Shown one piece after another: positions 1 through 64,000 of a stretch of 64,000 nucleotides of DNA; position 1 is the stretch's first letter, and each line of letters begins with the position of its first letter. This stretch comes from Caballeronia sp. SL2Y3. GTDB taxonomy: Bacteria; Pseudomonadota; Gammaproteobacteria; Burkholderiales; Burkholderiaceae. The translations under genes were made by a program, and so were the position numbers. The notes under the pieces were generated by a model. That model was not told the origin of the DNA. It did not search any database and saw nothing but the letters and a program-made list of their open reading frames with translations. Location of the stretch: NCBI RefSeq assembly GCF_022879575.1, contig NZ_CP084263.1:62001-126000 (forward strand). Reading direction: 5' to 3'.

Positions 1-415
1 GACGGATCTGCTTCGCGGCCTCATTCGCACGCCCATTGTCAAAGTCGATGAGTCAATGGCCGAAGAAGCGAGCGCGCTCGGCGCGCGTGTCGGTGTGGTC
101 GCGACGGTGTCGACCACGCTCGAGCCCACCGTCCGTCTCATTCGCAGCAAGGCGGCGGAGCACGGACGGCAGGTCGATGTGACCGAATGCATCGCGCAAG
201 GCGCATTCGAGGCGCTGCTCGCGGGGGACGCGGGCCGGCACGACGACATCGTGAAACGCGCGATCATCGAACTGGCCGATCAGGTCGACGTGATCGTGCT
301 GGCGCAGGTTTCGATGGCGCGTCTCGTGCCCGCGCTCTCCCTTGCCGTGCCGGTGCTGTCGAGCCCGCAAAGCGGCGTGGCCGCCGTCAAGCGGGCACTC
401 GCGAATATCGCCTAA
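1..415 (+). CDS. Asp/Glu/hydantoin racemase family protein, 3' part
   Basis: The reading frame is open from base 2, so the gene starts before the window; about 137 residues are visible. The visible part reads like the C-terminal half of the Asp/Glu racemase superfamily: a VGVVATVSTTLEPT strand-loop, an ARG-free helix, VTECIAQGAFEALLAGD, and a final DVIVLAQVSMARL segment. Members racemise amino acids or hydantoins, or act as maleate isomerase or decarboxylase types, using two Cys residues. The usual second catalytic Cys after the VIVLAQ strand seems replaced by Ser/Met here (QVSMA), so the activity may not be simple racemisation. It converges with the downstream Crp-type gene with a 4-nt overlap of the ends. 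The exact substrate cannot be given. Confidence 0.75.
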   Translation, partial: TDLLRGLIRTPIVKVDESMAEEASALGARVGVVATVSTTLEPTVRLIRSKAAEHGRQVDVTECIAQGAFEALLAGDAGRHDDIVKRAIIELADQVDVIVLAQVSMARLVPALSLAVPVLSSPQSGVAAVKRALANIA

Positions 416-1122
416 GCCGTCGCGAGCGCGTGCGTTCTGCCGATGAAGCGCGAGACGAACGCGGGCGTCAGCACGATCTTGCGATCGCGCATGTCGACGA
501 GACCTTCGGCCTTGAGATCGCTGATATGCCGGTTCACCGATTCGCGCGACGTGCCGATGAATTCCGCGAGCTTGTCCTGCGCGATCGGCAAGTCGATGAG
601 GATCGCATCGCCATGGTCGGCGTAATCGCAAGCGATGCCCACTTGACCCGAGAACATCACGAGGATGTTGGTGAGCCGCTTGCGCACGTCGTGCAGCGAA
701 AGGTTCTCTATCAACTGCTGCGCTTCCTGCCAGCGCAGATAGTGGTTGCGCAGCACGAACTGGTTGATGACGTCATAGCGCGCGAGCAGGTCCTTGAAAT
801 CCTGCTTGCGGATGAAGCAGACCATGCTCGGCGCGAGCGTCTGTGCGTGATGCGAATAGTTCGCCTGATTCAACACGTCGCCGTCGCCGAAAATCATGCC
901 GGCCTTCACGAACGCCAGCGTGATTTCCTGACCGTCCTCGGTCAGCCGGTATAGCCTCACGCTGCCGCTCTTGAGCAGATAGACGTGCTCGCTCGATTCA
1001 TCGGGGCGATAAACGATGGTGTTCTTGCGCAGCGTTCGGTGATCGCTGAACGCGGGCATTACCTCGTCGAGGCAATTGCGCTGGATAAGTGAAAGCAGTT
1101 CGCTCTTGCCGACAAACCACAT
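412..1122 (-). CDS. Crp/Fnr family transcriptional regulator
   Basis: This 236-residue protein has an N-terminal cyclic-nucleotide-binding-type beta barrel (about residues 10-125, with the FGDGD and YRPDE turns), a dimerisation helix, and a C-terminal winged HTH (about 165-225). The recognition helix reads SRESVNRHISDL, closer to Crp (R, E, R contacts) than to FNR. There is no N-terminal Cys cluster for an iron-sulphur centre, so it is not an Anr/FNR oxygen sensor. The frame is open upstream for a further 63 residues, but the ATG at 1122 is chosen because AAGGAG lies just ahead of it and the longer N-terminus looks non-coding. Ligand and targets are unknown. Confidence 0.85.
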   Translation of the reverse strand: MWFVGKSELLSLIQRNCLDEVMPAFSDHRTLRKNTIVYRPDESSEHVYLLKSGSVRLYRLTEDGQEITLAFVKAGMIFGDGDVLNQANYSHHAQTLAPSMVCFIRKQDFKDLLARYDVINQFVLRNHYLRWQEAQQLIENLSLHDVRKRLTNILVMFSGQVGIACDYADHGDAILIDLPIAQDKLAEFIGTSRESVNRHISDLKAEGLVDMRDRKIVLTPAFVSRFIGRTHALATA

Positions 1123-1460
1123 TGCCGTCTCCTTGGGGTTGCCTTTCGATCGGCTCTCTTTCCGGGCGCTCGTTCGTGGGCGCATGCGGAGCCGTACTTC
1201 AGGACGGCTCATTCTACACACGCAAGCATTCGCCGGTGTCTCATGCCGCGTGCGTTGCACCGCATTTTTTCCCGCGCGGCGATGCGCGTTATTGCAATGC
1301 GACGAGCGCATGCGCCAGCGTGGGCGGGCTTGCGTGACCGAAAATGCTGCAAGCGCGGAATCTCGCTCAAGTAGACGAACCCGTGCAGCTAAGGGAAAAT
1401 CCCGACAGGAACATCAGACGTCTGATGTATATTTGACCTCATGCCACCTGCGGGAGTCCC
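1123..1460. other. Intergenic region between divergent regulators
   Basis: These 338 bases separate the Crp-type gene (minus) and the GntR gene (plus). No credible gene is seen. The 18-bp palindrome annotated separately lies near the GntR end; the remainder should hold two divergent promoters, but I could not assign -35/-10 pairs with confidence. Confidence 0.5.
1411..1428. promoter_or_regulatory. Perfect 18-bp palindrome, probable GntR operator
   Basis: ACATCAGACGTCTGATGT is identical to its reverse complement. It ends 32 bases before the start codon of the adjacent GntR/UTRA gene. GntR-family regulators bind such palindromes and commonly autoregulate, so it is the likely operator for gntR and the operon that follows it. 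Binding is inferred. Confidence 0.65.
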
Positions 1461-2180
1461 ATGCGTCTAAGCGTCGAGCGTTCGATGAGCGACAAGATTC
1501 AGGAGTCGCTTCTCACGATGATTCGTGAGCGCAAGCTCAAGCCCGGCGACCAGATTCCGACGGAAATCGAGCTATGCGAGCTGCTGGGCGTGGGGCGATC
1601 GAGTCTGCGCGAAGCGGTCGCGCAAATGATCTCGCATGGGCTGCTCGAACGCGTGCAAGGCAGAGGCACGTTCATCAGACAAATTTCGCTCAAGCTGCAA
1701 GGCGGGCTGGATGATCTGATGTCCGTGACCGACATGATCAAGAGCGTCGGCGCGGTGCCGTCGACGAGCCGCATTCGCATGGACATCGTCGGGGCATCGG
1801 AGAGTCTTGCGGACAAGCTGGGTATCGAGGCAGGCGACGAATGCGTGCGCATCGAGCGCGTGCGCCGCGCGGACGACGCCATTGCCGCGTACTGCATCGA
1901 CACCATTCCGAAGACGTTGTTCGATGCCGCGGACGGAGAACTGGGTGAGTCGCTGTTCGGCATGTTCGCGCGTACCGGGCGCCGTTTGTCCCACACGCAC
2001 ACGTCGATACAGCCGACCATTCTCACGCCGCGCGACTTGCCCGAACTGGGCGATGGCTTCGGTCTGTTTCTGCTGCTGGACGAAGTAGATTTCGATCAAA
2101 GCGGCGAGCCGCTTTGCTATAGCAACGACTACTACAACACGAGCATCTTCAAGTTCGACCTGGTGCGCAAACGTCGCTGA
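1461..2180 (+). CDS. GntR family regulator with UTRA ligand domain
   Basis: The protein has 239 residues. Residues about 9-75 form the GntR winged HTH (PGDQIPTEIELCELLGVGRSSLREAV, then GLLERVQGRGTFI). Residues about 95-235 form a UTRA/HutC effector domain, including the IERVRRADD strand and the C-terminal YSNDYYN motif, which usually binds a small sugar, amino acid or their phosphates. GGGAG precedes the ATG. Only 45 bases separate it from mtnK and both run the same way, so it is probably the local regulator of the mtnK-dhaL operon, releasing the upstream palindrome when a pathway intermediate binds. The effector is not known. Confidence 0.88.
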   Translation: MRLSVERSMSDKIQESLLTMIRERKLKPGDQIPTEIELCELLGVGRSSLREAVAQMISHGLLERVQGRGTFIRQISLKLQGGLDDLMSVTDMIKSVGAVPSTSRIRMDIVGASESLADKLGIEAGDECVRIERVRRADDAIAAYCIDTIPKTLFDAADGELGESLFGMFARTGRRLSHTHTSIQPTILTPRDLPELGDGFGLFLLLDEVDFDQSGEPLCYSNDYYNTSIFKFDLVRKRR

Positions 2181-2225
2181 AGCGTTCCGCTGACCTGCGC
2201 GCTCAACACATCGGAGGAGACACCG

Positions 2226-3494
2226 ATGGAGTTCGAAGCATTCACCGCAGCCGCACTTGCCGATTACCTCGGCGGCATCCCCGAAGTGCGCGCGCGGCTG
2301 GGCGATCCCGATGATCTGGAGATCGTCGAAGTGGGGGACGGCAATCTCAACTTCGTGTACTTCGTGACCAATGCGAAGGCGCGCGAGCGCAGCGTCGTCG
2401 TCAAGCAAGCGCCGCCGTTTCTGCGGCTCGTCGGCAAGAACTGGCCGCTGTCCTGCCAGCGCATGGAGCATGAAGTCGCGGCGTTGCGACGCTTCGGCGC
2501 GTTGTGTCCGCAGCATGTGCCGCAGGTCTTTCACGCGGACAGCAAGCGCTTCCTGATGGTCATGCAGCATCTTTCGTCGCATCGCATCTTGCGGCACGGG
2601 CTCATGGACGGCGTGCGGTATCCGCTCATGGCCGAGCATCTGTCGACGTATCTCGCGCAGACGCTCTTCTTCGGCTCGGATCTCTATCTCTCGCCCGACA
2701 TCAAGAAGCAGGCCGTGGGCGGCGCCGTGAACGCGGAGTTGTGCAAGATCACCGAAGACCTCGTCTTCACGTTTCCGTTCGAAGACCATCCGTCCAACGT
2801 CTACAGCGCCGCCTTGCCGAAGTCCGCGCTCGACCGCCTGCGCACCGACGATGCATTGCGCCTCGCCGCCGCCGACATGAAATGGGCGTTCATGAATCAT
2901 GCGGAAACGCTGCTGCACGGCGACCTGCACACCGGCTCGATCATGGTCAACGAGCGCGAGACCTATGTCATCGATCCGGAGTTCGCGTTCTACGGGCCGA
3001 TGGGCTTCGACATCGGCGCGCTGATCGCCAACCTGCTGCTCGCGTATTTCTCGCGCGATTATCACGGCCGCCTCGATGGCGGCGATCCCGGCGCGTATCA
3101 GGAATGGCTGCTCGATCAGACGGCGCGCATCTGGAATGGCTTCAGCGCGAAGTTCCTCGCGCTCTGGCGCGATCACGAAAGCCGGAGCGGCCGGCCTTTC
3201 ATCGGCGGATCGGCGGATAGCCGCGCGGCCGAGGCCTACCGCGCGCACTTCATGCGGCGGCTTCTGGCGGACACGCTGGGCTTCGCGGGCTGCAAGATGA
3301 TCCGGCGCATCGTCGGCATGGCGAAGGTCGCGGAAATCACGCGCATTCCCGACGCCGACGTGCGCGCGCAAATCGAAGTGCGCTGCCTGCGCTGTGCCGA
3401 AGCGCTGCTCGTGCAGCGCGCCGCTCTGACCGGCATCGAAGATGTCACCCTGCTCGCGCGCGACATGCAGCGCGAGGCCGTCGAACAACGCTGA
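2226..3494 (+). CDS. mtnK: S-methyl-5-thioribose kinase
   Basis: This 422-residue protein has the length and motifs of MtnK, a choline-kinase-like fold enzyme that phosphorylates 5-methylthioribose (and in DHAP-shunt organisms 5-deoxyribose) at C1 with ATP. The N-terminal loop GDGNLNFVYFV and VVVKQ lysine strand bind ATP. The catalytic loop HGDLHTGS is at residues 231-238 and the metal-binding DPEFAFYGPMGFDIG begins at D250. GGAGGAG precedes the ATG. It is followed after 11 bases by mtnA and then an aldolase, with no mtnBCD-type genes for the methionine salvage route, so it probably feeds the aldolase branch. Confidence 0.93.
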   Translation: MEFEAFTAAALADYLGGIPEVRARLGDPDDLEIVEVGDGNLNFVYFVTNAKARERSVVVKQAPPFLRLVGKNWPLSCQRMEHEVAALRRFGALCPQHVPQVFHADSKRFLMVMQHLSSHRILRHGLMDGVRYPLMAEHLSTYLAQTLFFGSDLYLSPDIKKQAVGGAVNAELCKITEDLVFTFPFEDHPSNVYSAALPKSALDRLRTDDALRLAAADMKWAFMNHAETLLHGDLHTGSIMVNERETYVIDPEFAFYGPMGFDIGALIANLLLAYFSRDYHGRLDGGDPGAYQEWLLDQTARIWNGFSAKFLALWRDHESRSGRPFIGGSADSRAAEAYRAHFMRRLLADTLGFAGCKMIRRIVGMAKVAEITRIPDADVRAQIEVRCLRCAEALLVQRAALTGIEDVTLLARDMQREAVEQR

Positions 3495-3505
3495 CTGGAG
3501 CACGA

Positions 3506-4585
3506 ATGAATTCGCAGCCCTTGTTTCCTGCGCTCGCGCCCACCATCGAGTGGCGTGACGGCAAACTGCTGCTGCTGAACCAGACGCGCCTGCCGCACGA
3601 GATCGTGGTGGAGCATGTCGCCGATGCCGCCGCCGTGTGGCGCGCCATTCACGAACTGCGCGTGCGCGGCGCGCCTGCCATCGGCGTCGCGGCGGCATAT
3701 GGGCTATGCGTCGCGATGCAGGATGCGCGCGCGTTGCCCGTGACGCGGTTCCGAGCGGAACTGGAACGGCGCGCCGCGTGGCTCGACAGCGCGCGTCCCA
3801 CGGCGGTCAATCTGAGCTGGAGCCTTGCGCGCATGGTGCGGCGCGCGCGCGAATGCGACGCGCAGGATGGCGCGGCGCTCTACGACGTCCTCGTCGATGA
3901 AGCAAAGCGCATCCACGAGGAAGACATCGCGCTATGCGAAGGCATCGGGCTGCATGGCATGTCCCTCATCCGGCCGGGCAGCGGCGTGCTCACGCACTGC
4001 AATGCAGGCGCGCTCGCGACCACCGGTCTCGGAACGGCGACGGCGCCCATTTACGCGGCGCATCGCGCGGGCGTCGCATTCAACGTCTTTGCCGATGAAA
4101 CCCGGCCCCTGCTGCAAGGCGCGCGTCTCACGGCGTTCGAGTTGCAGCAGGCGGGCGTCGACGTGACGCTCATCATGGATGGCGCGGCGGCTTCGATCAT
4201 GTCGCAGGGTCTCGTGGATCTCGTGATCGTCGGGACGGACCGCGTGGCCGCGAACGGCGACTTTGCGAACAAAATCGGCACGCTGGGGCTCGCGATCGCC
4301 GCGCGCCACTACGGCATACCGTTCTATGTCGCGTGTCCTTCTTCGACGCTGGACTTTTCGACCGCGACGGGCGAGCGCATCGAGATCGAGGAGCGCTCGG
4401 CGACCGAAGTGACGCATCTCGCCGGGCAACGTATCGCGCCGGACAACATCAAGGCGCGCAATCCTGCATTCGATGTGACGCCGCATGCCCTCGTGACCGG
4501 CTTCATCACGGAACGGGGCATCGTCGAAGCGCCGTTCGAGCGGTCGCTCAGAAACCTCTTTGCCGCGGAAGGCAACGCGGCATGA
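3506..4585 (+). CDS. mtnA: S-methyl-5-thioribose-1-phosphate isomerase
   Basis: MtnA converts 5-methylthioribose-1-phosphate (or the 5-deoxy analogue) to the corresponding ribulose-1-phosphate. The 359-residue length is typical of the eIF2B-alpha-like family. RGAPAIG lies at residues 54-60, the catalytic Cys is C165 in THCNAGALATTG, and the catalytic Asp is D245 in GTDRVAANGDFANKIGT, so all key residues are intact. GGAG precedes the ATG. Its stop overlaps the start of the aldolase gene (ATGA), showing translational coupling in the same pathway. Confidence 0.95.
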   Translation: MNSQPLFPALAPTIEWRDGKLLLLNQTRLPHEIVVEHVADAAAVWRAIHELRVRGAPAIGVAAAYGLCVAMQDARALPVTRFRAELERRAAWLDSARPTAVNLSWSLARMVRRARECDAQDGAALYDVLVDEAKRIHEEDIALCEGIGLHGMSLIRPGSGVLTHCNAGALATTGLGTATAPIYAAHRAGVAFNVFADETRPLLQGARLTAFELQQAGVDVTLIMDGAAASIMSQGLVDLVIVGTDRVAANGDFANKIGTLGLAIAARHYGIPFYVACPSSTLDFSTATGERIEIEERSATEVTHLAGQRIAPDNIKARNPAFDVTPHALVTGFITERGIVEAPFERSLRNLFAAEGNAA

Positions 4586-5250
4586 GCGCGACGGATGAGG
4601 ACACGCTGCGCCGGGCCATCGTGGAAACGGCGCTCGAAATGGAACGCCTCGGCATCAATCAGGGCACGTCGGGCAATGTCAGCGCGCGTCTGGGCGACGG
4701 CCTGCTGATTACGCCGAGCGGCGTTCCGGCACGCGAGCTGGACGCCGCGAGCATCGTGTATCTGCCGCTCGACGTGCGCGACGACGATGACGTGCTTCGC
4801 TTGAAACGGCCTTCGTCGGAATGGCGTATTCATCGCGACCTGCTGCGCGCGCGCCCGGACATGCATGCGGTGGTGCACACGCACTCGACGGCGGCAACCG
4901 CGCTCGCCATTCACGGCCGCGATATACCGGCCGTTCACTACATGGTGGCGGCTGCGGGCGGCGAGTCGATACGCTGCGCGCCGTATGCGCTCTTCGGCAC
5001 GCAGGCGCTATCGGATCACGCGCTCGCTGCACTGGAAGGAAGACGCGCGTGTCTGCTCGCGCATCACGGCGTCGTCGCGCTCGGCGCGGATCTCGCCCGC
5101 GCCGTGTGGCTCGCGCATGAAGTGGAAGTGCTCGCGAGGCAATATCTGCTCGCGTTGCAGCTTGGCACGCCGCCTCTCCTCAGCAACGAGCAGATGGACG
5201 ACGTGCTGGAACGATTCAAGACGTACGGCAAGCGCAGCAATAACGATTGA
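4582..5250 (+). CDS. Class II aldolase, probable methylthioribulose/deoxyribulose-1-phosphate aldolase
   Basis: This 222-residue protein belongs to the class II aldolase/adducin family of L-fuculose-1-phosphate aldolase. E80 (SSEWRIHRDL), H99 and H101 (VVHTHST) and H161/H162 (LLAHHGV) match the zinc ligands and catalytic Glu; GTSGNVSAR near residue 28 is the phosphate loop. Translation starts at the ATG that overlaps the mtnA stop; a longer upstream frame is only a shadow of mtnA. In the DHAP shunt the third enzyme (Ald2/DrdA type) splits the ribulose-1-phosphate into dihydroxyacetone phosphate plus acetaldehyde or methylthioacetaldehyde. That role is inferred from the mtnK-mtnA context; MtnB-type dehydratase, from the same superfamily, is the alternative. 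Confidence 0.85.
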   Translation: MSATDEDTLRRAIVETALEMERLGINQGTSGNVSARLGDGLLITPSGVPARELDAASIVYLPLDVRDDDDVLRLKRPSSEWRIHRDLLRARPDMHAVVHTHSTAATALAIHGRDIPAVHYMVAAAGGESIRCAPYALFGTQALSDHALAALEGRRACLLAHHGVVALGADLARAVWLAHEVEVLARQYLLALQLGTPPLLSNEQMDDVLERFKTYGKRSNND

Positions 5251-5309
5251 CACCCCGCGACACGACCTGAAGCTAACTGCAATGAACAACTCATACAAAG
5301 GAGACAGTG

Positions 5310-6443
5310 ATGGCCTGGAGTTCTGCACGATTCGATAGTTGGGGAACGTTCGGCAAATCCACCGGGGCGCTGCTGCTTTGCGCCGCCGCGCTCGCGGGAT
5401 GCAACAAGAGCGAAAACACATCGTCGGGCAGCGGTTCCGCGAAGAGCGCCAGCGAAAGCGCGAGCGCGCCGGCAAGCGGGCCGGCAAGCGCACCGGCAAG
5501 CGCACCAGCGGCGGCCGCCGCGAGCGGCGCGAAGCCGAAGATCGGCTTCTCGATCGCGACGTTGAACAACGCGTTCTTCGTGGGCCTGAAGGCCGGCGTC
5601 GAGCGCGGCGCGAAGGATCAGAACTTCGACCTCGTGCAGACCAACGCGAACGGCGATGCGCAGCAGCAAGTGAACGATGCGCTCAATCTGCTGAGTCAGG
5701 GCGTGACGGCGCTCGTGCTCAATCCGATCGATTCGAAGGCGATCATCCCGGCCGTCGAGAAAGCGAACCAGATGAACATTCCCGTCTTCACGCTCGATCG
5801 CGGATCGGATGGCGGCAAGGTGACGTCCTTCGTCGCGTCGGACAACGTCGCGCTCGGCCAGACGGCGGCGAAGTGGATCGCGGAGCAGCTCAAGAAGCGA
5901 TACGGCTCGGAGAAGGGCAACGTCGTCGACCTGATCGGTCTCGTCGGCACCACGGCGGCGACCGATCGCGAGAAGGGCTTCAGCGACGAGATCGCGAAGT
6001 ATCCGGACATCAAGGTCGTGGCTCGCCAGGAGGGCGCATTCGACCAGGAGAAGTCGCTCAACGCGATGACCAACATCCTGCAGAAGTATCCGCAGATCGA
6101 CGCGGTATTCGGCGCCAACGACGACAATACCGTGGGCGCGGAGAAAGCCATCGACAACGCGGGGCGCTACAAGCCGCTCGACGACAAGGCGCACATCATG
6201 GTGATCGGCGCGGACGGAACCGCACAGGCCCTCTCCGCGATTCGCGCGGGCAAGCAGGACGCGACCATCTCGCAGAACCCCATCAAGATGGCGGCAAAGT
6301 CGTTGCAGTTCATCGCGGACTTCAACGCGAAGAAGGACGTCCCCGCGAATTATGCGTGGCCGACCATGCTCATCGACAAGTCGAACATCGACTCGGACGC
6401 GGTCAAGCAGTACGGCCTCTGGTCCGAAGAGGTGAAGCAGTAA
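5310..6443 (+). CDS. Sugar ABC transporter substrate-binding lipoprotein (RbsB-like)
   Basis: The protein has about 377 residues. A signal peptide ends in the lipobox LAGC (Cys31), so it is a membrane-anchored lipoprotein rather than a free periplasmic protein. A low-complexity Ser/Ala/Pro linker (about residues 35-70) follows, then a periplasmic-binding type 1 domain starting at PKIGFSIATLNNAFFVGL, as in ribose- and xylose-binding proteins. DRGSDGG and GANDDNTVGA are typical ligand-pocket segments. A GTG lies one codon upstream, but AAAGGAG is better spaced for the ATG at 5310. It is the first gene of an importer embedded in the mtnK operon; the ligand could be a deoxy- or methylthio-pentose. 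Confidence 0.88.
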   Translation: MAWSSARFDSWGTFGKSTGALLLCAAALAGCNKSENTSSGSGSAKSASESASAPASGPASAPASAPAAAAASGAKPKIGFSIATLNNAFFVGLKAGVERGAKDQNFDLVQTNANGDAQQQVNDALNLLSQGVTALVLNPIDSKAIIPAVEKANQMNIPVFTLDRGSDGGKVTSFVASDNVALGQTAAKWIAEQLKKRYGSEKGNVVDLIGLVGTTAATDREKGFSDEIAKYPDIKVVARQEGAFDQEKSLNAMTNILQKYPQIDAVFGANDDNTVGAEKAIDNAGRYKPLDDKAHIMVIGADGTAQALSAIRAGKQDATISQNPIKMAAKSLQFIADFNAKKDVPANYAWPTMLIDKSNIDSDAVKQYGLWSEEVKQ

Positions 6444-6452
6444 GGTCAACCG

Positions 6453-6482
6453 GCGGCCGCGCGTTTCGAGGCGCGCGGCCGC
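6453..6482 (+). other. Strong intercistronic hairpin after the binding-protein gene
   Basis: GCGGCCGCGC (6453-6462) pairs perfectly with GCGCGGCCGC (6473-6482) around a 10-base loop, with no T-run after it. It lies just after the substrate-binding protein stop. Such hairpins commonly protect the upstream mRNA from 3' exonucleases or partly attenuate, giving more binding protein than membrane components. Confidence 0.55.
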
Positions 6483-6497
6483 GAGCGGAATGCGAAC

Positions 6498-8033
6498 ATG
6501 ACAGTCGAAACCGAACCGCGCACGCGCGCGCCTTCGAGCACGAAGGCGCCGCTTCTGCGCATGCAGGGCATCGTCAAGAGCTTTCCCGGCGTGAAGGCGC
6601 TGCGCGGCGTGAGTCTTGAATTGCAGGCCGGACATGTGATGGCGATCGTCGGCGAGAACGGCGCGGGCAAGTCGTCGCTCGTGAAGACGCTTTCGGGCGC
6701 TTACGAGCCGGACGAAGGCGACATCGAAATCGACGGCGAGCCACTTGCGCGCGGCACGAACGCCGCCATCGACGCCGGCGTTGCGGTCATCTATCAGGAG
6801 CTTTCGCTCATCAACGACATGACGGTCGCGGAGAACCTGTTTCTCGGCCGCATGCCCGCGAGCAACGGCTTCGTGAGGCAACGCGAGGCGCATGCGATGG
6901 CGCGCGAGGCGCTCTCGCGCGTGGGGCTCGACGACGTAGCGCCGTGGATGCGCCTCGGCGATCTGCCGCTCAACAAGCGGCAACTCGTGGAAGTCGCCAA
7001 GGCCATCGCACGCGACGCGCGCATTCTCGTGATGGACGAGCCGACCGCCGCGCTGCAAAGCCACGACATCGAGAACCTGTATGCGGTCGTGCGGCGCCTG
7101 CGCGAAGAAGGACTCGGCATCATCTTCATCTCGCACCATCTGGAAGAAGTGTTCGAGCTGGCGGATTCGGCAGTCGTGATGCGCGATGGCGCGACCGTGG
7201 GCGCGCGTCCCATGTCGCAATGGACCGAAGCCGAACTCGTGCAGGCGATGGTCGCGCGCAATCTCGAATCGTTCTATCCGTGGGAGCCGCGCGACTACGG
7301 CGAGGTCGTGCTCGAAGTGCGCAAGCTCGCGAGCGCGCCTCTGCTGCGCAACGCGAGCTTCACGGTGCGCGCGGGCGAGATCGTCGGCATTGCGGGCATT
7401 GCGGGCGCGGGCCGCACGGAATTGCTGAAGACCATCTTCGGCGCGCTGCCCGCCACGCATGGCGAGATCTTCGTGAAAGGCAGGAAGGTCTCGAATCATT
7501 CGCCGACCGAAGGCGTTCGTCACGGGCTCGTCTATACGTCGGAGGATCGCAAGCTCGAAGGGCTCGTGCTCGATGCCAGCATCGAAGAGAACATTGCGCT
7601 GTCGAGTCTCAGAGCGCTCGCGAGCGGCGGCTTCGTGCGCGGCGCGAGAAAGCGCAAGCTCGCGCAGGACGCGAGCACGCGCTTCGGCGTGCGCGCTTCG
7701 TCCGTGCTGCAAATCACGGGGACGCTCTCGGGCGGCAACCAGCAGAAGGTCATTCTCGGACGCGCCACCGCGACGAATCCCGCCGTCATCATGCTCGATG
7801 AACCGACGCGCGGCATCGACGTGGGCGCGAAGACCGAGATCTACGCGCATATGGTGGCGATGGCCCGCGCGGGCGCGGCGGTCGTCATGGTCAGCTCGGA
7901 ACTGCCGGAACTGCTCGGCATGTCGGATCGCGTGCTGGTGATGTATCGCGGCAGCATCGTGACTGAAATACCGCGCGACAAGGCGGACTCCGAAACGGTG
8001 ATTCAATGGGCAACGACAGGAGCAGGGGCATGA
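6498..8033 (+). CDS. Sugar ABC transporter ATP-binding protein (RbsA-like, two ABC domains)
   Basis: This 511-residue protein has two ABC cassettes, as usual for ribose/xylose importers. Cassette 1 has Walker A GENGAGKSS (about residue 53) and Walker B ILVMDEPTAAL; its signature is degenerate (LPLNKRQLVE in place of LSxGQ). Cassette 2 begins near residue 265, has a modified P-loop (GIAGAGRTELLKT) and a canonical LSGGNQQK signature followed by VIMLDEPTRGID. Asymmetry of this sort is known in the family. The stop overlaps the permease start (ATGA). Confidence 0.92.
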   Translation: MTVETEPRTRAPSSTKAPLLRMQGIVKSFPGVKALRGVSLELQAGHVMAIVGENGAGKSSLVKTLSGAYEPDEGDIEIDGEPLARGTNAAIDAGVAVIYQELSLINDMTVAENLFLGRMPASNGFVRQREAHAMAREALSRVGLDDVAPWMRLGDLPLNKRQLVEVAKAIARDARILVMDEPTAALQSHDIENLYAVVRRLREEGLGIIFISHHLEEVFELADSAVVMRDGATVGARPMSQWTEAELVQAMVARNLESFYPWEPRDYGEVVLEVRKLASAPLLRNASFTVRAGEIVGIAGIAGAGRTELLKTIFGALPATHGEIFVKGRKVSNHSPTEGVRHGLVYTSEDRKLEGLVLDASIEENIALSSLRALASGGFVRGARKRKLAQDASTRFGVRASSVLQITGTLSGGNQQKVILGRATATNPAVIMLDEPTRGIDVGAKTEIYAHMVAMARAGAAVVMVSSELPELLGMSDRVLVMYRGSIVTEIPRDKADSETVIQWATTGAGA

Positions 8034-9031
8034 CATCCACGGCAGCCAACCGGGCGGACACCGAAGCGCTGTCGCGCCGCGTGATCCGTCAACTGAGAAG
8101 CGGCATCGGGCCATTGTTCGCGGCGCTCGTCATCATCTGCGTCGCGTTGTCGATTGCATCGCCGGAATTCCTCACGACGAGCACGCTCACCAACATCATG
8201 GTGCAAGTGTCCGTCGTGGGCATCGCGGCGGTCGGCGGCACCTTCGTCATCATCACGTCGGGCATCGATCTTTCGGTGGGATCGCTCGTCGCGCTGAGCG
8301 GCATGGTCGCCGCGACCTTCATGGCGGGATCGAGCCCGGATGCGGTCGGTCTCGGCATGGGCGGCCTCTTCATTGCGCTGGCGACGGGCGCGGCGGTCGG
8401 GGCGATCAACGGCTTCGCCATCTCATGGCTGCGACTCGTACCGTTCATCGTGACGCTCGCCGCGATGGCAATGGCACGCGGCCTCACGCTTGCCATCTCG
8501 GACGGCCGCACGAAGTTCGACTTCCCGAACGCGTTCACCGTGTTCGGCGCGAAGGCCATCGCGGGCCTGCCGATGCCGATGATCGTGATGCTCGTCGTGT
8601 TCGTCATCGGCCACGTATTGCTGCGCAAGACCACGTTCGGGCATCAGGTGTTCGCGGTCGGCGGCAATCAGGAGGCCGCGCGCCTCGCGGGCATTCCGGT
8701 GCGGCGCGTCGTGTTTCTCACCTACATGCTCGCCGGCGTCACGGCGGCGATCGCGGGCATCGTGCTCGCGGGACGGTTGAATTCGGCGCTGCCGTCGGCT
8801 GCGAACGGTCTCGAGCTTCAGGTCATCGCCGCCATCGTGATCGGCGGCACGTCGCTCGCGGGAGGGCGCGGCTCGATCGTCGGCACGTTTATCGGCGTCG
8901 TGCTGATCGGCGTGATCAACGTCGGTCTGTCGCTGCTGGGCGTGAATCCGTTCTGGACGCAATTCATTCAGGGTGGAGTGATCTTCGCCGCGGTCCTGCT
9001 GGATGCACTGAGCCAGCGACGCAAGCTGTGA
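8030..9031 (+). CDS. Sugar ABC transporter permease (RbsC-like)
   Basis: The permease has 333 residues and 8-10 predicted membrane segments, with the family hallmark ITSGIDLSVGSLVALSG in the first third and the GGTSLAGGRGSIVGTFIGV motif near residue 280. The start at 8030 overlaps the preceding stop and has AGGAG upstream; an in-frame ATG 24 bases earlier is inside the ATPase gene. It forms the channel for the lipoprotein and ATPase encoded upstream. Confidence 0.92.
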   Translation: MTSTAANRADTEALSRRVIRQLRSGIGPLFAALVIICVALSIASPEFLTTSTLTNIMVQVSVVGIAAVGGTFVIITSGIDLSVGSLVALSGMVAATFMAGSSPDAVGLGMGGLFIALATGAAVGAINGFAISWLRLVPFIVTLAAMAMARGLTLAISDGRTKFDFPNAFTVFGAKAIAGLPMPMIVMLVVFVIGHVLLRKTTFGHQVFAVGGNQEAARLAGIPVRRVVFLTYMLAGVTAAIAGIVLAGRLNSALPSAANGLELQVIAAIVIGGTSLAGGRGSIVGTFIGVVLIGVINVGLSLLGVNPFWTQFIQGGVIFAAVLLDALSQRRKL

Positions 9032-9092
9032 AACACGCGACGTCAACACATAACGCAGGACATCGAGAGACAAACCAAGGAGACACGCGAAG

Positions 9093-10103
9093 ATGAAGAA
9101 GATCATCAACAACCCGGAAACCTTCGTCGATGAGATCATCGACGCGCTCTTGCTCGCGCATCCGAAATGGATCAAGGCGGCGAACGCGGACAAGCGCGCG
9201 CTCGTTCGCGCCGATGCGCCCCGCGAAGGCCGCGTAGGCATCGTGACGGGCGGCGGATCGGGCCATATGCCGGGATTCTTAGGCTACGTGGGCGAAGGCT
9301 TGTGCGGCGGCGTGGCGGTGGGCAACGTGTTCTCGTCGCCATCGTCGGAACAGATTCTGGAGGCCACCAAAGGCGTGAATGGCGGCGCGGGCGTGCTCTA
9401 CGTGTACGGCAATTATGGCGGCGACGTGCTCAACTTCGATCTCGCGTCGGACCTCGCGGATGCGGAAGGGATCGAAGTGAAGACCGTCGTGCTGACCGAT
9501 GACGTCGCATCGGCGCCGAAGGAGCGCGCGTCCGACCGGCGCGGCGTCGCGGGCATGGTGTTCGCGTTCAAGTGCGCGGGCGCGGCGGCCGAACGCGGCG
9601 ACTCGCTGGACGAAGTGGCCCGCATCTGCGCGAAGGCCAATGCGAACTGCCGCACCATGGGCGTCGGCCTTTCGCCGACCATTCTGCCCGCGGCCGGCAA
9701 GCCCACCTTCACGCTGCCGGATGGCGAGATGGAGATTGGCATCGGCATTCACGGTGAACCGGGAACGCATCGCGGCGCGCTGCAATCGGCCGATGCCATC
9801 GCCGAGAATCTGATGCGCCAGATTCTCGACGATCTCGCGGCACCCAAGGGCTCGCGGCTTGCGCTGCTCGTCAACGGCTTGGGCGCGACGCCGCTCGAAG
9901 AACTGTATCTGCTGTATCGGCGCGCGGCGAAGATCGCCGAGGGTGATGGCCTGTCGATCGCGTGGTCGTATGTCGGCGAATACGTGACGAGTCTGGAAAT
10001 GGCGGGGGCATCCATCACCGTCATGCTGCTCGACGATGAACTCGAAGCGCTGCTCGCAGCTCCAGCGCATTCTCCCTTCTTTCGCGAAGGCACGCGTGCC
10101 TGA
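9093..10103 (+). CDS. dhaK: Dihydroxyacetone kinase DhaK-type subunit
   Basis: This 336-residue protein has the full DhaK fold (ketose-binding subunit). The covalent-binding histidine is present in GIGIHGEPG (about H213), and the conserved GGGSGH (about residue 55) and NYGGDVLNF (about 108) loops can be seen. Pocket residues differ from classical dihydroxyacetone-specific DhaK: GSGHMPGF replaces GSGHEPAH and NYGGD replaces NYTGD. The substrate may therefore be a larger ketose. It is followed after 13 bases by DhaL; no DhaM is present, so an ATP-dependent rather than PTS-dependent kinase is likely. The symbol denotes the family, not a proven substrate. Confidence 0.85.
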   Translation: MKKIINNPETFVDEIIDALLLAHPKWIKAANADKRALVRADAPREGRVGIVTGGGSGHMPGFLGYVGEGLCGGVAVGNVFSSPSSEQILEATKGVNGGAGVLYVYGNYGGDVLNFDLASDLADAEGIEVKTVVLTDDVASAPKERASDRRGVAGMVFAFKCAGAAAERGDSLDEVARICAKANANCRTMGVGLSPTILPAAGKPTFTLPDGEMEIGIGIHGEPGTHRGALQSADAIAENLMRQILDDLAAPKGSRLALLVNGLGATPLEELYLLYRRAAKIAEGDGLSIAWSYVGEYVTSLEMAGASITVMLLDDELEALLAAPAHSPFFREGTRA

Positions 10104-10116
10104 TCAGGAAACCTAA

Positions 10117-10752
10117 ATGATTACGACGAGACAAATGCGGGATCTGCTATCCCACGCATTGAGTGAGCTTCCGTCTCATGCCGACGAGCTGCGCGATCTC
10201 GATGCCGCACTCGGCGACGGCGATCTCGGCATCACCGTGCGCGCGGGATCGGAAGCGGTCGTCAAGGCAATCGGCGCGCTGCCGGACGAGGCGACGCTCG
10301 GCGACGTGCTGCTCGCCGCAGGGAAGGCTTTTTCGACGGCCAATCCGTCGACATTCGCGGCATTGGTGGGCGGCGGCCTGCTTGCCGCCGCGAAGACGGT
10401 GCAGGGCAAGGATGCGTTGGGACGCGACGAGGCGCTCGCCATCGGGCGGGCGGTGGCGTCACGCATTACCGAGCGCGGCAAGAGCAAGATCGGCGATAAG
10501 ACCGTGCTTGATGCGCTGACGCCGAGCCTGGACGTGCTGGAGGCATCGCAGGGAAGCGCGGCCGAGACGCTCGACGCGATGATCGCCACGGCGAGCGAAC
10601 GCGTCGTGGAAACCGCGAAGATGCAGTCGCAGAAGGGCCGCGCGGCGTGGGTGCAGGAGCGGAGCATCGGCCATCCGGACCCCGGCGCGACGGCCTATGT
10701 GCGTTTTCTGGAAGCGTTGCGCAGGGCGGTCGATCAGGGCGCGTCGGCGTGA
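10117..10752 (+). CDS. dhaL: Dihydroxyacetone kinase DhaL-type nucleotide-binding subunit
   Basis: DhaL (211 residues) is the eight-helix barrel that carries ADP/ATP and two Mg ions. The three Mg-binding Asp residues are in DAALGDGDLG (about residues 29-38), and NPSTFAAL, GDKTVLDAL and the lid region GRAAWVQERSIGHPDPGA are conserved. It works with the DhaK-type subunit just upstream and is the last gene of the operon, ending 32 bases before the convergent IclR gene. Confidence 0.9.
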   Translation: MITTRQMRDLLSHALSELPSHADELRDLDAALGDGDLGITVRAGSEAVVKAIGALPDEATLGDVLLAAGKAFSTANPSTFAALVGGGLLAAAKTVQGKDALGRDEALAIGRAVASRITERGKSKIGDKTVLDALTPSLDVLEASQGSAAETLDAMIATASERVVETAKMQSQKGRAAWVQERSIGHPDPGATAYVRFLEALRRAVDQGASA

Positions 10753-10784
10753 ATGCGCGGGCATGCGGCGCGCGCCCGTGAAGG

Positions 10785-11534
10785 CTATCGGTGCGAGAGC
10801 GCGCGCGCCGATTGCAGGAGGTCGTCGAGCATGGCCTGCCGGCGGTCCGGAGTGGTGTCGCGGCCTGTCATGAAGCAGAGCGCCGCGACCGGCGTGCCGG
10901 CCCGGTCGCGAACGGGCGCGGCCATGCATAGGCGAAACGCGTTCGAGAGTCCCTCGGTGCAGCAGTAGCCGAGGTCGCGCGCGAGCTCTACATCGCGCAT
11001 GAATGCGTGGAAGTCGATACGAACGCCGTTGTCGAGAACGAAGTCTTCCTGCGGAATCAACGCGCGGATCTCGTCGGCGTTCATGTGGCCGAGCAAGAGG
11101 CGTCCGGTCGCGGTCCACGGAATCGGCACTCTCACGCCGATGTCGGAACTGATGTTGAAAGGGCGCGCGCTGTTCTCCGATAGAACGACGGTGTACTTGT
11201 TACCCTCCAGCATGCACAACTGCGCGGTTTCCTCGTGCTTGCGCACCAGCGCGAGAATCGATTGATGCGCGCGGCTGATCAGGTCGTTGTGCGTTGCGTA
11301 GTCGGACCCGTAGTAATGCATCTCCCGTCCGAAGAAGACGCTGCCGTCGGCGGTGCTTTCCAGCCAGCCGACTTCGGCGAGGATAGCGACGAGTTCATAG
11401 ATGCTCGATCGCGGAGCACCGGTCGCTTCGATCAGCTCGCGAATCGACATGGGACGCTGCGCAATATGCAGTTGCCTGAACATCGCAATCACGCGATCCA
11501 CGCCCCGGGCGCGCGACGATTCCATCACAGCCAT
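10785..11534 (-). CDS. IclR family transcriptional regulator
   Basis: The protein has 249 residues with an N-terminal winged HTH (about 12-70, MSIRELIEATGAPRSSIYELV) and a GAF-like IclR effector domain (about 85-245, with the VPIPWTATGRLLLG loop). GGAGCGG precedes the ATG. It is the last gene in line with an amino-acid ABC importer and lies 19 bases after the ATPase gene, so it probably controls that importer. The effector is unknown. Confidence 0.9.
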   Translation of the reverse strand: MAVMESSRARGVDRVIAMFRQLHIAQRPMSIRELIEATGAPRSSIYELVAILAEVGWLESTADGSVFFGREMHYYGSDYATHNDLISRAHQSILALVRKHEETAQLCMLEGNKYTVVLSENSARPFNISSDIGVRVPIPWTATGRLLLGHMNADEIRALIPQEDFVLDNGVRIDFHAFMRDVELARDLGYCCTEGLSNAFRLCMAAPVRDRAGTPVAALCFMTGRDTTPDRRQAMLDDLLQSARALSHR

Positions 11535-11553
11535 TCATCCGCTCCATCGTGCG

Positions 11554-12306
11554 TCAATGATCGAGCACCCGATGCAGAAACTGCCGGGTGCGCTCGTTCG
11601 ACGGATTGACGAACATCTGCTCGGGATCGCCTTGCTCCGCGATGACGCCCTTGTCCATGAACACCACGCGATCGGCCGTTTTGCGCGCGAATCCCATCTC
11701 GTGCGTGACGACCACCATCGTCATGCCATCGCGCGCGAGACCGCGCATCACGTCGGTGACTTCGCCGACGAGTTCGGGATCGAGCGCAGAGGTCGCTTCA
11801 TCGAAGAACATGATGCCGGGCTCGACGGCAAGCGCCCGGGCAATGGCGACGCGCTGCTGCTGTCCGCCGGACAACTGGCTCGGATAATGATCCGCGCGCT
11901 CGGCGAGCCCCACGCGATCGAGCACGTCCATCGCGCGCTTCCGTGCATCGGCAGGACTCATCTTGCGCGCCTTGATCAACGCGAGCGTGACGTTGCCTAG
12001 CGCGGTCTTGTGTGGAAACAGATTGAACTGCTGGAACACCATGCCGACGTGACCACGAATGTCGCGCGCGCGTTTCGGGTCGTGCAGCGGTACGTCGTTG
12101 ACCCAGACTTCGCCGGAATCCGCCGTTTCGAGGCCCGCCATGATGCGCAGCACCGTGCTCTTGCCCGATCCCGATGCGCCGATGAGTACGAGCACTTCGC
12201 CCGCACGCACGTCGATATTGATTTCGTCGAGCACGCGCGTTGCGCCGAATGCCTTGCTGACGCGCGTGAGCGCAATGACGGGCTTGTTCTGGCTTTGCTC
12301 GCTCAC
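11554..12306 (-). CDS. Polar amino acid ABC transporter ATP-binding protein (GlnQ-like)
   Basis: This is a single 250-residue ABC ATPase: Walker [10 protein letters not shown] (about residue 38), Q-loop [17 protein letters not shown], signature LSGGQQQR, Walker [17 protein letters not shown]. These are hallmarks of the GlnQ/HisP polar amino-acid branch. It starts with GTG preceded by AGGAG, and overlaps the upstream permease stop by four bases (GTGA). Walker B has EAT in place of the common EPT, a frequent variant. Confidence 0.93.
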
Positions 12307-12947
12307 GAGAGTCTCCTGCGGTCATGGTGGCGCACCCACTGCGAAAGCGGGAAGCACACGACGAAGTAAATGAGTGCGACGAGCCCGTAGATTTCGACGG
12401 GCTTGCCGATCCGGTCGACAATGGCTTGTCCGCCGTGCATCAGTTCCGACATGCCGATCATGCTGACGATGGACGTGTCCTTGATGAGCGACAGATACTG
12501 TCCGACGAGCGGCGGCAGCACGATCCTTCCGGTCTGCGGCAGCACGACGGCGCTGAAGGTCTGCATGCGCGACAGTCCGAGGATCTGCGAGACTTCCCAC
12601 TGGCCTTTCGGCACCGCCTCGATTCCCGAGCGGAACACTTCGGCGATATAGGCGCCCTGATAAACGCTCAGACCGACGACGCCGGCAGCGAACACGTCGA
12701 TGGCATAGCCGAAGTAAGAGACGCCGAAGTAGATGAACATCAGCGTGATGAGAACCGGCGTGCCGCGAAAGAGTTCGACGTAGAGCCTGGCGATACGGTC
12801 CGTGCCCCACGGCCCGAACGTTCGCAGCACGGCGGCGAGAAGTCCGATCAGCGTGCTGCCGACGATGGCCGCGACCGACAGCAGCAGTGTCGTCACGAGA
12901 CCCTGCAACAGGATCGACAGACTGGTTCGCAACAATTCGAGTGACAT
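12303..12947 (-). CDS. Amino acid ABC transporter permease
   Basis: The 214-residue permease is of the His/Glu/Gln/Arg/opine family with about five membrane segments. The [16 protein letters not shown] motif and the cytoplasmic EAA loop ([27 protein letters not shown], split here as [10 protein letters not shown] and [11 protein letters not shown]) are typical. It pairs with the neighbouring 238-residue permease to make a heterodimer. Confidence 0.92.
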
Positions 12948-12968
12948 GATCCGGCTCCGGTTCGCGGC

Positions 12969-13685
12969 TCAGGCGCGATTGGCGCGGCGCAACGTGAAAG
13001 CGCCGAACCGCGCGCGCGGCGGCACGACGAGCGGTGGATGAAACAGCTTCGCGCCGATGCGGCTCGCGAGCCACGACAGCACGTTGCTCAGCACCAGATA
13101 GGCAACGAGCACGACCGCGAATGTCTGAACGTAGAGCAGCGTGCGCGAGTTGATGACCGTCGCGGTTCCGGTCAGCTCAGGCAGCGCGATAGCGGACAAG
13201 AGCGACGTGCCGAGCAGCAACTGGATCAGGTAGTTGACGATCGCCGGATAGACGGCGCGGGCGGCCTGGGGCAAGACGATCTCGGACATGATCTGTGCGC
13301 GCTCCAGACCGAGGATTGCCGCAGCTTCCAGTTGCCCGCGCGGCACCGACTGAATGCCTGCGCGAAACACTTCCGACAGGTAGGCGCCGACATTCAGTCC
13401 GAGCGCGATGACGCCTGCCCAGTAGGCATCGAGCGCGATGCCCGCCGACGGCAAGCCGAAGAACACGATGAAGATCTGGAGAAGCACCGGCGTGTTGCGG
13501 ATAACTTCGACGTACGCCCGCGCGAGAAAACGAACCACGCCGAGCGGTGACATGCTCGCCAGCGCGGCCACGAGGCCCAGAAAGATCGCGAGCACGAACG
13601 CGAGAAGCGTGACCTGCAGAGTCAGCCAGCCGGCTTTCAGGAACTCTGGAACATAGCCCCACAGGGTCAACCACTCATAGCTCAT
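12969..13685 (-). CDS. Amino acid ABC transporter permease
   Basis: The second permease has 238 residues and the same family motifs: VIRNTPVLLQIFIVFFGLP, and AYLSEVFRAGIQSVPRGQ in the EAA loop. It is encoded 21 bases upstream of the other permease and about 70 bases after the binding-protein gene, in one minus-strand operon. Confidence 0.92.
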   Translation of the reverse strand: MSYEWLTLWGYVPEFLKAGWLTLQVTLLAFVLAIFLGLVAALASMSPLGVVRFLARAYVEVIRNTPVLLQIFIVFFGLPSAGIALDAYWAGVIALGLNVGAYLSEVFRAGIQSVPRGQLEAAAILGLERAQIMSEIVLPQAARAVYPAIVNYLIQLLLGTSLLSAIALPELTGTATVINSRTLLYVQTFAVVLVAYLVLSNVLSWLASRIGAKLFHPPLVVPPRARFGAFTLRRANRA

Positions 13686-13754
13686 GTCCTTCTCCCTATC
13701 GGATCTATCGGTCCTATCGGTCCGTCCTCGGCCGGCGATCCCGTCATGCGGCGC

Positions 13755-14591
13755 TCAGAATTGCGGATTGAGCGGAAAGCGCGGATCGACGCCGAACCAC
13801 TTCTTGTAAAGCTGCGCGTTCACCTTCGACGCATTGATGTTGAAGAGGAACAGGTTAAGGTAGTTAAGCCACGCCTGATCGCCGGCTTTCACGCCGAACG
13901 CGTTGTACTCCAGCGGCACCAGCGCTTCGTTGGTCACGGTCAGTTCGGGGTCCAGCTTGGCCTGATAGGCGAGGAAGTTGTTGTCCTCGATCATCGCGTC
14001 GGCTTGCCCTTGCTTGACTGCGAGAATAGCGGCCTGCGAACTGTCGTATTCCTGAATCTTGACCTGCATGTTCAGCGAGCGGACTTCATCGCCGTTGGTC
14101 GAACCTTTCACGGTCGCGATTGTGCGGTTAGTCATGTCCTTTACCGACTGAATGCCGCTGCTCTTCTTGACCAGCAGCGCTTCGCTCGCGACGACGTACG
14201 GCGACGTGAATTCGATGACCTTCGCGCGTTCGAGGTTGCGGGTGAAGTTGCAGAAGACGACATCCACCTTGCTCGTCTGCAGATTCGGAATGCGGTTGGC
14301 GCTGGTCGTGTTCACGACTTCGAGCTTGACGCCCATCTGCTTAGCCAGCTCTTTCGCGAGATCGACGTCATAGCCGTCCGGCTGGCCGTCCTTGTCGTAG
14401 AAGCCGAACGGCGCGAAGGTCAGACAGTCGCCGACGCGCAAGGTCCCGCGTTGCAGGACCGCTTGCAGCGTCGAGGAAGTCGTTGCCGCAGGGCTTTCGG
14501 CTGGGGTGGAGACCTTTGTGCATGCCGACAAGGCAATCGCGCCGATGACGAGGAGAGCGGCCGCTTTGCCGCGTAGAGCAACGAATTTCAT
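13755..14591 (-). CDS. Amino acid ABC transporter substrate-binding lipoprotein
   Basis: This 278-residue protein has a signal peptide with lipobox LSAC (Cys24), then a family-3 solute-binding domain beginning TLRVGDCLTFAPFGFYDKDG and including the GYDVDLAKELAKQMG segment. It is the first gene of the importer operon and would deliver a polar amino acid. The ligand cannot be read from the sequence; the acidic-amino-acid type is one option. Confidence 0.9.
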   Translation of the reverse strand: MKFVALRGKAAALLVIGAIALSACTKVSTPAESPAATTSSTLQAVLQRGTLRVGDCLTFAPFGFYDKDGQPDGYDVDLAKELAKQMGVKLEVVNTTSANRIPNLQTSKVDVVFCNFTRNLERAKVIEFTSPYVVASEALLVKKSSGIQSVKDMTNRTIATVKGSTNGDEVRSLNMQVKIQEYDSSQAAILAVKQGQADAMIEDNNFLAYQAKLDPELTVTNEALVPLEYNAFGVKAGDQAWLNYLNLFLFNINASKVNAQLYKKWFGVDPRFPLNPQF

Positions 14592-14856
14592 ATGCAGGTC
14601 CTGATTCCAGGGTGGACGAGGGACCGGTTCCAGAACTGCATCCGAAAGGCACCGGAGTCTGTGGGTGGTGTCCGATATATCGGACGGGCATCTGACTGTT
14701 TGGATTCGGGATCAGTGTCGACCGAGAGTATTTCGGCGGCAAGCAGCCTAATTACGGATTGTCTTGGGCTTTTTGATGAGATACGGGCTCGATCGTTGCG
14801 ATGTGTCGAACCGAATCGTTGCGGTCCTGCCTGCTCTCGAATATTCCGTGACAGAG

Positions 14857-15135
14857 ATGAGCGTATCGAGATCCGACATCGAAGACTGCGTGCTGCGCCT
14901 GCTTCGGGAGCGCGCCGCGACTTCCTCTATCTGTCCGTCAGACGTCGCGCGCGCCCTGGCTGACGATGAAGCCGCGTGGCGCGCGCTGATGCCTGTGGTC
15001 AGGCAGGTCGCCTCGGCACTGGCGATCGAAGGGCGCATCATCGTCACGCAAGGAAGCGCAACGGTGCACCCGGACGCGATCAGTCACGGGCCTATCCGCT
15101 TGCGACGCGGGCCGACGTTCGAGCAAGCAGAGTGA
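14857..15135 (+). CDS. DUF3253 family protein
   Basis: This small 92-residue protein resembles the DUF3253 family: a compact winged-helix-like fold with the DIEDCVLRLLRERA, CPSDVARAL and EGRIIVTQGS segments, ending in GPIRLRRGP. The family is widespread but its role is unknown. The ATG at 14857 is chosen because the conserved domain starts there; the frame stays open 93 bases upstream. The ribosome site is weak. Confidence 0.65.
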   Translation: MSVSRSDIEDCVLRLLRERAATSSICPSDVARALADDEAAWRALMPVVRQVASALAIEGRIIVTQGSATVHPDAISHGPIRLRRGPTFEQAE

Positions 15136-15288
15136 TGCGCAGCGTGGGTTCCGTATGCCTGAAAGCTCTTCATGGAACGTCCAGGCGAACGCGGTCATCG
15201 CAATGAATGCGCGGAGTCATCTGCAAGAATGCACGGCGAGCGGTCTACGGACGCCCTTGTCGGCGTTCCCGCAAACTAGCCTCTGATG

Positions 15289-16524
15289 TCAATGCAAAAC
15301 GCCTTGCGCGATTCCCGCCAGCGCGCAACCGATTACCACGACAAGCGGCGGAATCTTCCAGCGCACCAACAGGAAAAAGCCGATGACAGCGATCGCGAAG
15401 TCGGACGCGGTATGCACGGCGCTGGTCCAGACCGGCGAGTAGAGTGCTGTCGCCAGTAACCCGACAACGGCCGCATTGACGCCGGACAACATGGCAGCCA
15501 TCGACGGCCGGGCTCGCAGCGCTTGCCAGAACGGCAAGGCCGCCAGCACGAGCAAGAGACCGGGGAGGAAGATGCCGGCGGTCGCGAGCATCGCTCCCCA
15601 CGCGTGACCGCTTGTCCCGCCCATCGTCCAGCCGAGAAAGGCAGCAAATGCGAATAGCGGGCCCGGAATAGCCTGTGCAGCGCCGTATCCCGCGAGAAAG
15701 TCGTTCGACGATACCCAGCCCGTCGCCACGGTTTCCTGCTGAAGAAGCGGAAGCACGACGTGACCGCCGCCGAACACGAGTGCGCCCGAACGGTAGAACG
15801 CATCGAACAGGCGGATTGCGTGCGTGGGATCGGTCGCGATCAAGACCGGAAGTCCGAAAAGGAGAACGCAAAACACGATCAGCGCGATCGCGCCGGCCGC
15901 GCGCGGCACATGAAACGCCTCAGCGCGTTCATGCGTCACAGCGCGGCTTCCCGCCGTGGCTTCGCGGCACAGCGCAATGCCGAGCAGCGCGCCCGTCACG
16001 ATGACGATGAGCTGCGCGTAGACGGTCGTCAGCGCTGCGAGGATCGCGATGCTAGCGAGCGCGATGCCCGCCCGGCGATGATCGGGACACAAGCGCCGCG
16101 CCATGTCCCATACGGCTTGCGCAACGACGGCAACGGCAACGAGTTTGAGCCCATGAATCAGGCCGCTGCCCACCGGGCCGCCAAGAGACGGCGCGAGGAT
16201 CGCGAAGCCGATCAACAGTGCGACAGACGGCAGCGTGAATCCACACCACGCGGCGATCCCGCCGAGCCAGCCCGCGCGCAGCAAGCCGATGGAGAAGCCC
16301 GCCTGGCTGCTGGCCGGTCCGGGCAGGAATTGGCAGAGACCGACGAGATCGGTGAAGGTTTCGTCGCTGAGCCAGCGGCGGCGCTCGACAAACTCGCGGC
16401 GGAAATAGCCGATGTGCGCGACCGGTCCGCCGAACGACGTCAGCCCCAGCTTCAGGAAGACCAGCAGCACCTCGAGCGCAGAGCCTGGCCAACGCCGGCT
16501 GGATATCAAAGTGTTTGCTTGCAT
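15289..16524 (-). CDS. chrA: Chromate transporter, ChrA (CHR) family
   Basis: The protein has 411 residues in two homologous halves, each opening with the CHR motif: FLKLGLTSFGGPVAHIGYFRREFV (residues about 23-46, shown here as its start TSFGGPVAHIGYFRREF) and the second-half FYRSGALVFGGGHVVLPLLQ. LCQFLPGPASSQ and GAAQAIPGPLFAFA are the paired GP motifs. This is the long-chain CHR type, which exports chromate from the cytosol. No chrB regulator is adjacent. An MFS gene lies upstream on the same strand after a 630-base gap. Confidence 0.9.
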   Translation of the reverse strand: MQANTLISSRRWPGSALEVLLVFLKLGLTSFGGPVAHIGYFRREFVERRRWLSDETFTDLVGLCQFLPGPASSQAGFSIGLLRAGWLGGIAAWCGFTLPSVALLIGFAILAPSLGGPVGSGLIHGLKLVAVAVVAQAVWDMARRLCPDHRRAGIALASIAILAALTTVYAQLIVIVTGALLGIALCREATAGSRAVTHERAEAFHVPRAAGAIALIVFCVLLFGLPVLIATDPTHAIRLFDAFYRSGALVFGGGHVVLPLLQQETVATGWVSSNDFLAGYGAAQAIPGPLFAFAAFLGWTMGGTSGHAWGAMLATAGIFLPGLLLVLAALPFWQALRARPSMAAMLSGVNAAVVGLLATALYSPVWTSAVHTASDFAIAVIGFFLLVRWKIPPLVVVIGCALAGIAQGVLH

Positions 16525-17153
16525 CTAGGGCTTCCAATCATCGAGTGCGACAAGCGCGACGGGAGGCAGTGCGCGGCATCAGTCGCCGTCACGAACATCA
16601 TGGCGATCGTCTCGAAAGGGGTGTGCATGGTTATCGGCGCGCTCGAGATCGGCTTGGTCATAGAGTTGCTCTCCGAGCCGGTACGGGCGCCTATATTAGC
16701 GGCATTCCGCTGGCGCTGGTCACAGGCAGTTGCCTCGCGTGCTGGTGACACCAATTCAGTAATTGATCGCGCGGGCGATGCCGCGTCGGCCATGTTAGTA
16801 CCACGAGTCGGCACGGCCGGAGTCAATTGCACAATAGACCTGCTGGAAATAGCCCGCCTGAGCCGCGACGTCGCGCAGCGATCGCAGGAATGCGCGCGTG
16901 AAGGCCGCACTGACTACAGCAGACCCAGCGGGTCGCGGTCTTGTCGATCACGATGACGGCATATCCGCAAGGGCCGACTCGGTCGAAGGTATCGAGGTGA
17001 ACAGCATGCGCATATGACGCTCGCTGGTGCTTCCAGCGCCCGGAACGACGAACAGTTGCAAGCATGCGCTTGCCTCGCGGTCATGGTCGTGCCCGGGCGA
17101 GCGGTCGAAGCGTCGATCCCCGCATGTCAACGGACCACCGCGTTCAGCGGTCG
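16525..17153. other. Gap with no recognisable gene
   Basis: This 629-base stretch lies between the MFS and chrA genes. Several short frames are open on both strands, but none shows a known domain, a good ribosome site or convincing codon use. It may be a decayed gene; I see no insertion-sequence ends. Confidence 0.4.
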
Positions 17154-18401
17154 TCACCGAAGCCGACGTTGGCGGCCCAAGCAAAGCAGCAATATCGTGG
17201 CGACGCAAAACCCGGCACCGACGTAGAACGTCGCTGCGGGACTGACTCGATCCCATATCGCGCCGGCAACGGTGCTGGATAGCAACGTGACGCTCCCGCT
17301 GAACAAGTTGAAGAAGCCGAACGCCGTTCCGCGCGAGTGAGCCGGCGCAGCGTGCGCGACCATGGCCGAGAGCAAGCCCTGCGTGATGCCCATATGCATG
17401 CCCCAAAGCGCGACACCCGCGACGACCACGCCCCAGTGCGTCCCCTGCGCGAGCACGATGTCGGCGGCGATGAGAACGCCGAGGCCGCCGATCAACAACC
17501 GGGTATGACTGACTCTGTCCGCGAGCTTGCCGAATGGGTAGGCACAGAGAGCGTAGACCGCATTCATGACGACCATGACGAGAGGAACGAGCGCCGTGGG
17601 CACGCCGCTTTGCATCGCGCGGAGAACGAGAAACGCTTCGCTGAAGCGCGCCAGCGAGAATACCGCGCCCACGGCGACGACCCACCAGTAGCCACTGCCC
17701 ATTTCGACGAGGTTGCGCCAGCGGATCGGATTCGCGCCTTTCGCGTCCTGCGCATATTGCGCGTGCGCGGGTTCCTTGATGCCCGTTACGAGCAGCGCAA
17801 CGGCGAGCAATCCCGGTATGACCGCGATCCAGAATGCAAGGCGATAGTCGTCGGACGAGACGAGCATGATGCCGACCGCGAGCAGCGGGCCGAGGAATGC
17901 TCCGACGGTGTCGAGAGACTGACGCAATCCGTAGGCGGCGCCGCGCAGATGCGGCGGCGTGACGTCTGCAACGAGCGCATCGCGCGGCGCGCCCCGGATG
18001 CCTTTCCCGACACGATCGATGACACGGGCGCCGAGGACGACGCCGATCGTCGGCGCGATGGCGAACAGCGGCTTGCTCAATGCCCCGAGGGCGTAGCCGG
18101 CGACGGCGAGCCACTTGCGGTTCCGAAGGTAATCGCTCAGGGCGCCGGAGAACACCTTGACGATGGGCGCGGTGGCTTCCGCGAGGCCTTCGATCAGGCC
18201 AATCGTCGTGGCACTAGCGCCGAGTCCGACGAGCAGGAACATCGGAAGCAGGCTATGAATGATCTCCGACGACACGTCCATGAGCAGGCTGACGCATCCG
18301 AGCACCCAGACGCTCCGCGGTATCTGGCGAAAGATACGTTCTTTCGGTCGAATTTCCATTTTGTCGCGCCATGTCGTTTCGTCCATGCACTGCTTCAGCA
18401 C
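17154..18401 (-). CDS. MFS transporter
   Basis: This is a 12-segment major facilitator of about 415 residues. The first-half loop motif is DRVGKGIRGAPRDALVADV and the second-half copy is GKLADRVSHTRLL. It resembles the MFS carriers often found with heavy-metal or chromate genes. The GTG at 18401 is the longest start; ATGs at 18386 and 18359 (MEIRPKE) are alternatives and none has a strong ribosome site. The substrate is unknown. Confidence 0.82.
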   Translation of the reverse strand: MLKQCMDETTWRDKMEIRPKERIFRQIPRSVWVLGCVSLLMDVSSEIIHSLLPMFLLVGLGASATTIGLIEGLAEATAPIVKVFSGALSDYLRNRKWLAVAGYALGALSKPLFAIAPTIGVVLGARVIDRVGKGIRGAPRDALVADVTPPHLRGAAYGLRQSLDTVGAFLGPLLAVGIMLVSSDDYRLAFWIAVIPGLLAVALLVTGIKEPAHAQYAQDAKGANPIRWRNLVEMGSGYWWVVAVGAVFSLARFSEAFLVLRAMQSGVPTALVPLVMVVMNAVYALCAYPFGKLADRVSHTRLLIGGLGVLIAADIVLAQGTHWGVVVAGVALWGMHMGITQGLLSAMVAHAAPAHSRGTAFGFFNLFSGSVTLLSSTVAGAIWDRVSPAATFYVGAGFCVATILLLCLGRQRRLR

Positions 18402-18477
18402 CTGGACATATTCGACGATGCTCGCGAACGTTAGTTCGACCGCGTCAGCGCGGTTCGCAAGGACGGCTGGAAGTTCG

Positions 18478-19260
18478 TCACGCCATGATGTTCACGCCGC
18501 CATCGATATACAAGGTCTCGCCCGACAGACGGCGCGCATAAGGCGTCGCGAGGAACGCGCAGGTGAAGCCCACATCCATGATGTCGACGAGTTCGCCGAG
18601 CGGCGCGCGCTGGGCCGCCTCGGTCAGCAGCACGTCGAAGTCCTTCAGACCGGAGGCGGCCCTCGTCTTGAGCGGACCCGGCGAGATGGCGTGCACCCGT
18701 ATGCCCTTCGGCCCCCGTTCATAGGCGAGATAACGGGCGCAGGCTTCCAGCGCCGCCTTGACCGGCCCCATGACGTTGTAGGTGGGCACCACCTTGTTCG
18801 CGCCGTGATAGCTCATGGTGAGCATGGTGCCGCCGTTTTTCATCAGGGGTGCGGCCAGTCGCGCCATCCGTACGAACGAGTGGCAGGAAATGTCCATCGC
18901 ACGGGCGAAGCCTTCGCTGGAACTGTCGAGCAACTGGCCCTGTAAGTCCTCCTTGGGCGCCCATGCAATGGAATGGACGAGGATATCGAGTCCGCCCCAT
19001 TCCTTGTCGATCCGTTCGAACACGTCTTCGAGTTCGGTCTGCCGCGATGCATCGAGCGGCATGAAGAGCGAGGCGTCGAGGTCTTTCGCAAGCGGCTCGA
19101 CATAGGGTCTTGCCTTGTCGTTGGCATAGGTGATCGCAAGCGTCGCGCCGAGTTCGCGAAACGCTTTCGCGCATCCGTATGCAATCGAATGTTCATTCGC
19201 GATGCCGGTGATGAGGGCCTTTGCGTCGCGGAGAATGGGCTGCGGCGAGGTCGGTGTCAT
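18478..19260 (-). CDS. fabI: Enoyl-[acyl-carrier-protein] reductase (NADH), FabI
   Basis: FabI (260 residues) reduces trans-2-enoyl-ACP in the last step of fatty-acid elongation. GIANEHSIAYG near residue 19 is the FabI-type nucleotide loop; the catalytic pair is Y161 and K168 in PTYNVMGPVKAALE, and PGPLKTRAASG is the flexible substrate-loop region. It is the last gene behind DUF3141, pta and ackA, so it is probably a second, condition-specific copy rather than the housekeeping fabI; that copy is not in the window. Confidence 0.92.
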   Translation of the reverse strand: MTPTSPQPILRDAKALITGIANEHSIAYGCAKAFRELGATLAITYANDKARPYVEPLAKDLDASLFMPLDASRQTELEDVFERIDKEWGGLDILVHSIAWAPKEDLQGQLLDSSSEGFARAMDISCHSFVRMARLAAPLMKNGGTMLTMSYHGANKVVPTYNVMGPVKAALEACARYLAYERGPKGIRVHAISPGPLKTRAASGLKDFDVLLTEAAQRAPLGELVDIMDVGFTCAFLATPYARRLSGETLYIDGGVNIMA

Positions 19261-19271
19261 GAGAGCATCCT

Positions 19272-20486
19272 TCAGGCAGGCAAAGGCATGGTGTCGCCGG
19301 ATGACGCCGTTGCGTTGATCGCCGCGAGCGTATGCTGGCCGATCATGAGTTCTTCATTGGTCGGTATGACCCAGACGGTCGCCTTGCTCGACGCCGCGCT
19401 GATGCAAGGGCCGCCCGAAGCGTTCGCGGCATGGTCCAGTTCGATCCCGAGCCACGCGGTGTCGCGCACCACGCGCTCGCGAATGATGCTGGCGTTCTCG
19501 CCCACGCCGGCCGTGAAAACGAGCGCGTCGATGCCCTGCATCGCGGCTACGAGCGAACCCAGTTCACGGGCGATCCGGTACGTGTACATGTCGATGGCAA
19601 AGCGCGCGCGCGGCGCGTCGCTCGCAAGCAGCGCGCGCATGTCGCTCGACATGCCCGACACGCCGAGCAGGCCCGACTGCCGGTAGATCAGATCTTCAAT
19701 CTGCCGCGTGTCCATCTTCAGCTCGGACATCAGGTAAAGGATCACGCCAGGGTCCAGGTTGCCGCAGCGCGTGCCCATCAGCAGGCCGTCGACCGCGGTG
19801 AAACCCATCGTGCTCGCGACGCTCTTGCCGCCTGCCATCGCGCACATGCTCGCGCCGTTGCCGAGATGCGCGACGACCGTGCGGCCGCTCGCGGCGGCCG
19901 GCGCCAGGCGCGGCAGCACGCTCGCAATGTACTCGTACGAAAGGCCGTGGAAGCCGTAACGGCGCACGCCCTTTTCGGTGATCGAGGCGGGCAGCGCGTA
20001 AGCCTGCGCGACTTCGGACGCCGAGCGGTGAAACGCCGTATCGAAGCAGGCGACTTGCGGCAACTCCGGGCGAGTGCGCGCGATGATGCGGATCGGGTTC
20101 AGGTTATGCGGCTGGTGCAACGGTGCGAGCGGCACCAGTTTGTCGAGTTCGTCCAGCACCGCTGGCGTCACTCGCACGGGCCCCGCATACTTCTGGCCGC
20201 CATGCACCACGCGATGACCGACGGCGATAAGACGATGCCCTTCGCCGTGGCTGCGCAAGAACGCGCCGATATGCTCGATCGCGCCCTCGTGATCGATGCC
20301 CGCGTGCGCGCCCATGTCCTGCGTCGTCGTGTGACCGGCGTGGTCGGTCGCGCTGAAACGCGGCGCTGTGCCCAGTCCGTCGACCTGTCCACGCAACACG
20401 AGATGCATCGTCGTGCCGTCCACGCCGAAAGCGCGGAACTTGATGCTGGACGACCCTGCGTTCAGTACCAGAATGACGTCGGCCAT
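19272..20486 (-). CDS. ackA: Acetate kinase
   Basis: AckA (404 residues) interconverts acetyl phosphate plus ADP with acetate plus ATP. NAGSSSIKF at the N-terminus, VAHLGNGASM, MGFTAVDGLLMGTRCGNLDPG and the C-terminal FTAGVGENA are all conserved. GAGGTAG precedes the ATG. It is directly downstream of the phosphotransacetylase gene (4 bases), giving a substrate-level ATP route from acetyl-CoA. Confidence 0.96.
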   Translation of the reverse strand: MADVILVLNAGSSSIKFRAFGVDGTTMHLVLRGQVDGLGTAPRFSATDHAGHTTTQDMGAHAGIDHEGAIEHIGAFLRSHGEGHRLIAVGHRVVHGGQKYAGPVRVTPAVLDELDKLVPLAPLHQPHNLNPIRIIARTRPELPQVACFDTAFHRSASEVAQAYALPASITEKGVRRYGFHGLSYEYIASVLPRLAPAAASGRTVVAHLGNGASMCAMAGGKSVASTMGFTAVDGLLMGTRCGNLDPGVILYLMSELKMDTRQIEDLIYRQSGLLGVSGMSSDMRALLASDAPRARFAIDMYTYRIARELGSLVAAMQGIDALVFTAGVGENASIIRERVVRDTAWLGIELDHAANASGGPCISAASSKATVWVIPTNEELMIGQHTLAAINATASSGDTMPLPA

Positions 20487-20490
20487 GACG

Positions 20491-21429
20491 CTACCTCAAC
20501 ACGTTGTTGGGCTCGCGCCTCGCCTGCGCCACGAGCGTGGCGACCGCGCACGAGGCGAGGCGCGTCAGCAGGGCGTCGGCGCGGCTCGTCAGAATGATCG
20601 GCACGCGCGCGCCGAGCACGATGCCGGCCGCGTCTGCGCCCGCCAGGAACGAGAGGCTCTTGGCGAGCATGTTGCCCGCTTCGAGATCGGGGACCATCAG
20701 CACGTTGGCGCGTCCGGCAACCTGCGAATCGATCTGCTTGATCCGCGCGGCTTCGAGATTGATCGCGTTGTCGAGCGCGAGCGGACCGTCCACCAACGCG
20801 CCCGTCACCTGGTGTCTGTCCACCATCTTGCACAGCGCGGCGGCCTCTATCGTGGACGGCACCTTCGGATTCACGGTTTCCATCGCCGAGAGAATGGCGA
20901 CGCGCACTTGCTCGAAATGCAGCGCGTGGCCCAGGTCGATAGCGTTCTGCAGGATGTCCATCTTCACGTCGAGCGACGGCGCGATGTTGATCGCAGCGTC
21001 GGTCACGATCAGCGCATGCTCGGTCTGCGGCACATCCATGACGAAGCAGTGGCTGATGCGCCGCCCCGTGCGCAATCCCGATTCGCGGTTGACGACCGCA
21101 CTCATCAGCTCGTCGGTATGCAGGCTGCCTTTCATCAACGCTTCGGCCTTGCCCTCGCGCACGAGTTGCACGGCGGCCGAAGCCGCGGCATGACTGTGCG
21201 GGGCATCGACGAGCGGGTATTCGGCAATGGAGATGCCGGCTTGCGCGGCCGCTGCTTCGATGCGCTCTTTCGGTCCGACCAGTATCGGCGCGATCAGCCC
21301 CATGCGCGCCGCTTCCACCGCGCCCTGAATGGAAGTGGGATCGCACGGATGCACGACCGCCGTCTGCAACGGGGCCAGGCTCTTGCAGAACTCGATCAGC
21401 CGTTGATACTTCGCATGGTTGTTTTCCAT
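20491..21429 (-). CDS. pta: Phosphate acetyltransferase/butyryltransferase family
   Basis: This 312-residue protein has the Pta/Ptb catalytic domain only: VEAARMGLIAPILVG, GLRTGRRISHCFVMD, ITDAAINIAPSLD (as VTDAAINIAP) and the VLMVPDLEAGNMLAK motif. It is close to the short phosphate acyltransferases of Burkholderia and lacks the N-terminal regulatory domains of the long enterobacterial Pta. It makes acetyl phosphate (or butyryl phosphate) for the adjacent acetate kinase. GGAGG precedes the ATG. Confidence 0.9.
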   Translation of the reverse strand: MENNHAKYQRLIEFCKSLAPLQTAVVHPCDPTSIQGAVEAARMGLIAPILVGPKERIEAAAAQAGISIAEYPLVDAPHSHAAASAAVQLVREGKAEALMKGSLHTDELMSAVVNRESGLRTGRRISHCFVMDVPQTEHALIVTDAAINIAPSLDVKMDILQNAIDLGHALHFEQVRVAILSAMETVNPKVPSTIEAAALCKMVDRHQVTGALVDGPLALDNAINLEAARIKQIDSQVAGRANVLMVPDLEAGNMLAKSLSFLAGADAAGIVLGARVPIILTSRADALLTRLASCAVATLVAQARREPNNVLR

Positions 21430-21474
21430 CGTGCCTCCATCGAGAAGATGACTGCATGCGATACCGCAGGCGAG

Positions 21475-23796
21475 CTACGGCCGTGCGAGTGCAGCGGAGG
21501 TTCGGCCGCGCGCGGGCTTCGCCGTGAGAATCTCGCAGATGCGGTCGAGCATGGCCCGCTGCGCGTCGGTCGGGCTGGTGCTTTGAACCCGTTCGTCGGT
21601 CATCAGCGCGTCGAGCAGCGTGACGAAGCGCGCGCGATCGTTCTTGTCCGCGATGAGCGTCGGCAACGTTGCGAGCGCCTGTTCAGGTTCGAAGCTGACG
21701 ATGATTTCCTGCTCGCCCCGAATGCGCCGCCATTGATCGGGCGGCACTTCCGGAAGGTAGTCCGCATACGCCTGCGCCAGTTCCTTGCGCGTGATGAGCC
21801 GCGAAAGCGGCAGGGGTTCGCCCTTGCGTGCAAGAAGCGCCGCTGCGCGCGCAATGGCTTCCGTGTAGCCGCCTTCGCTGATCGCCGCGAGCGCGTCCTT
21901 CACGAAGGGCAGCTCGCGCGGCGGCGCGCCGGTCTTCGCCGGGGTCTCGGCCGCAGCCTTGTGATCGGCGAGATACAACGAGAAGAGGTTCGCGTAGATC
22001 GTGAAGAAAGCCGCTTCCATGCCGGCGTCGCGCATGGCCCGGTAATAGTCGAGCGATGCGCTGATCATCTCGGAGCCGGTCGTCTCCGCTGCGCACCACG
22101 GGTTATCCGGCTTCGCGGGCTGGCGGTTGGCTTTCACGGCGCTGGCCGCCGACGGCAGCCACGCGAGCCACGGATTCAGGTCCGAAAACCCCCAACGCTG
22201 AAAGCGCAGCGGATGGAAGGCGCGCAGCATGCGGGCTGTCGTATCGTTCGACATCGACTGCACGAACGGACGCCCGAAGAGTTCATAGGCACGCTGGTTG
22301 AATTCGGAGATCTGGGCCACGGCCTCGAAGGGCTTCTCGTCTTCGCGCTCGAAGCGGTTGAAGCGAGCCGCCACTTCTTCGAGCCGATACTCGCGAAACT
22401 CGACCTCGTATTCGGGTTGGCCGTCGGTGCCTCCGCGTTCGGTTATCGACATTCCGTACAGACCCGGCGCAAACGATTCGATGGCTTCGAGCACGGAGAC
22501 GATCTGCGTGTGTTCCTTCTTCGCCACTTTGCCCGACACGAAGATGCCGAGATGGCCGATATGCTGATGCATCAGACCGACGATCACCTGGCCGCGCGCC
22601 TTGATTTCCTCGGTGCTGCCGTACAGGTCCGCGACCCAGTTGAAGGCCTGTTGCGGCGGCGTGATGTTATCGCCCAGCGACGCGAACAAAATGATCGGCG
22701 AGCGGATCTCGCGCAGATCGAATGCCTTGCCGCTTGCGCCTTTGACATCGCCCGACCAGAGCTTGTTGCCGACGAAGAGGTTGCGCGTGATCCACTCGAT
22801 CTCCTCGCTATTCATCAGATAGTAGTCGCCCCACCAGCGTTCGAAGTCGAGAAAGCGCGGCGGTTCCGTATCAATGTTGTGATACAGGTGGTAGTACTTG
22901 TCCCACAGCGTGTTGGCGGGATTGAGGTTCTCGAAGTTCTGCACCAGATACGCGCCGTCGAACTTGCCGGCCCCGAGGTCCGCGGCGAACGACGCGAGCC
23001 ACGAGCCGCCGAGCAATCCGCCCGCATAGCGCATCGGGTTGTCGCCTTCGCCTTCGCTCCACGCGCCGCTCCAGTAAGACATCGGCGCGCCGTTGATCAC
23101 GATGGGACCGGTGTCGCCGGGATCGGAAGCAGCGAGCATCATCGCGGCCCAGCCGCCCTGGCAGTTGCCGATGAGCGCGGGCTTGTCACTGTCCGGATGC
23201 AGCTCGCGCACCCGCTTCACGAACTGTTGCTCGGCCACGCAGACGTCGAGCAGTGTCTGACCCGGTTCGGGGTCGGGAAAGAAAACGACGAAATACACGG
23301 GATGTCCCGCTCGCAGCGCGACACCGGCTTGCGAATCGTCCTTGAAGCCGCCGATGCCCGGGCCATGTCCCGCACGCGGGTCGATGATCAGGTACGGGCG
23401 CTTGCGTGCGTCCACGGTCACGCCTTCGGGCGGTGTGATCTTGAGAAGCGCGTAATTGACGGGCCTCTCGAACTGGCGGCCGTCGACGACGAACTCGTAG
23501 TCGAAGTGAAGCACCGGTTTCGGCTCCTGCCGGCTTCGTTCGTAGAATGCGGTGCCGCGCTCGCGCAGCGTATCCCAGAACATGACGGAACGCTGAATCA
23601 AGTCGAGCCCGTAGGTCCAGGTGTCCCAGGGAGTAGGACCACGCGCATTGATGCCGGGCGCCGTGCCGCCTTCACCGAGCGCGGCGTGCAACCGATCGAT
23701 GAAGTTCTTCTGCGCGTTTTCGATGCGTGCCTTCAGGATGCGCGCAACCTTCGCGTTGATCTCCCGACTGCGTGACAATTGGTTTGCTGCGTCCAT
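21475..23796 (-). CDS. DUF3141 protein, PHA-synthase-like alpha/beta hydrolase
   Basis: This 773-residue protein has an alpha/beta-hydrolase core resembling polyhydroxyalkanoate synthase PhaC: YLIIDPRAGHGPGIGG, and a G-x-C-x-G nucleophile elbow GNCQGGWA near residue 205 where Cys replaces the usual Ser. A long C-terminal extension (about residues 420-773) is specific to DUF3141. The start is set at 23796 with GAGAGG upstream; a longer frame adds 44 unlikely residues. It leads the pta-ackA-fabI run, a combination found in the low-oxygen-activated loci of Burkholderia. Polymer synthesis by this family is unproven. Confidence 0.85.
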   Translation of the reverse strand: MDAANQLSRSREINAKVARILKARIENAQKNFIDRLHAALGEGGTAPGINARGPTPWDTWTYGLDLIQRSVMFWDTLRERGTAFYERSRQEPKPVLHFDYEFVVDGRQFERPVNYALLKITPPEGVTVDARKRPYLIIDPRAGHGPGIGGFKDDSQAGVALRAGHPVYFVVFFPDPEPGQTLLDVCVAEQQFVKRVRELHPDSDKPALIGNCQGGWAAMMLAASDPGDTGPIVINGAPMSYWSGAWSEGEGDNPMRYAGGLLGGSWLASFAADLGAGKFDGAYLVQNFENLNPANTLWDKYYHLYHNIDTEPPRFLDFERWWGDYYLMNSEEIEWITRNLFVGNKLWSGDVKGASGKAFDLREIRSPIILFASLGDNITPPQQAFNWVADLYGSTEEIKARGQVIVGLMHQHIGHLGIFVSGKVAKKEHTQIVSVLEAIESFAPGLYGMSITERGGTDGQPEYEVEFREYRLEEVAARFNRFEREDEKPFEAVAQISEFNQRAYELFGRPFVQSMSNDTTARMLRAFHPLRFQRWGFSDLNPWLAWLPSAASAVKANRQPAKPDNPWCAAETTGSEMISASLDYYRAMRDAGMEAAFFTIYANLFSLYLADHKAAAETPAKTGAPPRELPFVKDALAAISEGGYTEAIARAAALLARKGEPLPLSRLITRKELAQAYADYLPEVPPDQWRRIRGEQEIIVSFEPEQALATLPTLIADKNDRARFVTLLDALMTDERVQSTSPTDAQRAMLDRICEILTAKPARGRTSAALARP

Positions 23797-23946
23797 GACG
23801 TAGACCTCTCGATCGAAGAGCGGGGACAGCAGTGTGCGACCTGCGTTTTGCGCCAAGTCGCGGCATGAATTCTGAAGGTAGCAGCGGCCGATGACGATTA
23901 GACTAGAGCCGCATACGCGGACCGCCAACCGCCGAGTGCAACGACC

Positions 23947-23960
23947 TTGAGATACATCAA
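23947..23960. promoter_or_regulatory. FNR/Anr-like box upstream of DUF3141-pta-ackA-fabI
   Basis: TTGAGATACATCAA matches the FNR/Anr consensus TTGAT-N4-ATCAA with one mismatch. It lies about 150 bases upstream of the DUF3141 start. The genes it would control (phosphotransacetylase, acetate kinase) fit an oxygen-limitation response. Binding is inferred. Confidence 0.55.
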
Positions 23961-23990
23961 CGTCGCGCGCATTGCAGTGCGACGCTGTCT

Positions 23991-24269
23991 GTGTGTAGCA
24001 ATGCCTTACTTATGCCGGAAAACGAAGCTGCAATTGAGCGGCCGCAGAAGGCGCACATGAGGCTCGATGTTCACAATCTCGGCGAGCCGATACCGGCCGA
24101 GAGCCTCTCCGACATGTTCGATCCGCTCAAGCGCCTGCCGCGCACTGGCCCGCGTCCGCGCCCGTCGACGGGCGGATCGGTGACGGTGGCATCTTCTCGC
24201 GAGGCCGGGACCACCGTCACCGTCAGGTTGCCGAAGAAGCCGTCGGCAGGCGGGCAGCCGCGGAACTGA
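23991..24269 (+). pseudogene. Histidine kinase ATPase-domain remnant
   Basis: The frame (92 residues) reads as pieces of the end of a sensor kinase: VHNLGEPIPAESLSDMFDPLKRL matches the segment after the N box (start VHNLGEPIPAE), then GGSVTVASSREAGTTVTVRLP matches the end of the HATPase domain. The G1/G2 boxes that should lie between are missing, and there is no dimerisation domain upstream. It is best read as the tail of a histidine kinase with an internal deletion. Whether it is still translated is unknown. Confidence 0.7.
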
Positions 24270-24306
24270 TAAGCCATGTCCGGGTTGTCGGGGCTTGCAG
24301 GTATGT

Positions 24307-24591
24307 TCACGGCACTCGTCGCCCAGGGCGCGCGCGCCGCTCCGGGCGATCAGGGCGCTCATGGCGCTCGGAGTGCTGAGGGCGACCCTGATCCTCGCTG
24401 ATCGTCGAAATGGCTCGCTTGAAGATCGCCTGCGCGCCGGTCGCGGCGTTCAGGTAGACCATGTACGTATCGAATGATTGAATCTCGCCTGTCAGCTTTA
24501 TGCCGCTGACCAGGAAGACGGAGACGCGCTTTCGCTGTTTTCGCAGCGCATTCAGGAACTCGTGCTGCGGGGTTGAAACGGCGTCGGACAT
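24307..24591 (-). CDS. hfq2: Hfq-like RNA chaperone with basic tail (second Hfq)
   Basis: The protein has 94 residues. Residues about 8-70 form the Sm-like fold: [25 protein letters not shown] (start [19 protein letters not shown]), [13 protein letters not shown], and the Sm2 stretch [10 protein letters not shown] in place of canonical VYKHAISTV. The tail is short, charged and Arg/His/Pro-rich ([14 protein letters not shown]). Burkholderia carry two Hfq proteins and this looks like the second one. It would pair small RNAs with mRNAs. The start at 24591 fits the Hfq domain; the upstream 49 residues in frame are not Hfq-like. Confidence 0.88.
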
Positions 24592-24955
24592 GGTCGCCTC
24601 AGTCAGTGAATCAAAGGTTGGCGGGCGTGTTGCGCGGGCTCGGTAGGTGACATCTGCATCGTCGATCGACGTCACTCGAACCGCTGACGATTCATTATGG
24701 ACACGGCCAAAAAAAGCCCGCTCGGAGGCGGACTGCAATGCATATCTTCGACGACGGCCTCACGAAAAGAATCATGTAAGAGCGCACTGTGGAAGTGTAA
24801 GGAAACGTTAAATGTGCTGCATAGACGAAATTGGCATCGGTAATATCACCTTCGATTGCGCAGATCGAATACGACGACAGGCTGGTGAAACGCCCCACGC
24901 ACATGAAAGGCATCGTTGAATGCCGACGCTTTTCAGAACCTGAGAGACGAAAACG
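24592..24955. other. Intergenic region upstream of hfq2
   Basis: These 364 bases hold no credible protein gene. They contain the hfq2 promoter region and a minus-strand terminator-like hairpin (24709-24733), which could end a small transcript starting further upstream on the minus strand. Confidence 0.45.
24709..24733 (-). terminator. Rho-independent terminator-like hairpin on the minus strand
   Basis: On the minus strand GTCCGC pairs with GCGGGC (one U-G pair) around a six-base loop CTCCGA, directly followed by seven T. No minus-strand gene lies between it and 24955, so it may end a small RNA. It is about 120 bases upstream of the hfq2 start. Confidence 0.5.
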
Positions 24956-25183
24956 ATGATCATCTACCACGGCAGGGCAGCGTTCGAACCGCACGTCACG
25001 CGTAACGGCAACTCCTTCGTCGCCACCGCGTCGATTCTTGGAGAAGACGGAAATTCGACGTCGCTCGGAAAGTGGGGTTTTTTCGCTGACGAAGACTGCG
25101 CGATGCACTTCGCCATTCAATCCGCAACCGCTTTCATCGAAGGGGATGAATTGCCGGTGCCGCCGGCTGATCTGCCGGCTTAA
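24956..25183 (+). CDS. Small conserved-type hypothetical protein
   Basis: This 75-residue protein is not recognised. It is soluble and acidic, with a beta-rich start (IIYHGRAAFEPHVTRNGN) and the pattern WGFFADEDCAMHFAIQSATAFI, ending LPVPPADLPA. GAGAGACG precedes the ATG, and a strong hairpin follows the stop. Codon use is like the host's. The function is unknown. Confidence 0.65.
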   Translation: MIIYHGRAAFEPHVTRNGNSFVATASILGEDGNSTSLGKWGFFADEDCAMHFAIQSATAFIEGDELPVPPADLPA

Positions 25184-25227
25184 CGTGGTCGGTTCAACCG
25201 GCCGGGCCGATTCAGCTAGTTGCAACA

Positions 25228-25262
25228 GAAGCGCCGGTCACTGATATTGACCGGCGCTTCTT
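25228..25262. terminator. Shared terminator hairpin between convergent genes
   Basis: GAAGCGCCGGTCA (25228-25240) pairs perfectly with TGACCGGCGCTTC (25248-25260) around a seven-base loop. It lies between the convergent 75-residue protein gene and the PRC-barrel gene. The T-run is short on both sides, so termination may be partial but in both directions. Confidence 0.65.
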
Positions 25263-25280
25263 GCGTGACAACGAACGCGA

Positions 25281-25712
25281 TTACTGCGTCTCTTTCAGCT
25301 TACGAGGCTTGGCCGGCGCCTTCACCTTGTTGTACTCGAATTCAGGCGTGTTCTTTAGCGCGTCCTTCGTCGCGCCGGGCAGATAGAAATTGCCGTCGCG
25401 CAATTCCAGCGACGAAATCGGGACCGCCACGTCATGCGTCGCGACGCCGAGGAAACCACCGGTCGAGATGATTGCTGCTGAGACGGTCGCGTCAGGCGAG
25501 ATCACCAAGTCCTTGATGGAGCCGATCTTCGCGTTCTCGTTGTTGTACACGGCCTTGCCGAGAATGCTCTTCTTCGTGCTCCAGCCCTGCAGCAACGCCT
25601 GAGATTGCTGGACAGTCACACTCAGAGGCTGTGTCCCGGCGACCTGTGCGTGAGCGCCAAGGCTCACAGCGCCGATAGCGGTGGCTAGTACGAGGCATCG
25701 CAGCGATTTCAT
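25281..25712 (-). CDS. Secreted PRC-barrel domain protein
   Basis: The protein has 143 residues. A Sec signal peptide ends near SLGAHA-Q. The mature part has a PRC-barrel-type domain (about residues 48-110): ILGKAVYNNENAKIGSIKDLVI, then FLGVATHDVAVPISSL. The C-terminus is Lys-rich. PRC-barrel proteins of this small exported type are common near stress genes; a direct role is not known. Confidence 0.8.
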   Translation of the reverse strand: MKSLRCLVLATAIGAVSLGAHAQVAGTQPLSVTVQQSQALLQGWSTKKSILGKAVYNNENAKIGSIKDLVISPDATVSAAIISTGGFLGVATHDVAVPISSLELRDGNFYLPGATKDALKNTPEFEYNKVKAPAKPRKLKETQ

Positions 25713-25888
25713 TAGTGTCCTCCAAGTTGTTTGGCTAAACCCTATTGCAAGGAACAGGCCCAGTTCCTTGCGTCCGCCAACCGGTCGTACTCCGCCGCCA
25801 ACCGGTGGCGCGTCTCTTGCGTAGCTGTCGCGCTAATTCAGTGTAACCGTGGCCGTCGGCCGCGTTCTCAATGAGCAAAGGGGATGAG

Positions 25889-26410
25889 ATGAGCGACATC
25901 GAGCGAGACAACAACGAAGCGCGGTCCGTGCAGCCGCAAGACGCAATGGAGCGACGCGCGCTCTTGCTGCATTTGGGCGATGTGGTCGAAGCGATCGGCT
26001 GCGTGCTGAAACTCTCCGGCCGCCATAAGACCATCGGTGAGGCTGCCGCTAGCGAGGACTCGCTCGCGGACTTGCCGCTACTGCGCTTCGTCGCGCCCGA
26101 GTTGACGCCGCACGACTTCGCTGCGCGCGCCGCGACCGCGTACTTCCTCTGGACCAAGGCGTTGCTCGAAGCCACGCTCAACCGGAAGCTCCTTGCGCAC
26201 ACGGTTCAGCACGACCTGTTCGCAGGCGATCAGCCCGGCTGGGACGCGTACGTCGAAATGATGAAGTTGCAAGTGCCCTGGTTCGGGGATGATCTCGGGC
26301 CGGTCAGCGAAGCGCAAGCCGAGCCTGCGCGGACAGAAATCTGGCCACCGGCGCAGACAGACAACGGCGATGCAGGCGTGCCAGCGCATCCGGTCGAATC
26401 AACGAGCTAG
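25889..26410 (+). CDS. Hypothetical protein
   Basis: The protein has 173 residues from the ATG at 25889, which has AAAGGGG just upstream; an earlier ATG at 25871 adds six residues. It looks soluble and mostly helical, with a Trp-containing core (FLWTKALLEATLNRKLL, DQPGWDAYVEMMKLQVPWFGDD; shown in part) and a disordered acidic/Pro tail. No domain is recognised. Confidence 0.6.
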   Translation: MSDIERDNNEARSVQPQDAMERRALLLHLGDVVEAIGCVLKLSGRHKTIGEAAASEDSLADLPLLRFVAPELTPHDFAARAATAYFLWTKALLEATLNRKLLAHTVQHDLFAGDQPGWDAYVEMMKLQVPWFGDDLGPVSEAQAEPARTEIWPPAQTDNGDAGVPAHPVESTS

Positions 26411-26456
26411 ATAGCTATGAATAGCTGCTGAGGATCGGTCGGTGGGAGAGGTGGAC

Positions 26457-26699
26457 ATGAACCTCGAAGACGAAGAGAGAGCCCTCTGCCAAGCCAACGA
26501 TGATCTGCGCGAAGCAGACAAGCGCATACAGGCTCAAATAGATCTCTTGAAGGAAATGGAGCGGGACGGGCACGACACGTCACAGGGTGTCAGCCTGCTC
26601 GCCGCGATGCGCGAAGCTCGAGAAGCCATGGAGGGTCACAGGGACCGGATACTGCAAACAATCGACCTGCTCAAGAAAGGCAAGATCAAGCCTCGCTGA
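26457..26699 (+). CDS. Small coiled-coil hypothetical protein
   Basis: The protein has 80 residues, almost entirely charged helix (ANDDLREADKRIQAQIDLLKEM, then REAREAMEGHRDRILQTIDLL; shown in part), consistent with an antiparallel coiled coil. The ATG at 26457 has GAGAGG upstream; an earlier GTG at 26442 is possible. The function is unknown. Confidence 0.65.
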   Translation: MNLEDEERALCQANDDLREADKRIQAQIDLLKEMERDGHDTSQGVSLLAAMREAREAMEGHRDRILQTIDLLKKGKIKPR

Positions 26700-26760
26700 T
26701 GACGGCGAGCGAGACGCTCGGCGTTCGCCGGACTGCTACGCCTCAAACAACGCAACGTGT

Positions 26761-28074
26761 TCAGGCAGATTGCTTCCGGCTGAGATAGCGATCGAGGAGA
26801 GTAGTCGCTGTCGCGCCATGCAGAAAGACCGAAAGTACGATGGCCGCCAGAATGATCGGCACGAGCGGCCCCACGCGGTCGTGCCCGGCCTTCTCGAGCG
26901 AAAACAGCAGATAGTAGAACGCGCCGACGCCGCGCAGGCCCAGCCATCCGGACAGAAGCCGCTGATGCCGGTCCATCGACGAGCCGACGAGAGACAGAGT
27001 ACTGCCAAGCGGCCGGGCCACAAGGAATAGAAACAGGACCGGCCAAATAACCGGCCATTGGATCAGCTCGCGCCAGTGCGCCGACACGACGCTGCCGATA
27101 ATGACCATCAGCCCCAGTTCGACGAAGCGTTCGATCTCGACCGAGAAGCCCATCATGTTCTCCGCGATATACGCGTGAGCCGTTTCCGGATCTTTGGCCG
27201 CTTCCTCCCGCTGCCCGCGCTCGACCGATTCCAACACCTCGCTCGGCGGTTTGTCGCCCGTCGCCTTCATTTCCTGCCGTCGCAGCGCGACACCGGCGGC
27301 GAAGACCGCAATGAACGCGTAGCCATCGACGATCAGGGTCGCACCGTAGGCCAGCGCAACGAGTCCGAGCGCAAGAAAGCCTTCGAGCCCGAGCGCATGG
27401 TCGTACTTCGTGCGCAGCTTCGTCACGAGCACGACCACACCGGTGCCCAACGCCCAACCGCATATCGCTGCGCTCGCCAGTCCCCACGCGATCGCAAGGG
27501 CGAAGGTCCACGGATCTCCGCTGCCGAGACTGCCGATTCCGCAAAGCGCGAGCGCGATGAAGACCATCGGGGAGGCCGCGCCGTCGTTGAGTCCGCCTTC
27601 CGATGACAGGGCGAAGCGCAGGGGTTCATCGTCGCCCGCTTCTTCGACGCGCAACTCGTTGGCCAGCACCGGATCGGTCGGAGCGAGCGCAGACGCCAGC
27701 AGCAACGCAGGGCCTGCCGCGAGGCCGAGGCCCCACCGCGCGGCGGCGAACATGGTCGCGATGGTAATCAGCATCGCCGGTCCGGCGAGGCGCAAGGTCA
27801 GTCGCCAGAGCGGCCTCGAAAGCTCGACGCGCAGATACATTCCGATGGCGAACAGCGAGACCATAAGCCCCGCTCCGGTCAGCGTGCGAAGCAGGCGCAC
27901 GTCGCGCTCGACGTCGATGTTGAGCAGCCCGGCGCACGCCGGACCGAGGACGAAGCCGACGACGAGGTACACCATTGCGCCGGTCATCGGCAGCCGCTCG
28001 ACCATCTTGCGGCCCAGCGCCATCAGCACCATCAATGCCCCGACGATCAGGAACCAAACGGCTTCGATCGTCAT
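26761..28074 (-). CDS. Cation:proton antiporter (CPA family)
   Basis: The protein has 437 residues and 12 or so membrane segments of the Na+/H+ exchanger fold. LLASALAPTDPVLA and SSEGGLNDGAASPMVF carry the TDP and ND motifs of the ion site. A soluble insertion with many Glu/Lys residues (about 285-325, including SVERGQREEAAKDPETA) splits the last third. It probably exchanges Na+ or K+ for protons; the ion is not determined. It lies 12 bases after the MerR-TPR gene. Confidence 0.88.
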   Translation of the reverse strand: MTIEAVWFLIVGALMVLMALGRKMVERLPMTGAMVYLVVGFVLGPACAGLLNIDVERDVRLLRTLTGAGLMVSLFAIGMYLRVELSRPLWRLTLRLAGPAMLITIATMFAAARWGLGLAAGPALLLASALAPTDPVLANELRVEEAGDDEPLRFALSSEGGLNDGAASPMVFIALALCGIGSLGSGDPWTFALAIAWGLASAAICGWALGTGVVVLVTKLRTKYDHALGLEGFLALGLVALAYGATLIVDGYAFIAVFAAGVALRRQEMKATGDKPPSEVLESVERGQREEAAKDPETAHAYIAENMMGFSVEIERFVELGLMVIIGSVVSAHWRELIQWPVIWPVLFLFLVARPLGSTLSLVGSSMDRHQRLLSGWLGLRGVGAFYYLLFSLEKAGHDRVGPLVPIILAAIVLSVFLHGATATTLLDRYLSRKQSA

Positions 28075-28086
28075 CGATGTCTCCTG

Positions 28087-28911
28087 TCAGAGCTTCTGCA
28101 GTCTGCGAAACTGATTGAAGTGGCGAATCGCCAAGGTCGCTTCGCCCAGTTCTTCGTGGATGCGCGCGGCGTTGTAGTGGGCATCCGCAAACTCGGGGTC
28201 GTGTTCGATGCAACGCTCGTAGAACTGCAGTGCCTCGCGAAAGCGGCCCGAATCTTCGAGCGCCACCCCAATGTTGAAAAGCAGCACCGGGTCGTTCGCC
28301 CGGTATGCCAGCGCGTCTTGGTACACCGCTATCGCCTCGTCGAACCGCTCGCTGTCCATGAGGATGCCGCCGAGGTTCAGCGATGCATCGGTATAGTCGG
28401 GCGCGCGTTCGAGCGCTTGCCGGTAGGCCGCTTCGGCGGCATCGAGATCGTCGTCCTCAAGAGCACGTGCCCGCCGGAACAATTCGACGGCTTCTTCGCG
28501 CGCCCGCTGCTCGCGCGGCGCTTGCATGGAGGCGACGTTTCCCGGCGCCTTCGCCTGCTCGAAATCCAGCAGCAACTGGCCGGTCTCCGCATCCCACTGG
28601 CGGCTTGCCTCGTCCCGCACCGCGACCCGGTCGCCGACCGCAGCCACGCGCACGCCAGTGAGCGATCCTTCACGCCCCCAGTTTTTGCGAAGGTGGTCGA
28701 GCGCGCGGACGATCTTCATCGGCGAGACGCCAGCCACGCGCAGGGCATGCGCGGTCCTGAGCATGACGATGTCCTGAAAGGTGAAGCGCCGCTCGCGTTT
28801 TTCACCGCTCGCCGGTGACACCAGACCCGCCGCGATCATGCGTTCGACGACGCTGCGCGATACGCCGAGCATGCGTTGCACGTCGCGAAGGCTGTAGCCG
28901 TCGTCTTGCAT
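28087..28911 (-). CDS. MerR-type HTH protein with TPR repeats
   Basis: The protein has 274 residues. A MerR-like HTH is at about residues 5-75 (YSLRDVQRMLGVSRSVVERMI, shown in part; then FTFQDIVMLRTAHAL). After a linker come three to four TPRs (about 165-270: AEAAYRQALERAPDYTDASLNLG, NDPVLLFNIGVALEDSGRF, ADAHYNAARIHEELGEA; first given in part). The start at 28911 is one base after the ku stop, so the two are translationally coupled. This links the protein to NHEJ repair, either as a regulator or as a Ku-associated scaffold; both are inferences. Confidence 0.82.
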   Translation of the reverse strand: MQDDGYSLRDVQRMLGVSRSVVERMIAAGLVSPASGEKRERRFTFQDIVMLRTAHALRVAGVSPMKIVRALDHLRKNWGREGSLTGVRVAAVGDRVAVRDEASRQWDAETGQLLLDFEQAKAPGNVASMQAPREQRAREEAVELFRRARALEDDDLDAAEAAYRQALERAPDYTDASLNLGGILMDSERFDEAIAVYQDALAYRANDPVLLFNIGVALEDSGRFREALQFYERCIEHDPEFADAHYNAARIHEELGEATLAIRHFNQFRRLQKL

Positions 28912-28912
28912 G

Positions 28913-29857
28913 TCACCGCTTCGTGCCCGTTTTGCGGGCCGGCGCCGGTTGGTCGTCGCTGGCCGCGCGGCGCACGGCACGGCGCTTGGGCGCCGGAGTG
29001 GCTTCGGCCGCTTCTTCCGCCGGCGCGGCGGTGCGCGCGCTCTTGCGCGCCGCTCGCGCAGCGGTCGGCTGATCGGCAGACGGCTTCTTCTTCAGGCTCG
29101 CCCGCAGCGCTTCGACAAGGTCGATGAGTTGTGCTCCCGGCTGCTCGACGGCCGGCGCGGCGGTGATCTTGTTGCCCGCGACCTTCTTGTCGATCTCGGC
29201 GAGGATGCGCTCTTTCTCTTCGTCCTTGTACGCGGCTGCGTCGTAGCTGTCGACGCGATACTGCTCGATCAACTGCTCGGCGAGCTGTAGCTCGGTCGGC
29301 TGGATCTCCGTCTCTTCGATGCCGATGTCGGCCTGCGAGCGCACCTCGTCGGCGTAGAGCAGGGTCTGAAGGATCAATCCGTCGTTACTGGCGCGGACCT
29401 GCACCATGTGTTGCTTGCCCTTCCATGTCCAACGGGCGAGCGCGCAGGTCCCGCTATCGTTCATCGCCTTCTGCAGCAGGCGGTACGGTTTGCCGCCGCG
29501 CTTGTCGGGTGCGAGGTAGTAGGGTTTGTCGAGGTAGATGGGATCGATCGCCTCGGTCGGCATGAACGAGACGATGTCGATGGTGTGACTGGCGCTCGCT
29601 TCGAGCGCATCGAGCTCGGACTTCTCGAAGATCACATACTTCTCTTTCTCGAACTCGTAGCCCTTGACCATATCGGCGCGCTCGACGACCTTGCCATCGT
29701 GCGGGCAGACGTACTGCTGCTTGAGCCGGGTGCCGCAGTCCTTGTGCATCAGGTTGAAGCCGACCCCGGACTTGCTTTCCGTCGCCGCATAGACTTTCAC
29801 CGGGACGGAGACGAGTCCGAAACTCAGAGTCATGGACGCAATCGAGCGAGCAGCCAC
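28913..29857 (-). CDS. ku: Ku protein for non-homologous end joining
   Basis: Bacterial Ku (314 residues) forms a homodimer ring on broken DNA ends and recruits LigD. The core (about residues 1-230) opens SIASMTLSFGLVSVPVKVY and includes MHKDCGTRLKQQYVCP and YYLAPDKRGGKPYRLL. The C-terminal 70 residues are a Lys/Ala/Pro-rich tail, as in longer Ku proteins that bind DNA more tightly. No ligD gene is in the window. Confidence 0.96.
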   Translation of the reverse strand: MAARSIASMTLSFGLVSVPVKVYAATESKSGVGFNLMHKDCGTRLKQQYVCPHDGKVVERADMVKGYEFEKEKYVIFEKSELDALEASASHTIDIVSFMPTEAIDPIYLDKPYYLAPDKRGGKPYRLLQKAMNDSGTCALARWTWKGKQHMVQVRASNDGLILQTLLYADEVRSQADIGIEETEIQPTELQLAEQLIEQYRVDSYDAAAYKDEEKERILAEIDKKVAGNKITAAPAVEQPGAQLIDLVEALRASLKKKPSADQPTAARAARKSARTAAPAEEAAEATPAPKRRAVRRAASDDQPAPARKTGTKR

Positions 29858-29906
29858 GGCGGCCTCCCATTGAAGGTAATGGCCCGTTCAAGGGTACGCG
29901 CTTATA

Positions 29907-29947
29907 GCGCTCATGGCGCTCATGGCGCTCATGGCGCTCATGGCGCT
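29907..29947. repeat. Tandem 9-bp repeat
   Basis: GCGCTCATG is repeated four times exactly (29907-29942) and followed by a partial copy GCGCT. The array spans the 3' end of the receiver gene (its stop lies in the last copy) and the gap before ku. Each copy carries an in-frame stop on the minus strand. Confidence 0.9.
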
Positions 29948-30345
29948 TTCGCGGCGTGGGCCTCGTCCGCGCGCGCTCGCCGGTCCAGCCCGGCCGTGAC
30001 ACGCCATTCTTCCAGCACGCGTTCCAGCAGATCGTAGGTGACCGGCTTGCACATATAGCCATCGAACGACGGAAAGTCATTGTCGCCCAGATCGTGCCTG
30101 CCGGTGATCGCCACCATATAAGCGGTCTGCGAGGCGCCTTCCTGCCTCAGACTATCGCACGTGTGCCGGCCATCGCCGTCGGGCAGGTCCACGTCGGCGA
30201 GGATCACGTCGAATAACTGTGCGCTCGCCAGCTGGCGTGCCGACTCGCACTCGTGCGCGACCGTCACCTCGTGACCCATTTGCTCGATCAGCGCCGCAAG
30301 ACCCGCTGCGAAGTCCCGGTCGTCGTCGAAAACGAGAATCTTCAT
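29938..30345 (-). CDS. Single-domain response regulator
   Basis: The protein has 135 residues with a receiver domain only: acidic pocket DDD near residue 8, phospho-acceptor Asp in VILADVDLPDGDG (about D52), switch Thr in AITGRHD, and Lys in MCKPV. A short Ala/Arg-rich tail follows with no output domain. GGAGATAAT precedes the ATG at 30345. No intact partner kinase is adjacent; the kinase remnant at 24 kb is the only related piece nearby. Confidence 0.88.
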   Translation of the reverse strand: MKILVFDDDRDFAAGLAALIEQMGHEVTVAHECESARQLASAQLFDVILADVDLPDGDGRHTCDSLRQEGASQTAYMVAITGRHDLGDNDFPSFDGYMCKPVTYDLLERVLEEWRVTAGLDRRARADEAHAAKAP

Positions 30346-30535
30346 ATTATCTCCTCCACGGCGGGCGCCAGACGGTCGCCCGCATGCGCCTCGACGCGCC
30401 GCAAGGATCATGCCGCCAGTGAATGTGGCCGGAAGCCCGAGGCCTCCGTTGCGCGACCAAGTGCTCGCTGCGGCTGCGCTGTAATATTTTCGCGACTGAG
30501 TTGCGATAGTACTGGAGCTTCACTTGGCGTCGAGC
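30346..30535. other. Short intergenic region
   Basis: This gap lies upstream of the receiver gene and after the end of the betaine-type binding protein gene. No gene or clear regulatory motif is seen. Confidence 0.35.
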
Positions 30536-31282
30536 CTAACCGGCGCGAGAGAGAACGAAGTCGAGGCGGCTCGTTTCACGATTCCCCAGAGTGAGCTGCC
30601 GCAATGCATTCAACGCGGCTTGCGGGATCTTCGCGAGCGCCGCTTTGCGCACGATCAGCGTCGCATCGTCGGTGCCGCCGAGAAGACCTTTCGGGTCCTT
30701 CAATTCTCGAATGCTGTACTGCTCATGCAGGTACTGCGGGCTCCACAGTGGCACGACGACCCAGCGCCGCTCCTTAACGGCGGCTTCGAAAGCGCGCACG
30801 CAATCGTCGAGCGTGCCGTTCTCGAAGTAATAGCCGGCCTCTTGCAAACCGTACTGAACGATCATTTCCCGGGAGAATCGACTGATGCCGGCTCCGGGGT
30901 TGATGCCCTGAATGAGTTTCGTCATTTTCGCGGCCACGTCCGGCCGCTTCAGGTCCGCAACGCTCTTCACCGCGCTTTCCGGCACATAGTCAGGCACGCC
31001 CCACAAGGCATACGGACGATAAAGCACGGTGATCTTGTCTACCTCATGCTCGAACGGCGCCAGATAGATACCGTGGCTGCTGGGCAGCCAGGCGCTGCCG
31101 AGCATATCGGCCTTACCGTCGCGCAGCATTTCGAAAGCCTGCTCGTGCCGAGCGAATACTTCATCGACCGCAACGCCATGCTCATGCAACAGGCGCCGAA
31201 CCGCGCCGGATGCAGCGCGATGAAACGAGAGATCGATAGTGACGAGTGTGATGCGGGGATGGTCCGAGGCAGCGCCAGTCAT
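30536..31282 (-). CDS. OpuAC-type (glycine betaine) binding-fold protein without signal peptide
   Basis: The protein has 248 residues and resembles the substrate-binding domain of glycine betaine/choline ABC systems (ITLVTIDLSFHRAASGAV, GKADMLGSAWLPSSHG, RRWVVVPLWSPQYLHEQY). The start at 31282 has GGGAGAG upstream, and no signal peptide or lipobox is present. It is therefore probably cytoplasmic, and no ATPase or permease is nearby. It could sense a ligand in the cell or be a non-transport protein; it lies 14 bases after a nitroreductase gene. Confidence 0.78.
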   Translation of the reverse strand: MTGAASDHPRITLVTIDLSFHRAASGAVRRLLHEHGVAVDEVFARHEQAFEMLRDGKADMLGSAWLPSSHGIYLAPFEHEVDKITVLYRPYALWGVPDYVPESAVKSVADLKRPDVAAKMTKLIQGINPGAGISRFSREMIVQYGLQEAGYYFENGTLDDCVRAFEAAVKERRWVVVPLWSPQYLHEQYSIRELKDPKGLLGGTDDATLIVRKAALAKIPQAALNALRQLTLGNRETSRLDFVLSRAG

Positions 31283-31296
31283 GATCGCTCTCCCGT

Positions 31297-31950
31297 TCAG
31301 ATGAAGGTGAAGACTTGTTCGCGCGGCAAACGCGACTTGGGCAGATCGGCGTTGAAGTCTTCGCCACTGCGATGCCCCAACGCGACAATGACCACGCTGG
31401 TGAGCCCTTTTTCGCGCAAGCCCAGACTTGCATCGAGCGCGCGGCTGTCGAAGCCTTCCATCGGCGTGGCATCGACGCCGAGGATGGCGGCACCGAGAAG
31501 CAGCCCACCCAGTGCGAGATACACCTGCTTTTCCATCCACTGCGGCGTGTCGCGCAATTCGTACTTGTGCATGTCCACGTACGAGCGGCGGCTTTTGTCC
31601 TGACCTGCCTGCATCTGCGGTGTCCTGAAACGGCCGTCCGCCGCCTCGCGCTCGAGAATGTTTTGCAGATGGCGGTCATCCATTGACTCGCGCATGCACA
31701 TTGCGATGACATGCGATGCGTTGAGCACTTTCGGCTCGTTGTACGCGTAGGCGTCAGTGGTCGATTGAGCGATGCGGGCGCGGCCTTCGGGCGTCGAGGC
31801 AACGACGAAATGCCACGGCTGCGAATTCACCGACGAGGGCGACTGATGCAGAACGGTGAGCAGAGTTTCGATCTGCTCAGCCGGTACGGGCGTGCCTGCC
31901 TCGAAGGCCTTGACGGTGTGACGAATGCGAACGGCATCAGCGAGATTCAT
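31297..31950 (-). CDS. NfsB-like oxygen-insensitive nitroreductase family protein
   Basis: This 217-residue FMN-dependent nitroreductase has the RIRHTVKAFEAG N-terminal FMN loop, SPSSVNSQPWHF (FMN and substrate loop), and ILGVDATPMEGFD near residue 163, a strong NfsB hallmark. It reduces nitroaromatics, quinones or flavins with NAD(P)H. GGAGTC precedes the ATG at 31950. It is in line with the MRJP-like and quinone-reductase-like genes upstream. Confidence 0.9.
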   Translation of the reverse strand: MNLADAVRIRHTVKAFEAGTPVPAEQIETLLTVLHQSPSSVNSQPWHFVVASTPEGRARIAQSTTDAYAYNEPKVLNASHVIAMCMRESMDDRHLQNILEREAADGRFRTPQMQAGQDKSRRSYVDMHKYELRDTPQWMEKQVYLALGGLLLGAAILGVDATPMEGFDSRALDASLGLREKGLTSVVIVALGHRSGEDFNADLPKSRLPREQVFTFI

Positions 31951-31982
31951 GATTGGACTCCAGTGCTGGACAGGTGAATGCG

Positions 31983-33206
31983 TCATAACGTCGGTGCGGG
32001 GCCGGCGCCGATTCGTACGCGAAAGAGGGCGTACGGCTTCGTGCGCTCGTCCTTGCCGGCGTGGAAGACCGGTTGGCGATGCAGCTGATTAGCGGTGAAG
32101 TACAGATATCCGTCGGTGCCGACCGACAGCGTGTCGGGCCACAACACGCGCGGCTCATGCACGATGGTCCGCCACTCGCCGCCCGGTTCGAGCTTGCGGA
32201 TGGAGTCGTGCTCGTAGTCGCCTGCATACACGGCGCCGTTCGCATCGCTTTCGAGTCCGTCAGATGCGCCCTTCTCGCCGAGGTCTTTCACAGCGGCCGA
32301 AAGTTGTGCTTCGCTGATCGACGGATCGCGCAGCATGGCGGTGGGCACCGAATACAAATGCCGGCTGGAAAGCGGGCAGTAGTAGAGCGTCGTGCCATCG
32401 GGCGAAAGCGCGATGCCGTCGGAGGCGACGGTGAACGGCGCGCTCTTGCCGTTGGCGTCCCGTACTTTGAGGGTTTCGCCTTCGACCACGGGCACGAAGC
32501 CCGGATAGGCGGACGTCGAAACGTCGCCGGTAAGGCGTCGCAATGCCTTGCCGGAATCCAGATCGATCACGATCAATCCACCGGTGCCGCTCAACGACGA
32601 GTCGGTCACATAGGCGACGCCCGCTTTGCCGACGCGAAAGTCGAACCGCACGTCATTCACGTAGGTCTGTTCGCGCATGACATCGGCCGGAAAAACCAGC
32701 GTCTTCACGACGCGATCCGTCGCCAGGTCGATGGCGACGAGCTTCGCGCCTCCGGCTACCGGACTCGAAAAGTTGGGCGCGGCCGTGTCGAGTATCCACA
32801 GTCGTCCGCGGCCGTCTGCAACCACGCTTTGAACGCTCAGAAAGTGCGTGCCGGCATGAGAAGCGTCGGCGCGATTGATCTCCGCATTCGGATACGCGAC
32901 TACCTTGCCGTCGCGCAACTCGGCCACGGTGGCCTGAACGTCGTCGCCCCAGCGCGGAAAGTTGACGAAGATCCGCCCGGTCTCGGTGACGCTCACGCCC
33001 GTGGGCATCGGACCCGTGAATGTCGCGACTGTTTCGATCGACCCGATGGTGCGTTCCGTGGCTTGGTTCGACGACGGCCGATCCGACGCCGCCGCCTGAG
33101 CGAGCGCGGGATGCGCCACCACGCCGGCGAAGCCCAGCGCCGCTGCAATTGCAATGGCGGCGCGGCGTATCGGATGGCTGTTGTTTTGTCGATGGATGGA
33201 ATGCAT
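31983..33206 (-). CDS. Secreted major-royal-jelly/SMP-30-like beta-propeller protein
   Basis: The protein has 407 residues. A signal peptide ends near AHPALAQ-A, then comes a propeller domain related to the yellow/MRJP family: GRIFVNFPRW, VVADGRGRLWILDT, YVTDSSLSGTGGLIVID, DGIALSPDGTTLYYCPL, SDGLESDANGAVYAGDYE. The start is placed at 33206 (GGAGAAC upstream) rather than at 33260. Bacterial members are poorly characterised; they may bind small aromatic or lactone ligands in the periplasm. Confidence 0.85.
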   Translation of the reverse strand: MHSIHRQNNSHPIRRAAIAIAAALGFAGVVAHPALAQAAASDRPSSNQATERTIGSIETVATFTGPMPTGVSVTETGRIFVNFPRWGDDVQATVAELRDGKVVAYPNAEINRADASHAGTHFLSVQSVVADGRGRLWILDTAAPNFSSPVAGGAKLVAIDLATDRVVKTLVFPADVMREQTYVNDVRFDFRVGKAGVAYVTDSSLSGTGGLIVIDLDSGKALRRLTGDVSTSAYPGFVPVVEGETLKVRDANGKSAPFTVASDGIALSPDGTTLYYCPLSSRHLYSVPTAMLRDPSISEAQLSAAVKDLGEKGASDGLESDANGAVYAGDYEHDSIRKLEPGGEWRTIVHEPRVLWPDTLSVGTDGYLYFTANQLHRQPVFHAGKDERTKPYALFRVRIGAGPAPTL

Positions 33207-33263
33207 GGCTGTTCTCCATTTGTGTTGTTCTTGCATGCGGCGCAAGCGCGAGGTCCGCACGGA

Positions 33264-34271
33264 CTAGAAGTTTTCCAGCACGATTTTTCCGCGAGCACGA
33301 CCGCTCTCGATGAGCGCATGAGCGCGGCGCAGGTTCGTTGCGTTGATGGTTCCGAAGTGGTCGGCCATCGTGGTGCGCAGCGTGCCGTCGTCGATGAGCG
33401 CCGACACGCGGTTGAGAATCTCGTGTTGCCTGACCATGTCGGCGGTTTCGAACAGCGACCGCGTGAACATCAGCTCCCAATGCAGCGAAATGGACTTGCG
33501 CTTGAGCGGCATGGCATCGAGCGTGTCGGGGTCGTCGATGACGCCGAGCCGGCCTTGAGGCATGAGTGCCTCGACAAGCTGCGGATAGTGAAGGTCCGTC
33601 TGTGTCAGGCTCGCGACGTAACGCACCTGCGGCGAGCCGATACGGCGCAGGCCTTCCAGCAAAGGTTGCGAGTGATCGATCACGTCATGCGCGCCGAGTG
33701 CTTCGACCCATTCACGCGTTTCGGGGCGGGAAGCGGTGCCAATGACGCGCAGGTTGGTGAGGCGGCGTGCGAGCTGTGTGAGCATCGAGCCGACGCCGCC
33801 AGCCGCGCCGACGATTAGCAGCGCGTCCCCCGCGCCTCCGTTCTCCGCCACGCCGAGCCGGTCGAAGAGCAGTTCCCACGCAGTCAGCGACGTCAACGGA
33901 AGCGCTGCGGCTTGCGCGTTCGAGAGCGTGGCGGGCTTGCGGCCGGCAATGCGCTCGTCGACGAGCGCGTATTGCGCATACGCGCCGGGGCGGGCAATGC
34001 TTCCCGCGTAGAAGACCTTGTCGCCTCGCGCGAACATCGACACCTTGTCGCCCACGGCCTCGACGGTTCCGACCGCGTCCCAGCCGAGCACGCGCGGCGC
34101 TTCGGCCGGCGAGCCCATGCGCACTTTGGTATCCACCGGATTGACGGCGATCGCCTCGATTTTCACCAGCAGGTCGTGCGGCGCCGGTTCAGGCGTCGGC
34201 AGGTCGAAATCGACGAGAGCGTCGGGATGGTCGGCGGGAAGGCCGTGCTGCGTATAGACCACTGCTTTCAT
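33264..34271 (-). CDS. Zinc-type alcohol dehydrogenase-like quinone oxidoreductase
   Basis: This is a 335-residue MDR-superfamily enzyme: KAVVYTQHGLP start, PRVLGWDAVGTVEAVG, and the NAD(P)H motif GAAGGVGSML near residue 155. The structural zinc Cys cluster is absent, so it is of the quinone oxidoreductase type. GGAGC lies ahead of the ATG at 34271. It is divergent from the LysR gene and starts the run that includes the MRJP-like and nitroreductase genes, suggesting a detoxification cluster. Confidence 0.9.
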   Translation of the reverse strand: MKAVVYTQHGLPADHPDALVDFDLPTPEPAPHDLLVKIEAIAVNPVDTKVRMGSPAEAPRVLGWDAVGTVEAVGDKVSMFARGDKVFYAGSIARPGAYAQYALVDERIAGRKPATLSNAQAAALPLTSLTAWELLFDRLGVAENGGAGDALLIVGAAGGVGSMLTQLARRLTNLRVIGTASRPETREWVEALGAHDVIDHSQPLLEGLRRIGSPQVRYVASLTQTDLHYPQLVEALMPQGRLGVIDDPDTLDAMPLKRKSISLHWELMFTRSLFETADMVRQHEILNRVSALIDDGTLRTTMADHFGTINATNLRRAHALIESGRARGKIVLENF

Positions 34272-34405
34272 GTGCATGCTCCAGGTACGTGATGGCGGAT
34301 CGCGGCGGTCACCGTGCTGATGTGCCGCTGTCGTGTGGCTGAATTCTGGCGCGACCGCATAGGTGTGAGAAAGCGGTTAAATTAGGCAGGACTTTCACTC
34401 CTGGA

Positions 34406-35344
34406 ATGAAAATGGTCCGCCTGGAAGACCTGCAACTCTTTGTCAGAACCGCGGCGCTCGGCAGCTTTTCGAATGCGGCGAGGGAGGCAGACCTCCTGCC
34501 CGGCCAGGTCAGCGCGGCCATCTTGCGGCTGGAGCGAGAGCTCGACGTCCGGCTCTTCGCGCGGTCCACGCGCAGTCTCAAGCTCACCGCAGAAGGCGAG
34601 CAGTACCTTCCCTACGCGGAAGAAGTTCTCTCCATGCTCCATGAGGGCCGCGAACGTCTGCATGGAGAACGACATGCCCTGCAAGGCATCTTGCGTATCG
34701 CGGCGCCATCCGATCTGGGCCGCAATAGCCTGCTGCGTTGGCTGGGAGCGTTTCGCGATCTCCATCCGAAGCTGACCTTGCGGCTGTCGTTGTCGGATCA
34801 TGTGACCGACGTCTTTCGCGATCCGGTGGACGTGGCCATCCGGTATGGGTCTGCGGAACAGGCGAGCTACGTTGCGCTTGCCCTTGCCGTGAACAACCGA
34901 AGGGTGTTGGTGGCCTCGCCGGAGTACCTCAAGCGGCGCGGCTCACCGGCTTCTCTCGATGAACTCGTGTTGCACGACTGCCTGCCCTATGTCCTGGCGG
35001 GGCGCGTCTACGACCGCTGGTCGTTTCCATTCAACGGCGTGCGGCGGCAGGTTACGGTGAGGGGCACGCTGCTGTGTGACGACGCGGAAATCGCAAGGCG
35101 ATGGGCGGTGGAAGGCCGGGGCATCGCCTATAAATCGTGGCTCGACGTGCACGACGACGTGCTGGCCGGCCGATTGCAGGTTCTGTTGCCCGACCAACCG
35201 GGGGAAACGGTGCCGCTGAACCTCGTGTGTCCGCACCGCCGTCAGTTCTCGCCGGCGGTGAGATATCTTCATGCCCATCTCAGCGAACGGGTGCTGCCGA
35301 TGAGCGCGGCCATGCGCGAGTACGCGAGCGTGCGCGTCGAATGA
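34406..35344 (+). CDS. LysR family transcriptional regulator
   Basis: The protein has 312 residues with an N-terminal winged HTH (LEDLQLFVRTAALGSFSNAAREA, shown in part; residues about 5-65) and a two-lobed effector domain (about 90-300). It resembles the CrgA/YhjC-like group that controls divergent oxidoreductase genes. It is divergent from the quinone-reductase-like gene with 134 bases between, so it probably controls that run. ATG at 34412 is an alternative start. Confidence 0.92.
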   Translation: MKMVRLEDLQLFVRTAALGSFSNAAREADLLPGQVSAAILRLERELDVRLFARSTRSLKLTAEGEQYLPYAEEVLSMLHEGRERLHGERHALQGILRIAAPSDLGRNSLLRWLGAFRDLHPKLTLRLSLSDHVTDVFRDPVDVAIRYGSAEQASYVALALAVNNRRVLVASPEYLKRRGSPASLDELVLHDCLPYVLAGRVYDRWSFPFNGVRRQVTVRGTLLCDDAEIARRWAVEGRGIAYKSWLDVHDDVLAGRLQVLLPDQPGETVPLNLVCPHRRQFSPAVRYLHAHLSERVLPMSAAMREYASVRVE

Positions 35345-35592
35345 CGGTGAAGCGTTTGAGCGCGGCACCGACTCTGCCGCTCCGACGAGCGCGCGGCATG
35401 AAGCGAGCCGGTGAAGCCGGTGATTGCTCAGTGGAGACATCAGCGAGTTGTCGCATGCAATCGCACGCAATTCCGAGCGATGCTGCCACCTTGGTCGGTC
35501 CCCCTAATGTTTTATCAGACGGGCCGGCGTCGATCACGATACGCCCCCGTCACGAAGCGATGCATTCAGGGCCCTCCTATTTTTGACCGCCG
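35345..35592. other. Intergenic region before the amide-operon promoter
   Basis: No gene is seen. Together with the leader annotated next, the whole gap between the LysR gene and the binding-protein gene is 418 bases. Confidence 0.4.
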
Positions 35593-35622
35593 TTGACAAC
35601 TGAAAATTCGACGCATTAGACT
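35593..35622 (+). promoter_or_regulatory. Sigma-70-type promoter of the amide operon
   Basis: A perfect -35 TTGACA at 35593-35598 and a -10 TAGACT at 35617-35622 (4 of 6) are spaced 18 bases apart. The expected start point, about 35629, falls just before the first leader hairpin. Confidence 0.6.
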
Positions 35623-35628
35623 GCCTCA

Positions 35629-35674
35629 TACCTCGCGGCCTGACAAAGATGTCCGCCCGAGGACCCGGCACAGA
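35629..35674 (+). promoter_or_regulatory. ANTAR two-hairpin antitermination motif
   Basis: Hairpin 1 has GAC/GTC closing the hexaloop AAAGAT (35645-35650), with further G-C pairs below after mismatches. Hairpin 2 has GGC/GCC closing the hexaloop ACAGAA (35670-35675), and AGG (35660-35662) can pair with CCT (35680-35682). Both hexaloops have A at position 1 and G at position 4, the features that ANTAR proteins recognise. The 3' side of hairpin 2 is shared with the 5' side of the terminator, so the two structures exclude each other. The ANTAR protein AmiR is encoded 7 kb downstream in the same operon. Confidence 0.8.
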
Positions 35675-35716
35675 AGCCCCCTGACGAACCGACGGTTCGT
35701 CAGGGGGCTTTTTTTT
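35675..35716 (+). terminator. Rho-independent terminator in the amide-operon leader
   Basis: A perfect 16-bp stem (35675-35690 with 35694-35709) with a three-base loop is followed by a run of eight T, 46 bases before the first start codon of the operon. Its position inside a leader and its overlap with hairpin 2 mark it as a regulated attenuator. Confidence 0.92.
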
Positions 35717-35762
35717 GTTCGCATTTTTCCGTTGTTTCTGCGCCCACTTCTGGAGAATCCGC

Positions 35763-36995
35763 ATGTTGCTGAAGCCGTCGGGCTGGATGCGTCTCGCCCT
35801 TACCGCAGGATTTGCACTGACTTCGCTCGCATCGAGTGCCGCCGATCCCGTTAAGATCGGCCTGCTGGAAGATGCCTCGGGAAACTTCGCACTGGCGACG
35901 ATCCCGAAGATTCACGCCACGCAGCTCGCCGTCGATGAGATCAACGCCAAGGGCGGCATCCTCGGACGTCCGGTTTCACTGATCGCCTACGACACTCAGT
36001 CGGACAACACCAAGTTCCAGGAACTCGCACGGCGTCTCGTGCAGACCGACAAGCCGGATGTGATCTTCGGCGCCTTCTCCAGCGCATCGCGCGAGGCCAT
36101 ACGGCCCATCATGGATCGCGCGCATCAGCTTTACTGGTACGACAATCAGTACGAAGGCGGCGTTTGCGATACCAACACCTTCGTCACGGGCGCGGTCCCC
36201 GAGCAGCAATTCTCGACACTCATTCCGTGGATGATGCAGAAGTACGGCAAGAAGGTGTACACCATCGCCGCCGACTACAACTTCGGGCAGATTTCCGCCG
36301 AATGGGTGCGCAACATCGTCAAGGAGAACGGCGGCACGATGGTCGGCGAGGAATTCATTCCGCTGTCCGTATCGCAGTTCGGCCAGACGATTCAGAACAT
36401 CCAGAAGGCCAAGCCCGACTTCGTCGTGACCTTGCTGGTCGGCGCGAATCAGGCTTCGTACTACGAACAGCAGGCGTCGGCCCATCTGAACCTGCCGATG
36501 GCGAGTTCGGTGAACGTCGGTCAGGCGTATGAGCACAAGCGCTTCAAACCGCCCGCGCTCAAGGACATGTACGTGACCGCGAACTATGTGGAAGAAGTCG
36601 ATTCGCCCGCCAGCAACGACTTCAAGAAGCGCTTCCACGCGAAGTTCCCGAACGAGCCGTACATCAATCAGGAAGCGGCGAACGCGTACGACGCCATCTA
36701 TCTCTACAAGGCGGCCGTCGAAAAGGCCAAGACGACGAATCAGGACGCGGTGCGCAAGGCGCTCGAAACCGGCATCTGCACGGAAGGCGCGCAAGGCAAG
36801 GTCTGCATGGACCCGAAGAGCCATCACGCGAGCCATACCATTTACCTCGTGCATGTGAAGGACGATCACTCGGTCGATATCCCGAAGGTCTGGAACGACG
36901 TCCAGCCGTACTGGCTAGGCAAGGTGGGCTGTGATTTGCCGAACAAGCCGGATCACCGCCAGTACACGCCGTCGAACCTGCCCAAGAAGTCCTGA
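35763..36995 (+). CDS. Amide/urea-type ABC transporter substrate-binding protein
   Basis: The protein has 410 residues. A Sec signal peptide ends near SLASSA-AD, and the mature type-1 periplasmic-binding domain starts DPVKIGLLEDASGNFALA. It is of the HAAT/UrtA-FmdD group, close in layout to AmiC, with Cys-containing segments GGVCDTNTF and GICTEGAQGKVCMDP. GGAGAATCC precedes the ATG at 35763; the longer frame upstream runs through the terminator. It would bind urea or a short-chain amide, given the formamidase and amiCR genes in the same operon. Confidence 0.9.
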   Translation: MLLKPSGWMRLALTAGFALTSLASSAADPVKIGLLEDASGNFALATIPKIHATQLAVDEINAKGGILGRPVSLIAYDTQSDNTKFQELARRLVQTDKPDVIFGAFSSASREAIRPIMDRAHQLYWYDNQYEGGVCDTNTFVTGAVPEQQFSTLIPWMMQKYGKKVYTIAADYNFGQISAEWVRNIVKENGGTMVGEEFIPLSVSQFGQTIQNIQKAKPDFVVTLLVGANQASYYEQQASAHLNLPMASSVNVGQAYEHKRFKPPALKDMYVTANYVEEVDSPASNDFKKRFHAKFPNEPYINQEAANAYDAIYLYKAAVEKAKTTNQDAVRKALETGICTEGAQGKVCMDPKSHHASHTIYLVHVKDDHSVDIPKVWNDVQPYWLGKVGCDLPNKPDHRQYTPSNLPKKS

Positions 36996-37060
36996 TCCGC
37001 GCCGGCGCGCGCTCGCAGAACATAGCGAACGCGCGTCCGCCTTCTGAACGTGGAGCATGC

Positions 37061-37930
37061 ATGGCCACCTTTTCCGTTCTCTACTCGCTCATCTATCAGT
37101 TCGGCGACAGCTTCGCCTATCTGGTGCTCGCGGCGCTCGGTCTCGCGGTGATCTTCGGCATGATGGGCGTGATCAATCTCGCGCACGGCGAGTTCATCAT
37201 GTGCGGCGCGTATGTGACGATCATCGCGGCCAAGCGCGGGTTGCCGCTTCCGCTCGCCATGCTGCTCGGCGCGCTCGCGGCGGCGCTCGCGGGTGTCGTG
37301 ATCGAACGGCTCGTCATTCGTCACCTGTACGACCGCTTGTTCGATTCCGTTGTGGCGACGTGGGCCATCAGCCTCATCGTGCAACAGACCATGCTGCTCG
37401 TCGCCGGTCCTTCGATAGAAGGCATCGGCACGCCGTTCGGCTCGTTCTCGCTCGGCGACTATTCGTTTTCGACATATCGCGCGCTGTTGCCGGGCATTGC
37501 GCTCGCCATCCTGTTCGGGCTGTACGTGCTGTTCTTCAAGACGAACTACGGCGTCTGCGCCCGCGCCACGATTCAGAACGCCAACATCGCGCAATGTCTG
37601 GGGCTGCGCACGGACCGGCTCTACACGCTGACTTTCGCGCTCGGCGCGGGGCTCGCCGGGCTGACCGGCGCGCTGTATGCGCCGACCATGACCGCAGTGC
37701 CGACGATGGGCAGCAACTTCATCGTGCAGGCGTTCGTGTCGGTGGTCGTCGGCGGCGCGAACGTGATCGCCGGGACGACGCCCGCTGCGGCCGTGCTTGC
37801 CGTCATCCAGACCGCGCTTACGGCCTCGTATGGTCAGTTGTTCGGACAGATCGGCTTGCTGGTGACGGTCATCGTGGTGATCCGGCTGATGCCGCAAGGT
37901 CTCGGCAACCTCTTTTCCCGCGCGCGCTAG
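37061..37930 (+). CDS. ABC transporter permease, LivH/UrtB type
   Basis: The protein has 289 residues, with about eight membrane segments and the family hallmark VINLAHGEFIMCGAYV near residue 40. FALGAGLAGLTGALYAP and VVGGANVIAGTTPAAA are the second half motifs. It forms the channel with the LivM-type permease encoded 9 bases downstream. Confidence 0.92.
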   Translation: MATFSVLYSLIYQFGDSFAYLVLAALGLAVIFGMMGVINLAHGEFIMCGAYVTIIAAKRGLPLPLAMLLGALAAALAGVVIERLVIRHLYDRLFDSVVATWAISLIVQQTMLLVAGPSIEGIGTPFGSFSLGDYSFSTYRALLPGIALAILFGLYVLFFKTNYGVCARATIQNANIAQCLGLRTDRLYTLTFALGAGLAGLTGALYAPTMTAVPTMGSNFIVQAFVSVVVGGANVIAGTTPAAAVLAVIQTALTASYGQLFGQIGLLVTVIVVIRLMPQGLGNLFSRAR

Positions 37931-37939
37931 GAGGCAAAC

Positions 37940-39019
37940 GTGAAGCAAACGAAAGAGCCTTCGCGGCTGTTCCCGGCCCGCGCCACGCGCGCGGTCCAGT
38001 ACGTGCCATGGCTCGTGGGGCTCGCGCTGCCGCTCGTCGTGGACGCCACCACGAGCGGCAATCTCGCCTACTGCCTGTTGTGGGCCTTCGGCGCGGTCGG
38101 CCTCGCCGCGATGTGGGGCTATGGCGGCATCCTGTCGTTCGGGCAGACGGCCTTCTTCGGCTTGGCGGGCTACAGCTACGGCATCTTCACGCTGAACTAC
38201 GGCGATGCCTGGTTCGATTCGTGGCTGGGTCTCGTCGCTGGACTGGCGGTGAGCGTCGTCGTGGCGGCGCTGATCGGCTACATGATCTTCTACGGCCGCA
38301 TCAAGGGCGTGTTCATCGGTATCGTCACGCTGTCGGTGACGCTCGTGCTCGAAACGTTCATGTCGCAGACGGCTGGCCCGCAGTGGGCGATCGGCGAAGC
38401 GCGTCTGAACGGCTACAACGGCATGGGCGGCATGCCGCCGCTCACGATCCCGTGGCCTGGCGGCCCGCTGACGCTGGAAAACGCGAGCTTCTACTACCTC
38501 GTGCTGATCCTGTTGATCGTGGTCTATGCCGCGATGCGCAGGCTGCTCGACGGCACGTTCGGGCTCACGCTCATCGCCATTCGCGAGAACCCGCAGCGCG
38601 CCGAGATGCTGGGCGTCGACATCCGCCGGCATCAGCTTCTGGTATTCGTGCTCGGGTGTACGCTCGGCGGATTGTCGGGCGCGCTGTACACGGTCTGGGG
38701 CTCGTACATCACGCCGTCGACGATGGGCCTCACCTCCGCCGCCATGCCCGTCATCTGGGTGGCGACGTCGGGCAGGAAGAGCATCGGCGGAACTGTTCTC
38801 GGGACCGCGCTGCTGGTGTGGCTTTCGCAGAATCTCGCGGTGTACGGCAGCCAGTACGCGCTCATCCTGCTCGGCGCGATTCTCTTGATCGTCGTGCTGG
38901 CCGCGCCGGAAGGTCTGCTGCCGTTCGTGACACGGCATCTGCGGCGTCTGAGCCGCCGCCCGGGTCAGGATGCGCGTCTCGGCGGCGCATGTCTTAAACG
39001 TGAGGAGGGCAAGTCATGA
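37940..39019 (+). CDS. ABC transporter permease, LivM/UrtC type
   Basis: The protein has 359 residues, with a GTG start preceded by a perfect AGGAGG. Motifs GGILSFGQTAFFGLAGY and IRENPQRAEMLGVD belong to the LivM/UrtC family. The stop overlaps the next start by four bases. Confidence 0.92.
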   Translation: MKQTKEPSRLFPARATRAVQYVPWLVGLALPLVVDATTSGNLAYCLLWAFGAVGLAAMWGYGGILSFGQTAFFGLAGYSYGIFTLNYGDAWFDSWLGLVAGLAVSVVVAALIGYMIFYGRIKGVFIGIVTLSVTLVLETFMSQTAGPQWAIGEARLNGYNGMGGMPPLTIPWPGGPLTLENASFYYLVLILLIVVYAAMRRLLDGTFGLTLIAIRENPQRAEMLGVDIRRHQLLVFVLGCTLGGLSGALYTVWGSYITPSTMGLTSAAMPVIWVATSGRKSIGGTVLGTALLVWLSQNLAVYGSQYALILLGAILLIVVLAAPEGLLPFVTRHLRRLSRRPGQDARLGGACLKREEGKS

Positions 39020-39726
39020 CCACGCTCCTGGAAACGCGCGGACTCAAGAAGCACTTCGGCGGCGCGCATGTCATCAACGGCATCGACTTCAGTATCGATG
39101 CAGGCGAGATCCGCTGCGTGATCGGCCCCAACGGCGCGGGCAAGAGCACGTTCTTCAAGCTCATCACCGGAGAGCACCGGCCGTCCGAGGGCAGCGTGAT
39201 GTTTCTCGGCCAGGACATGAGTCATGTGCTGCCGCACGAACGCATTCGCATGGGCATGAGCATCAAGTTCCAGATTCCCGGCGTGTTCCCGGATCTGAGC
39301 GTGCGCCAGCATCTGCAGTTGTCGCTGCATCGCGCGAAGGACGACCGGCCCGAAAGCCTCGATGAGCTGTTGCAGCGCTTCATGCTGGAAGACGAGGAGC
39401 ATGTGCTCGCTCGCAATCTGTCGCACGGCAAAAAGCAATGGCTCGAAATCGCCATGGCGGTCTCGCTGCGTCCGAAGCTGCTCTTTCTCGATGAACCCGT
39501 TGCGGGCATGTCCGTCGAGGAAACGCATGCGACCGGCGAACTCATCAAGCGTCTCTCGGCGGCCGGCCTCACGATGATGGTCGTCGAACACGACATGACC
39601 TTCGTCAAGCAGATCGCCTCGCGGGTGACGGTGCTCCACGGAGGAAGCCTGCTCGCCGATGGTCCGCTCGACGAGATCCTCGCCCGCGACGATGTGGCGG
39701 AAGTCTATCTGGGGAAGAAAAAATGA
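39016..39726 (+). CDS. ABC transporter ATP-binding protein, LivG/UrtD type
   Basis: The protein has 236 residues. Walker A is GPNGAGKST (about residue 38) and Walker B is LLFLDEPVAGMS. The signature is NLSHGKKQWLE, the UrtD-type variant of LSGGxxQ, which favours the urea/amide group over branched-chain amino-acid LivG. Start and stop overlap both neighbours (ATGA). Confidence 0.93.
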   Translation: MTTLLETRGLKKHFGGAHVINGIDFSIDAGEIRCVIGPNGAGKSTFFKLITGEHRPSEGSVMFLGQDMSHVLPHERIRMGMSIKFQIPGVFPDLSVRQHLQLSLHRAKDDRPESLDELLQRFMLEDEEHVLARNLSHGKKQWLEIAMAVSLRPKLLFLDEPVAGMSVEETHATGELIKRLSAAGLTMMVVEHDMTFVKQIASRVTVLHGGSLLADGPLDEILARDDVAEVYLGKKK

Positions 39727-40430
39727 GTGCGTTGCTCCAGGTGTCGGGTGTGGAAGCGGGATATGGCGGCGGCCGCGTGCTCAACGGCGTGTCGTTCGGC
39801 GTCGGGCGGGGCGAAGTGCTCGCGCTGATCGGCCGCAACGGCGTCGGCAAGACGACGCTGATGCGCGCGTTGATCGGCCTGATCGGTCTCGACGGAGGAA
39901 CGATCGAACTGGATGGCGATGACATCGGCCACGAGAAGCCCTACGTTCGCGCGCAGCGGGGCATGGGCTACGTGCCGCAGGGCCGCGAGATCTTCGGCGC
40001 GTTGACGGTTGCGGAGAACCTGCAGGTCGGCGCGCAGGCGAATCGCGCGCAGGCGGCGCAGATGAAGGATAAGGTCGTCGGCTACTTTCCGATTCTGAAG
40101 AAGCGCTACCAGCAGAAAGCGGGAACCATGAGCGGCGGCGAACAGCAGCAGCTTGCCATCGCGCGTGCGCTGATCAGTTCGCCGAAGGTCGTGTTGCTCG
40201 ATGAGCCATCCGAAGGCATCCAGCCATCCATTGTCGATCTGATCGGCGAAACGCTTCAGCAAATCGCCCATGAAACAGGGATCGGCGTGGTGCTGGTCGA
40301 GCAGGACATGGGAATGGTCGAACGCATCGCGACGCGCTGCTGCGTGATGGACAAGGGCCGTATCGTCGAGACGCTGAGCCCGGCGCAGCTCGCGGACGAA
40401 CAACTGATTCGCCAGTATCTGGCACTGTGA
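39723..40430 (+). CDS. ABC transporter ATP-binding protein, LivF/UrtE type
   Basis: The protein has 235 residues. Walker A is GRNGVGKTT, the signature MSGGEQQQLAIARAL and Walker B VVLLDEPSEGIQPSIV. The EGIQPSIV ending is usual in UrtE. It completes the five-gene importer and is followed after 12 bases by the formamidase-type gene. Confidence 0.93.
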   Translation: MSALLQVSGVEAGYGGGRVLNGVSFGVGRGEVLALIGRNGVGKTTLMRALIGLIGLDGGTIELDGDDIGHEKPYVRAQRGMGYVPQGREIFGALTVAENLQVGAQANRAQAAQMKDKVVGYFPILKKRYQQKAGTMSGGEQQQLAIARALISSPKVVLLDEPSEGIQPSIVDLIGETLQQIAHETGIGVVLVEQDMGMVERIATRCCVMDKGRIVETLSPAQLADEQLIRQYLAL

Positions 40431-40442
40431 CGGAGACGAAAC

Positions 40443-41429
40443 ATGAAATGGCTTGAAGACTCGATCATGATGAAGCGTGGCGTCGGCGCGGATCGCGAAC
40501 CGGTGGAGCACCATCTGACCGAGGAAATGCAGAAGACGTATCACTACACCATCGGGCCGTACTCGCAGCCGGTGTTGCATGTGAAGCCAGGCGATCGCGT
40601 CGTGGTGGAAACGCGCGATGCGTTCGAAGGCAAGATCAAAGAGGAGACCGACAAGCCGTCCGAAGTGCTGCAGGTGCCGTTCCTCAATCCGCAGAACGGC
40701 CCGATCATGATCGAGGGCGCGGAGAAGGGCGATGTGGTCGCCGTGTACATCGAAAAGATGGCGCCGCGCGGTGACGATCCGCATGGCTTCTGCTGCATGA
40801 TTCCCAACTTCGGCGGACTGACGGGCACGGACTACACCGCGCTTCTGAACGAGCCGCTGCCGGAAGTGGTGCGCAAGATCAGGATCGACGAAGAAAACGT
40901 GTACTGGAGCAAGCGCAATACGCTGCCGTACAAGCCGCACATCGGCACGCTGAGTCTTTCGCCGGAGATCGACTCCATCAATTCGCTCACGCCCGACAAC
41001 CACGGCGGCAACATGGACGTGCCCGACATGGGACCGGGCAGCATCACGTACTTGCCGGTGCGCTCGCCGGGCGGGCGGCTCTTCATCGGCGATGCGCACG
41101 CCTGTCAGGGCGACGGCGAAGTCTGCGGCACGGCGGTCGAATATCAGAGCACGACGACCGTGCGCGTCGATCTCATCAAGAAGTGGCAGATCGACTGGCC
41201 GCGGCTCGAAAACGAAGACGCGCTGATGAGCATCGGCAGCGCGCGGCCGCTGGAAGACGCGACCCGCATTGCCTATCGCGAACTGGTGCTGTGGATGGCC
41301 GCGGAATACGGCTTCGACAAGTGGGACGCGTACATGATGCTGAGTCAGGTCGGCAAGGTTCGACTGGGCAATTTTGTCGATCCAAAATACACGGTTGGCG
41401 CGATGGTCGCCAAGCACTACCTCAAGTAA
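40443..41429 (+). CDS. fmdA: Acetamidase/formamidase family protein
   Basis: This 328-residue protein belongs to the FmdA/AmdA family, which hydrolyses formamide or acetamide to the acid and ammonia with a metal site and no Ser nucleophile. Visible motifs are GDRVVVETRDAFEG, ENDHGG-type SLTPDNHGGNMD, GRLFIGDAHACQGDGEVCGTAVE and the acidic residues in them. It is shorter than the 390-410 residue formamidases, close to the acetamidase-like subgroup. It would release ammonia from the imported amide. The symbol is by family. Confidence 0.88.
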   Translation: MKWLEDSIMMKRGVGADREPVEHHLTEEMQKTYHYTIGPYSQPVLHVKPGDRVVVETRDAFEGKIKEETDKPSEVLQVPFLNPQNGPIMIEGAEKGDVVAVYIEKMAPRGDDPHGFCCMIPNFGGLTGTDYTALLNEPLPEVVRKIRIDEENVYWSKRNTLPYKPHIGTLSLSPEIDSINSLTPDNHGGNMDVPDMGPGSITYLPVRSPGGRLFIGDAHACQGDGEVCGTAVEYQSTTTVRVDLIKKWQIDWPRLENEDALMSIGSARPLEDATRIAYRELVLWMAAEYGFDKWDAYMMLSQVGKVRLGNFVDPKYTVGAMVAKHYLK

Positions 41430-41498
41430 CGCTTCGGTCAGACGAATCCAAGGCAGCCGGCATCACGCGCGGGGCGTCCGTTCCGCGCGCATTCTAGA

Positions 41499-42665
41499 GT
41501 GCGTCACGAAATGGCTTTGTCCGATCCCATCCGAGTGGGCCTGCTGTGCTCGACGAGCGGCTCGACCGCCCTGCTCGAACAGTCTCAATGGCGCGGTGCG
41601 CGCCTCGCCGTCGAGGAAATCAATGCGCGCGGCGGCATTGGCGGGCGCGAGCTCGTCGCGATTCACTACGACCCCGCGTCCGATCCGGCCGTGTTCCGCG
41701 AGCTCGCCGAGCGGCTGATCGTGAAGGACGGCGTCAACACCATCTTCGGCGGTTACACGTCGACGAGCCGCAAGGCGATGCTGCCCGTCGTCGAGAAGCA
41801 CAACCGGCTTCTCATCTACGCGCAGATGTACGAGGGCTTCGAGTATTCGGACAACATCATCTACAGCGGCGCGTCGCCCAATCAGAACGGCGTGCAGCTG
41901 GCGGACTTCATGACGGAGACCTTCGGCGCGCGCGTGTACTTCGTCGGTTCCAGCTACGTCTATCCGTACGAATGCAACCGCACCATGCAGGAACTGCTGC
42001 TTCAGCATCCCGAAGGCGCGATCCTCGGCGAACGGTATCTGTCGCTCGACGCCACGCGCGAGCAGTTCGAGCAAGTGGTCGCGGACATCCGGCGCAAGTC
42101 CCCGGACTGGATTTTCAGCACGGTCATCGGCGCGACGGTGCCGTATCTCTACGACGCCTACGCGCACGCCGACTTCGATCCCTCGCGCATGCCCATCGGC
42201 AGCCTGAATACATCGGAGACCGAAATACATGCGATGCAGCGCGGCATCGCGGCAGGGCACATCACGGCAGCGCCCTATTTTCAGAGCGTCGATACGGAAG
42301 AGAATCACCGCGCCGTGGCGCATCACCAGTCGCGCTACGGTTCGGACACCCCGACGGACATGAACTGGGAGGCTGCGTACTATCAAATGCATATGTTCGC
42401 CGAAGCCTACGCACGGTCGGGTTCCGACGAGATCGGCGTCATCATGCCGCATCTTCTCGGATCGGAATACGCGGCGCCGCAGGGCCGGGTGCGTATCGAT
42501 CCCGTGAATCATCACATGGCGCTCTATCCGCGCATCGGCCGCGCGAACGCCGATGGCCAGTTCACCATTCTGCGCGAGTCGAAGTTCGCCGTCGGCCCCG
42601 ACCCGTACATGACGCGCCAGAAGCTCGGGGACTGGGTCACGAAGCTGAGCACGCGAGAGTACTGA
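41499..42665 (+). CDS. amiC: AmiC-like amide sensor (cytoplasmic binding-fold protein)
   Basis: The protein has 388 residues in the periplasmic-binding type 1 fold but no signal peptide; it begins directly DPIRVGLLCSTSGSTALLEQSQ (in part). YAQMYEGFEYSDNIIYSGASPNQN (in part), FVGSSYVYPYECNR and PTDMNWEAAYYQMHMF match AmiC, which holds AmiR inactive until an amide binds. The GTG at 41499 is given; ATG at 41511 is possible and neither has a good ribosome site. The amiR gene starts one base after its stop. Confidence 0.9.
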   Translation: MRHEMALSDPIRVGLLCSTSGSTALLEQSQWRGARLAVEEINARGGIGGRELVAIHYDPASDPAVFRELAERLIVKDGVNTIFGGYTSTSRKAMLPVVEKHNRLLIYAQMYEGFEYSDNIIYSGASPNQNGVQLADFMTETFGARVYFVGSSYVYPYECNRTMQELLLQHPEGAILGERYLSLDATREQFEQVVADIRRKSPDWIFSTVIGATVPYLYDAYAHADFDPSRMPIGSLNTSETEIHAMQRGIAAGHITAAPYFQSVDTEENHRAVAHHQSRYGSDTPTDMNWEAAYYQMHMFAEAYARSGSDEIGVIMPHLLGSEYAAPQGRVRIDPVNHHMALYPRIGRANADGQFTILRESKFAVGPDPYMTRQKLGDWVTKLSTREY

Positions 42666-42666
42666 C

Positions 42667-43317
42667 GTGAGCGCGCGAACAGACAGAGGTCAGCGAAGCC
42701 TCACGGGTTCGATTCTCGAGCGCAATGCACGGGTTGTCGTTTTTCATCCGGACGACGACGACGGACTGACGCTCACGAATCATCTCCGGCGCATGGGCTT
42801 TCAGGTCGAGCGATGCTGGCCGCCCACCGACACGCTGCCCGAGAAGACCGATCTCGTGTTTCGGGCGTTGCTGCCCGAAGAGCGCGCGCCGAAGGGCGAG
42901 TGGTGCGGGCCGGATGCGCCGCCCGTCATCTGCGTGGTGGCGTACGAGAACCCGACCTTCATCGATCAGGCGATCAAGATGGGATCGGACGGCATCGTCA
43001 CCACGCCGATTCGCGCCTCCGGCCTGCTGTCTACCGTGGTGATGGCGCTCTATCACGCGAAGCGCGCGCGTCAACATACGCAACGCATTGCGAGGCTCGA
43101 ACAGAAGCTGCTCGACAGCCGGCACTTGCAGGAAGCCAAGAGCATCTTGATGACCATGCATCGCGTGAGCGAGCGCGAGGCTTACGACATGCTGCGCGCG
43201 CAGGCAATGGAAAAGCGCGTGACCATCGACGACATCTGTCATTCGGTCATTCAGGCGGGCGAAGTCTTGCAGATCGCGCGCGGGCTGGATTCGGAGGACG
43301 GGCGCGACAGGGATTGA
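42667..43317 (+). CDS. amiR: AmiR-like ANTAR-domain antitermination regulator
   Basis: The protein has 216 residues. A receiver-like N-terminal domain (about 20-130, starting ARVVVFHPDDDDG) lacks a clear phospho-acceptor Asp. A coiled coil (about 130-155) leads to an ANTAR domain (about 145-200: EAKSILMTMHRVSEREAYDML, then TIDDICHSVIQAG). AmiR/NasT proteins bind paired hairpins in leader RNA and prevent termination; the matching leader is at 35629-35716. GTG start one base after the amiC stop. Confidence 0.92.
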   Translation: MSARTDRGQRSLTGSILERNARVVVFHPDDDDGLTLTNHLRRMGFQVERCWPPTDTLPEKTDLVFRALLPEERAPKGEWCGPDAPPVICVVAYENPTFIDQAIKMGSDGIVTTPIRASGLLSTVVMALYHAKRARQHTQRIARLEQKLLDSRHLQEAKSILMTMHRVSEREAYDMLRAQAMEKRVTIDDICHSVIQAGEVLQIARGLDSEDGRDRD

Positions 43318-43362
43318 ACGCGTCGCGCCGCCCATTCATCGACACATCAAGGAGCGGCGAAC

Positions 43363-44127
43363 ATGGACCTGCAACTGAAGGGCTTGAAAGCGATCGTGAC
43401 CGGCGGGACCAAGGGCATCGGTCTCGCGATCGCGCGGACGCTGGCTACCGAGGGCGCCGATGTGGCCATCTGCGCGCGCGACGAAGCGAGCGTCGCGGCG
43501 ACGGCGAGCGCGCTATCCGAACTGAGCGGCGCGCGGGCGTCGGGTGCCGCCGTCGATGTCTCCGATGGCGCCGCGCTGAAGGCGTGGGTCGAACGTGTCG
43601 GCGCGGAGTGGGGCGGGCTGGATATCGTCGTGGCCAACGTGAGCGCGCTTGCCATCGGCAACGACCTCGAATCGTGGCGCAAGGAGTTCGAAACCGATCT
43701 GCTCGGCACGGTCAATCTCGTCGATGCCGCCATGCCTTATCTCACCGCGAGCAAGGCGGCGTCGATCGTCGCCATATCGAGCGTGTCGGCTCGCGAGATC
43801 GACTTCGCGGCCGGACCTTATGGCGTCTTCAAGGCCGCAATCGTGCACTACATGCAGGGGCTCGCGAATCAACTCGCCTCGAAGGGCATTCGCGCGAACA
43901 CGGTCTCGCCGGGCAACGTGTACTTCGAAGGCGGCGTGTGGGACTGGATCGAGCATAACGATCCGACGCTGTTCGAGCGGGCGCTGGCGTTGAATCCGAC
44001 CGGTCGCATGGCGAGGCCGCAGGAGATCGCCAATGCAGTGGCGTTCGTCGCCAGTCCGGCAGCGAGCTTCGTGAGCGGCGCGAACATCGTCGTCGACGGC
44101 GCGCTCACACGCGGCGTACAACTCTGA
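43363..44127 (+). CDS. Short-chain dehydrogenase/reductase
   Basis: This 254-residue SDR has the nucleotide loop TGGTKGIGLAIA (residues 12-23), the NVSA-type motif (VVANVSAL), Ser in AISSVSAREID, and the catalytic Y-x3-K in GPYGVFKAA. It lies in the amide operon between amiR and an amidase, so it may act on an alcohol or keto group of an amide or its acid. The substrate is unknown. Confidence 0.88.
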   Translation: MDLQLKGLKAIVTGGTKGIGLAIARTLATEGADVAICARDEASVAATASALSELSGARASGAAVDVSDGAALKAWVERVGAEWGGLDIVVANVSALAIGNDLESWRKEFETDLLGTVNLVDAAMPYLTASKAASIVAISSVSAREIDFAAGPYGVFKAAIVHYMQGLANQLASKGIRANTVSPGNVYFEGGVWDWIEHNDPTLFERALALNPTGRMARPQEIANAVAFVASPAASFVSGANIVVDGALTRGVQL

Positions 44128-44156
44128 CGAACGGAACAACTCAACGGGAGCATCGA

Positions 44157-45698
44157 ATGGAAAAACGCAGCGCAATCGACGTCGATCTCGCGACCCTCAC
44201 GGTCGATGCCGTGCAGGACGGATTCAGCACCGGCCGGTTCACCGCGGAAGAACTGGCGCGCGCCTGCTTCGACTGGATCGAACGTCATAACGACAGGTAT
44301 AACGCGCTGATCTTCCTGAATCCCTCCGCGATCGACGATGCGCGCAGGATCGATGAGCGGCGCGCCGCCGGCGAAGCATTGGGGCCGCTCGCGGGCGTGC
44401 CGGTCGTCATCAAGGACCCGATGGACATGGTCGGCTTTCCGACCACGGCGGGATGGTCGAAGCTGTACAGCAAGACGGGCGGCATCGACCTGATGCCCGA
44501 GCGCGACGCGCCGGTTGTCGCGCGCATGCGCCGCGCGGGCGCGGTGCTGCTCGGCAAGACGAACGTACCGATTCTGAGCCACACCGGATCGCATGCGAAC
44601 GATAGCTGGGCGGGCCCGACGATCAACGTCGCGATGCCCGACCGCGTGCCGGGCGGCAGCAGCGCGGGAACGGCGGCGGCGGTGGCCTCGGGCATGGCGG
44701 TGCTCGGACTCGCCGAGGAGACCGGCGGGTCCATCCAGAACCCCGCATCGGCGCAGGACCTCGTCGGCATCAAGCCGACGATTGGGCTCGTGCCGAACGC
44801 GGGCGTGATGCCCTTGTCGGGCAATCGCGATGTCGTCGGGCCGATCGCGCGCAACGTGAGAGATGCGGCGCTGTGTCTCGACGTGATCGCCGGTTACACG
44901 AGCGAAGACCCGAAGACGCTCGCTGGCGTCGGCCGGCAGCCAGAAGGCGGCTATGCGTCGGCGCTCGACCGTGATGCGCTGCGGGGCAAGCGCATCGGTC
45001 TCTATGGTCCCGGGTGGCGCGACCAGCCGCTTTCGGACGAGGCCGCCGCGCTGTACGAGCGCGTGAAGGGCGAACTGGCATCGCTCGGCGCGACGCTGAT
45101 CGACGATCCTTTTCAAGGCTCCGGCTTTGCCGAACTGCGCAGGACGACCCCGCCGCTGCGCAATTTCGACGCGCGCGGTCTCGAATCCATCCCCTACGAC
45201 GTCGAGAAGTATCTGGAGCGTCTCGGTAAGCACGCGTCGATCAAGAGCTTCGCGGAATTCGCGGAGGCCACGAAAGACGAAGACGCTTTCGCACCGAACG
45301 GCGTGTTGAACTTCATGCACAGCCTGGCGGATTTCGAGGCCGCGCTGGCGAATCCGTCGCTGCCGCCGGAGATGCCCGAATTCATCGAACTGAAGGCGCG
45401 TTATCTGCGCATCTTCGAGCGCGTGTTCGACGAGCAGCGGCTCGATGCCCTCGTCTTTCCGCAGATGAGGTGCGAGCTTCCGCCGTTGCACGGAAAGGAC
45501 ACCATCCAGGAGACGACGGTGGGAGAGATCAACATCGCGGGCCTGCCGGGCATCGCGGTGCCTGCGGGTTACTACGCGTCGGGCTCGCCGTTCGGGCTTA
45601 TTTTCGTGGGTCGCCAGTGGGACGAAGCGGCGCTGCTGGGCCTCGCGTACGCCTATGAGCATGGCGCGGGCAGGCGGAAGACGGCAATGCTTACCTGA
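44157..45698 (+). CDS. Amidase (amidase signature family)
   Basis: This 513-residue enzyme has the Ser-cisSer-Lys triad: K86 (PVVIKDPMD), S168 (PGGSSAGTAAAV) and nucleophile S192 (ETGGSIQNPAS). Such enzymes hydrolyse amides to acid plus ammonia. As the last gene of the amide locus it probably handles larger amides than the FmdA-type enzyme. GGGAG precedes the ATG. Confidence 0.92.
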   Translation: MEKRSAIDVDLATLTVDAVQDGFSTGRFTAEELARACFDWIERHNDRYNALIFLNPSAIDDARRIDERRAAGEALGPLAGVPVVIKDPMDMVGFPTTAGWSKLYSKTGGIDLMPERDAPVVARMRRAGAVLLGKTNVPILSHTGSHANDSWAGPTINVAMPDRVPGGSSAGTAAAVASGMAVLGLAEETGGSIQNPASAQDLVGIKPTIGLVPNAGVMPLSGNRDVVGPIARNVRDAALCLDVIAGYTSEDPKTLAGVGRQPEGGYASALDRDALRGKRIGLYGPGWRDQPLSDEAAALYERVKGELASLGATLIDDPFQGSGFAELRRTTPPLRNFDARGLESIPYDVEKYLERLGKHASIKSFAEFAEATKDEDAFAPNGVLNFMHSLADFEAALANPSLPPEMPEFIELKARYLRIFERVFDEQRLDALVFPQMRCELPPLHGKDTIQETTVGEINIAGLPGIAVPAGYYASGSPFGLIFVGRQWDEAALLGLAYAYEHGAGRRKTAMLT

Positions 45699-46158
45699 GA
45701 CGCCTTTCGCGTTGCAGCGGCATTGCGGCGGGGGCTCGGCTGCGTGCTGTCGGCGTGCGCGTATGACATGGATGGTGCGCTGGAACCTGCGTGCACTAAG
45801 GGAACGAGATGGGCTTAACGCCGCCAGCTTAGTTGTGTGCGTCAAGTTGTGCAAAAGCCGGATGCCGGTGGTTTCAGTTGATCCTTCTGTGCTGCGTGCG
45901 GCGCGAAGAGCGTAGCCCGCAGCGCCGAAACGCGCGCGCTGTGCAGCAGCGCGCAACAACTCCTTCTTCTGATCGGCCAGCAAGGCCATGTTCAGATCAC
46001 GGCTGTCGTCCAGCCACGTTTCATGCGTTTCGCTACACAAGCCCTGGTCAGCCGAAGGCACGACGCATCGTTGGGAAAAATGCACACGCTGTGAAGCGCA
46101 AGTTGCATTGCGCGATGTGTTGATTTCCGGTGCACACTTTCACGAGCACCTAAGGCAT
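45699..46158. other. Gap downstream of the T6SS immunity genes
   Basis: These 460 bases hold no complete gene. Bases about 46110-46158 resemble those after the second DUF6708 copy (47380-47428), marking the end of the duplicated unit. On the minus strand a helical fragment can be read near 45900-46080 (ALLADQKKELLRAAAQRA); it may be the tail of a lost gene. Confidence 0.5.
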
Positions 46159-47130
46159 CTACGGTCGGATTCCTTTGCATGTCATCTCCACGGTTACCAG
46201 CGGTCTGGTTTCGCCTTCGAGCGCTTCGGGTGGTGGCGCCGAAGGGCAAATGCCGAAGATGCAGCATACGACCCACCAGCACAGTGAAACCGACATGGTG
46301 AGTGGGAACAGAACGGCCCAAAACGGAAGCAGCCAGCTCTTCTTTCCTTGGTGTTCGCCAGCCTCGCCGGTACGCCAAGGAACATAGTGCCGCCATGCCT
46401 CAAGTGGTGTGAGCACCACCTTGTGCAGAGGCAGCATCCACCAATTGGGCTCAGCCGGGATAGGAAGGCCTTCTGGACCATGAGCCATGAAGACTCGGAT
46501 GTATTCCCAAACCTGCGCCACGTATTCGATGCGTGGATCGGTTTGCGCATTGCTCATGATGCGAAACCACAGCATGCCGGGTGGTAAGCGCTTTTGCCAG
46601 AAGCGATGTGGTGGCAAGGGGTGAACACTTGGTAATAGCATTTCGAGCCGGAAGCGTGTAACGGCGCCAACGTTGCTCGCGTCTACGAATGAGTTGGGAG
46701 TCGCTTGCACGCCGTGCCAATCGGCTACGTATAGATGATGCCCTTCTTTAGCGTAGACACGTTGCGTGTGTCGATTGAAGTAGATATGCGACATCTTCAA
46801 CCGGCGTAGGTTAAGGGCCAGAAATGGACCAAAACAGACGATCGGAGCGGCATAGAGCAGAACGTTGAACAAAGCTTCGAACCAAGGATTAGGAGCCCCG
46901 AACTCTGTCGGGATTTTTGGCGAGGTCCATTGCAGCCAGAATGCGAACGGTATCCAGCCAACAATCGTAACCGAATACATGAGTGCCATCAGGACAGATA
47001 CTTCGAGAAACGGGCGCCGCAGGCAAAGCACCTGTTGTCCCATACCGATGAACTGGTCGCCAATGCGAGGAGATGCGCCGGTGGCTGCAGACTGCGGCGT
47101 CCATACTGTTTGAGGATTTGCCATGTGCAT
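46159..47130 (-). CDS. DUF6708-like membrane protein, putative T6SS immunity (copy A)
   Basis: The protein has 323 residues with two hydrophobic segments near residues 44-68 and 86-107, a soluble central domain, and another pair near 265-290. It resembles DUF6708 proteins found next to VasX-type toxins. It is almost identical to copy B (47429-48385) except residues about 59-107. The start is the ATG at 47130; in copy A the TTG that could start copy B further upstream is TTA. Immunity to the adjacent membrane toxin is inferred from position and membrane location. Confidence 0.75.
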   Translation of the reverse strand: MHMANPQTVWTPQSAATGASPRIGDQFIGMGQQVLCLRRPFLEVSVLMALMYSVTIVGWIPFAFWLQWTSPKIPTEFGAPNPWFEALFNVLLYAAPIVCFGPFLALNLRRLKMSHIYFNRHTQRVYAKEGHHLYVADWHGVQATPNSFVDASNVGAVTRFRLEMLLPSVHPLPPHRFWQKRLPPGMLWFRIMSNAQTDPRIEYVAQVWEYIRVFMAHGPEGLPIPAEPNWWMLPLHKVVLTPLEAWRHYVPWRTGEAGEHQGKKSWLLPFWAVLFPLTMSVSLCWWVVCCIFGICPSAPPPEALEGETRPLVTVEMTCKGIRP

Positions 47131-47384
47131 ACTCTTGCTTAACCACCGAGCACGAAGCTTGCGGTGACTTCTGCGGCTTCGCTCAAGCCCTGATTGGGGT
47201 GATAGCTCAGGCTAAGCTGAAGGTTTTTATCGCCTAGTGGCGCCATCCGGGGCCGGGTACCCAGTCAGCCGCGTAAAAGCAACACTGCTTAGAAAGGTTT
47301 GCGCGGCCAAACGGAAGCCCACGCCCGGCAGACGATTTGCCAGCGTGGTAATGGCCGTCACGTAGATCGCCCGTACGCTAACCT
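47131..47384 (-). pseudogene. Remnant of a duplicated VasX-like toxin gene
   Basis: Bases 47147-47250 match the last part of the intact toxin gene (48398-48505), and 47251-47384 match an internal part (about 49169-49302), with about 660 bases missing between. The stop codon is kept but is TAA instead of TGA. It sits upstream of immunity copy A just as the intact toxin sits upstream of copy B, so it is the leftover of a duplicated toxin-immunity pair. Confidence 0.9.
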
Positions 47385-47428
47385 ATGTATTGATTCCCGG
47401 CGCACACTCTCACGATTACCTATGGCAT

Positions 47429-48385
47429 CTATGGTCGGATTCCTTTGCACGCCATCTCCACGGTTACCAGCGGTCTGGTTTCGCCTTCGAGCGCTTCGGG
47501 TGGTGGCGCCGAAGGGCAAATGCCGAAGATGCAGCATACGACCCACCAGCAAAGTGAAACCGACATGGTGAGTGGGAACAGAACGGCCCAGAACGGAAGC
47601 AGCCAGATCTTCTTCCCTTGGTGTTCGCCAGCCTCGCCGGTACGCCAAGGAACATAGTGCCGCCATGCCTCAAGTGGCGTGAGCACCACCTTGTGCAGAG
47701 GCAGCATCCACCAATTGGGCTCAGCCGGGATAGGAAGGCCTTCTGGACCATGAGCCATGAAGACTCGGATGTATTCCCAAACCTGCGCCACATATTCGAT
47801 GCGTGGATCGGTTTGCGCATTGCTCATGATGCGAATCCACAGCATGCCGGGTGGTAAGCGCTTTTGCCAGAAGCGACGTGGCGGTAAGGGGTGGACACTT
47901 GGTATTAGCATTTCGAGCCGGAAGCGTGTAACGGCGCCCACGTTGCTCGCGTCTACGAATGAGTTGGGAGTCGCTTGCACGCCGTGCCAGTCGGCTTCGT
48001 ATAGATGATGCCCTTCTTTAGCATAGACACGTTGCGTGTGTCGATTGAAGTAGATATGGGACATTCTCAGCCGACGTAAATTTACGGCAAGAAAAAGAGC
48101 GGTACCTGCAATCAAGAAAAGAAAGGGAAGGCAATTTAGCCAGATGTCAGCCGTTTGGCTACTCGGATCGGCAATTGATGAGAACGACATCCAAAGCACG
48201 AAGCAAAGTGAGCCAACAATCGTGACAGAATACATGAGTGCCATCAGGACAGATACTTCGAGAAACGGGCGCCGCAGGCAAAGCACCTGTTGTCCCATAC
48301 CGATGAACTGGTCGCCAATGCGAGGAGATGCGCCGGTGGCTGCAGACTGCGGCGTCCATACTGTTTGAGGATTTGCCATGTGCAT
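47429..48385 (-). CDS. DUF6708-like membrane protein, putative T6SS immunity (copy B)
   Basis: The protein has 318 residues from the ATG at 48385. A TTG at 48397 overlapping the toxin stop is possible but not conserved in copy A. Residues 1-58 are identical to copy A and residues after about 108 differ at only a few positions (for example HLYE for HLYV, EMLI for EMLL). The segment between (SLCFVLWMSFSSIADPSSQT onward) is unrelated and includes half of a membrane segment, an exposed loop and part of the next. It directly follows the intact toxin and is its likely immunity partner. Confidence 0.78.
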   Translation of the reverse strand: MHMANPQTVWTPQSAATGASPRIGDQFIGMGQQVLCLRRPFLEVSVLMALMYSVTIVGSLCFVLWMSFSSIADPSSQTADIWLNCLPFLFLIAGTALFLAVNLRRLRMSHIYFNRHTQRVYAKEGHHLYEADWHGVQATPNSFVDASNVGAVTRFRLEMLIPSVHPLPPRRFWQKRLPPGMLWIRIMSNAQTDPRIEYVAQVWEYIRVFMAHGPEGLPIPAEPNWWMLPLHKVVLTPLEAWRHYVPWRTGEAGEHQGKKIWLLPFWAVLFPLTMSVSLCWWVVCCIFGICPSAPPPEALEGETRPLVTVEMACKGIRP

Positions 48386-48393
48386 ACTCTTGC

Positions 48394-51300
48394 TCAACCA
48401 CCGAGCACGAAGCTTGCGGTGACTTCTGCGGCTTCGCTCAAGCCTTGATTGGGGTGATAGCTCAGGCTGAGCTGAAGGTTTCTATCGCCTAGCGGCGCCA
48501 TCCGGGAATAGTGCACAAGTAATCCATGCGGCGTAATGCGTGTCTCGGCAACGGCGTTAGGATAGGTAGCACGAGGGATTCGTTCGCCAGGTCTGGGCGG
48601 CACGCTTAAGTCACCGTTCCACAGGCTTTGACCTAAGATGTATCCGGGTAGTAGCACAGTGAATTCAGCAGTATTGTTTTCGAACCAATGTCCTTGCCAA
48701 GCGGAATCTACGCCCTCCCAGCCTAACTGTTTGGCAGCGTCCGAGTTGAGCAATACAGGACCGTAGTAGGCTTGATACCATCCTTGCAATTCGTCACCGA
48801 GATCCTTGAATGCTTTGGGGCGATGATCCACCTCGTTCTTGCTATTGTCGTCTCCCATGCGGTTACCGAAGATGCCGCATGTAACCCATAGCTCCATTGG
48901 GCGATTGCTTGCCGAATCCGCTTGTGCATAGAGCCATAAGGCCCCGGCGATAAGTGCTGCGCCGACCAGGATGACGACAGCCGCAGCCCAGCCCACTACT
49001 GGAATAATGGAAACGCCTCCGGCAAGGGCGATACTACCTTCGAGTACCGCAACTCCGCCTAAGAACATTGTGGCTCCACCCCAATATGTATAGCGTGATG
49101 CTTCTTTGTTCCCAGCGTTGCTGAGTCGTAGGCCCTTCTGAATGTCTGTGAGTAACCCAGCGAGAATCGCCGGGTACCCAGTCAACCGCGTAAAAGCAAC
49201 ACTGCTTAGGAAAGTTTGCGCGGCCAAACGGAAGCCCACGCCCGGCAGACGATTTGCCAGCGTGGTAATGGCCGTCACGTAAATCGCCCGTGCGCTAACC
49301 ATAGCGGCGCCAAGCGAGCCCAGCGTAGCAAACATAGCTGAGGCAAGGTTCGTTGCGTTCTCGCTACTGTAATTTGTGGTGATGTCTTTGAACGCGCTCG
49401 CCAAGTTGAGCCAGTTGAAGTACAACGCGCCGAAATTCAGGGCACTCACAGCACCTGTCTTGCTAAATCCAGCCAAAGTCGGCCGAACTATAAGCGTCTT
49501 GGTCTCCGCCACAGTGACCGTTCGAACACCGGTGTTCAACTGTACGGCCTTCTGGCTCTCGATTACCCGAACCATACCAGTGTCGATTAGTCCTTGTACT
49601 TCACTTGTGAATTTGGCTTCAGCTGCAGGCAGCGCGTCGGTCACACGATAACGCGCTCCCAGCAACCCCATGATCTCCTCCATATTCGCTTCACGCGCGG
49701 CAGCCTCGACGTTTTGACGCAGATTGCGACTTTTGTCCCAGCGAGTCTTGCCGTTCAGCCTTTTCATGAAGACTTTGCTGGTGGTTTCTGCAAGTAAGTC
49801 TGTAGCCCCTTTAACGTCCTCGAATTTTCCGCCCAGTTCATTGATCACTGCGGCACTGGCACCCAGCAGGGTTCCTTTAACGTCGTTTTTGCCCTTAAGC
49901 TCCTCAACAGCCTGTCTGAATGGGTTGTATGCTGCCAATCCGACGTAAATGGGACTGGACTTATCATCCACCCAGGCTTGCAGACGCGTAAAGCGCGGGT
50001 CTTTCTCATCATCCAGAAGCAGACAATTGCCCATGTTGTGAAGGCATTGAGCAATGGTCAGCTCAAGTCCTTGGGATGAGCGCTTGTGATTGCGGTCATA
50101 AGATGAAAGTGCAGCGGCGAGGCTGTAAGGTTTTTCTAGATATTTCGCCTCGGCTGTGGCCAGCCACAGATCCTGATTCGCGCATGCTGCGGCGAGGCTC
50201 GCCAGCAACTGCTTAAGCTGTTGATCGGCCTTGTCGCGTTCCGCCAGGAATTTGTTGTACTCGGGCACGTTCATGCGTTTGGCAAAGCGCTCTCCATCTG
50301 GCGAGAGGGACTCATTTGTAAGAATCGAAAACTCAATTTGGCTATCCGTAGGGACGTTATGGCCGTGGGATTGGGTGCGGTACCGCTCGCTTAGCATTTT
50401 GGTAAATGCATCCGGGTTTCGGCTACTTGGCGAGCTTCCGCCTTTGTACATTCCGCTTAGCACCTGCTCAAGCAGCATAGCTACGACGCATTTACGATGG
50501 AAGTCGGCGCTGGCGGGCTGAACCCGCTCGACGTCCAGTCGCATGCACACAGGTAGCTCACTGGCTGGGGAAGCGCCGCTTGCATTAGACGATTCTTTCG
50601 CGGCGGATGCCAAAAGTGAATTTTTCAGATCTAGGGCTTGGTGCTGAAGCGCAGCGATCGTGAGACCTAGCTCTTGAGTCAGCCCCTCGGCGTCATAAAG
50701 TGCGACAACCGCAGGCACGCGGGGTTGGGTATATGGATAGGCTGCGGCTTGAGCCAGGACTGCCCCCAGGGGTAAGTCATCTTTACTGAAGCACGCGCTC
50801 CAGGCCAACGGAACGCGCTGCTGCTTAGGCTTATAGTCTTCTACCCAAGTGCTTAGCGCCGTGGCAGGCAAAACATGCTTCTGGCTAGACGGCTTTTTCT
50901 CGCCACTGGTCAGCTCCTGGACGTCCAGCGGTTGCATAAGTCGTTGTCGAAATGCTCTGCTGCTGATCACCTTCGCAGTGGTGGCGTTTGTCCACAGATG
51001 CGTGCAGTAGCCGATCCACACTTCCTTAGCAAGGGTTGGGCAAGTTTCTACCCAAACGTTGGAGACAGTTTTACCGGTGAGATACTTATCGGGTCTATCG
51101 TAATCTTCCAAGCCTGAGTACTTGAGTTCGATATATTTGCCGTTGCCATCGTACTCATGGATCGTTAGCTTCTCGCGCTGTGAACCTTTCATGTAGACGT
51201 AGACATACCCGGGGCGTAATGCGCGCAGCGTATAGGTGGCTTCCTTGAGCGCCGGTAAGCTTTGATCCAAGGTAAATCCTGAGTCGGCGTAAGCATATGC

Positions 51301-51402
51301 TTTAGCTCCCGACTTAGCCGGAAGAACCGCGTATCGCACGGGAACGACGGGAATGCGCGAGCTGCATGCGAGCGAGGAGCTCGTGATGTTTGGATCGGTC
51401 AT
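48394..51402 (-). CDS. VasX-like T6SS membrane toxin
   Basis: The protein has 1002 residues. The N-terminus (RIPVVPVRYAVLPAKSG, then TYTLRALRPGYVYVYMKG) matches the VasX N-terminal region found in T6SS effectors. The middle is mainly soluble helix. Hydrophobic segments cluster near residues 690-750 and 775-835 (VAVLEGSIALAGGVSIIPVV, then AAAVVILVGAALIAGALWL), as in colicin-like pore formers. The start overlaps the adaptor stop (ATGA). It is probably loaded on the nearby VgrG by the DUF4123 protein and delivered into a rival's envelope. Its base composition is visibly lower in GC than the flanking regions. Confidence 0.85.
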   Translation of the reverse strand: MTDPNITSSSLACSSRIPVVPVRYAVLPAKSGAKAYAYADSGFTLDQSLPALKEATYTLRALRPGYVYVYMKGSQREKLTIHEYDGNGKYIELKYSGLEDYDRPDKYLTGKTVSNVWVETCPTLAKEVWIGYCTHLWTNATTAKVISSRAFRQRLMQPLDVQELTSGEKKPSSQKHVLPATALSTWVEDYKPKQQRVPLAWSACFSKDDLPLGAVLAQAAAYPYTQPRVPAVVALYDAEGLTQELGLTIAALQHQALDLKNSLLASAAKESSNASGASPASELPVCMRLDVERVQPASADFHRKCVVAMLLEQVLSGMYKGGSSPSSRNPDAFTKMLSERYRTQSHGHNVPTDSQIEFSILTNESLSPDGERFAKRMNVPEYNKFLAERDKADQQLKQLLASLAAACANQDLWLATAEAKYLEKPYSLAAALSSYDRNHKRSSQGLELTIAQCLHNMGNCLLLDDEKDPRFTRLQAWVDDKSSPIYVGLAAYNPFRQAVEELKGKNDVKGTLLGASAAVINELGGKFEDVKGATDLLAETTSKVFMKRLNGKTRWDKSRNLRQNVEAAAREANMEEIMGLLGARYRVTDALPAAEAKFTSEVQGLIDTGMVRVIESQKAVQLNTGVRTVTVAETKTLIVRPTLAGFSKTGAVSALNFGALYFNWLNLASAFKDITTNYSSENATNLASAMFATLGSLGAAMVSARAIYVTAITTLANRLPGVGFRLAAQTFLSSVAFTRLTGYPAILAGLLTDIQKGLRLSNAGNKEASRYTYWGGATMFLGGVAVLEGSIALAGGVSIIPVVGWAAAVVILVGAALIAGALWLYAQADSASNRPMELWVTCGIFGNRMGDDNSKNEVDHRPKAFKDLGDELQGWYQAYYGPVLLNSDAAKQLGWEGVDSAWQGHWFENNTAEFTVLLPGYILGQSLWNGDLSVPPRPGERIPRATYPNAVAETRITPHGLLVHYSRMAPLGDRNLQLSLSYHPNQGLSEAAEVTASFVLGG

Positions 51403-52352
51403 TGTTGCATATCCTTACTATTGGCGTAGGCGGATACCGCGCGCAGGCGTGCAGAAGGTGGCTCGCTGACATCATTTAGGAGGCGCTGCGCCTCGGGATC
51501 GCTCCGAAGATTGCCGTGACGTGCATGCAATAGGACATAACTGCGCATGTCATCTTCTGAGTAAATATCGATCTGGTTGGCTTGATCCAATGTGTGTTGC
51601 ACACTGTTTTGAAGATGGGCCAAACTGAACTCGGCGAAGTCAGGCAGCGCCTGTAACTCATTTGCGAGGGCGACTACGAAGTGCTCCTGTAAATTTCGGT
51701 TGAAGACTGATAGTTCGCGCGGACGCAGATGCAACCAGCCCGTAGACGTTTGCGCTGGCGCGGACGTGGTCTGCTCAACCCTATACCATTGATGGGCTGG
51801 CCCTAGGTTGTCACGCCACAGCAATTGCGTAATCGGTCCAAGCCAAGCATGGCGATGATCCGCATCGAGTGCGTTCAACCAAGCGGCGAGTTGACTGGGT
51901 CTGAGCGCAGACTGGGCAGCCCCCTGGTCGGGCATGACGATGCGCGCCAGGCTCTTCAGATGTCGGTGCAGCGTATCCATATCGCTTTGAGTACCGATCA
52001 TCAACACGCTATCAGCGGCGGCCCATGTTGTCTTTGCTTGTTCCAGAAACAGGACATCGTTCGTGACGTCGACCAACAGCGGGCCTCGCTCAGGATTTTC
52101 CGATGTCAGGTCTTCCAATAGCCAGCGTCGCATAGCCAACGGATTGACTGCGCGAACCAGATCGATGACGCTCGGCGCCCAGGCAGAATTTACACTCGAA
52201 TCGGGCGGTGATGGCCGATACGCCCAGCTTTCAAGCGCGCCAGTATGCAGCAACAAGTAGCGATACGGCGCGCACGGGAAATCACCAGGAGCGGAACCTT
52301 GACCCAGCTTTTCGGGCACTCCTGGAATCGACTCCACAATAGGCATCATCAT
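51399..52352 (-). CDS. DUF4123 T6SS effector adaptor
   Basis: The protein has 317 residues. The DUF4123 domain (about residues 30-160) contains YRYLLLHTGALESWAYR, GPLLVDVT, and the variable linker before LNALDADHRHAWLGPI. These chaperones link an effector to its cognate VgrG. The start is the ATG that overlaps the vgrG stop; an open frame 22 codons upstream lies in vgrG. Translational overlaps on both sides tie VgrG, adaptor and toxin. Confidence 0.87.
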   Translation of the reverse strand: MMMPIVESIPGVPEKLGQGSAPGDFPCAPYRYLLLHTGALESWAYRPSPPDSSVNSAWAPSVIDLVRAVNPLAMRRWLLEDLTSENPERGPLLVDVTNDVLFLEQAKTTWAAADSVLMIGTQSDMDTLHRHLKSLARIVMPDQGAAQSALRPSQLAAWLNALDADHRHAWLGPITQLLWRDNLGPAHQWYRVEQTTSAPAQTSTGWLHLRPRELSVFNRNLQEHFVVALANELQALPDFAEFSLAHLQNSVQHTLDQANQIDIYSEDDMRSYVLLHARHGNLRSDPEAQRLLNDVSEPPSARLRAVSAYANSKDMQQ

Positions 52353-54475
52353 CGCGCGCGCCCCGCCATGCAGGGGCAATCGGGTAGAGCACAAGTTCCA
52401 TCGGACTGCTTGCCACACATCCGGTCAAGCGGTTTGCCGGATGCAGGTGTGCCTTTCGCCGAAAACGGATTGCCTGCGCCTCCGGTTTCGACCGCCAGTG
52501 CTCCCTTGAGCTTGATTGCGGTACCTTCGATCGTGACGCCACTCGCATCAATCGTAATGGTGCCGCCGGGTCCCCGAATCACCGCACGATCGCTCGCCTG
52601 CAACTGATACTTTTGCGTCTGCCGCTCGATGCTCTGCCCGGCACTGAGCCTGTGATGCCCCTGCACGGTATGTTGGACATGCCCGCCCACATCGATGATG
52701 TGGTTCGCCGTCGTCTGTTCCTTGCGGTGATTGCCGACCGTTTCGACGCGGTCCTTGCCGACGTTGATCGTGTGATTGCGCTCGACGCTCAGGAACGCGT
52801 CCTGCCCGACGGTGTGCCGCTGGTCGTGGCCGATGTTGACCTGTTCATCGTTGCCGACGCTTTCCTTGCGGTCGTGCCCGATGCCGATGGTTTCATCGTG
52901 CTCGACATTCTCACTGCGGTCGTTGCCGACGAAGATCGTCTCGTCGTGGTTGACGTGGATGTTCTGATCCTTCTGCGCGTGAACGTAGATCTCCTCCTGG
53001 TCCTTCTCGTCCTCGAAGCGCAGTTCGTTGAAGCCATCGCCCTTGTGCGTCTGGCTCTTGATCGTCATGCGCGTCTTATGACGCGGCAGCTCGTAGGGCG
53101 GCAGATTAGCCGCGTGATACGTGCGCCCGATGATGATCGGCTGGTCGGGGTCGCCATCTAGAAATGCGACGATCACTTCCTGACCGATGCGGGGAATCGC
53201 CATATGGCCCCAGGTCGCGCCCGCCCAGTTCTGCGCCACGCGCACCCAGCAGGAGCTTTGCTCGTCGGGCGGGTCGTTGCGCTGCCACGGAAAGCAAATC
53301 TTGACGCGGCCGAACTCATCGCAATAGATCTCCTCGCCCGCAGGACCGGTGACGGTCGCGATCAGCGGGCCGTCGATACGCGGCTTGGCAAGCAGCGGGG
53401 CTTTCCATTCGACATCGTCGGGCACCAGCTCGGCGGTGTAGCTGTAGTGCGTGCCTTGCTGAGCATCCGCGGCTTCTTCTTCCTGGCTCACGTGCTGGGT
53501 GCCGCGATGCGTGATGCGCACGGGCCGCCATCCGCGATTCCATTCCTCGCGCGGATGGTCGACGAGATCGAAGCGCAAGCCCGGGACGAGACGCGCATCG
53601 TCGCCCTCGGCGATTGCGACCTGCGCATCGCGCCGCAGCGCCAAGAGGCGCGTCTGCGTGAAGGGAACACCGGCCGCATCTTCCTTGTAGCGTCCGGGGT
53701 AGCCGTAGCGTTCGTAATCCCGGCCCTGGTGGTCGAGGCTCGCCCCGTCTTGGCTGTGCTGCTGGCCGTAGCGCGGGTTCTTGAACGTATAGTCGCGTTG
53801 CGTCTGGCGGGCCGTGCGTACGCGTTCGGCGTAGCGGAAACTGCGCAAGCCCGGCTCGGGCGCATCGCCGCCGGGGTTCGGGTTATAGGAGACCGGGCCG
53901 CCCGCGATCGCGCCATGCACGATGAGCTTGTCGCCGTGGATCAGGCGGTGGCCGTTCGCGGAGAACTGGAAGGCATAGTAGATGCCTTCTTCCGCGCCAA
54001 TGCGCTGCACCCATTCGAGTGTCGATTCCCCTGCTTGCACACAATACTCACGGGGCAAATGGCTGCTAAACGCCATTTGTTCGTAGTCGGTGATGCCTTG
54101 CTCGGTCATCAGCGTCTGCAGGATCTGAGGAATGCTCTTCTGCTGAAACACGCGCCAGTCGCTGCGCAAGTCGGCCCGGGCAAGCGCAGGCGTCACCGTC
54201 GCGTGATACACGGTGCGCCGAAAGCCCGTCTCGCCTTGCTCGAAGGCGCTGACGATGCCGTGGACGTAGCGCACCGGCGCGTCGTTTTGCCAGATGGTGA
54301 GCAGCGCGCCTTGGTCAAGCACATCGCCGAAATCGACGGCGGGATCGTGGCTAGCGAGCTCCAGATTAAGCTCAAACGGCTCTGAGAGCCCCTCCACTAA
54401 GTCAAATCTTCGGACATCGAGCGTGAGGCCGCTCGCGGTCTCGAAACTAAAGCGCAAGTCGGATTGACGCGGCAT
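52349..54475 (-). CDS. vgrG: VgrG spike protein
   Basis: VgrG (708 residues) forms the trimeric tip of the type VI secretion tube. The N-terminal gp27-like part (LTLDVRRFDLVEGLSEPFEL start; YCVQAGESTLEWVQRIGAEE region) is followed by the gp5 OB domain (VTGPAGEEIYCDEFGRVKI, in part) and a needle of repeats (HDETIFVGNDRSENVEHDET-like, about 485-600). A Cys-containing tail (MCGKQSDGTCALPDCPCM) ends the protein and may dock the adaptor. It has no enzymatic extension. No other T6SS structural genes are in the window. Confidence 0.95.
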   Translation of the reverse strand: MPRQSDLRFSFETASGLTLDVRRFDLVEGLSEPFELNLELASHDPAVDFGDVLDQGALLTIWQNDAPVRYVHGIVSAFEQGETGFRRTVYHATVTPALARADLRSDWRVFQQKSIPQILQTLMTEQGITDYEQMAFSSHLPREYCVQAGESTLEWVQRIGAEEGIYYAFQFSANGHRLIHGDKLIVHGAIAGGPVSYNPNPGGDAPEPGLRSFRYAERVRTARQTQRDYTFKNPRYGQQHSQDGASLDHQGRDYERYGYPGRYKEDAAGVPFTQTRLLALRRDAQVAIAEGDDARLVPGLRFDLVDHPREEWNRGWRPVRITHRGTQHVSQEEEAADAQQGTHYSYTAELVPDDVEWKAPLLAKPRIDGPLIATVTGPAGEEIYCDEFGRVKICFPWQRNDPPDEQSSCWVRVAQNWAGATWGHMAIPRIGQEVIVAFLDGDPDQPIIIGRTYHAANLPPYELPRHKTRMTIKSQTHKGDGFNELRFEDEKDQEEIYVHAQKDQNIHVNHDETIFVGNDRSENVEHDETIGIGHDRKESVGNDEQVNIGHDQRHTVGQDAFLSVERNHTINVGKDRVETVGNHRKEQTTANHIIDVGGHVQHTVQGHHRLSAGQSIERQTQKYQLQASDRAVIRGPGGTITIDASGVTIEGTAIKLKGALAVETGGAGNPFSAKGTPASGKPLDRMCGKQSDGTCALPDCPCMAGRAR

Positions 54476-55148
54476 GAATAATGAGTTCCCCGAAAGGCTT
54501 CGTGCGAAGCGAAGTCAAGTCGTGAAGCGCGGACAGACATCAGGCGATGTCGCCCGTGCGTCAGTATCCTGACCGGCGAGCCTTTCGATACCAGAAAAAT
54601 CCGAACGTGTCCCTTATTTTGACCAGCGAGGATTCGACGCAGAGCCTCGAGCCTTTGAGCTTGCCGATCGGCAATCAAATCAGCTGCGCTTCGTGGTGAT
54701 CGGCCTGAGCGGCGTGCGACCGAAGAGGGCGCGCTCGTGTGCGCGAGGATATCGGGCGCGCAGCGCTTGGACGAGGCCGTGTTGGCCCTACGCGGCGGAT
54801 CAGCTGCGCTCAACCGTGGCGGAAATGCAGGCGGTGACCGTCTCGTGTTCGTACTACGCTTGGTCGTGGCCATGGCGTAGCTCTCCCGAGGGCAGGTTGA
54901 CGAACTGGACATTAATCAACTCACACCACGGGCACCCCCGCCTCTGCGCTACTTACGCCTCGGCGTTTTTGCACATCGTGCAGCACACTACCCAATCACC
55001 CCGGATTCGACCAGCAATGCCACGCCGTCATCCAGTTCCGCGCTTCGCTTGACGCGAGTCAAAGGCCGCGTGATTCAGCCGCGCATACTGACCGCTCATT
55101 CGGTGCCTCGTCGCACGAGTCGCCTCACACCGTCCAGGGGAGTGGTTC
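54476..55148. other. Gap between vgrG and adhP
   Basis: These 673 bases separate divergent vgrG and adhP. Short frames are open but none has a recognised domain; the sequence may include decayed insertion material, which I cannot support. The FNR-type palindrome at 55049-55062 is the only clear signal. Confidence 0.4.
55049..55062. promoter_or_regulatory. Perfect FNR/Anr-type palindrome upstream of adhP
   Basis: TTGACGCGAGTCAA has perfect TTGAC/GTCAA arms with a four-base spacer, as in FNR/Anr/FixK boxes. It ends 86 bases before the adhP start, so the centre lies close to the usual activation distance from a start point. Binding is inferred. Confidence 0.6.
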
Positions 55149-56174
55149 ATGAGCAGGTCGATGAAAGCTGCTGTCGTTCACGCGTTCGGCGAACCTTTGT
55201 GCATCGAAGAAGTGCCGGTTCCGACGCCGGGCCGCAACGAGATACTCGTCAAGATCGCCGCGTCCGGTGTCTGTCATACGGATATTCACGCAGCCGAAGG
55301 CGACTGGCCCGTGAAGCCCGCGCTGCCGTTCATTCCGGGTCATGAAGGCGTCGGTTACGTCGCCGCCGCCGGAGCGGACGTCACGCACGTGAAGGAAGGC
55401 GACCGCGTCGGCGTGCCGTGGCTTTATACAGCGTGCGGTTATTGCGAGCATTGCCTCTCCGGCTGGGAAACGCTTTGCCATGCGCAGAAGAACACGGGCT
55501 ACTCGGTCAACGGCGGCTATGCCGAATACGTGCTCGCCGATCCAAACTATGTCGGCCATCTGCCGAAGCAAGTCGCCTTCGATCAGATCGCGCCGATCCT
55601 GTGCGCGGGCGTGACCGTCTACAAGGGGATTCGCGTGACGGACACGCGGCCCGGACAATGGCTCGCCATTTCCGGCATCGGCGGGCTCGGGCACGTGGCG
55701 GTGCAATACGCCATCGCGATGGGACTGCATGTGGTCGCGGTGGATGTCGAACCGGGCAAGCTCGCCCTCGCGCGCGATCTCGGGGCGAAGCTGGCAATCG
55801 ATGCATCCGTCGACGATCCCGCCGCCGTCATCCAGAAGGAGATCGGCGGGGTGCATGGCGTGCTGGTCACGGCCGTGTCGCGCGGCGCGTTCGCGCAGGC
55901 GCTCGGCATGGTGCGCCGGGGCGGCACGGTCTCGCTGAACGGCCTGCCGCCGGGCGACTTTCCGCTGCCCATCTTCTCGACTGTGCTGAACGGCATCACG
56001 GTGCGCGGCTCTATCGTCGGCACGCGGCGCGACCTTCAGGAAGCACTCGACTTCGCCGCCGAAGGCAAGGTGCGCGCGCACATTCGTCGAGAGCGGCTGG
56101 AGAACATCAATTCCGTCATCGCCGATCTGAAAAGCGGGAAGGTGGACGGCCGCGTCGTGCTCACGCTGGAGTGA
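55149..56174 (+). CDS. adhP: Zinc-dependent alcohol dehydrogenase
   Basis: AdhP (341 residues) interconverts ethanol and acetaldehyde with NAD. Catalytic zinc ligands are C42 (SGVCHTD) and H65/E66 (PGHEGVG), with a third Cys near 152. The structural zinc site is C96, C99, C102 and C110 ([15 protein letters not shown]). The NAD motif GIGGLGH is near residue 175. AGGGGAG precedes the ATG. With glgP and glgX downstream it suggests glycogen use and fermentation under low oxygen. Confidence 0.95.
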
Positions 56175-56290
56175 ATGCCGCGAACTGCGCGTGTCCACGA
56201 ACGGCACGGGCATATGCGACGCGCGGGGAAAGGCCGTGAAGTCCGCGTCTCTTCACATGTCCTTTCGACGATATGCAAGGCGAGGAGGCG

Positions 56291-58792
56291 ATGATGAACA
56301 ATGCTCCCGTGGCAGATGTAGCCTGCCGCATCCGGACGGCAGCGAGTGACGTTGCCGGCTCTCCCCTGCTGCATGACGTCGTCAGGAATCTGATCTGCCG
56401 GCAAGCGCGCTATCCCGACATTGCCACCGCGCAAGACTGGTATATGGCGCTTGCCTTCAGCGTCAGGGACCGGATGCTGGCGCGCTGGGCCGCGTCGACG
56501 AAGATCTATGCCGCAAGAGACGTGAAGATAGCCTGTTACCTGTCGGCGGAATTCCTCATCGGTCCGCAGCTCGGTAATAACCTGCTGAGTCTGGGCATGC
56601 AGGACGAAGCGCGAGAGGCGATGACTTCGCTCGGCCAGAACCTCGATGCGCTGCTCGCCATCGAGGAGGAGCCTGGGCTCGGCAATGGTGGACTAGGCCG
56701 GCTGGCCGCGTGTTACATGGATTCTCTTTCGACGCTGGAGGTACCGGCGCTCGGGTACGGCATCCGCTATGAATTCGGCATCTTCGATCAGGAGATACGG
56801 GGAGGCTGGCAAGTCGAGGTCACCGACAAGTGGCTACAGAACGGCAACCCATGGGAGATCGTGCGACCGGACGTGTGTCACTACGTCGGCTTTGGCGGAT
56901 ACACCACGCAGCGGACCGACGACGAGGGCCGTCTGCGCGTCACCTGGATACCGGCGCGGCAAGTGAAAGGCGTTGCGTGCGATTTCCCGGTGCAAGGCTA
57001 TCGCGTAGGCACCTGCAATCTGCTGCGCTTGTGGAAGAGCGAGGCCGTGGAGTCATTCGATTTCGAAGACTTCAATGCAGGCCAATATTACGAGGCGGTG
57101 CAGGAAAAGGTCTTGTCCGAAACCATATCGAAGGTACTGTATCCGAACGACGAGCCCGAAATAGGCAAGCGCCTTCGGCTCGCCCAGCAGTACTTCTTCG
57201 TGTCCTGTTCGCTGCAGAACATGCTGTGGCTGATGGAATACAAGGGCACGTCCATCGAGCATTTCCCCGATCTGTTCGCCGCGCAACTCAACGATACGCA
57301 CCCGTCCATCGCGGTGGCCGAGTTGATGCGTCTGCTGCTGGACGTGCACGGGCTCGCGTGGGATATGGCGTGGGACATCACACAGCGAACCTTCGCCTAT
57401 ACGAACCATACCTTGTTGCCTGAAGCACTGGAAACGTGGGGCTTACCGCTTTTTCAGAGCATGCTGCCGCGTGCGCTCGAAATCATTTATGAAATAAATA
57501 GCCGCTTCCTGAGCGATGTGCGCCGCGCCTTTCCGGGCGACGAAGCGCGCGTTGTGCGGATGTCGCTGATCGACGAAACCGGCGAGAAGAAAGTGCGCAT
57601 GGCGCATCTCGCGACGGTCGGCAGCCATGCGGTCAACGGCGTCGCCGCGCTGCATTTCGAACTGTTGAAACAGACCGTGATGCGCGACTTCGCCGACATG
57701 TTCCCGGAGCGTTTCCTCAACGTGACCAACGGCGTGACTCCCCGCCGGTTTCTGCTGCTGAGCAATCCCGGTCTCGCGCGTCTTCTGGATACGACCATCG
57801 GCGACGGATGGACCACGGATCTGTCGAGACTTCACGCACTCGCGGCGCTCGCCGACGATGCGGAATTCCATGGCGCATGGCGTTTGATACGGCGCATGAA
57901 TAAAGGCGCGCTGGCCGACCGCATCCGGGACGTAACAGGCATCGTGGTCGATCCCGACGCGCTCTTCGACATACAGGTCAAGCGGATACACGAATACAAG
58001 CGCCAGCATCTGAATGCGCTCTACATCGTCAGCTTGTACCGCCGGTTATGCGCGAACCCGGATCTTGCCTGCGCGCCGCGCTGCTTCGTTTTCGGAGGCA
58101 AGGCCGCGCCGGGCTACGCAATGGCCAAACTCATTATCCGGTTGATTACGGGCATTGCGGAGGTGGTGAACAACGATGCCGCCATCAGGGACCGGTTGAA
58201 AGTGGTGTTTTATCCCGACTTCAACGTGAAGAACGGCCAGTGGATTTATCCGGCAGCCGACCTGTCGGAGCAGATATCCACGGCGGGGAAAGAAGCGTCG
58301 GGCACCGGCAACATGAAGTTCATGATGAACGGAGCGGTGACGATCGGCACGCTCGACGGGGCCAACGTGGAGATTCGCGAAGAGGCGGGCGCGGACAACT
58401 TCTTCCTTTTCGGGCTGACCGCCCAGCAGGTCGAGGAGACAAAGCGCGCAGGTTATCGTCCTGCGGAATACGTGGAGTCGAACGACGAGTTGCGCGACGC
58501 ACTGGACCAGATCGCGCAAGGGCGCTTCTCGGGCGGCGATACGAATGTGTTTCGGCCGCTGATCGACAACCTCATGCAGTCCGATCCTTTCCTCGTGCTG
58601 GCCGACTTCGCGGATTACGCTGCCTGCCAGGAGCGCGTGAGCGACGCATGGCGCGACGTGAGGCAATGGACGCGCATGTCGATCATGAACACGGCGCAGT
58701 CGGGCAAGTTCTCATCGGACCGGGCGATCCGCGAATACTGCGAGCGCATCTGGAATACTGCGGCAGTGAGAGTCGACCTTGCTCAAGGCTAA
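56291..58792 (+). CDS. glgP: Glycogen/starch phosphorylase
   Basis: GlgP (833 residues) releases glucose-1-phosphate from glycogen. GNGGLGRLAACYMDSL is the glucan/phosphate region and the PLP lysine is K676 in EASGTGNMKFMMNGA, with GTLDGANVEI after it. The ATG pair at 56291/56294 has GAGGAGG upstream and is preferred to the ATG at 56273. The gene overlaps the next one by 14 bases. Confidence 0.95.
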   Translation: MMNNAPVADVACRIRTAASDVAGSPLLHDVVRNLICRQARYPDIATAQDWYMALAFSVRDRMLARWAASTKIYAARDVKIACYLSAEFLIGPQLGNNLLSLGMQDEAREAMTSLGQNLDALLAIEEEPGLGNGGLGRLAACYMDSLSTLEVPALGYGIRYEFGIFDQEIRGGWQVEVTDKWLQNGNPWEIVRPDVCHYVGFGGYTTQRTDDEGRLRVTWIPARQVKGVACDFPVQGYRVGTCNLLRLWKSEAVESFDFEDFNAGQYYEAVQEKVLSETISKVLYPNDEPEIGKRLRLAQQYFFVSCSLQNMLWLMEYKGTSIEHFPDLFAAQLNDTHPSIAVAELMRLLLDVHGLAWDMAWDITQRTFAYTNHTLLPEALETWGLPLFQSMLPRALEIIYEINSRFLSDVRRAFPGDEARVVRMSLIDETGEKKVRMAHLATVGSHAVNGVAALHFELLKQTVMRDFADMFPERFLNVTNGVTPRRFLLLSNPGLARLLDTTIGDGWTTDLSRLHALAALADDAEFHGAWRLIRRMNKGALADRIRDVTGIVVDPDALFDIQVKRIHEYKRQHLNALYIVSLYRRLCANPDLACAPRCFVFGGKAAPGYAMAKLIIRLITGIAEVVNNDAAIRDRLKVVFYPDFNVKNGQWIYPAADLSEQISTAGKEASGTGNMKFMMNGAVTIGTLDGANVEIREEAGADNFFLFGLTAQQVEETKRAGYRPAEYVESNDELRDALDQIAQGRFSGGDTNVFRPLIDNLMQSDPFLVLADFADYAACQERVSDAWRDVRQWTRMSIMNTAQSGKFSSDRAIREYCERIWNTAAVRVDLAQG

Positions 58793-60875
58793 CATCGAAA
58801 GCGCACGCCGCTACCGCGTGCAGCCGGGTTCGCGTTTTCCCATGGGCGCGACCGTCTCGCCGGGCGGCGTCAACTTCTGCGTGTTCTGCCGCCATGCGAC
58901 GGGCATGGAACTGCGTCTTTACGCATCGACGGACAGCGTCGAGCCGTTTCAGATCATCCCGCTCGTCCGCGAGGAAAACAGAACGTTCTACTTCTGGCAT
59001 GTCTTCGTCGAAGACCTTCCGGTTCACTGTTGCTATACGTGGCGTGCCCACGGTCCGCACGGCATGCCGCAGATGGACGACGAAGCCGCCAGCCGCAAGG
59101 AACTGCTCGATCCGAACGCGCGCGCGGTGACCGAGCGCTTCTGGGACCGGCAACAGGCGAGCGAAGCGCAAGGACCGTCTAACGCATGCATCAGGGCCAT
59201 CGTCACGGAGCCGCTGGAGACGACCTACGACAATGACGTCCGCACGCTCGACGACGCCGTCATCTACGAGTTGCACGTAGCCGGTTTTACGCGGCATCCG
59301 TCGAGCAATGTCCGCAATCCCGGCACCTTCGATGCGCTGATCGAGAAGATCCCTTATTTGAAGGAGCTTGGTGTCACCCACGTCGAGCTGCTTCCCGTGA
59401 TGGCCTTCGACGAGCAGGACGTCCCGCGCACCGCGGCTGCGAGAGGACTCACCAACTATTGGGGTTACAGCACGCACAGCTTCCATAGTCCGCACTCGGG
59501 CTACTGCGTGGAACCGGCTCGGGCGCCGCAGGAATTTCGCGCGCTCATCGACGCCATGCACGCGGCGGGCATTCGCGTATTGCTGGACGTGGTGTTCAAT
59601 CACACGGCGGAGGCGGGCGTAACGGGGCCGGTGATCAACTTCAAGGTGCTCGCCAACGAGATCTTCTATCACGTCGATCCCACCGATGCCGGGCGTTACC
59701 GCGATTACACGGGCTGCGGCAACACGATCAATTGCAATCACCCGCTGGTATCCGCCTTCATCTTGCGATGCCTCGAGTACTGGGTGCGCGACCTCGGCGT
59801 GGATGGTTTCCGGTTCGATCTCGCGAGCGTCTTCACGCGCGGCGAGGGCGGCGCGCTGCTGAGCAACCCGCCGTTGCCTTGGGCGATCGAATCGTCGGAA
59901 GTGCTCTCGCGTGTGCCTTTGATTGCCGAAGCGTGGGACGCCGCGGGTCTTTATCACGTCGGCGCTTTTCCCGGCATGGCGTGGGCCGAGTGGAACGGAC
60001 GCTACCGTGACGTGATACGACGCTTCGTGCGCGGCGATCCGGGCCTCGTCGGGCAAGTATGCACATGCATGGCGGGAAGCGCGGACCTCTATGAGGCTGA
60101 TGGGCGGCTGCCTGCCAGCAGCATCAACTTCGTGACGTGTCACGACGGCTTCACCCTGCTCGACCTGGTGAGCTATGACACCAAGCACAACGAGGCGAAC
60201 GGCGAGGACAACCGCGACGGCACGAACGACAACTTGTCGTGGAACTGCGGCGCAGAAGGCGAGACGCAAGATCGCTCGATCATGCGTCTGCGTCTCTCGC
60301 AGGCGCGCAACTTCATGGCGATCCTGCTGTTGAGTCAGGGCGTACCCATGATTCTCGCAGGCGACGAAAGGCTGCGTACCCAGCGCGGCAACAACAACGC
60401 GTTCTGCCAGAACAACGAGCTTTCATGGATGGACTGGCGCATGTCCAGCGACGCGCTCGCCATGGCGCGCTTCGTTCGGGAAATGATCGCGCTGCGCAAA
60501 CGTCACGCGAGCCTGCGCCGTCGTCGTTTCCTTACGGGCCGGCCCGCGAAGGGCGGCTCTGAACCGGACGTCGCCTGGCACGGCGAGCGGCTCGGCGAGC
60601 CGCCGTGGCATGACCCTGGTGCGCGCCTCGTCGCGTTCACGCTCGCGGGTCAATCAGCGGAAGAAGCCATGCTGCATATCGTGCTGAACATGAATGACGA
60701 TGCGCGTATCGTCGCGCTTCCTGGCCTTGGCAGCGGAAGCTGGCACCGCATTGTCGATACGTGGGCCGAATCACCGTTGGACATTGAGCCGGACAAGGAG
60801 TTAGCGCGGATTGAGCGTGACACATGCCGCGTCGAACGCCGGAGTGTGGTCGTCCTTGAATCGGGCGCAGACTGA
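58779..60875 (+). CDS. glgX: Glycogen debranching enzyme GlgX
   Basis: GlgX (698 residues) cleaves alpha-1,6 branches left by the phosphorylase. It has an N-terminal CBM48-like domain (residues about 12-120) and a GH13 barrel with nucleophile Asp in GFRFDLAS, acid Glu in LIAEAWDAAG and Asp in VTCHDGFTLLD. It begins with TTG overlapping glgP; GAGAG lies upstream. The first in-frame ATG is 21 codons on and would cut into the domain, so TTG is favoured. Confidence 0.93.
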   Translation: MLKANIESARRYRVQPGSRFPMGATVSPGGVNFCVFCRHATGMELRLYASTDSVEPFQIIPLVREENRTFYFWHVFVEDLPVHCCYTWRAHGPHGMPQMDDEAASRKELLDPNARAVTERFWDRQQASEAQGPSNACIRAIVTEPLETTYDNDVRTLDDAVIYELHVAGFTRHPSSNVRNPGTFDALIEKIPYLKELGVTHVELLPVMAFDEQDVPRTAAARGLTNYWGYSTHSFHSPHSGYCVEPARAPQEFRALIDAMHAAGIRVLLDVVFNHTAEAGVTGPVINFKVLANEIFYHVDPTDAGRYRDYTGCGNTINCNHPLVSAFILRCLEYWVRDLGVDGFRFDLASVFTRGEGGALLSNPPLPWAIESSEVLSRVPLIAEAWDAAGLYHVGAFPGMAWAEWNGRYRDVIRRFVRGDPGLVGQVCTCMAGSADLYEADGRLPASSINFVTCHDGFTLLDLVSYDTKHNEANGEDNRDGTNDNLSWNCGAEGETQDRSIMRLRLSQARNFMAILLLSQGVPMILAGDERLRTQRGNNNAFCQNNELSWMDWRMSSDALAMARFVREMIALRKRHASLRRRRFLTGRPAKGGSEPDVAWHGERLGEPPWHDPGARLVAFTLAGQSAEEAMLHIVLNMNDDARIVALPGLGSGSWHRIVDTWAESPLDIEPDKELARIERDTCRVERRSVVVLESGAD

Positions 60876-61003
60876 GATTGCCCAGGTTCTTGAGGAAGCG
60901 CTGGATTGCTTGCCTCGATTGCTTGCCTCAAGCCGGGCGCGCACGGCCGTTCAAATTCGCGTGGCCTTGCCTTTGCGGATGCATTGAATCCGGGAAGCCG
61001 GCC

Positions 61004-61486
61004 TCAAGCGCCCGGAGTTTCGGAACTCGGAGCCGGCGGGGTGGGGCGTGCCGACCTTCTCGCCTGCAACTGGCGCGCGCGACCCGCGTCTGCGGAAGAT
61101 ACTTGCCCGGTCGGCTGACCCGCCAGGTCCACTCTCGGCGCGCCTTCGACAAGGCTGCTCCAGTACCGATTCCCACGACACCAGACCTTGATTGCGTCCT
61201 TCAGCTCCTGCTCGGAAAGAGAAAGGTCCGCTTTCTCAGCGAGAAGATCCTTGAGGATGCCTACCTTTAGCGGCACCTTGGGGGCGGGGTTTTTCGGAAA
61301 GGCGTTCGGAAAACGCTTTTGCAGCTTCCCGATGGTGTACACGACGTCGTCGACCGGCGCACCGGCGGTCTTGCGCGGCGCCCGGTCCGCCTGCGTAGCC
61401 TGCTTCTTGGGAGGCTTCTGCGTGCGGGTACTTTTTGCCTGTTGCGCGAGCTGCTGTTTCAAAGCGGCGAGTTGTTCAAAGCCCAT
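61004..61486 (-). CDS. proQ: ProQ/FinO family RNA chaperone
   Basis: The protein has 160 residues. A Lys/Gln-rich N-terminal region (QQLAQQAKSTRTQKPPKKQ) leads to a ProQ/FinO domain (about residues 48-125: YTIGKLQKRFPNAFPKNPAPK, in part; KVGILKDLLA, LKDAIKVWCRGNRYWSSL). ProQ proteins bind structured RNAs and mRNA 3' ends. A Pro/Arg-rich tail ends the protein. The gene is single and convergent with glgX. A candidate small RNA lies upstream on the other strand. Confidence 0.9.
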   Translation of the reverse strand: MGFEQLAALKQQLAQQAKSTRTQKPPKKQATQADRAPRKTAGAPVDDVVYTIGKLQKRFPNAFPKNPAPKVPLKVGILKDLLAEKADLSLSEQELKDAIKVWCRGNRYWSSLVEGAPRVDLAGQPTGQVSSADAGRARQLQARRSARPTPPAPSSETPGA

Positions 61487-61734
61487 GTGCGTATACCTGA
61501 GATATAAGGGCCGATTTTAACAGTCGCTGGAGACACCTGCGTTTTCGTTGCCCCGCACGCTTTCCCCGCCTAGCAACCGTCGTTGTAATTTCTTCGATCC
61601 TTGCGGCGCTCAATTCGCCGCCGATTCTTCAATTCAACGGCGCGCGGGCCGAGTTCTCGGCACTCAACTAAGCGCCTTCGCGTGGCTGACCGCAGCCAGT
61701 GTTTCAGGTATGACGATTGCAACTATAGGCTGTC

Positions 61735-61805
61735 TCCTCCGCGTCCTTCCCCTCTCTCTCGGACGTGGATCTCGGCCCGCCCGTCCCCCCGCGCGGGCCT
61801 TTTTT
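61735..61805 (+). ncRNA. Candidate C/U-rich small RNA ending in a strong terminator
   Basis: A run almost free of purines (CTCCTCCGCGTCCTTCCCC, 61734 onward) is followed by a terminator, and no plus-strand gene lies upstream. TATAGG at 61724-61729 could be a -10 element, with a weak -35. The CTCCTCC stretch is complementary to ribosome binding sites, as in several C-rich small RNAs of this group. The 5' end is a guess. Confidence 0.45.
61773..61805 (+). terminator. Rho-independent terminator
   Basis: GGCCCGC (61773-61779) pairs with GCGGGCC (61792-61798) and is followed by seven T. It cannot serve proQ or the GlcG-type gene, which are on the minus strand. Confidence 0.75.
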
Positions 61806-61855
61806 CGTCGTGATCTTGGCCGAATAAACGATAAAGCGCTTCTGCACCCGACGAT

Positions 61856-62257
61856 CTACGCGAGCGCGGCGGCACCGGCTTTCGCGACGCACGAGTCTTC
61901 GGCCGGCTTCATCCCGGAGACGCCGATTGCGCCGACGACATGACCTTGCGATAACAGGGGAACGCCGCCCTCCAAAGCTGTCACGATAGGGGCGGTCGTA
62001 AAGGCGGTGCGTCCGCCGTTGACCATGTCTTCGTACGCCTTGGATTCGCGGCGGCCCAAGGCTGCAGTGCGCGCCTTGCCTATCGAAATCTCGGCGCCAA
62101 TCGGTGCGCAACCGTCGAGACGCAACAGGCCGAGCAAGTGTCCGCCGTCGTCGACCACTGCGATGGCGACGGGCCAGTTTTGCCTGTCTGCCTCGGCCCG
62201 CGCAGCGGAGAGAACGGTGGTCACGTCGTCGATGGACATCACGGGTTTCGTCTGCAT
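61856..62257 (-). CDS. GlcG/HbpS family heme-binding-type protein
   Basis: The protein has 133 residues and the DUF336 (GlcG/HbpS) fold: VTTVLSAARAEADRQNWPVAIAVVDDGG (in part), KARTAALGRRES, and GGVPLLSQGHVVGAIGVSGM. Family members bind heme or corrinoids, or accompany oxidative pathways. The start at 62257 fits the family length. It is followed on the other strand by an MFS pseudogene. Confidence 0.88.
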   Translation of the reverse strand: MQTKPVMSIDDVTTVLSAARAEADRQNWPVAIAVVDDGGHLLGLLRLDGCAPIGAEISIGKARTAALGRRESKAYEDMVNGGRTAFTTAPIVTALEGGVPLLSQGHVVGAIGVSGMKPAEDSCVAKAGAAALA

Positions 62258-62383
62258 TTCATTATCTCGTCGTGGAAAGTTGGATACCGCATCGTCGAGC
62301 ATACCTCTTACCCGGCGGCATGTTGAATCGGGGGTTCCAGGCGTCAGAGGGGCGCAGCGTCGCGAGCGAGAGGCGCCGAACTC

Positions 62384-63234
62384 ATGCGCGTCTTCTTTCC
62401 AGGCATCGTGCTGTATCTGACGTACTGGTTCCCGGCGGCGCGGCGCTCGCGCATGAACGCCATGTTCATGATTATGGCGACGTTCCGGGACGTAAGCGGC
62501 TGGTCGAACTGGCAGTGGCTCTTCTTGCTCGAAGCGATCCCGTCCGCGGTACTCGGCATCGTCACGCCGGCCTGCCTGCCGAACGACATCCGGGCGGCGA
62601 AGTGGCTCACCGAAGACGAAAAGCGCGTGCTGGAAGCGCACATTCAGCGCGACGATGCAGGCAAGACCCACGGCCCGCTCGCTGGCGTCCGCGCCGACCT
62701 GCGCATCTGGAAGATGGCTCCGATCTGCTTCTGCTGCATGGTGGGACTCTATGGCATCAGCTTCTGCTTGCCGACTCTCGTGAAAGCGACGGGCGCAGAA
62801 AGCGCGCTCGAAGTCGGGATGCTGACGGCCGTTCCCTACGCGTGCGCGGTGGCGAGCATGTTCTTCGTCGCGCGCAGTTCGGACCGCACGGGCGAGCGTC
62901 GCTGGCACTTCGCCATTCCTGCGGCGCTTGCGGGAATCGGGCTCTTCGTCAGCACGCAGATGACGGGCAATGTTCCCGTCGCGATGCTCGCGCTCACCGT
63001 CGGGACCGCCGGCATGCTCGCGACCATGCCGGTGTTTTGGACCATCCCAGCGCCATTCTCGCGGGCGGATCGGCAGCGGCAGCCATCGGCATGATCAGCT
63101 CCATCGGCAATCTGGCCGGCTTCGCGAGCGCGTCGATCATCGGCTGGCTGAAGGACGTCACGCATAGCACGAACGCCGGCATCTACTGCGTATCGGGCGC
63201 GCTTATTTTCGGGGCCGTGCTCGCCCTCCTGTAA
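62384..63234 (+). pseudogene. Degenerate MFS (anion:cation symporter type) gene
   Basis: The frame from 62384 matches the middle of an ACS-family MFS carrier (FFPGIVLYLTYWFPAARRSRM, in part). It shows an internal deletion after NAMFMIMATF, continues GWSNWQWLFLLEAIPS to about 63045, and then shifts frame through an apparent one-base loss near 63049-63052. The rest reads AILAGGSAAAAIGMISSIG to VLALL in another frame. The 5' third is missing here, and part of it lies inverted at 63307-63390. The gene cannot make a working carrier. Confidence 0.85.
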
Positions 63235-63306
63235 ACGGGCCGCGCGATAAAGCGCTTCCCGGCGAGTCGCTGGGTGAGCGTTGACCATCGGTACGATGCA
63301 GCGCCG

Positions 63307-63390
63307 CGCTTCAGCCACGCCCAGCAGAAAGCGCATGACACAGAACATGGTCGGCGTCTTCATCCGGTGCAAGCGGTTGAACGAACAACC
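63307..63390 (-). pseudogene. Inverted N-terminal fragment of the MFS pseudogene
   Basis: On the minus strand KTPTMFCVMRFLLGVAEA reads as the segment that normally comes just before FFPGIVLYLTYWF in ACS-family carriers. That next segment starts the plus-strand remnant at 62384. The two pieces are thus adjoining parts of one gene now in opposite orientation about 0.9 kb apart. Confidence 0.7.
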
Positions 63391-63415
63391 GCTTTCGAGC
63401 GACCACCGTGTCACA

Positions 63416-64000
63416 TCAAGCGTGCACTGTTCGCGATGCTCCCACGGCCCGCGGCGACACTGCCCCACACGCGCGAATGACGAGCCTCACGACTTCTTCG
63501 GTCTGTTCGTCGAAGGCTTTTTGCGTCAGCGCCCGCTTGCCTTTCAGCGCGCGAATCTGCGCATCGAAGTCGGCGTAATGCTGGGTGATCGCCCAGATCA
63601 TGAACATGAACGTATCGGCTTCGACCGGCGCGAGCAGGCCGCGCGCAATCCAGCTTTCGATGACCGTCACGCGCGTATCGAGCCACGGCTTCACGCGCTC
63701 GCTGAGGATGTCCTGCATGTGGTGCGCGCCGTGAATGATTTCGCTCGCCCACACCTTCGAGCCGAGCGGCCGTCTTCTCGACAACTCCATTTTCGCGCGC
63801 ACATAACCGCCTATCGCTTCCACCGGGTCGTCGCTGCACTCGAAGGTATCCGCCGCGCGATGCCAGTCCTCGAATATGTCTTCCAGCACGCGGCGATAGA
63901 GCGCGAGCTTCGTCGGGAAGTAGTAATGCAGATTGGCCTTCGGCAATCCGGCGCGCTCGGCGATCATCGCCGTGCTCGCGCCTTCTAATCCTTTCTCGGC
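63416..64000 (-). CDS. TetR family transcriptional regulator (RutR-like), 5' end cut by window
   Basis: At least 194 residues are visible and the frame runs to the window edge. The HTH end reads AMIAERAGLPKANLHYYFPTKLALYRRVL (in part), followed by a ligand domain (EIIHGAHHMQDIL, FMFMIWAITQHYADFD) typical of the RutR-like C-terminal group. The first HTH helices lie beyond the window. The target is unknown. Confidence 0.88.
   Translation of the reverse strand, partial: AEKGLEGASTAMIAERAGLPKANLHYYFPTKLALYRRVLEDIFEDWHRAADTFECSDDPVEAIGGYVRAKMELSRRRPLGSKVWASEIIHGAHHMQDILSERVKPWLDTRVTVIESWIARGLLAPVEADTFMFMIWAITQHYADFDAQIRALKGKRALTQKAFDEQTEEVVRLVIRACGAVSPRAVGASRTVHA

Follow-up and report, generated by a model that had tools for sequence, protein, structure and literature searches.

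A probable AmiR-type antitermination leader ahead of an amide/urea-type import operon in Caballeronia, and divergence of its P2 hairpin among relatives

Caballeronia sp. SL2Y3 carries, within the 64,000-nucleotide stretch of contig NZ_CP084263.1 analyzed here (the window), a run of ten genes that starts with an importer and also holds amidases and a putative sensor-regulator pair. The question raised by this locus is how transcription into the importer gene is controlled. The sequence-only reading had interpreted the DNA ahead of the first gene as an ANTAR antitermination switch in front of an amide operon. Our comparative sequence analysis supports this interpretation, and the leader elements on which it was built are confirmed. 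We consider it very probable (roughly 0.88) that 35593-35716 is a transcription-attenuation leader controlled by the AmiC-AmiR pair that the operon itself encodes. This mechanism corresponds to the published P1/P2 ANTAR antitermination model, for which the covered parts of two reports (PMC3369931, PMC3369936) already name the amiE leader and describe covariance matches in Burkholderia; the leader described here adds one case, and it is the divergence of P2 among relatives that merits specialist attention.

All elements of the leader lie on the plus strand. A sigma-70-type promoter (35593-35622) consists of TTGACA at 35593-35598 and TAGACT at 35617-35622 separated by an 18-nt spacer. It is the only sigma-70-like site in 33000-48500, a region in which shuffles average 3.0 such sites, and the promoter hexamers therefore prove nothing by themselves. 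The promoter is followed by a hairpin, P1 (35631-35662), with the hexaloop AAAGAT at 35645-35650, and by the putative antiterminator hairpin P2 (35667-35678), GGC[ACAGAA]GCC, with its loop at 35670-35675 and a stem of exactly 3 bp; both are seen in the sequence, in the predicted fold and in relatives. The intrinsic terminator (35674-35716) has perfect 18-nt arms (35674-35691 and 35693-35710) followed by a U tract. Both hairpins have stems of at least 3 bp, both hexaloops have A at position 1 and G at position 4 (A1 and G4), and nucleotides 35676-35678 are common to the 3' arm of P2 and the 5' arm of the terminator. Promoter, hexaloops and the terminator with its shared arm were thus all found where the sequence-only reading had placed them; the terminator stem, which it had given as 16 bp, is 17-18 bp long. 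The linker between P1 and P2 is 4 nt when counted from the full P1 stem and 13 nt when counted from the three loop-proximal P1 pairs, and the first gene starts with an ATG at 35763. In a single-strand fold, 35645 pairs with 35650 and closes the P1 loop; since position 6 of this loop is C in three of 21 close leaders, the pair is not conserved, and the open P1 hexaloop therefore rests on comparison rather than on the fold.

Folding energies point to termination as the default state. The predicted energies are -15.9 kcal/mol for P1, -3.9 for P2 and -34.4 for the full terminator; P1 with the terminator reaches -50.3 kcal/mol compared to -42.5 for P1, P2 and a shortened terminator. This difference of about 8 kcal/mol indicates that P2 needs help to persist. 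P1 and P2 together are the predicted fold in fragments ending at 35678, 35682 and 35690, in which the 3' arm of the terminator is still absent. In this folding model P2 can form first and then yields to the terminator, and a bound protein would be needed to keep it. A 12-bp stem of -22.7 kcal/mol stays beside the U tract in the antiterminated form; it might still terminate, which is a weak point of the antitermination model.

The layout is rare in shuffled DNA. An A1/G4 hexaloop with an overlapping terminator occurs at two sites in the window, and a P1 partner is present only at the 35593-35716 leader. Sixty dinucleotide shuffles of the whole window, read on both strands, produced 49 sites with a P2 that overlaps a terminator; three of these also had P1, none of the three with a terminator of at least 12 bp. 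When 35560-35780 was shuffled 5000 times and read on one strand, P2 with a terminator appeared in ten shuffles and P1 as well in none. The leader fold has a z-score of -6.1, with none of 200 shuffles folding equally well.

The ten genes that follow (35763-45698, plus strand) are separated by gaps of at most 70 nt and are therefore consistent with a single transcript. The first five encode an ABC importer: a substrate-binding protein with a signal-peptide-like start by eye (35763-36995), a UrtB-like permease (37061-37930), a UrtC-like permease of PF02653 (37940-39019), and UrtD-like and UrtE-like ATPases (39016-39726 and 39723-40430). Of the five, only the binding protein exceeds the cut-off of its urea ABC family (TIGR03669), the two permeases and two ATPases scoring lower than the urea-family cut-offs require. 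An acetamidase/formamidase family enzyme (PF03069, 40443-41429) comes next, and the run ends with an SDR-type oxidoreductase recognized by a family match (43363-44127) and an amidase-signature amidase (PF01425, 44157-45698). Neither a urease nor a match to an AmiE-type protein was found among the ten operon genes. As a side observation, two closely similar tandem ORFs lie beyond the run on the minus strand (46159-47130 and 47429-48397) beside a 1002-aa ORF, and the one that was scanned matches DUF6708 (32.9 bits, cut-off 27).

Between the acetamidase/formamidase and the oxidoreductase are adjoining genes for homologs of AmiC (41499-42665) and AmiR (42667-43317), and family and structure matches bear out the earlier assignment of an AmiC-type sensor and an AmiR-type ANTAR protein to the same operon. 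The AmiC homolog has a periplasmic-type binding fold, with 1qnl (E 4.4e-80) and 1pea (E 6.1e-80) as its best solved relatives, and is judged cytoplasmic from the lack of a signal peptide by eye. The AmiR homolog combines an AmiR_N pseudo-receiver with an ANTAR domain (PF21332, E 2.2e-26; PF03861 (ANTAR), E 1.3e-12) and has 1qo0_D (E 1.8e-19) as its best solved relative. One AmiC position that is T in 1pea and N in 1qnl is Q in the window protein. We take this position to be T106, which sets specificity, and 1qnl to be a butyramide variant; because of the Q the ligand need not be acetamide. In AmiR, Tyr173 and Met181 are kept in all 52 sequences compared, and by our alignment to chain 6wsh_A, presumably EutV, they correspond to EutV Tyr164 and Met172.

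From these parts we propose the following mechanism. In uninduced cells the nascent RNA would make P1 and then the strong terminator, and little transcription would enter the importer gene. On induction, cytoplasmic AmiC would bind a small amide or a urea-like ligand and let go of AmiR. That an amide frees AmiR and that the operon is induced by its substrate are both ideas taken from P. aeruginosa. The ANTAR domains of an AmiR dimer would then engage P1 and stabilize P2; binding to the leader RNA is inferred. With P2 stabilized, 35676-35678 would no longer be available to the terminator, whose stem would then be shorter and set back from the U tract, and the polymerase would presumably read through 35763-45698.

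Conservation of the leader was followed by scanning an AmiR alignment against genome contigs, which gave 216 relatives, of which the best 80 loci were kept. The closest among these 80 carry the names Caballeronia, Paraburkholderia and, in a few cases, Burkholderia. The strict A1/G4 layout was present in 17 of the 19 closest loci (L033-L051, AmiR identity at least 86%), always with a loop-to-loop spacing of 25; the contigs of the other two, L040 and L042, begin past the leader site. Leaders at L052-L055 (AmiR identity 66-72%) were missed by the strict scan and found by a covariance model at E 6e-14 to 5e-10. In an alignment of the window with the 17 leaders (18 sequences, 16 distinct rows), all 12 bases of P2, positions 1, 2 and 4 of the P1 loop, TTGACAA of the promoter and CTGGAGAA ahead of the start codon are invariant. 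An ATTTTTG block located 5' of the promoter (35579-35585) is also invariant or nearly so in these 18 leaders. The sequence-only reading had staked itself on conservation of A1, G4 and the overlap in orthologous leaders, and they are conserved: across the 21 close leaders (L033-L055) both loop positions of P1 are kept in 21, and in P2 A1 is kept in 20 and G4 in 21. Three of three P2 pairs and seven of 11 P1 pairs do not vary in the close set, and at three P1 pairs a single sequence is unpaired. With so little variation in P1 and P2, covariation supports the terminator alone, where three stem pairs show changes on both sides; two of these also have unpaired sequences.

At larger distances, the covariance model built from close leaders gave matches at E 6e-14 to 0.09 in farther loci, including Enterobacterales and Burkholderiales. 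An alignment built from covariance matches was dropped as it contained antisense matches to the palindromic terminator. A first scan free of loop letters was also replaced, having placed some leaders in another P1 register and reported several odd sites; the stem-only rule that took its place requires a closing C-G and a third G-C pair and leaves loop letters free. Together with one hand addition and nine covariance-only leaders, it led to 63 accepted leaders, which are spread over 59 of the 80 loci. Within 900 nt after 53 of the 63, on the same strand, there is a gene that matches either the AmiC or the importer binding protein of the window. In L075 the order is amiC-amiR, leader, importer gene. 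Among the 21 loci of the 80 without an accepted leader, 13 have an importer gene whose start coincides with or lies past the edge of the scanned DNA, and in the other eight (L042, L056, L084, L087, L091, L095, L100 and L110) no importer match was found upstream of amiC in the scanned DNA; L087, L091 and L100 have no accepted leader in the approximately 3 kb scanned upstream of amiC. Two AmiR-type leaders were seen around one amiC-amiR pair in L102 (3738, plus; 12334, minus), L097 (407, plus; 14466, minus), and L104 and L109 (8409-8493, minus; 10682, plus), as if one AmiR served two operons.

A class-wide search with AmiR_N found six of 369 genomes above the cut-off and yielded few usable loci. 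The stem-only rule accepted leaders in L165, L166 (two) and L167, and a looser scan was needed for L164; an extra minus-strand site in L165 that passed the rule was taken as false. Scans of L162 (a Pseudomonas plasmid) and L163 (a Rhizobium plasmid) gave no clear leader. In L164, L165 and L166, on plasmids of Aminobacter, Ancylobacter and Comamonas, AmiC-AmiR-like pairs lie beside urease genes and importer genes with urt or branched-chain-type annotation.

Within the genus, the leader goes with the regulator. Of 58 genomes, 20 have a close AmiR (identity at least 65%) and 38 do not; a leader (covariance match at E up to 4e-9) is present in 19 of the former and in none of the latter (Fisher p 2e-14, uncorrected for relatedness). 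The exception, G031, has its close AmiR divided between two frames, and the covariance scan found no leader there. Weaker matches up to E 0.01 were listed as well, many of them antisense to the terminator, and a single weak match (E 0.0012) was noted in G029, a genome without a close AmiR. Genome G000 encodes a second ANTAR protein (G000:C2:497227-497388, L031); covariance model R1 found no second convincing leader in this genome, the next best match, an antisense one aside, having E 0.5.

Could these features have a more ordinary explanation? A strong, correctly oriented terminator about 330 nt downstream of a LysR-type gene (34406-35344) could simply end that gene, with the likeness to P1 and P2 arising by chance. 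We regard this as very unlikely: a conserved promoter lies between the LysR-type gene and the terminator, the 5' arm of P2, which lies outside the terminator, is conserved beyond chance, and the leader is present where the LysR-type gene is not found, no best match (E up to 1e-15) occurring ahead of any leader in the DNA covered, which is about 3 kb or less upstream in close loci. Attenuation through a ribosome translating a leader peptide is the least probable alternative. By eye, an 11-codon frame does run from an ATG at 35649 to an end within the terminator arm, but it contains no run of codons for one amino acid, no ribosome site is visible 5' of its ATG, and this ATG, which lies in the P1 loop, does not exist in the three of 21 close leaders with the loop AAAGAC.

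A stable leader fold in which an alternative hairpin competes with the terminator would also be expected of a ligand-binding riboswitch or a protein-independent attenuator, with AmiR acting elsewhere. Against this, the ANTAR loop positions are among the conserved bases, the element occurs together with AmiR, and no Rfam family reached its gathering score anywhere in the window. In 35300-36000 there were 11 Rfam matches at E up to 10, all below gathering scores, the best by E being Bp2_287 on the minus strand (E 0.0046, 23.3 bits compared to 70) and mir-3938 (E 0.019); we hold this explanation to be highly improbable. A closer contender accepts the AmiR leader and asks what AmiC-AmiR senses, which, instead of acetamide or formamide, could be urea or a different amide-like nitrogen source. 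The binding protein above the TIGR03669 cut-off, the Q in AmiC where 1pea has T, and the distant AmiC-AmiR pairs that adjoin urt-type importer and urease genes are in favor of urea, while the acetamidase/formamidase and amidase, the lack of a urease among the ten genes and the sub-threshold scores of the other four importer proteins argue against it. We consider urea-type sensing somewhat unlikely, yet far more credible than the explanations weighed before it. Control by the AmiC-AmiR pair through P1 and P2 remains our preferred reading of the leader.

A further result of the AmiR survey concerns the loop of P2. The reality of this short hairpin was assessed in 46 leaders picked by P1 and terminator alone, P2 not being required: a 3-bp P2 with a six-base loop is present in 39 of these compared to 7.0 expected when the linker is shuffled. 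Seven fail; L079, L097 and L102 have seven-base P2 loops in the stem-only scan, and L058 and L087 among the 46 are probably not AmiR leaders. For a tally of loop letters we listed 66 leaders and removed L159, which is on the same contig as L088, leaving 65 (L160 and L161 are from separate genomes), many of which are near-copies. The tally includes L052, which failed the stem-only rule and was added by hand, and the nine covariance-only leaders, found by a model that itself favors the P1/P2 letters; L087 (covariance E 0.54) was left out. Five of 62 stem-scan rows judged false by eye were dropped (L038 6115, L060 17599, L072 437, L091 6833 and L092 17352), and these had P1 G4 in none and P1 A1 in two.

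Across the 65 AmiC-AmiR-linked leaders, P1 has A1 in 65 and G4 in 61, with A4 in L070, L105, L106 and L112. The P2 loop has six bases in 60 and seven in five; position 4 of the six-base loops is G in 27 and A in 33, with Alcaligenes and Variovorax among the bearers of a natural A4 leader. With the dropped rows restored, the counts are 67/70 for P1 A1, 61/70 for P1 G4 and 29/63 for P2 G4. None of the 13 leaders L057-L069, all but one from Enterobacterales, has P2 G4, and plasmid leaders outside the tally (L165 and two of L166) combine T1 with G4 in P2. The earlier description of A1 and G4 as ANTAR recognition features thus holds for the window and close leaders, but P2 of many distant AmiC-AmiR leaders departs from it. 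On an AmiR tree with several long branches and unsettled bootstrap values, the P2 G4/non-G4 label requires three changes, and the A4 cases therefore represent few independent events. In L070, L105, L106 and L112, G4 is absent from both P1 and P2, yet Tyr173 and Met181 of AmiR are kept. One tentative explanation, suggested by the loop letters and in our view possible but not the favored outcome, is that the protein of the AmiC-AmiR branch recognizes chiefly P1 and that P2 may be a bare 3-bp antiterminator stem with a loop free to change.

Comparison with known systems places the leader close to the P. aeruginosa amiE leader. According to the covered parts of the published descriptions (PMC3369931, PMC3369936), that leader also has P1 and P2 with A1/G4 hexaloops and a P2 overlapping the terminator, and AmiC and AmiR are likewise encoded within the regulated operon. 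The gene order and content differ. AmiE is first in the P. aeruginosa ami operon, whereas a five-gene ABC importer headed by the binding protein leads here and is accompanied by PF03069 and PF01425 enzymes, with no AmiE-type match; the window AmiR is a distant homolog of the P. aeruginosa protein (1qo0_D, E 1.8e-19). A Klebsiella plasmid acetamidase operon also brings together an ABC transporter, an amidase and amiC-amiR; it differs in having amiE, and the text covered mentions no leader (PMC13209695).

EutV-controlled eut and NasR-controlled nasF leaders share the dual hexaloops, A1 and G4 in both, and a short P2. The sensor differs, being a binding protein acting on a pseudo-receiver here and a kinase or NIT domain in the EutV and NasR systems. 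The P2 sequence GGC[ACAGAA]GCC departs from the published 13-nt AGCAANGRRGCUY only in its outer pair and in the second base of the loop. The 4-nt linker past the full P1 stem compares to 5-12 nt in E. faecalis eut leaders, in which linkers of 3 or 14 nt sharply cut induction, according to the covered part of PMC3369931. The same source reports for EutV that RNA binding was lowered by substitutions at loop positions 1 and 4, whichever hairpin carried them, and that a P2 G4-to-A change lowered induction (PMC3369931). NasR SELEX, as far as covered, preferred A1 and G4 in hexaloops (PMC7496416), and the covered part of the EutV-RNA crystal structure report argues that one dimer cannot hold both loops of one RNA simultaneously (PMC8934654). 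Our literature search, largely of titles and abstract openings, found nothing on the leader of this operon or on P2 without G4 in AmiR leaders.

These results link the amide/urea-type import operon found in Caballeronia and Paraburkholderia with a regulator and a class of ligands that can be tested. Of the 60 six-base P2 loops counted here, 33 naturally carry A at position 4, the replacement of G that weakened induction in the target of EutV, and the tyrosine that should stack on G4 is nevertheless kept in AmiR. If AmiR does read mainly P1, this would favor sequential or single-hairpin engagement over one dimer holding both loops. The collected leaders represent natural P2 variants that bear on how the ANTAR dimer uses its two hairpins.
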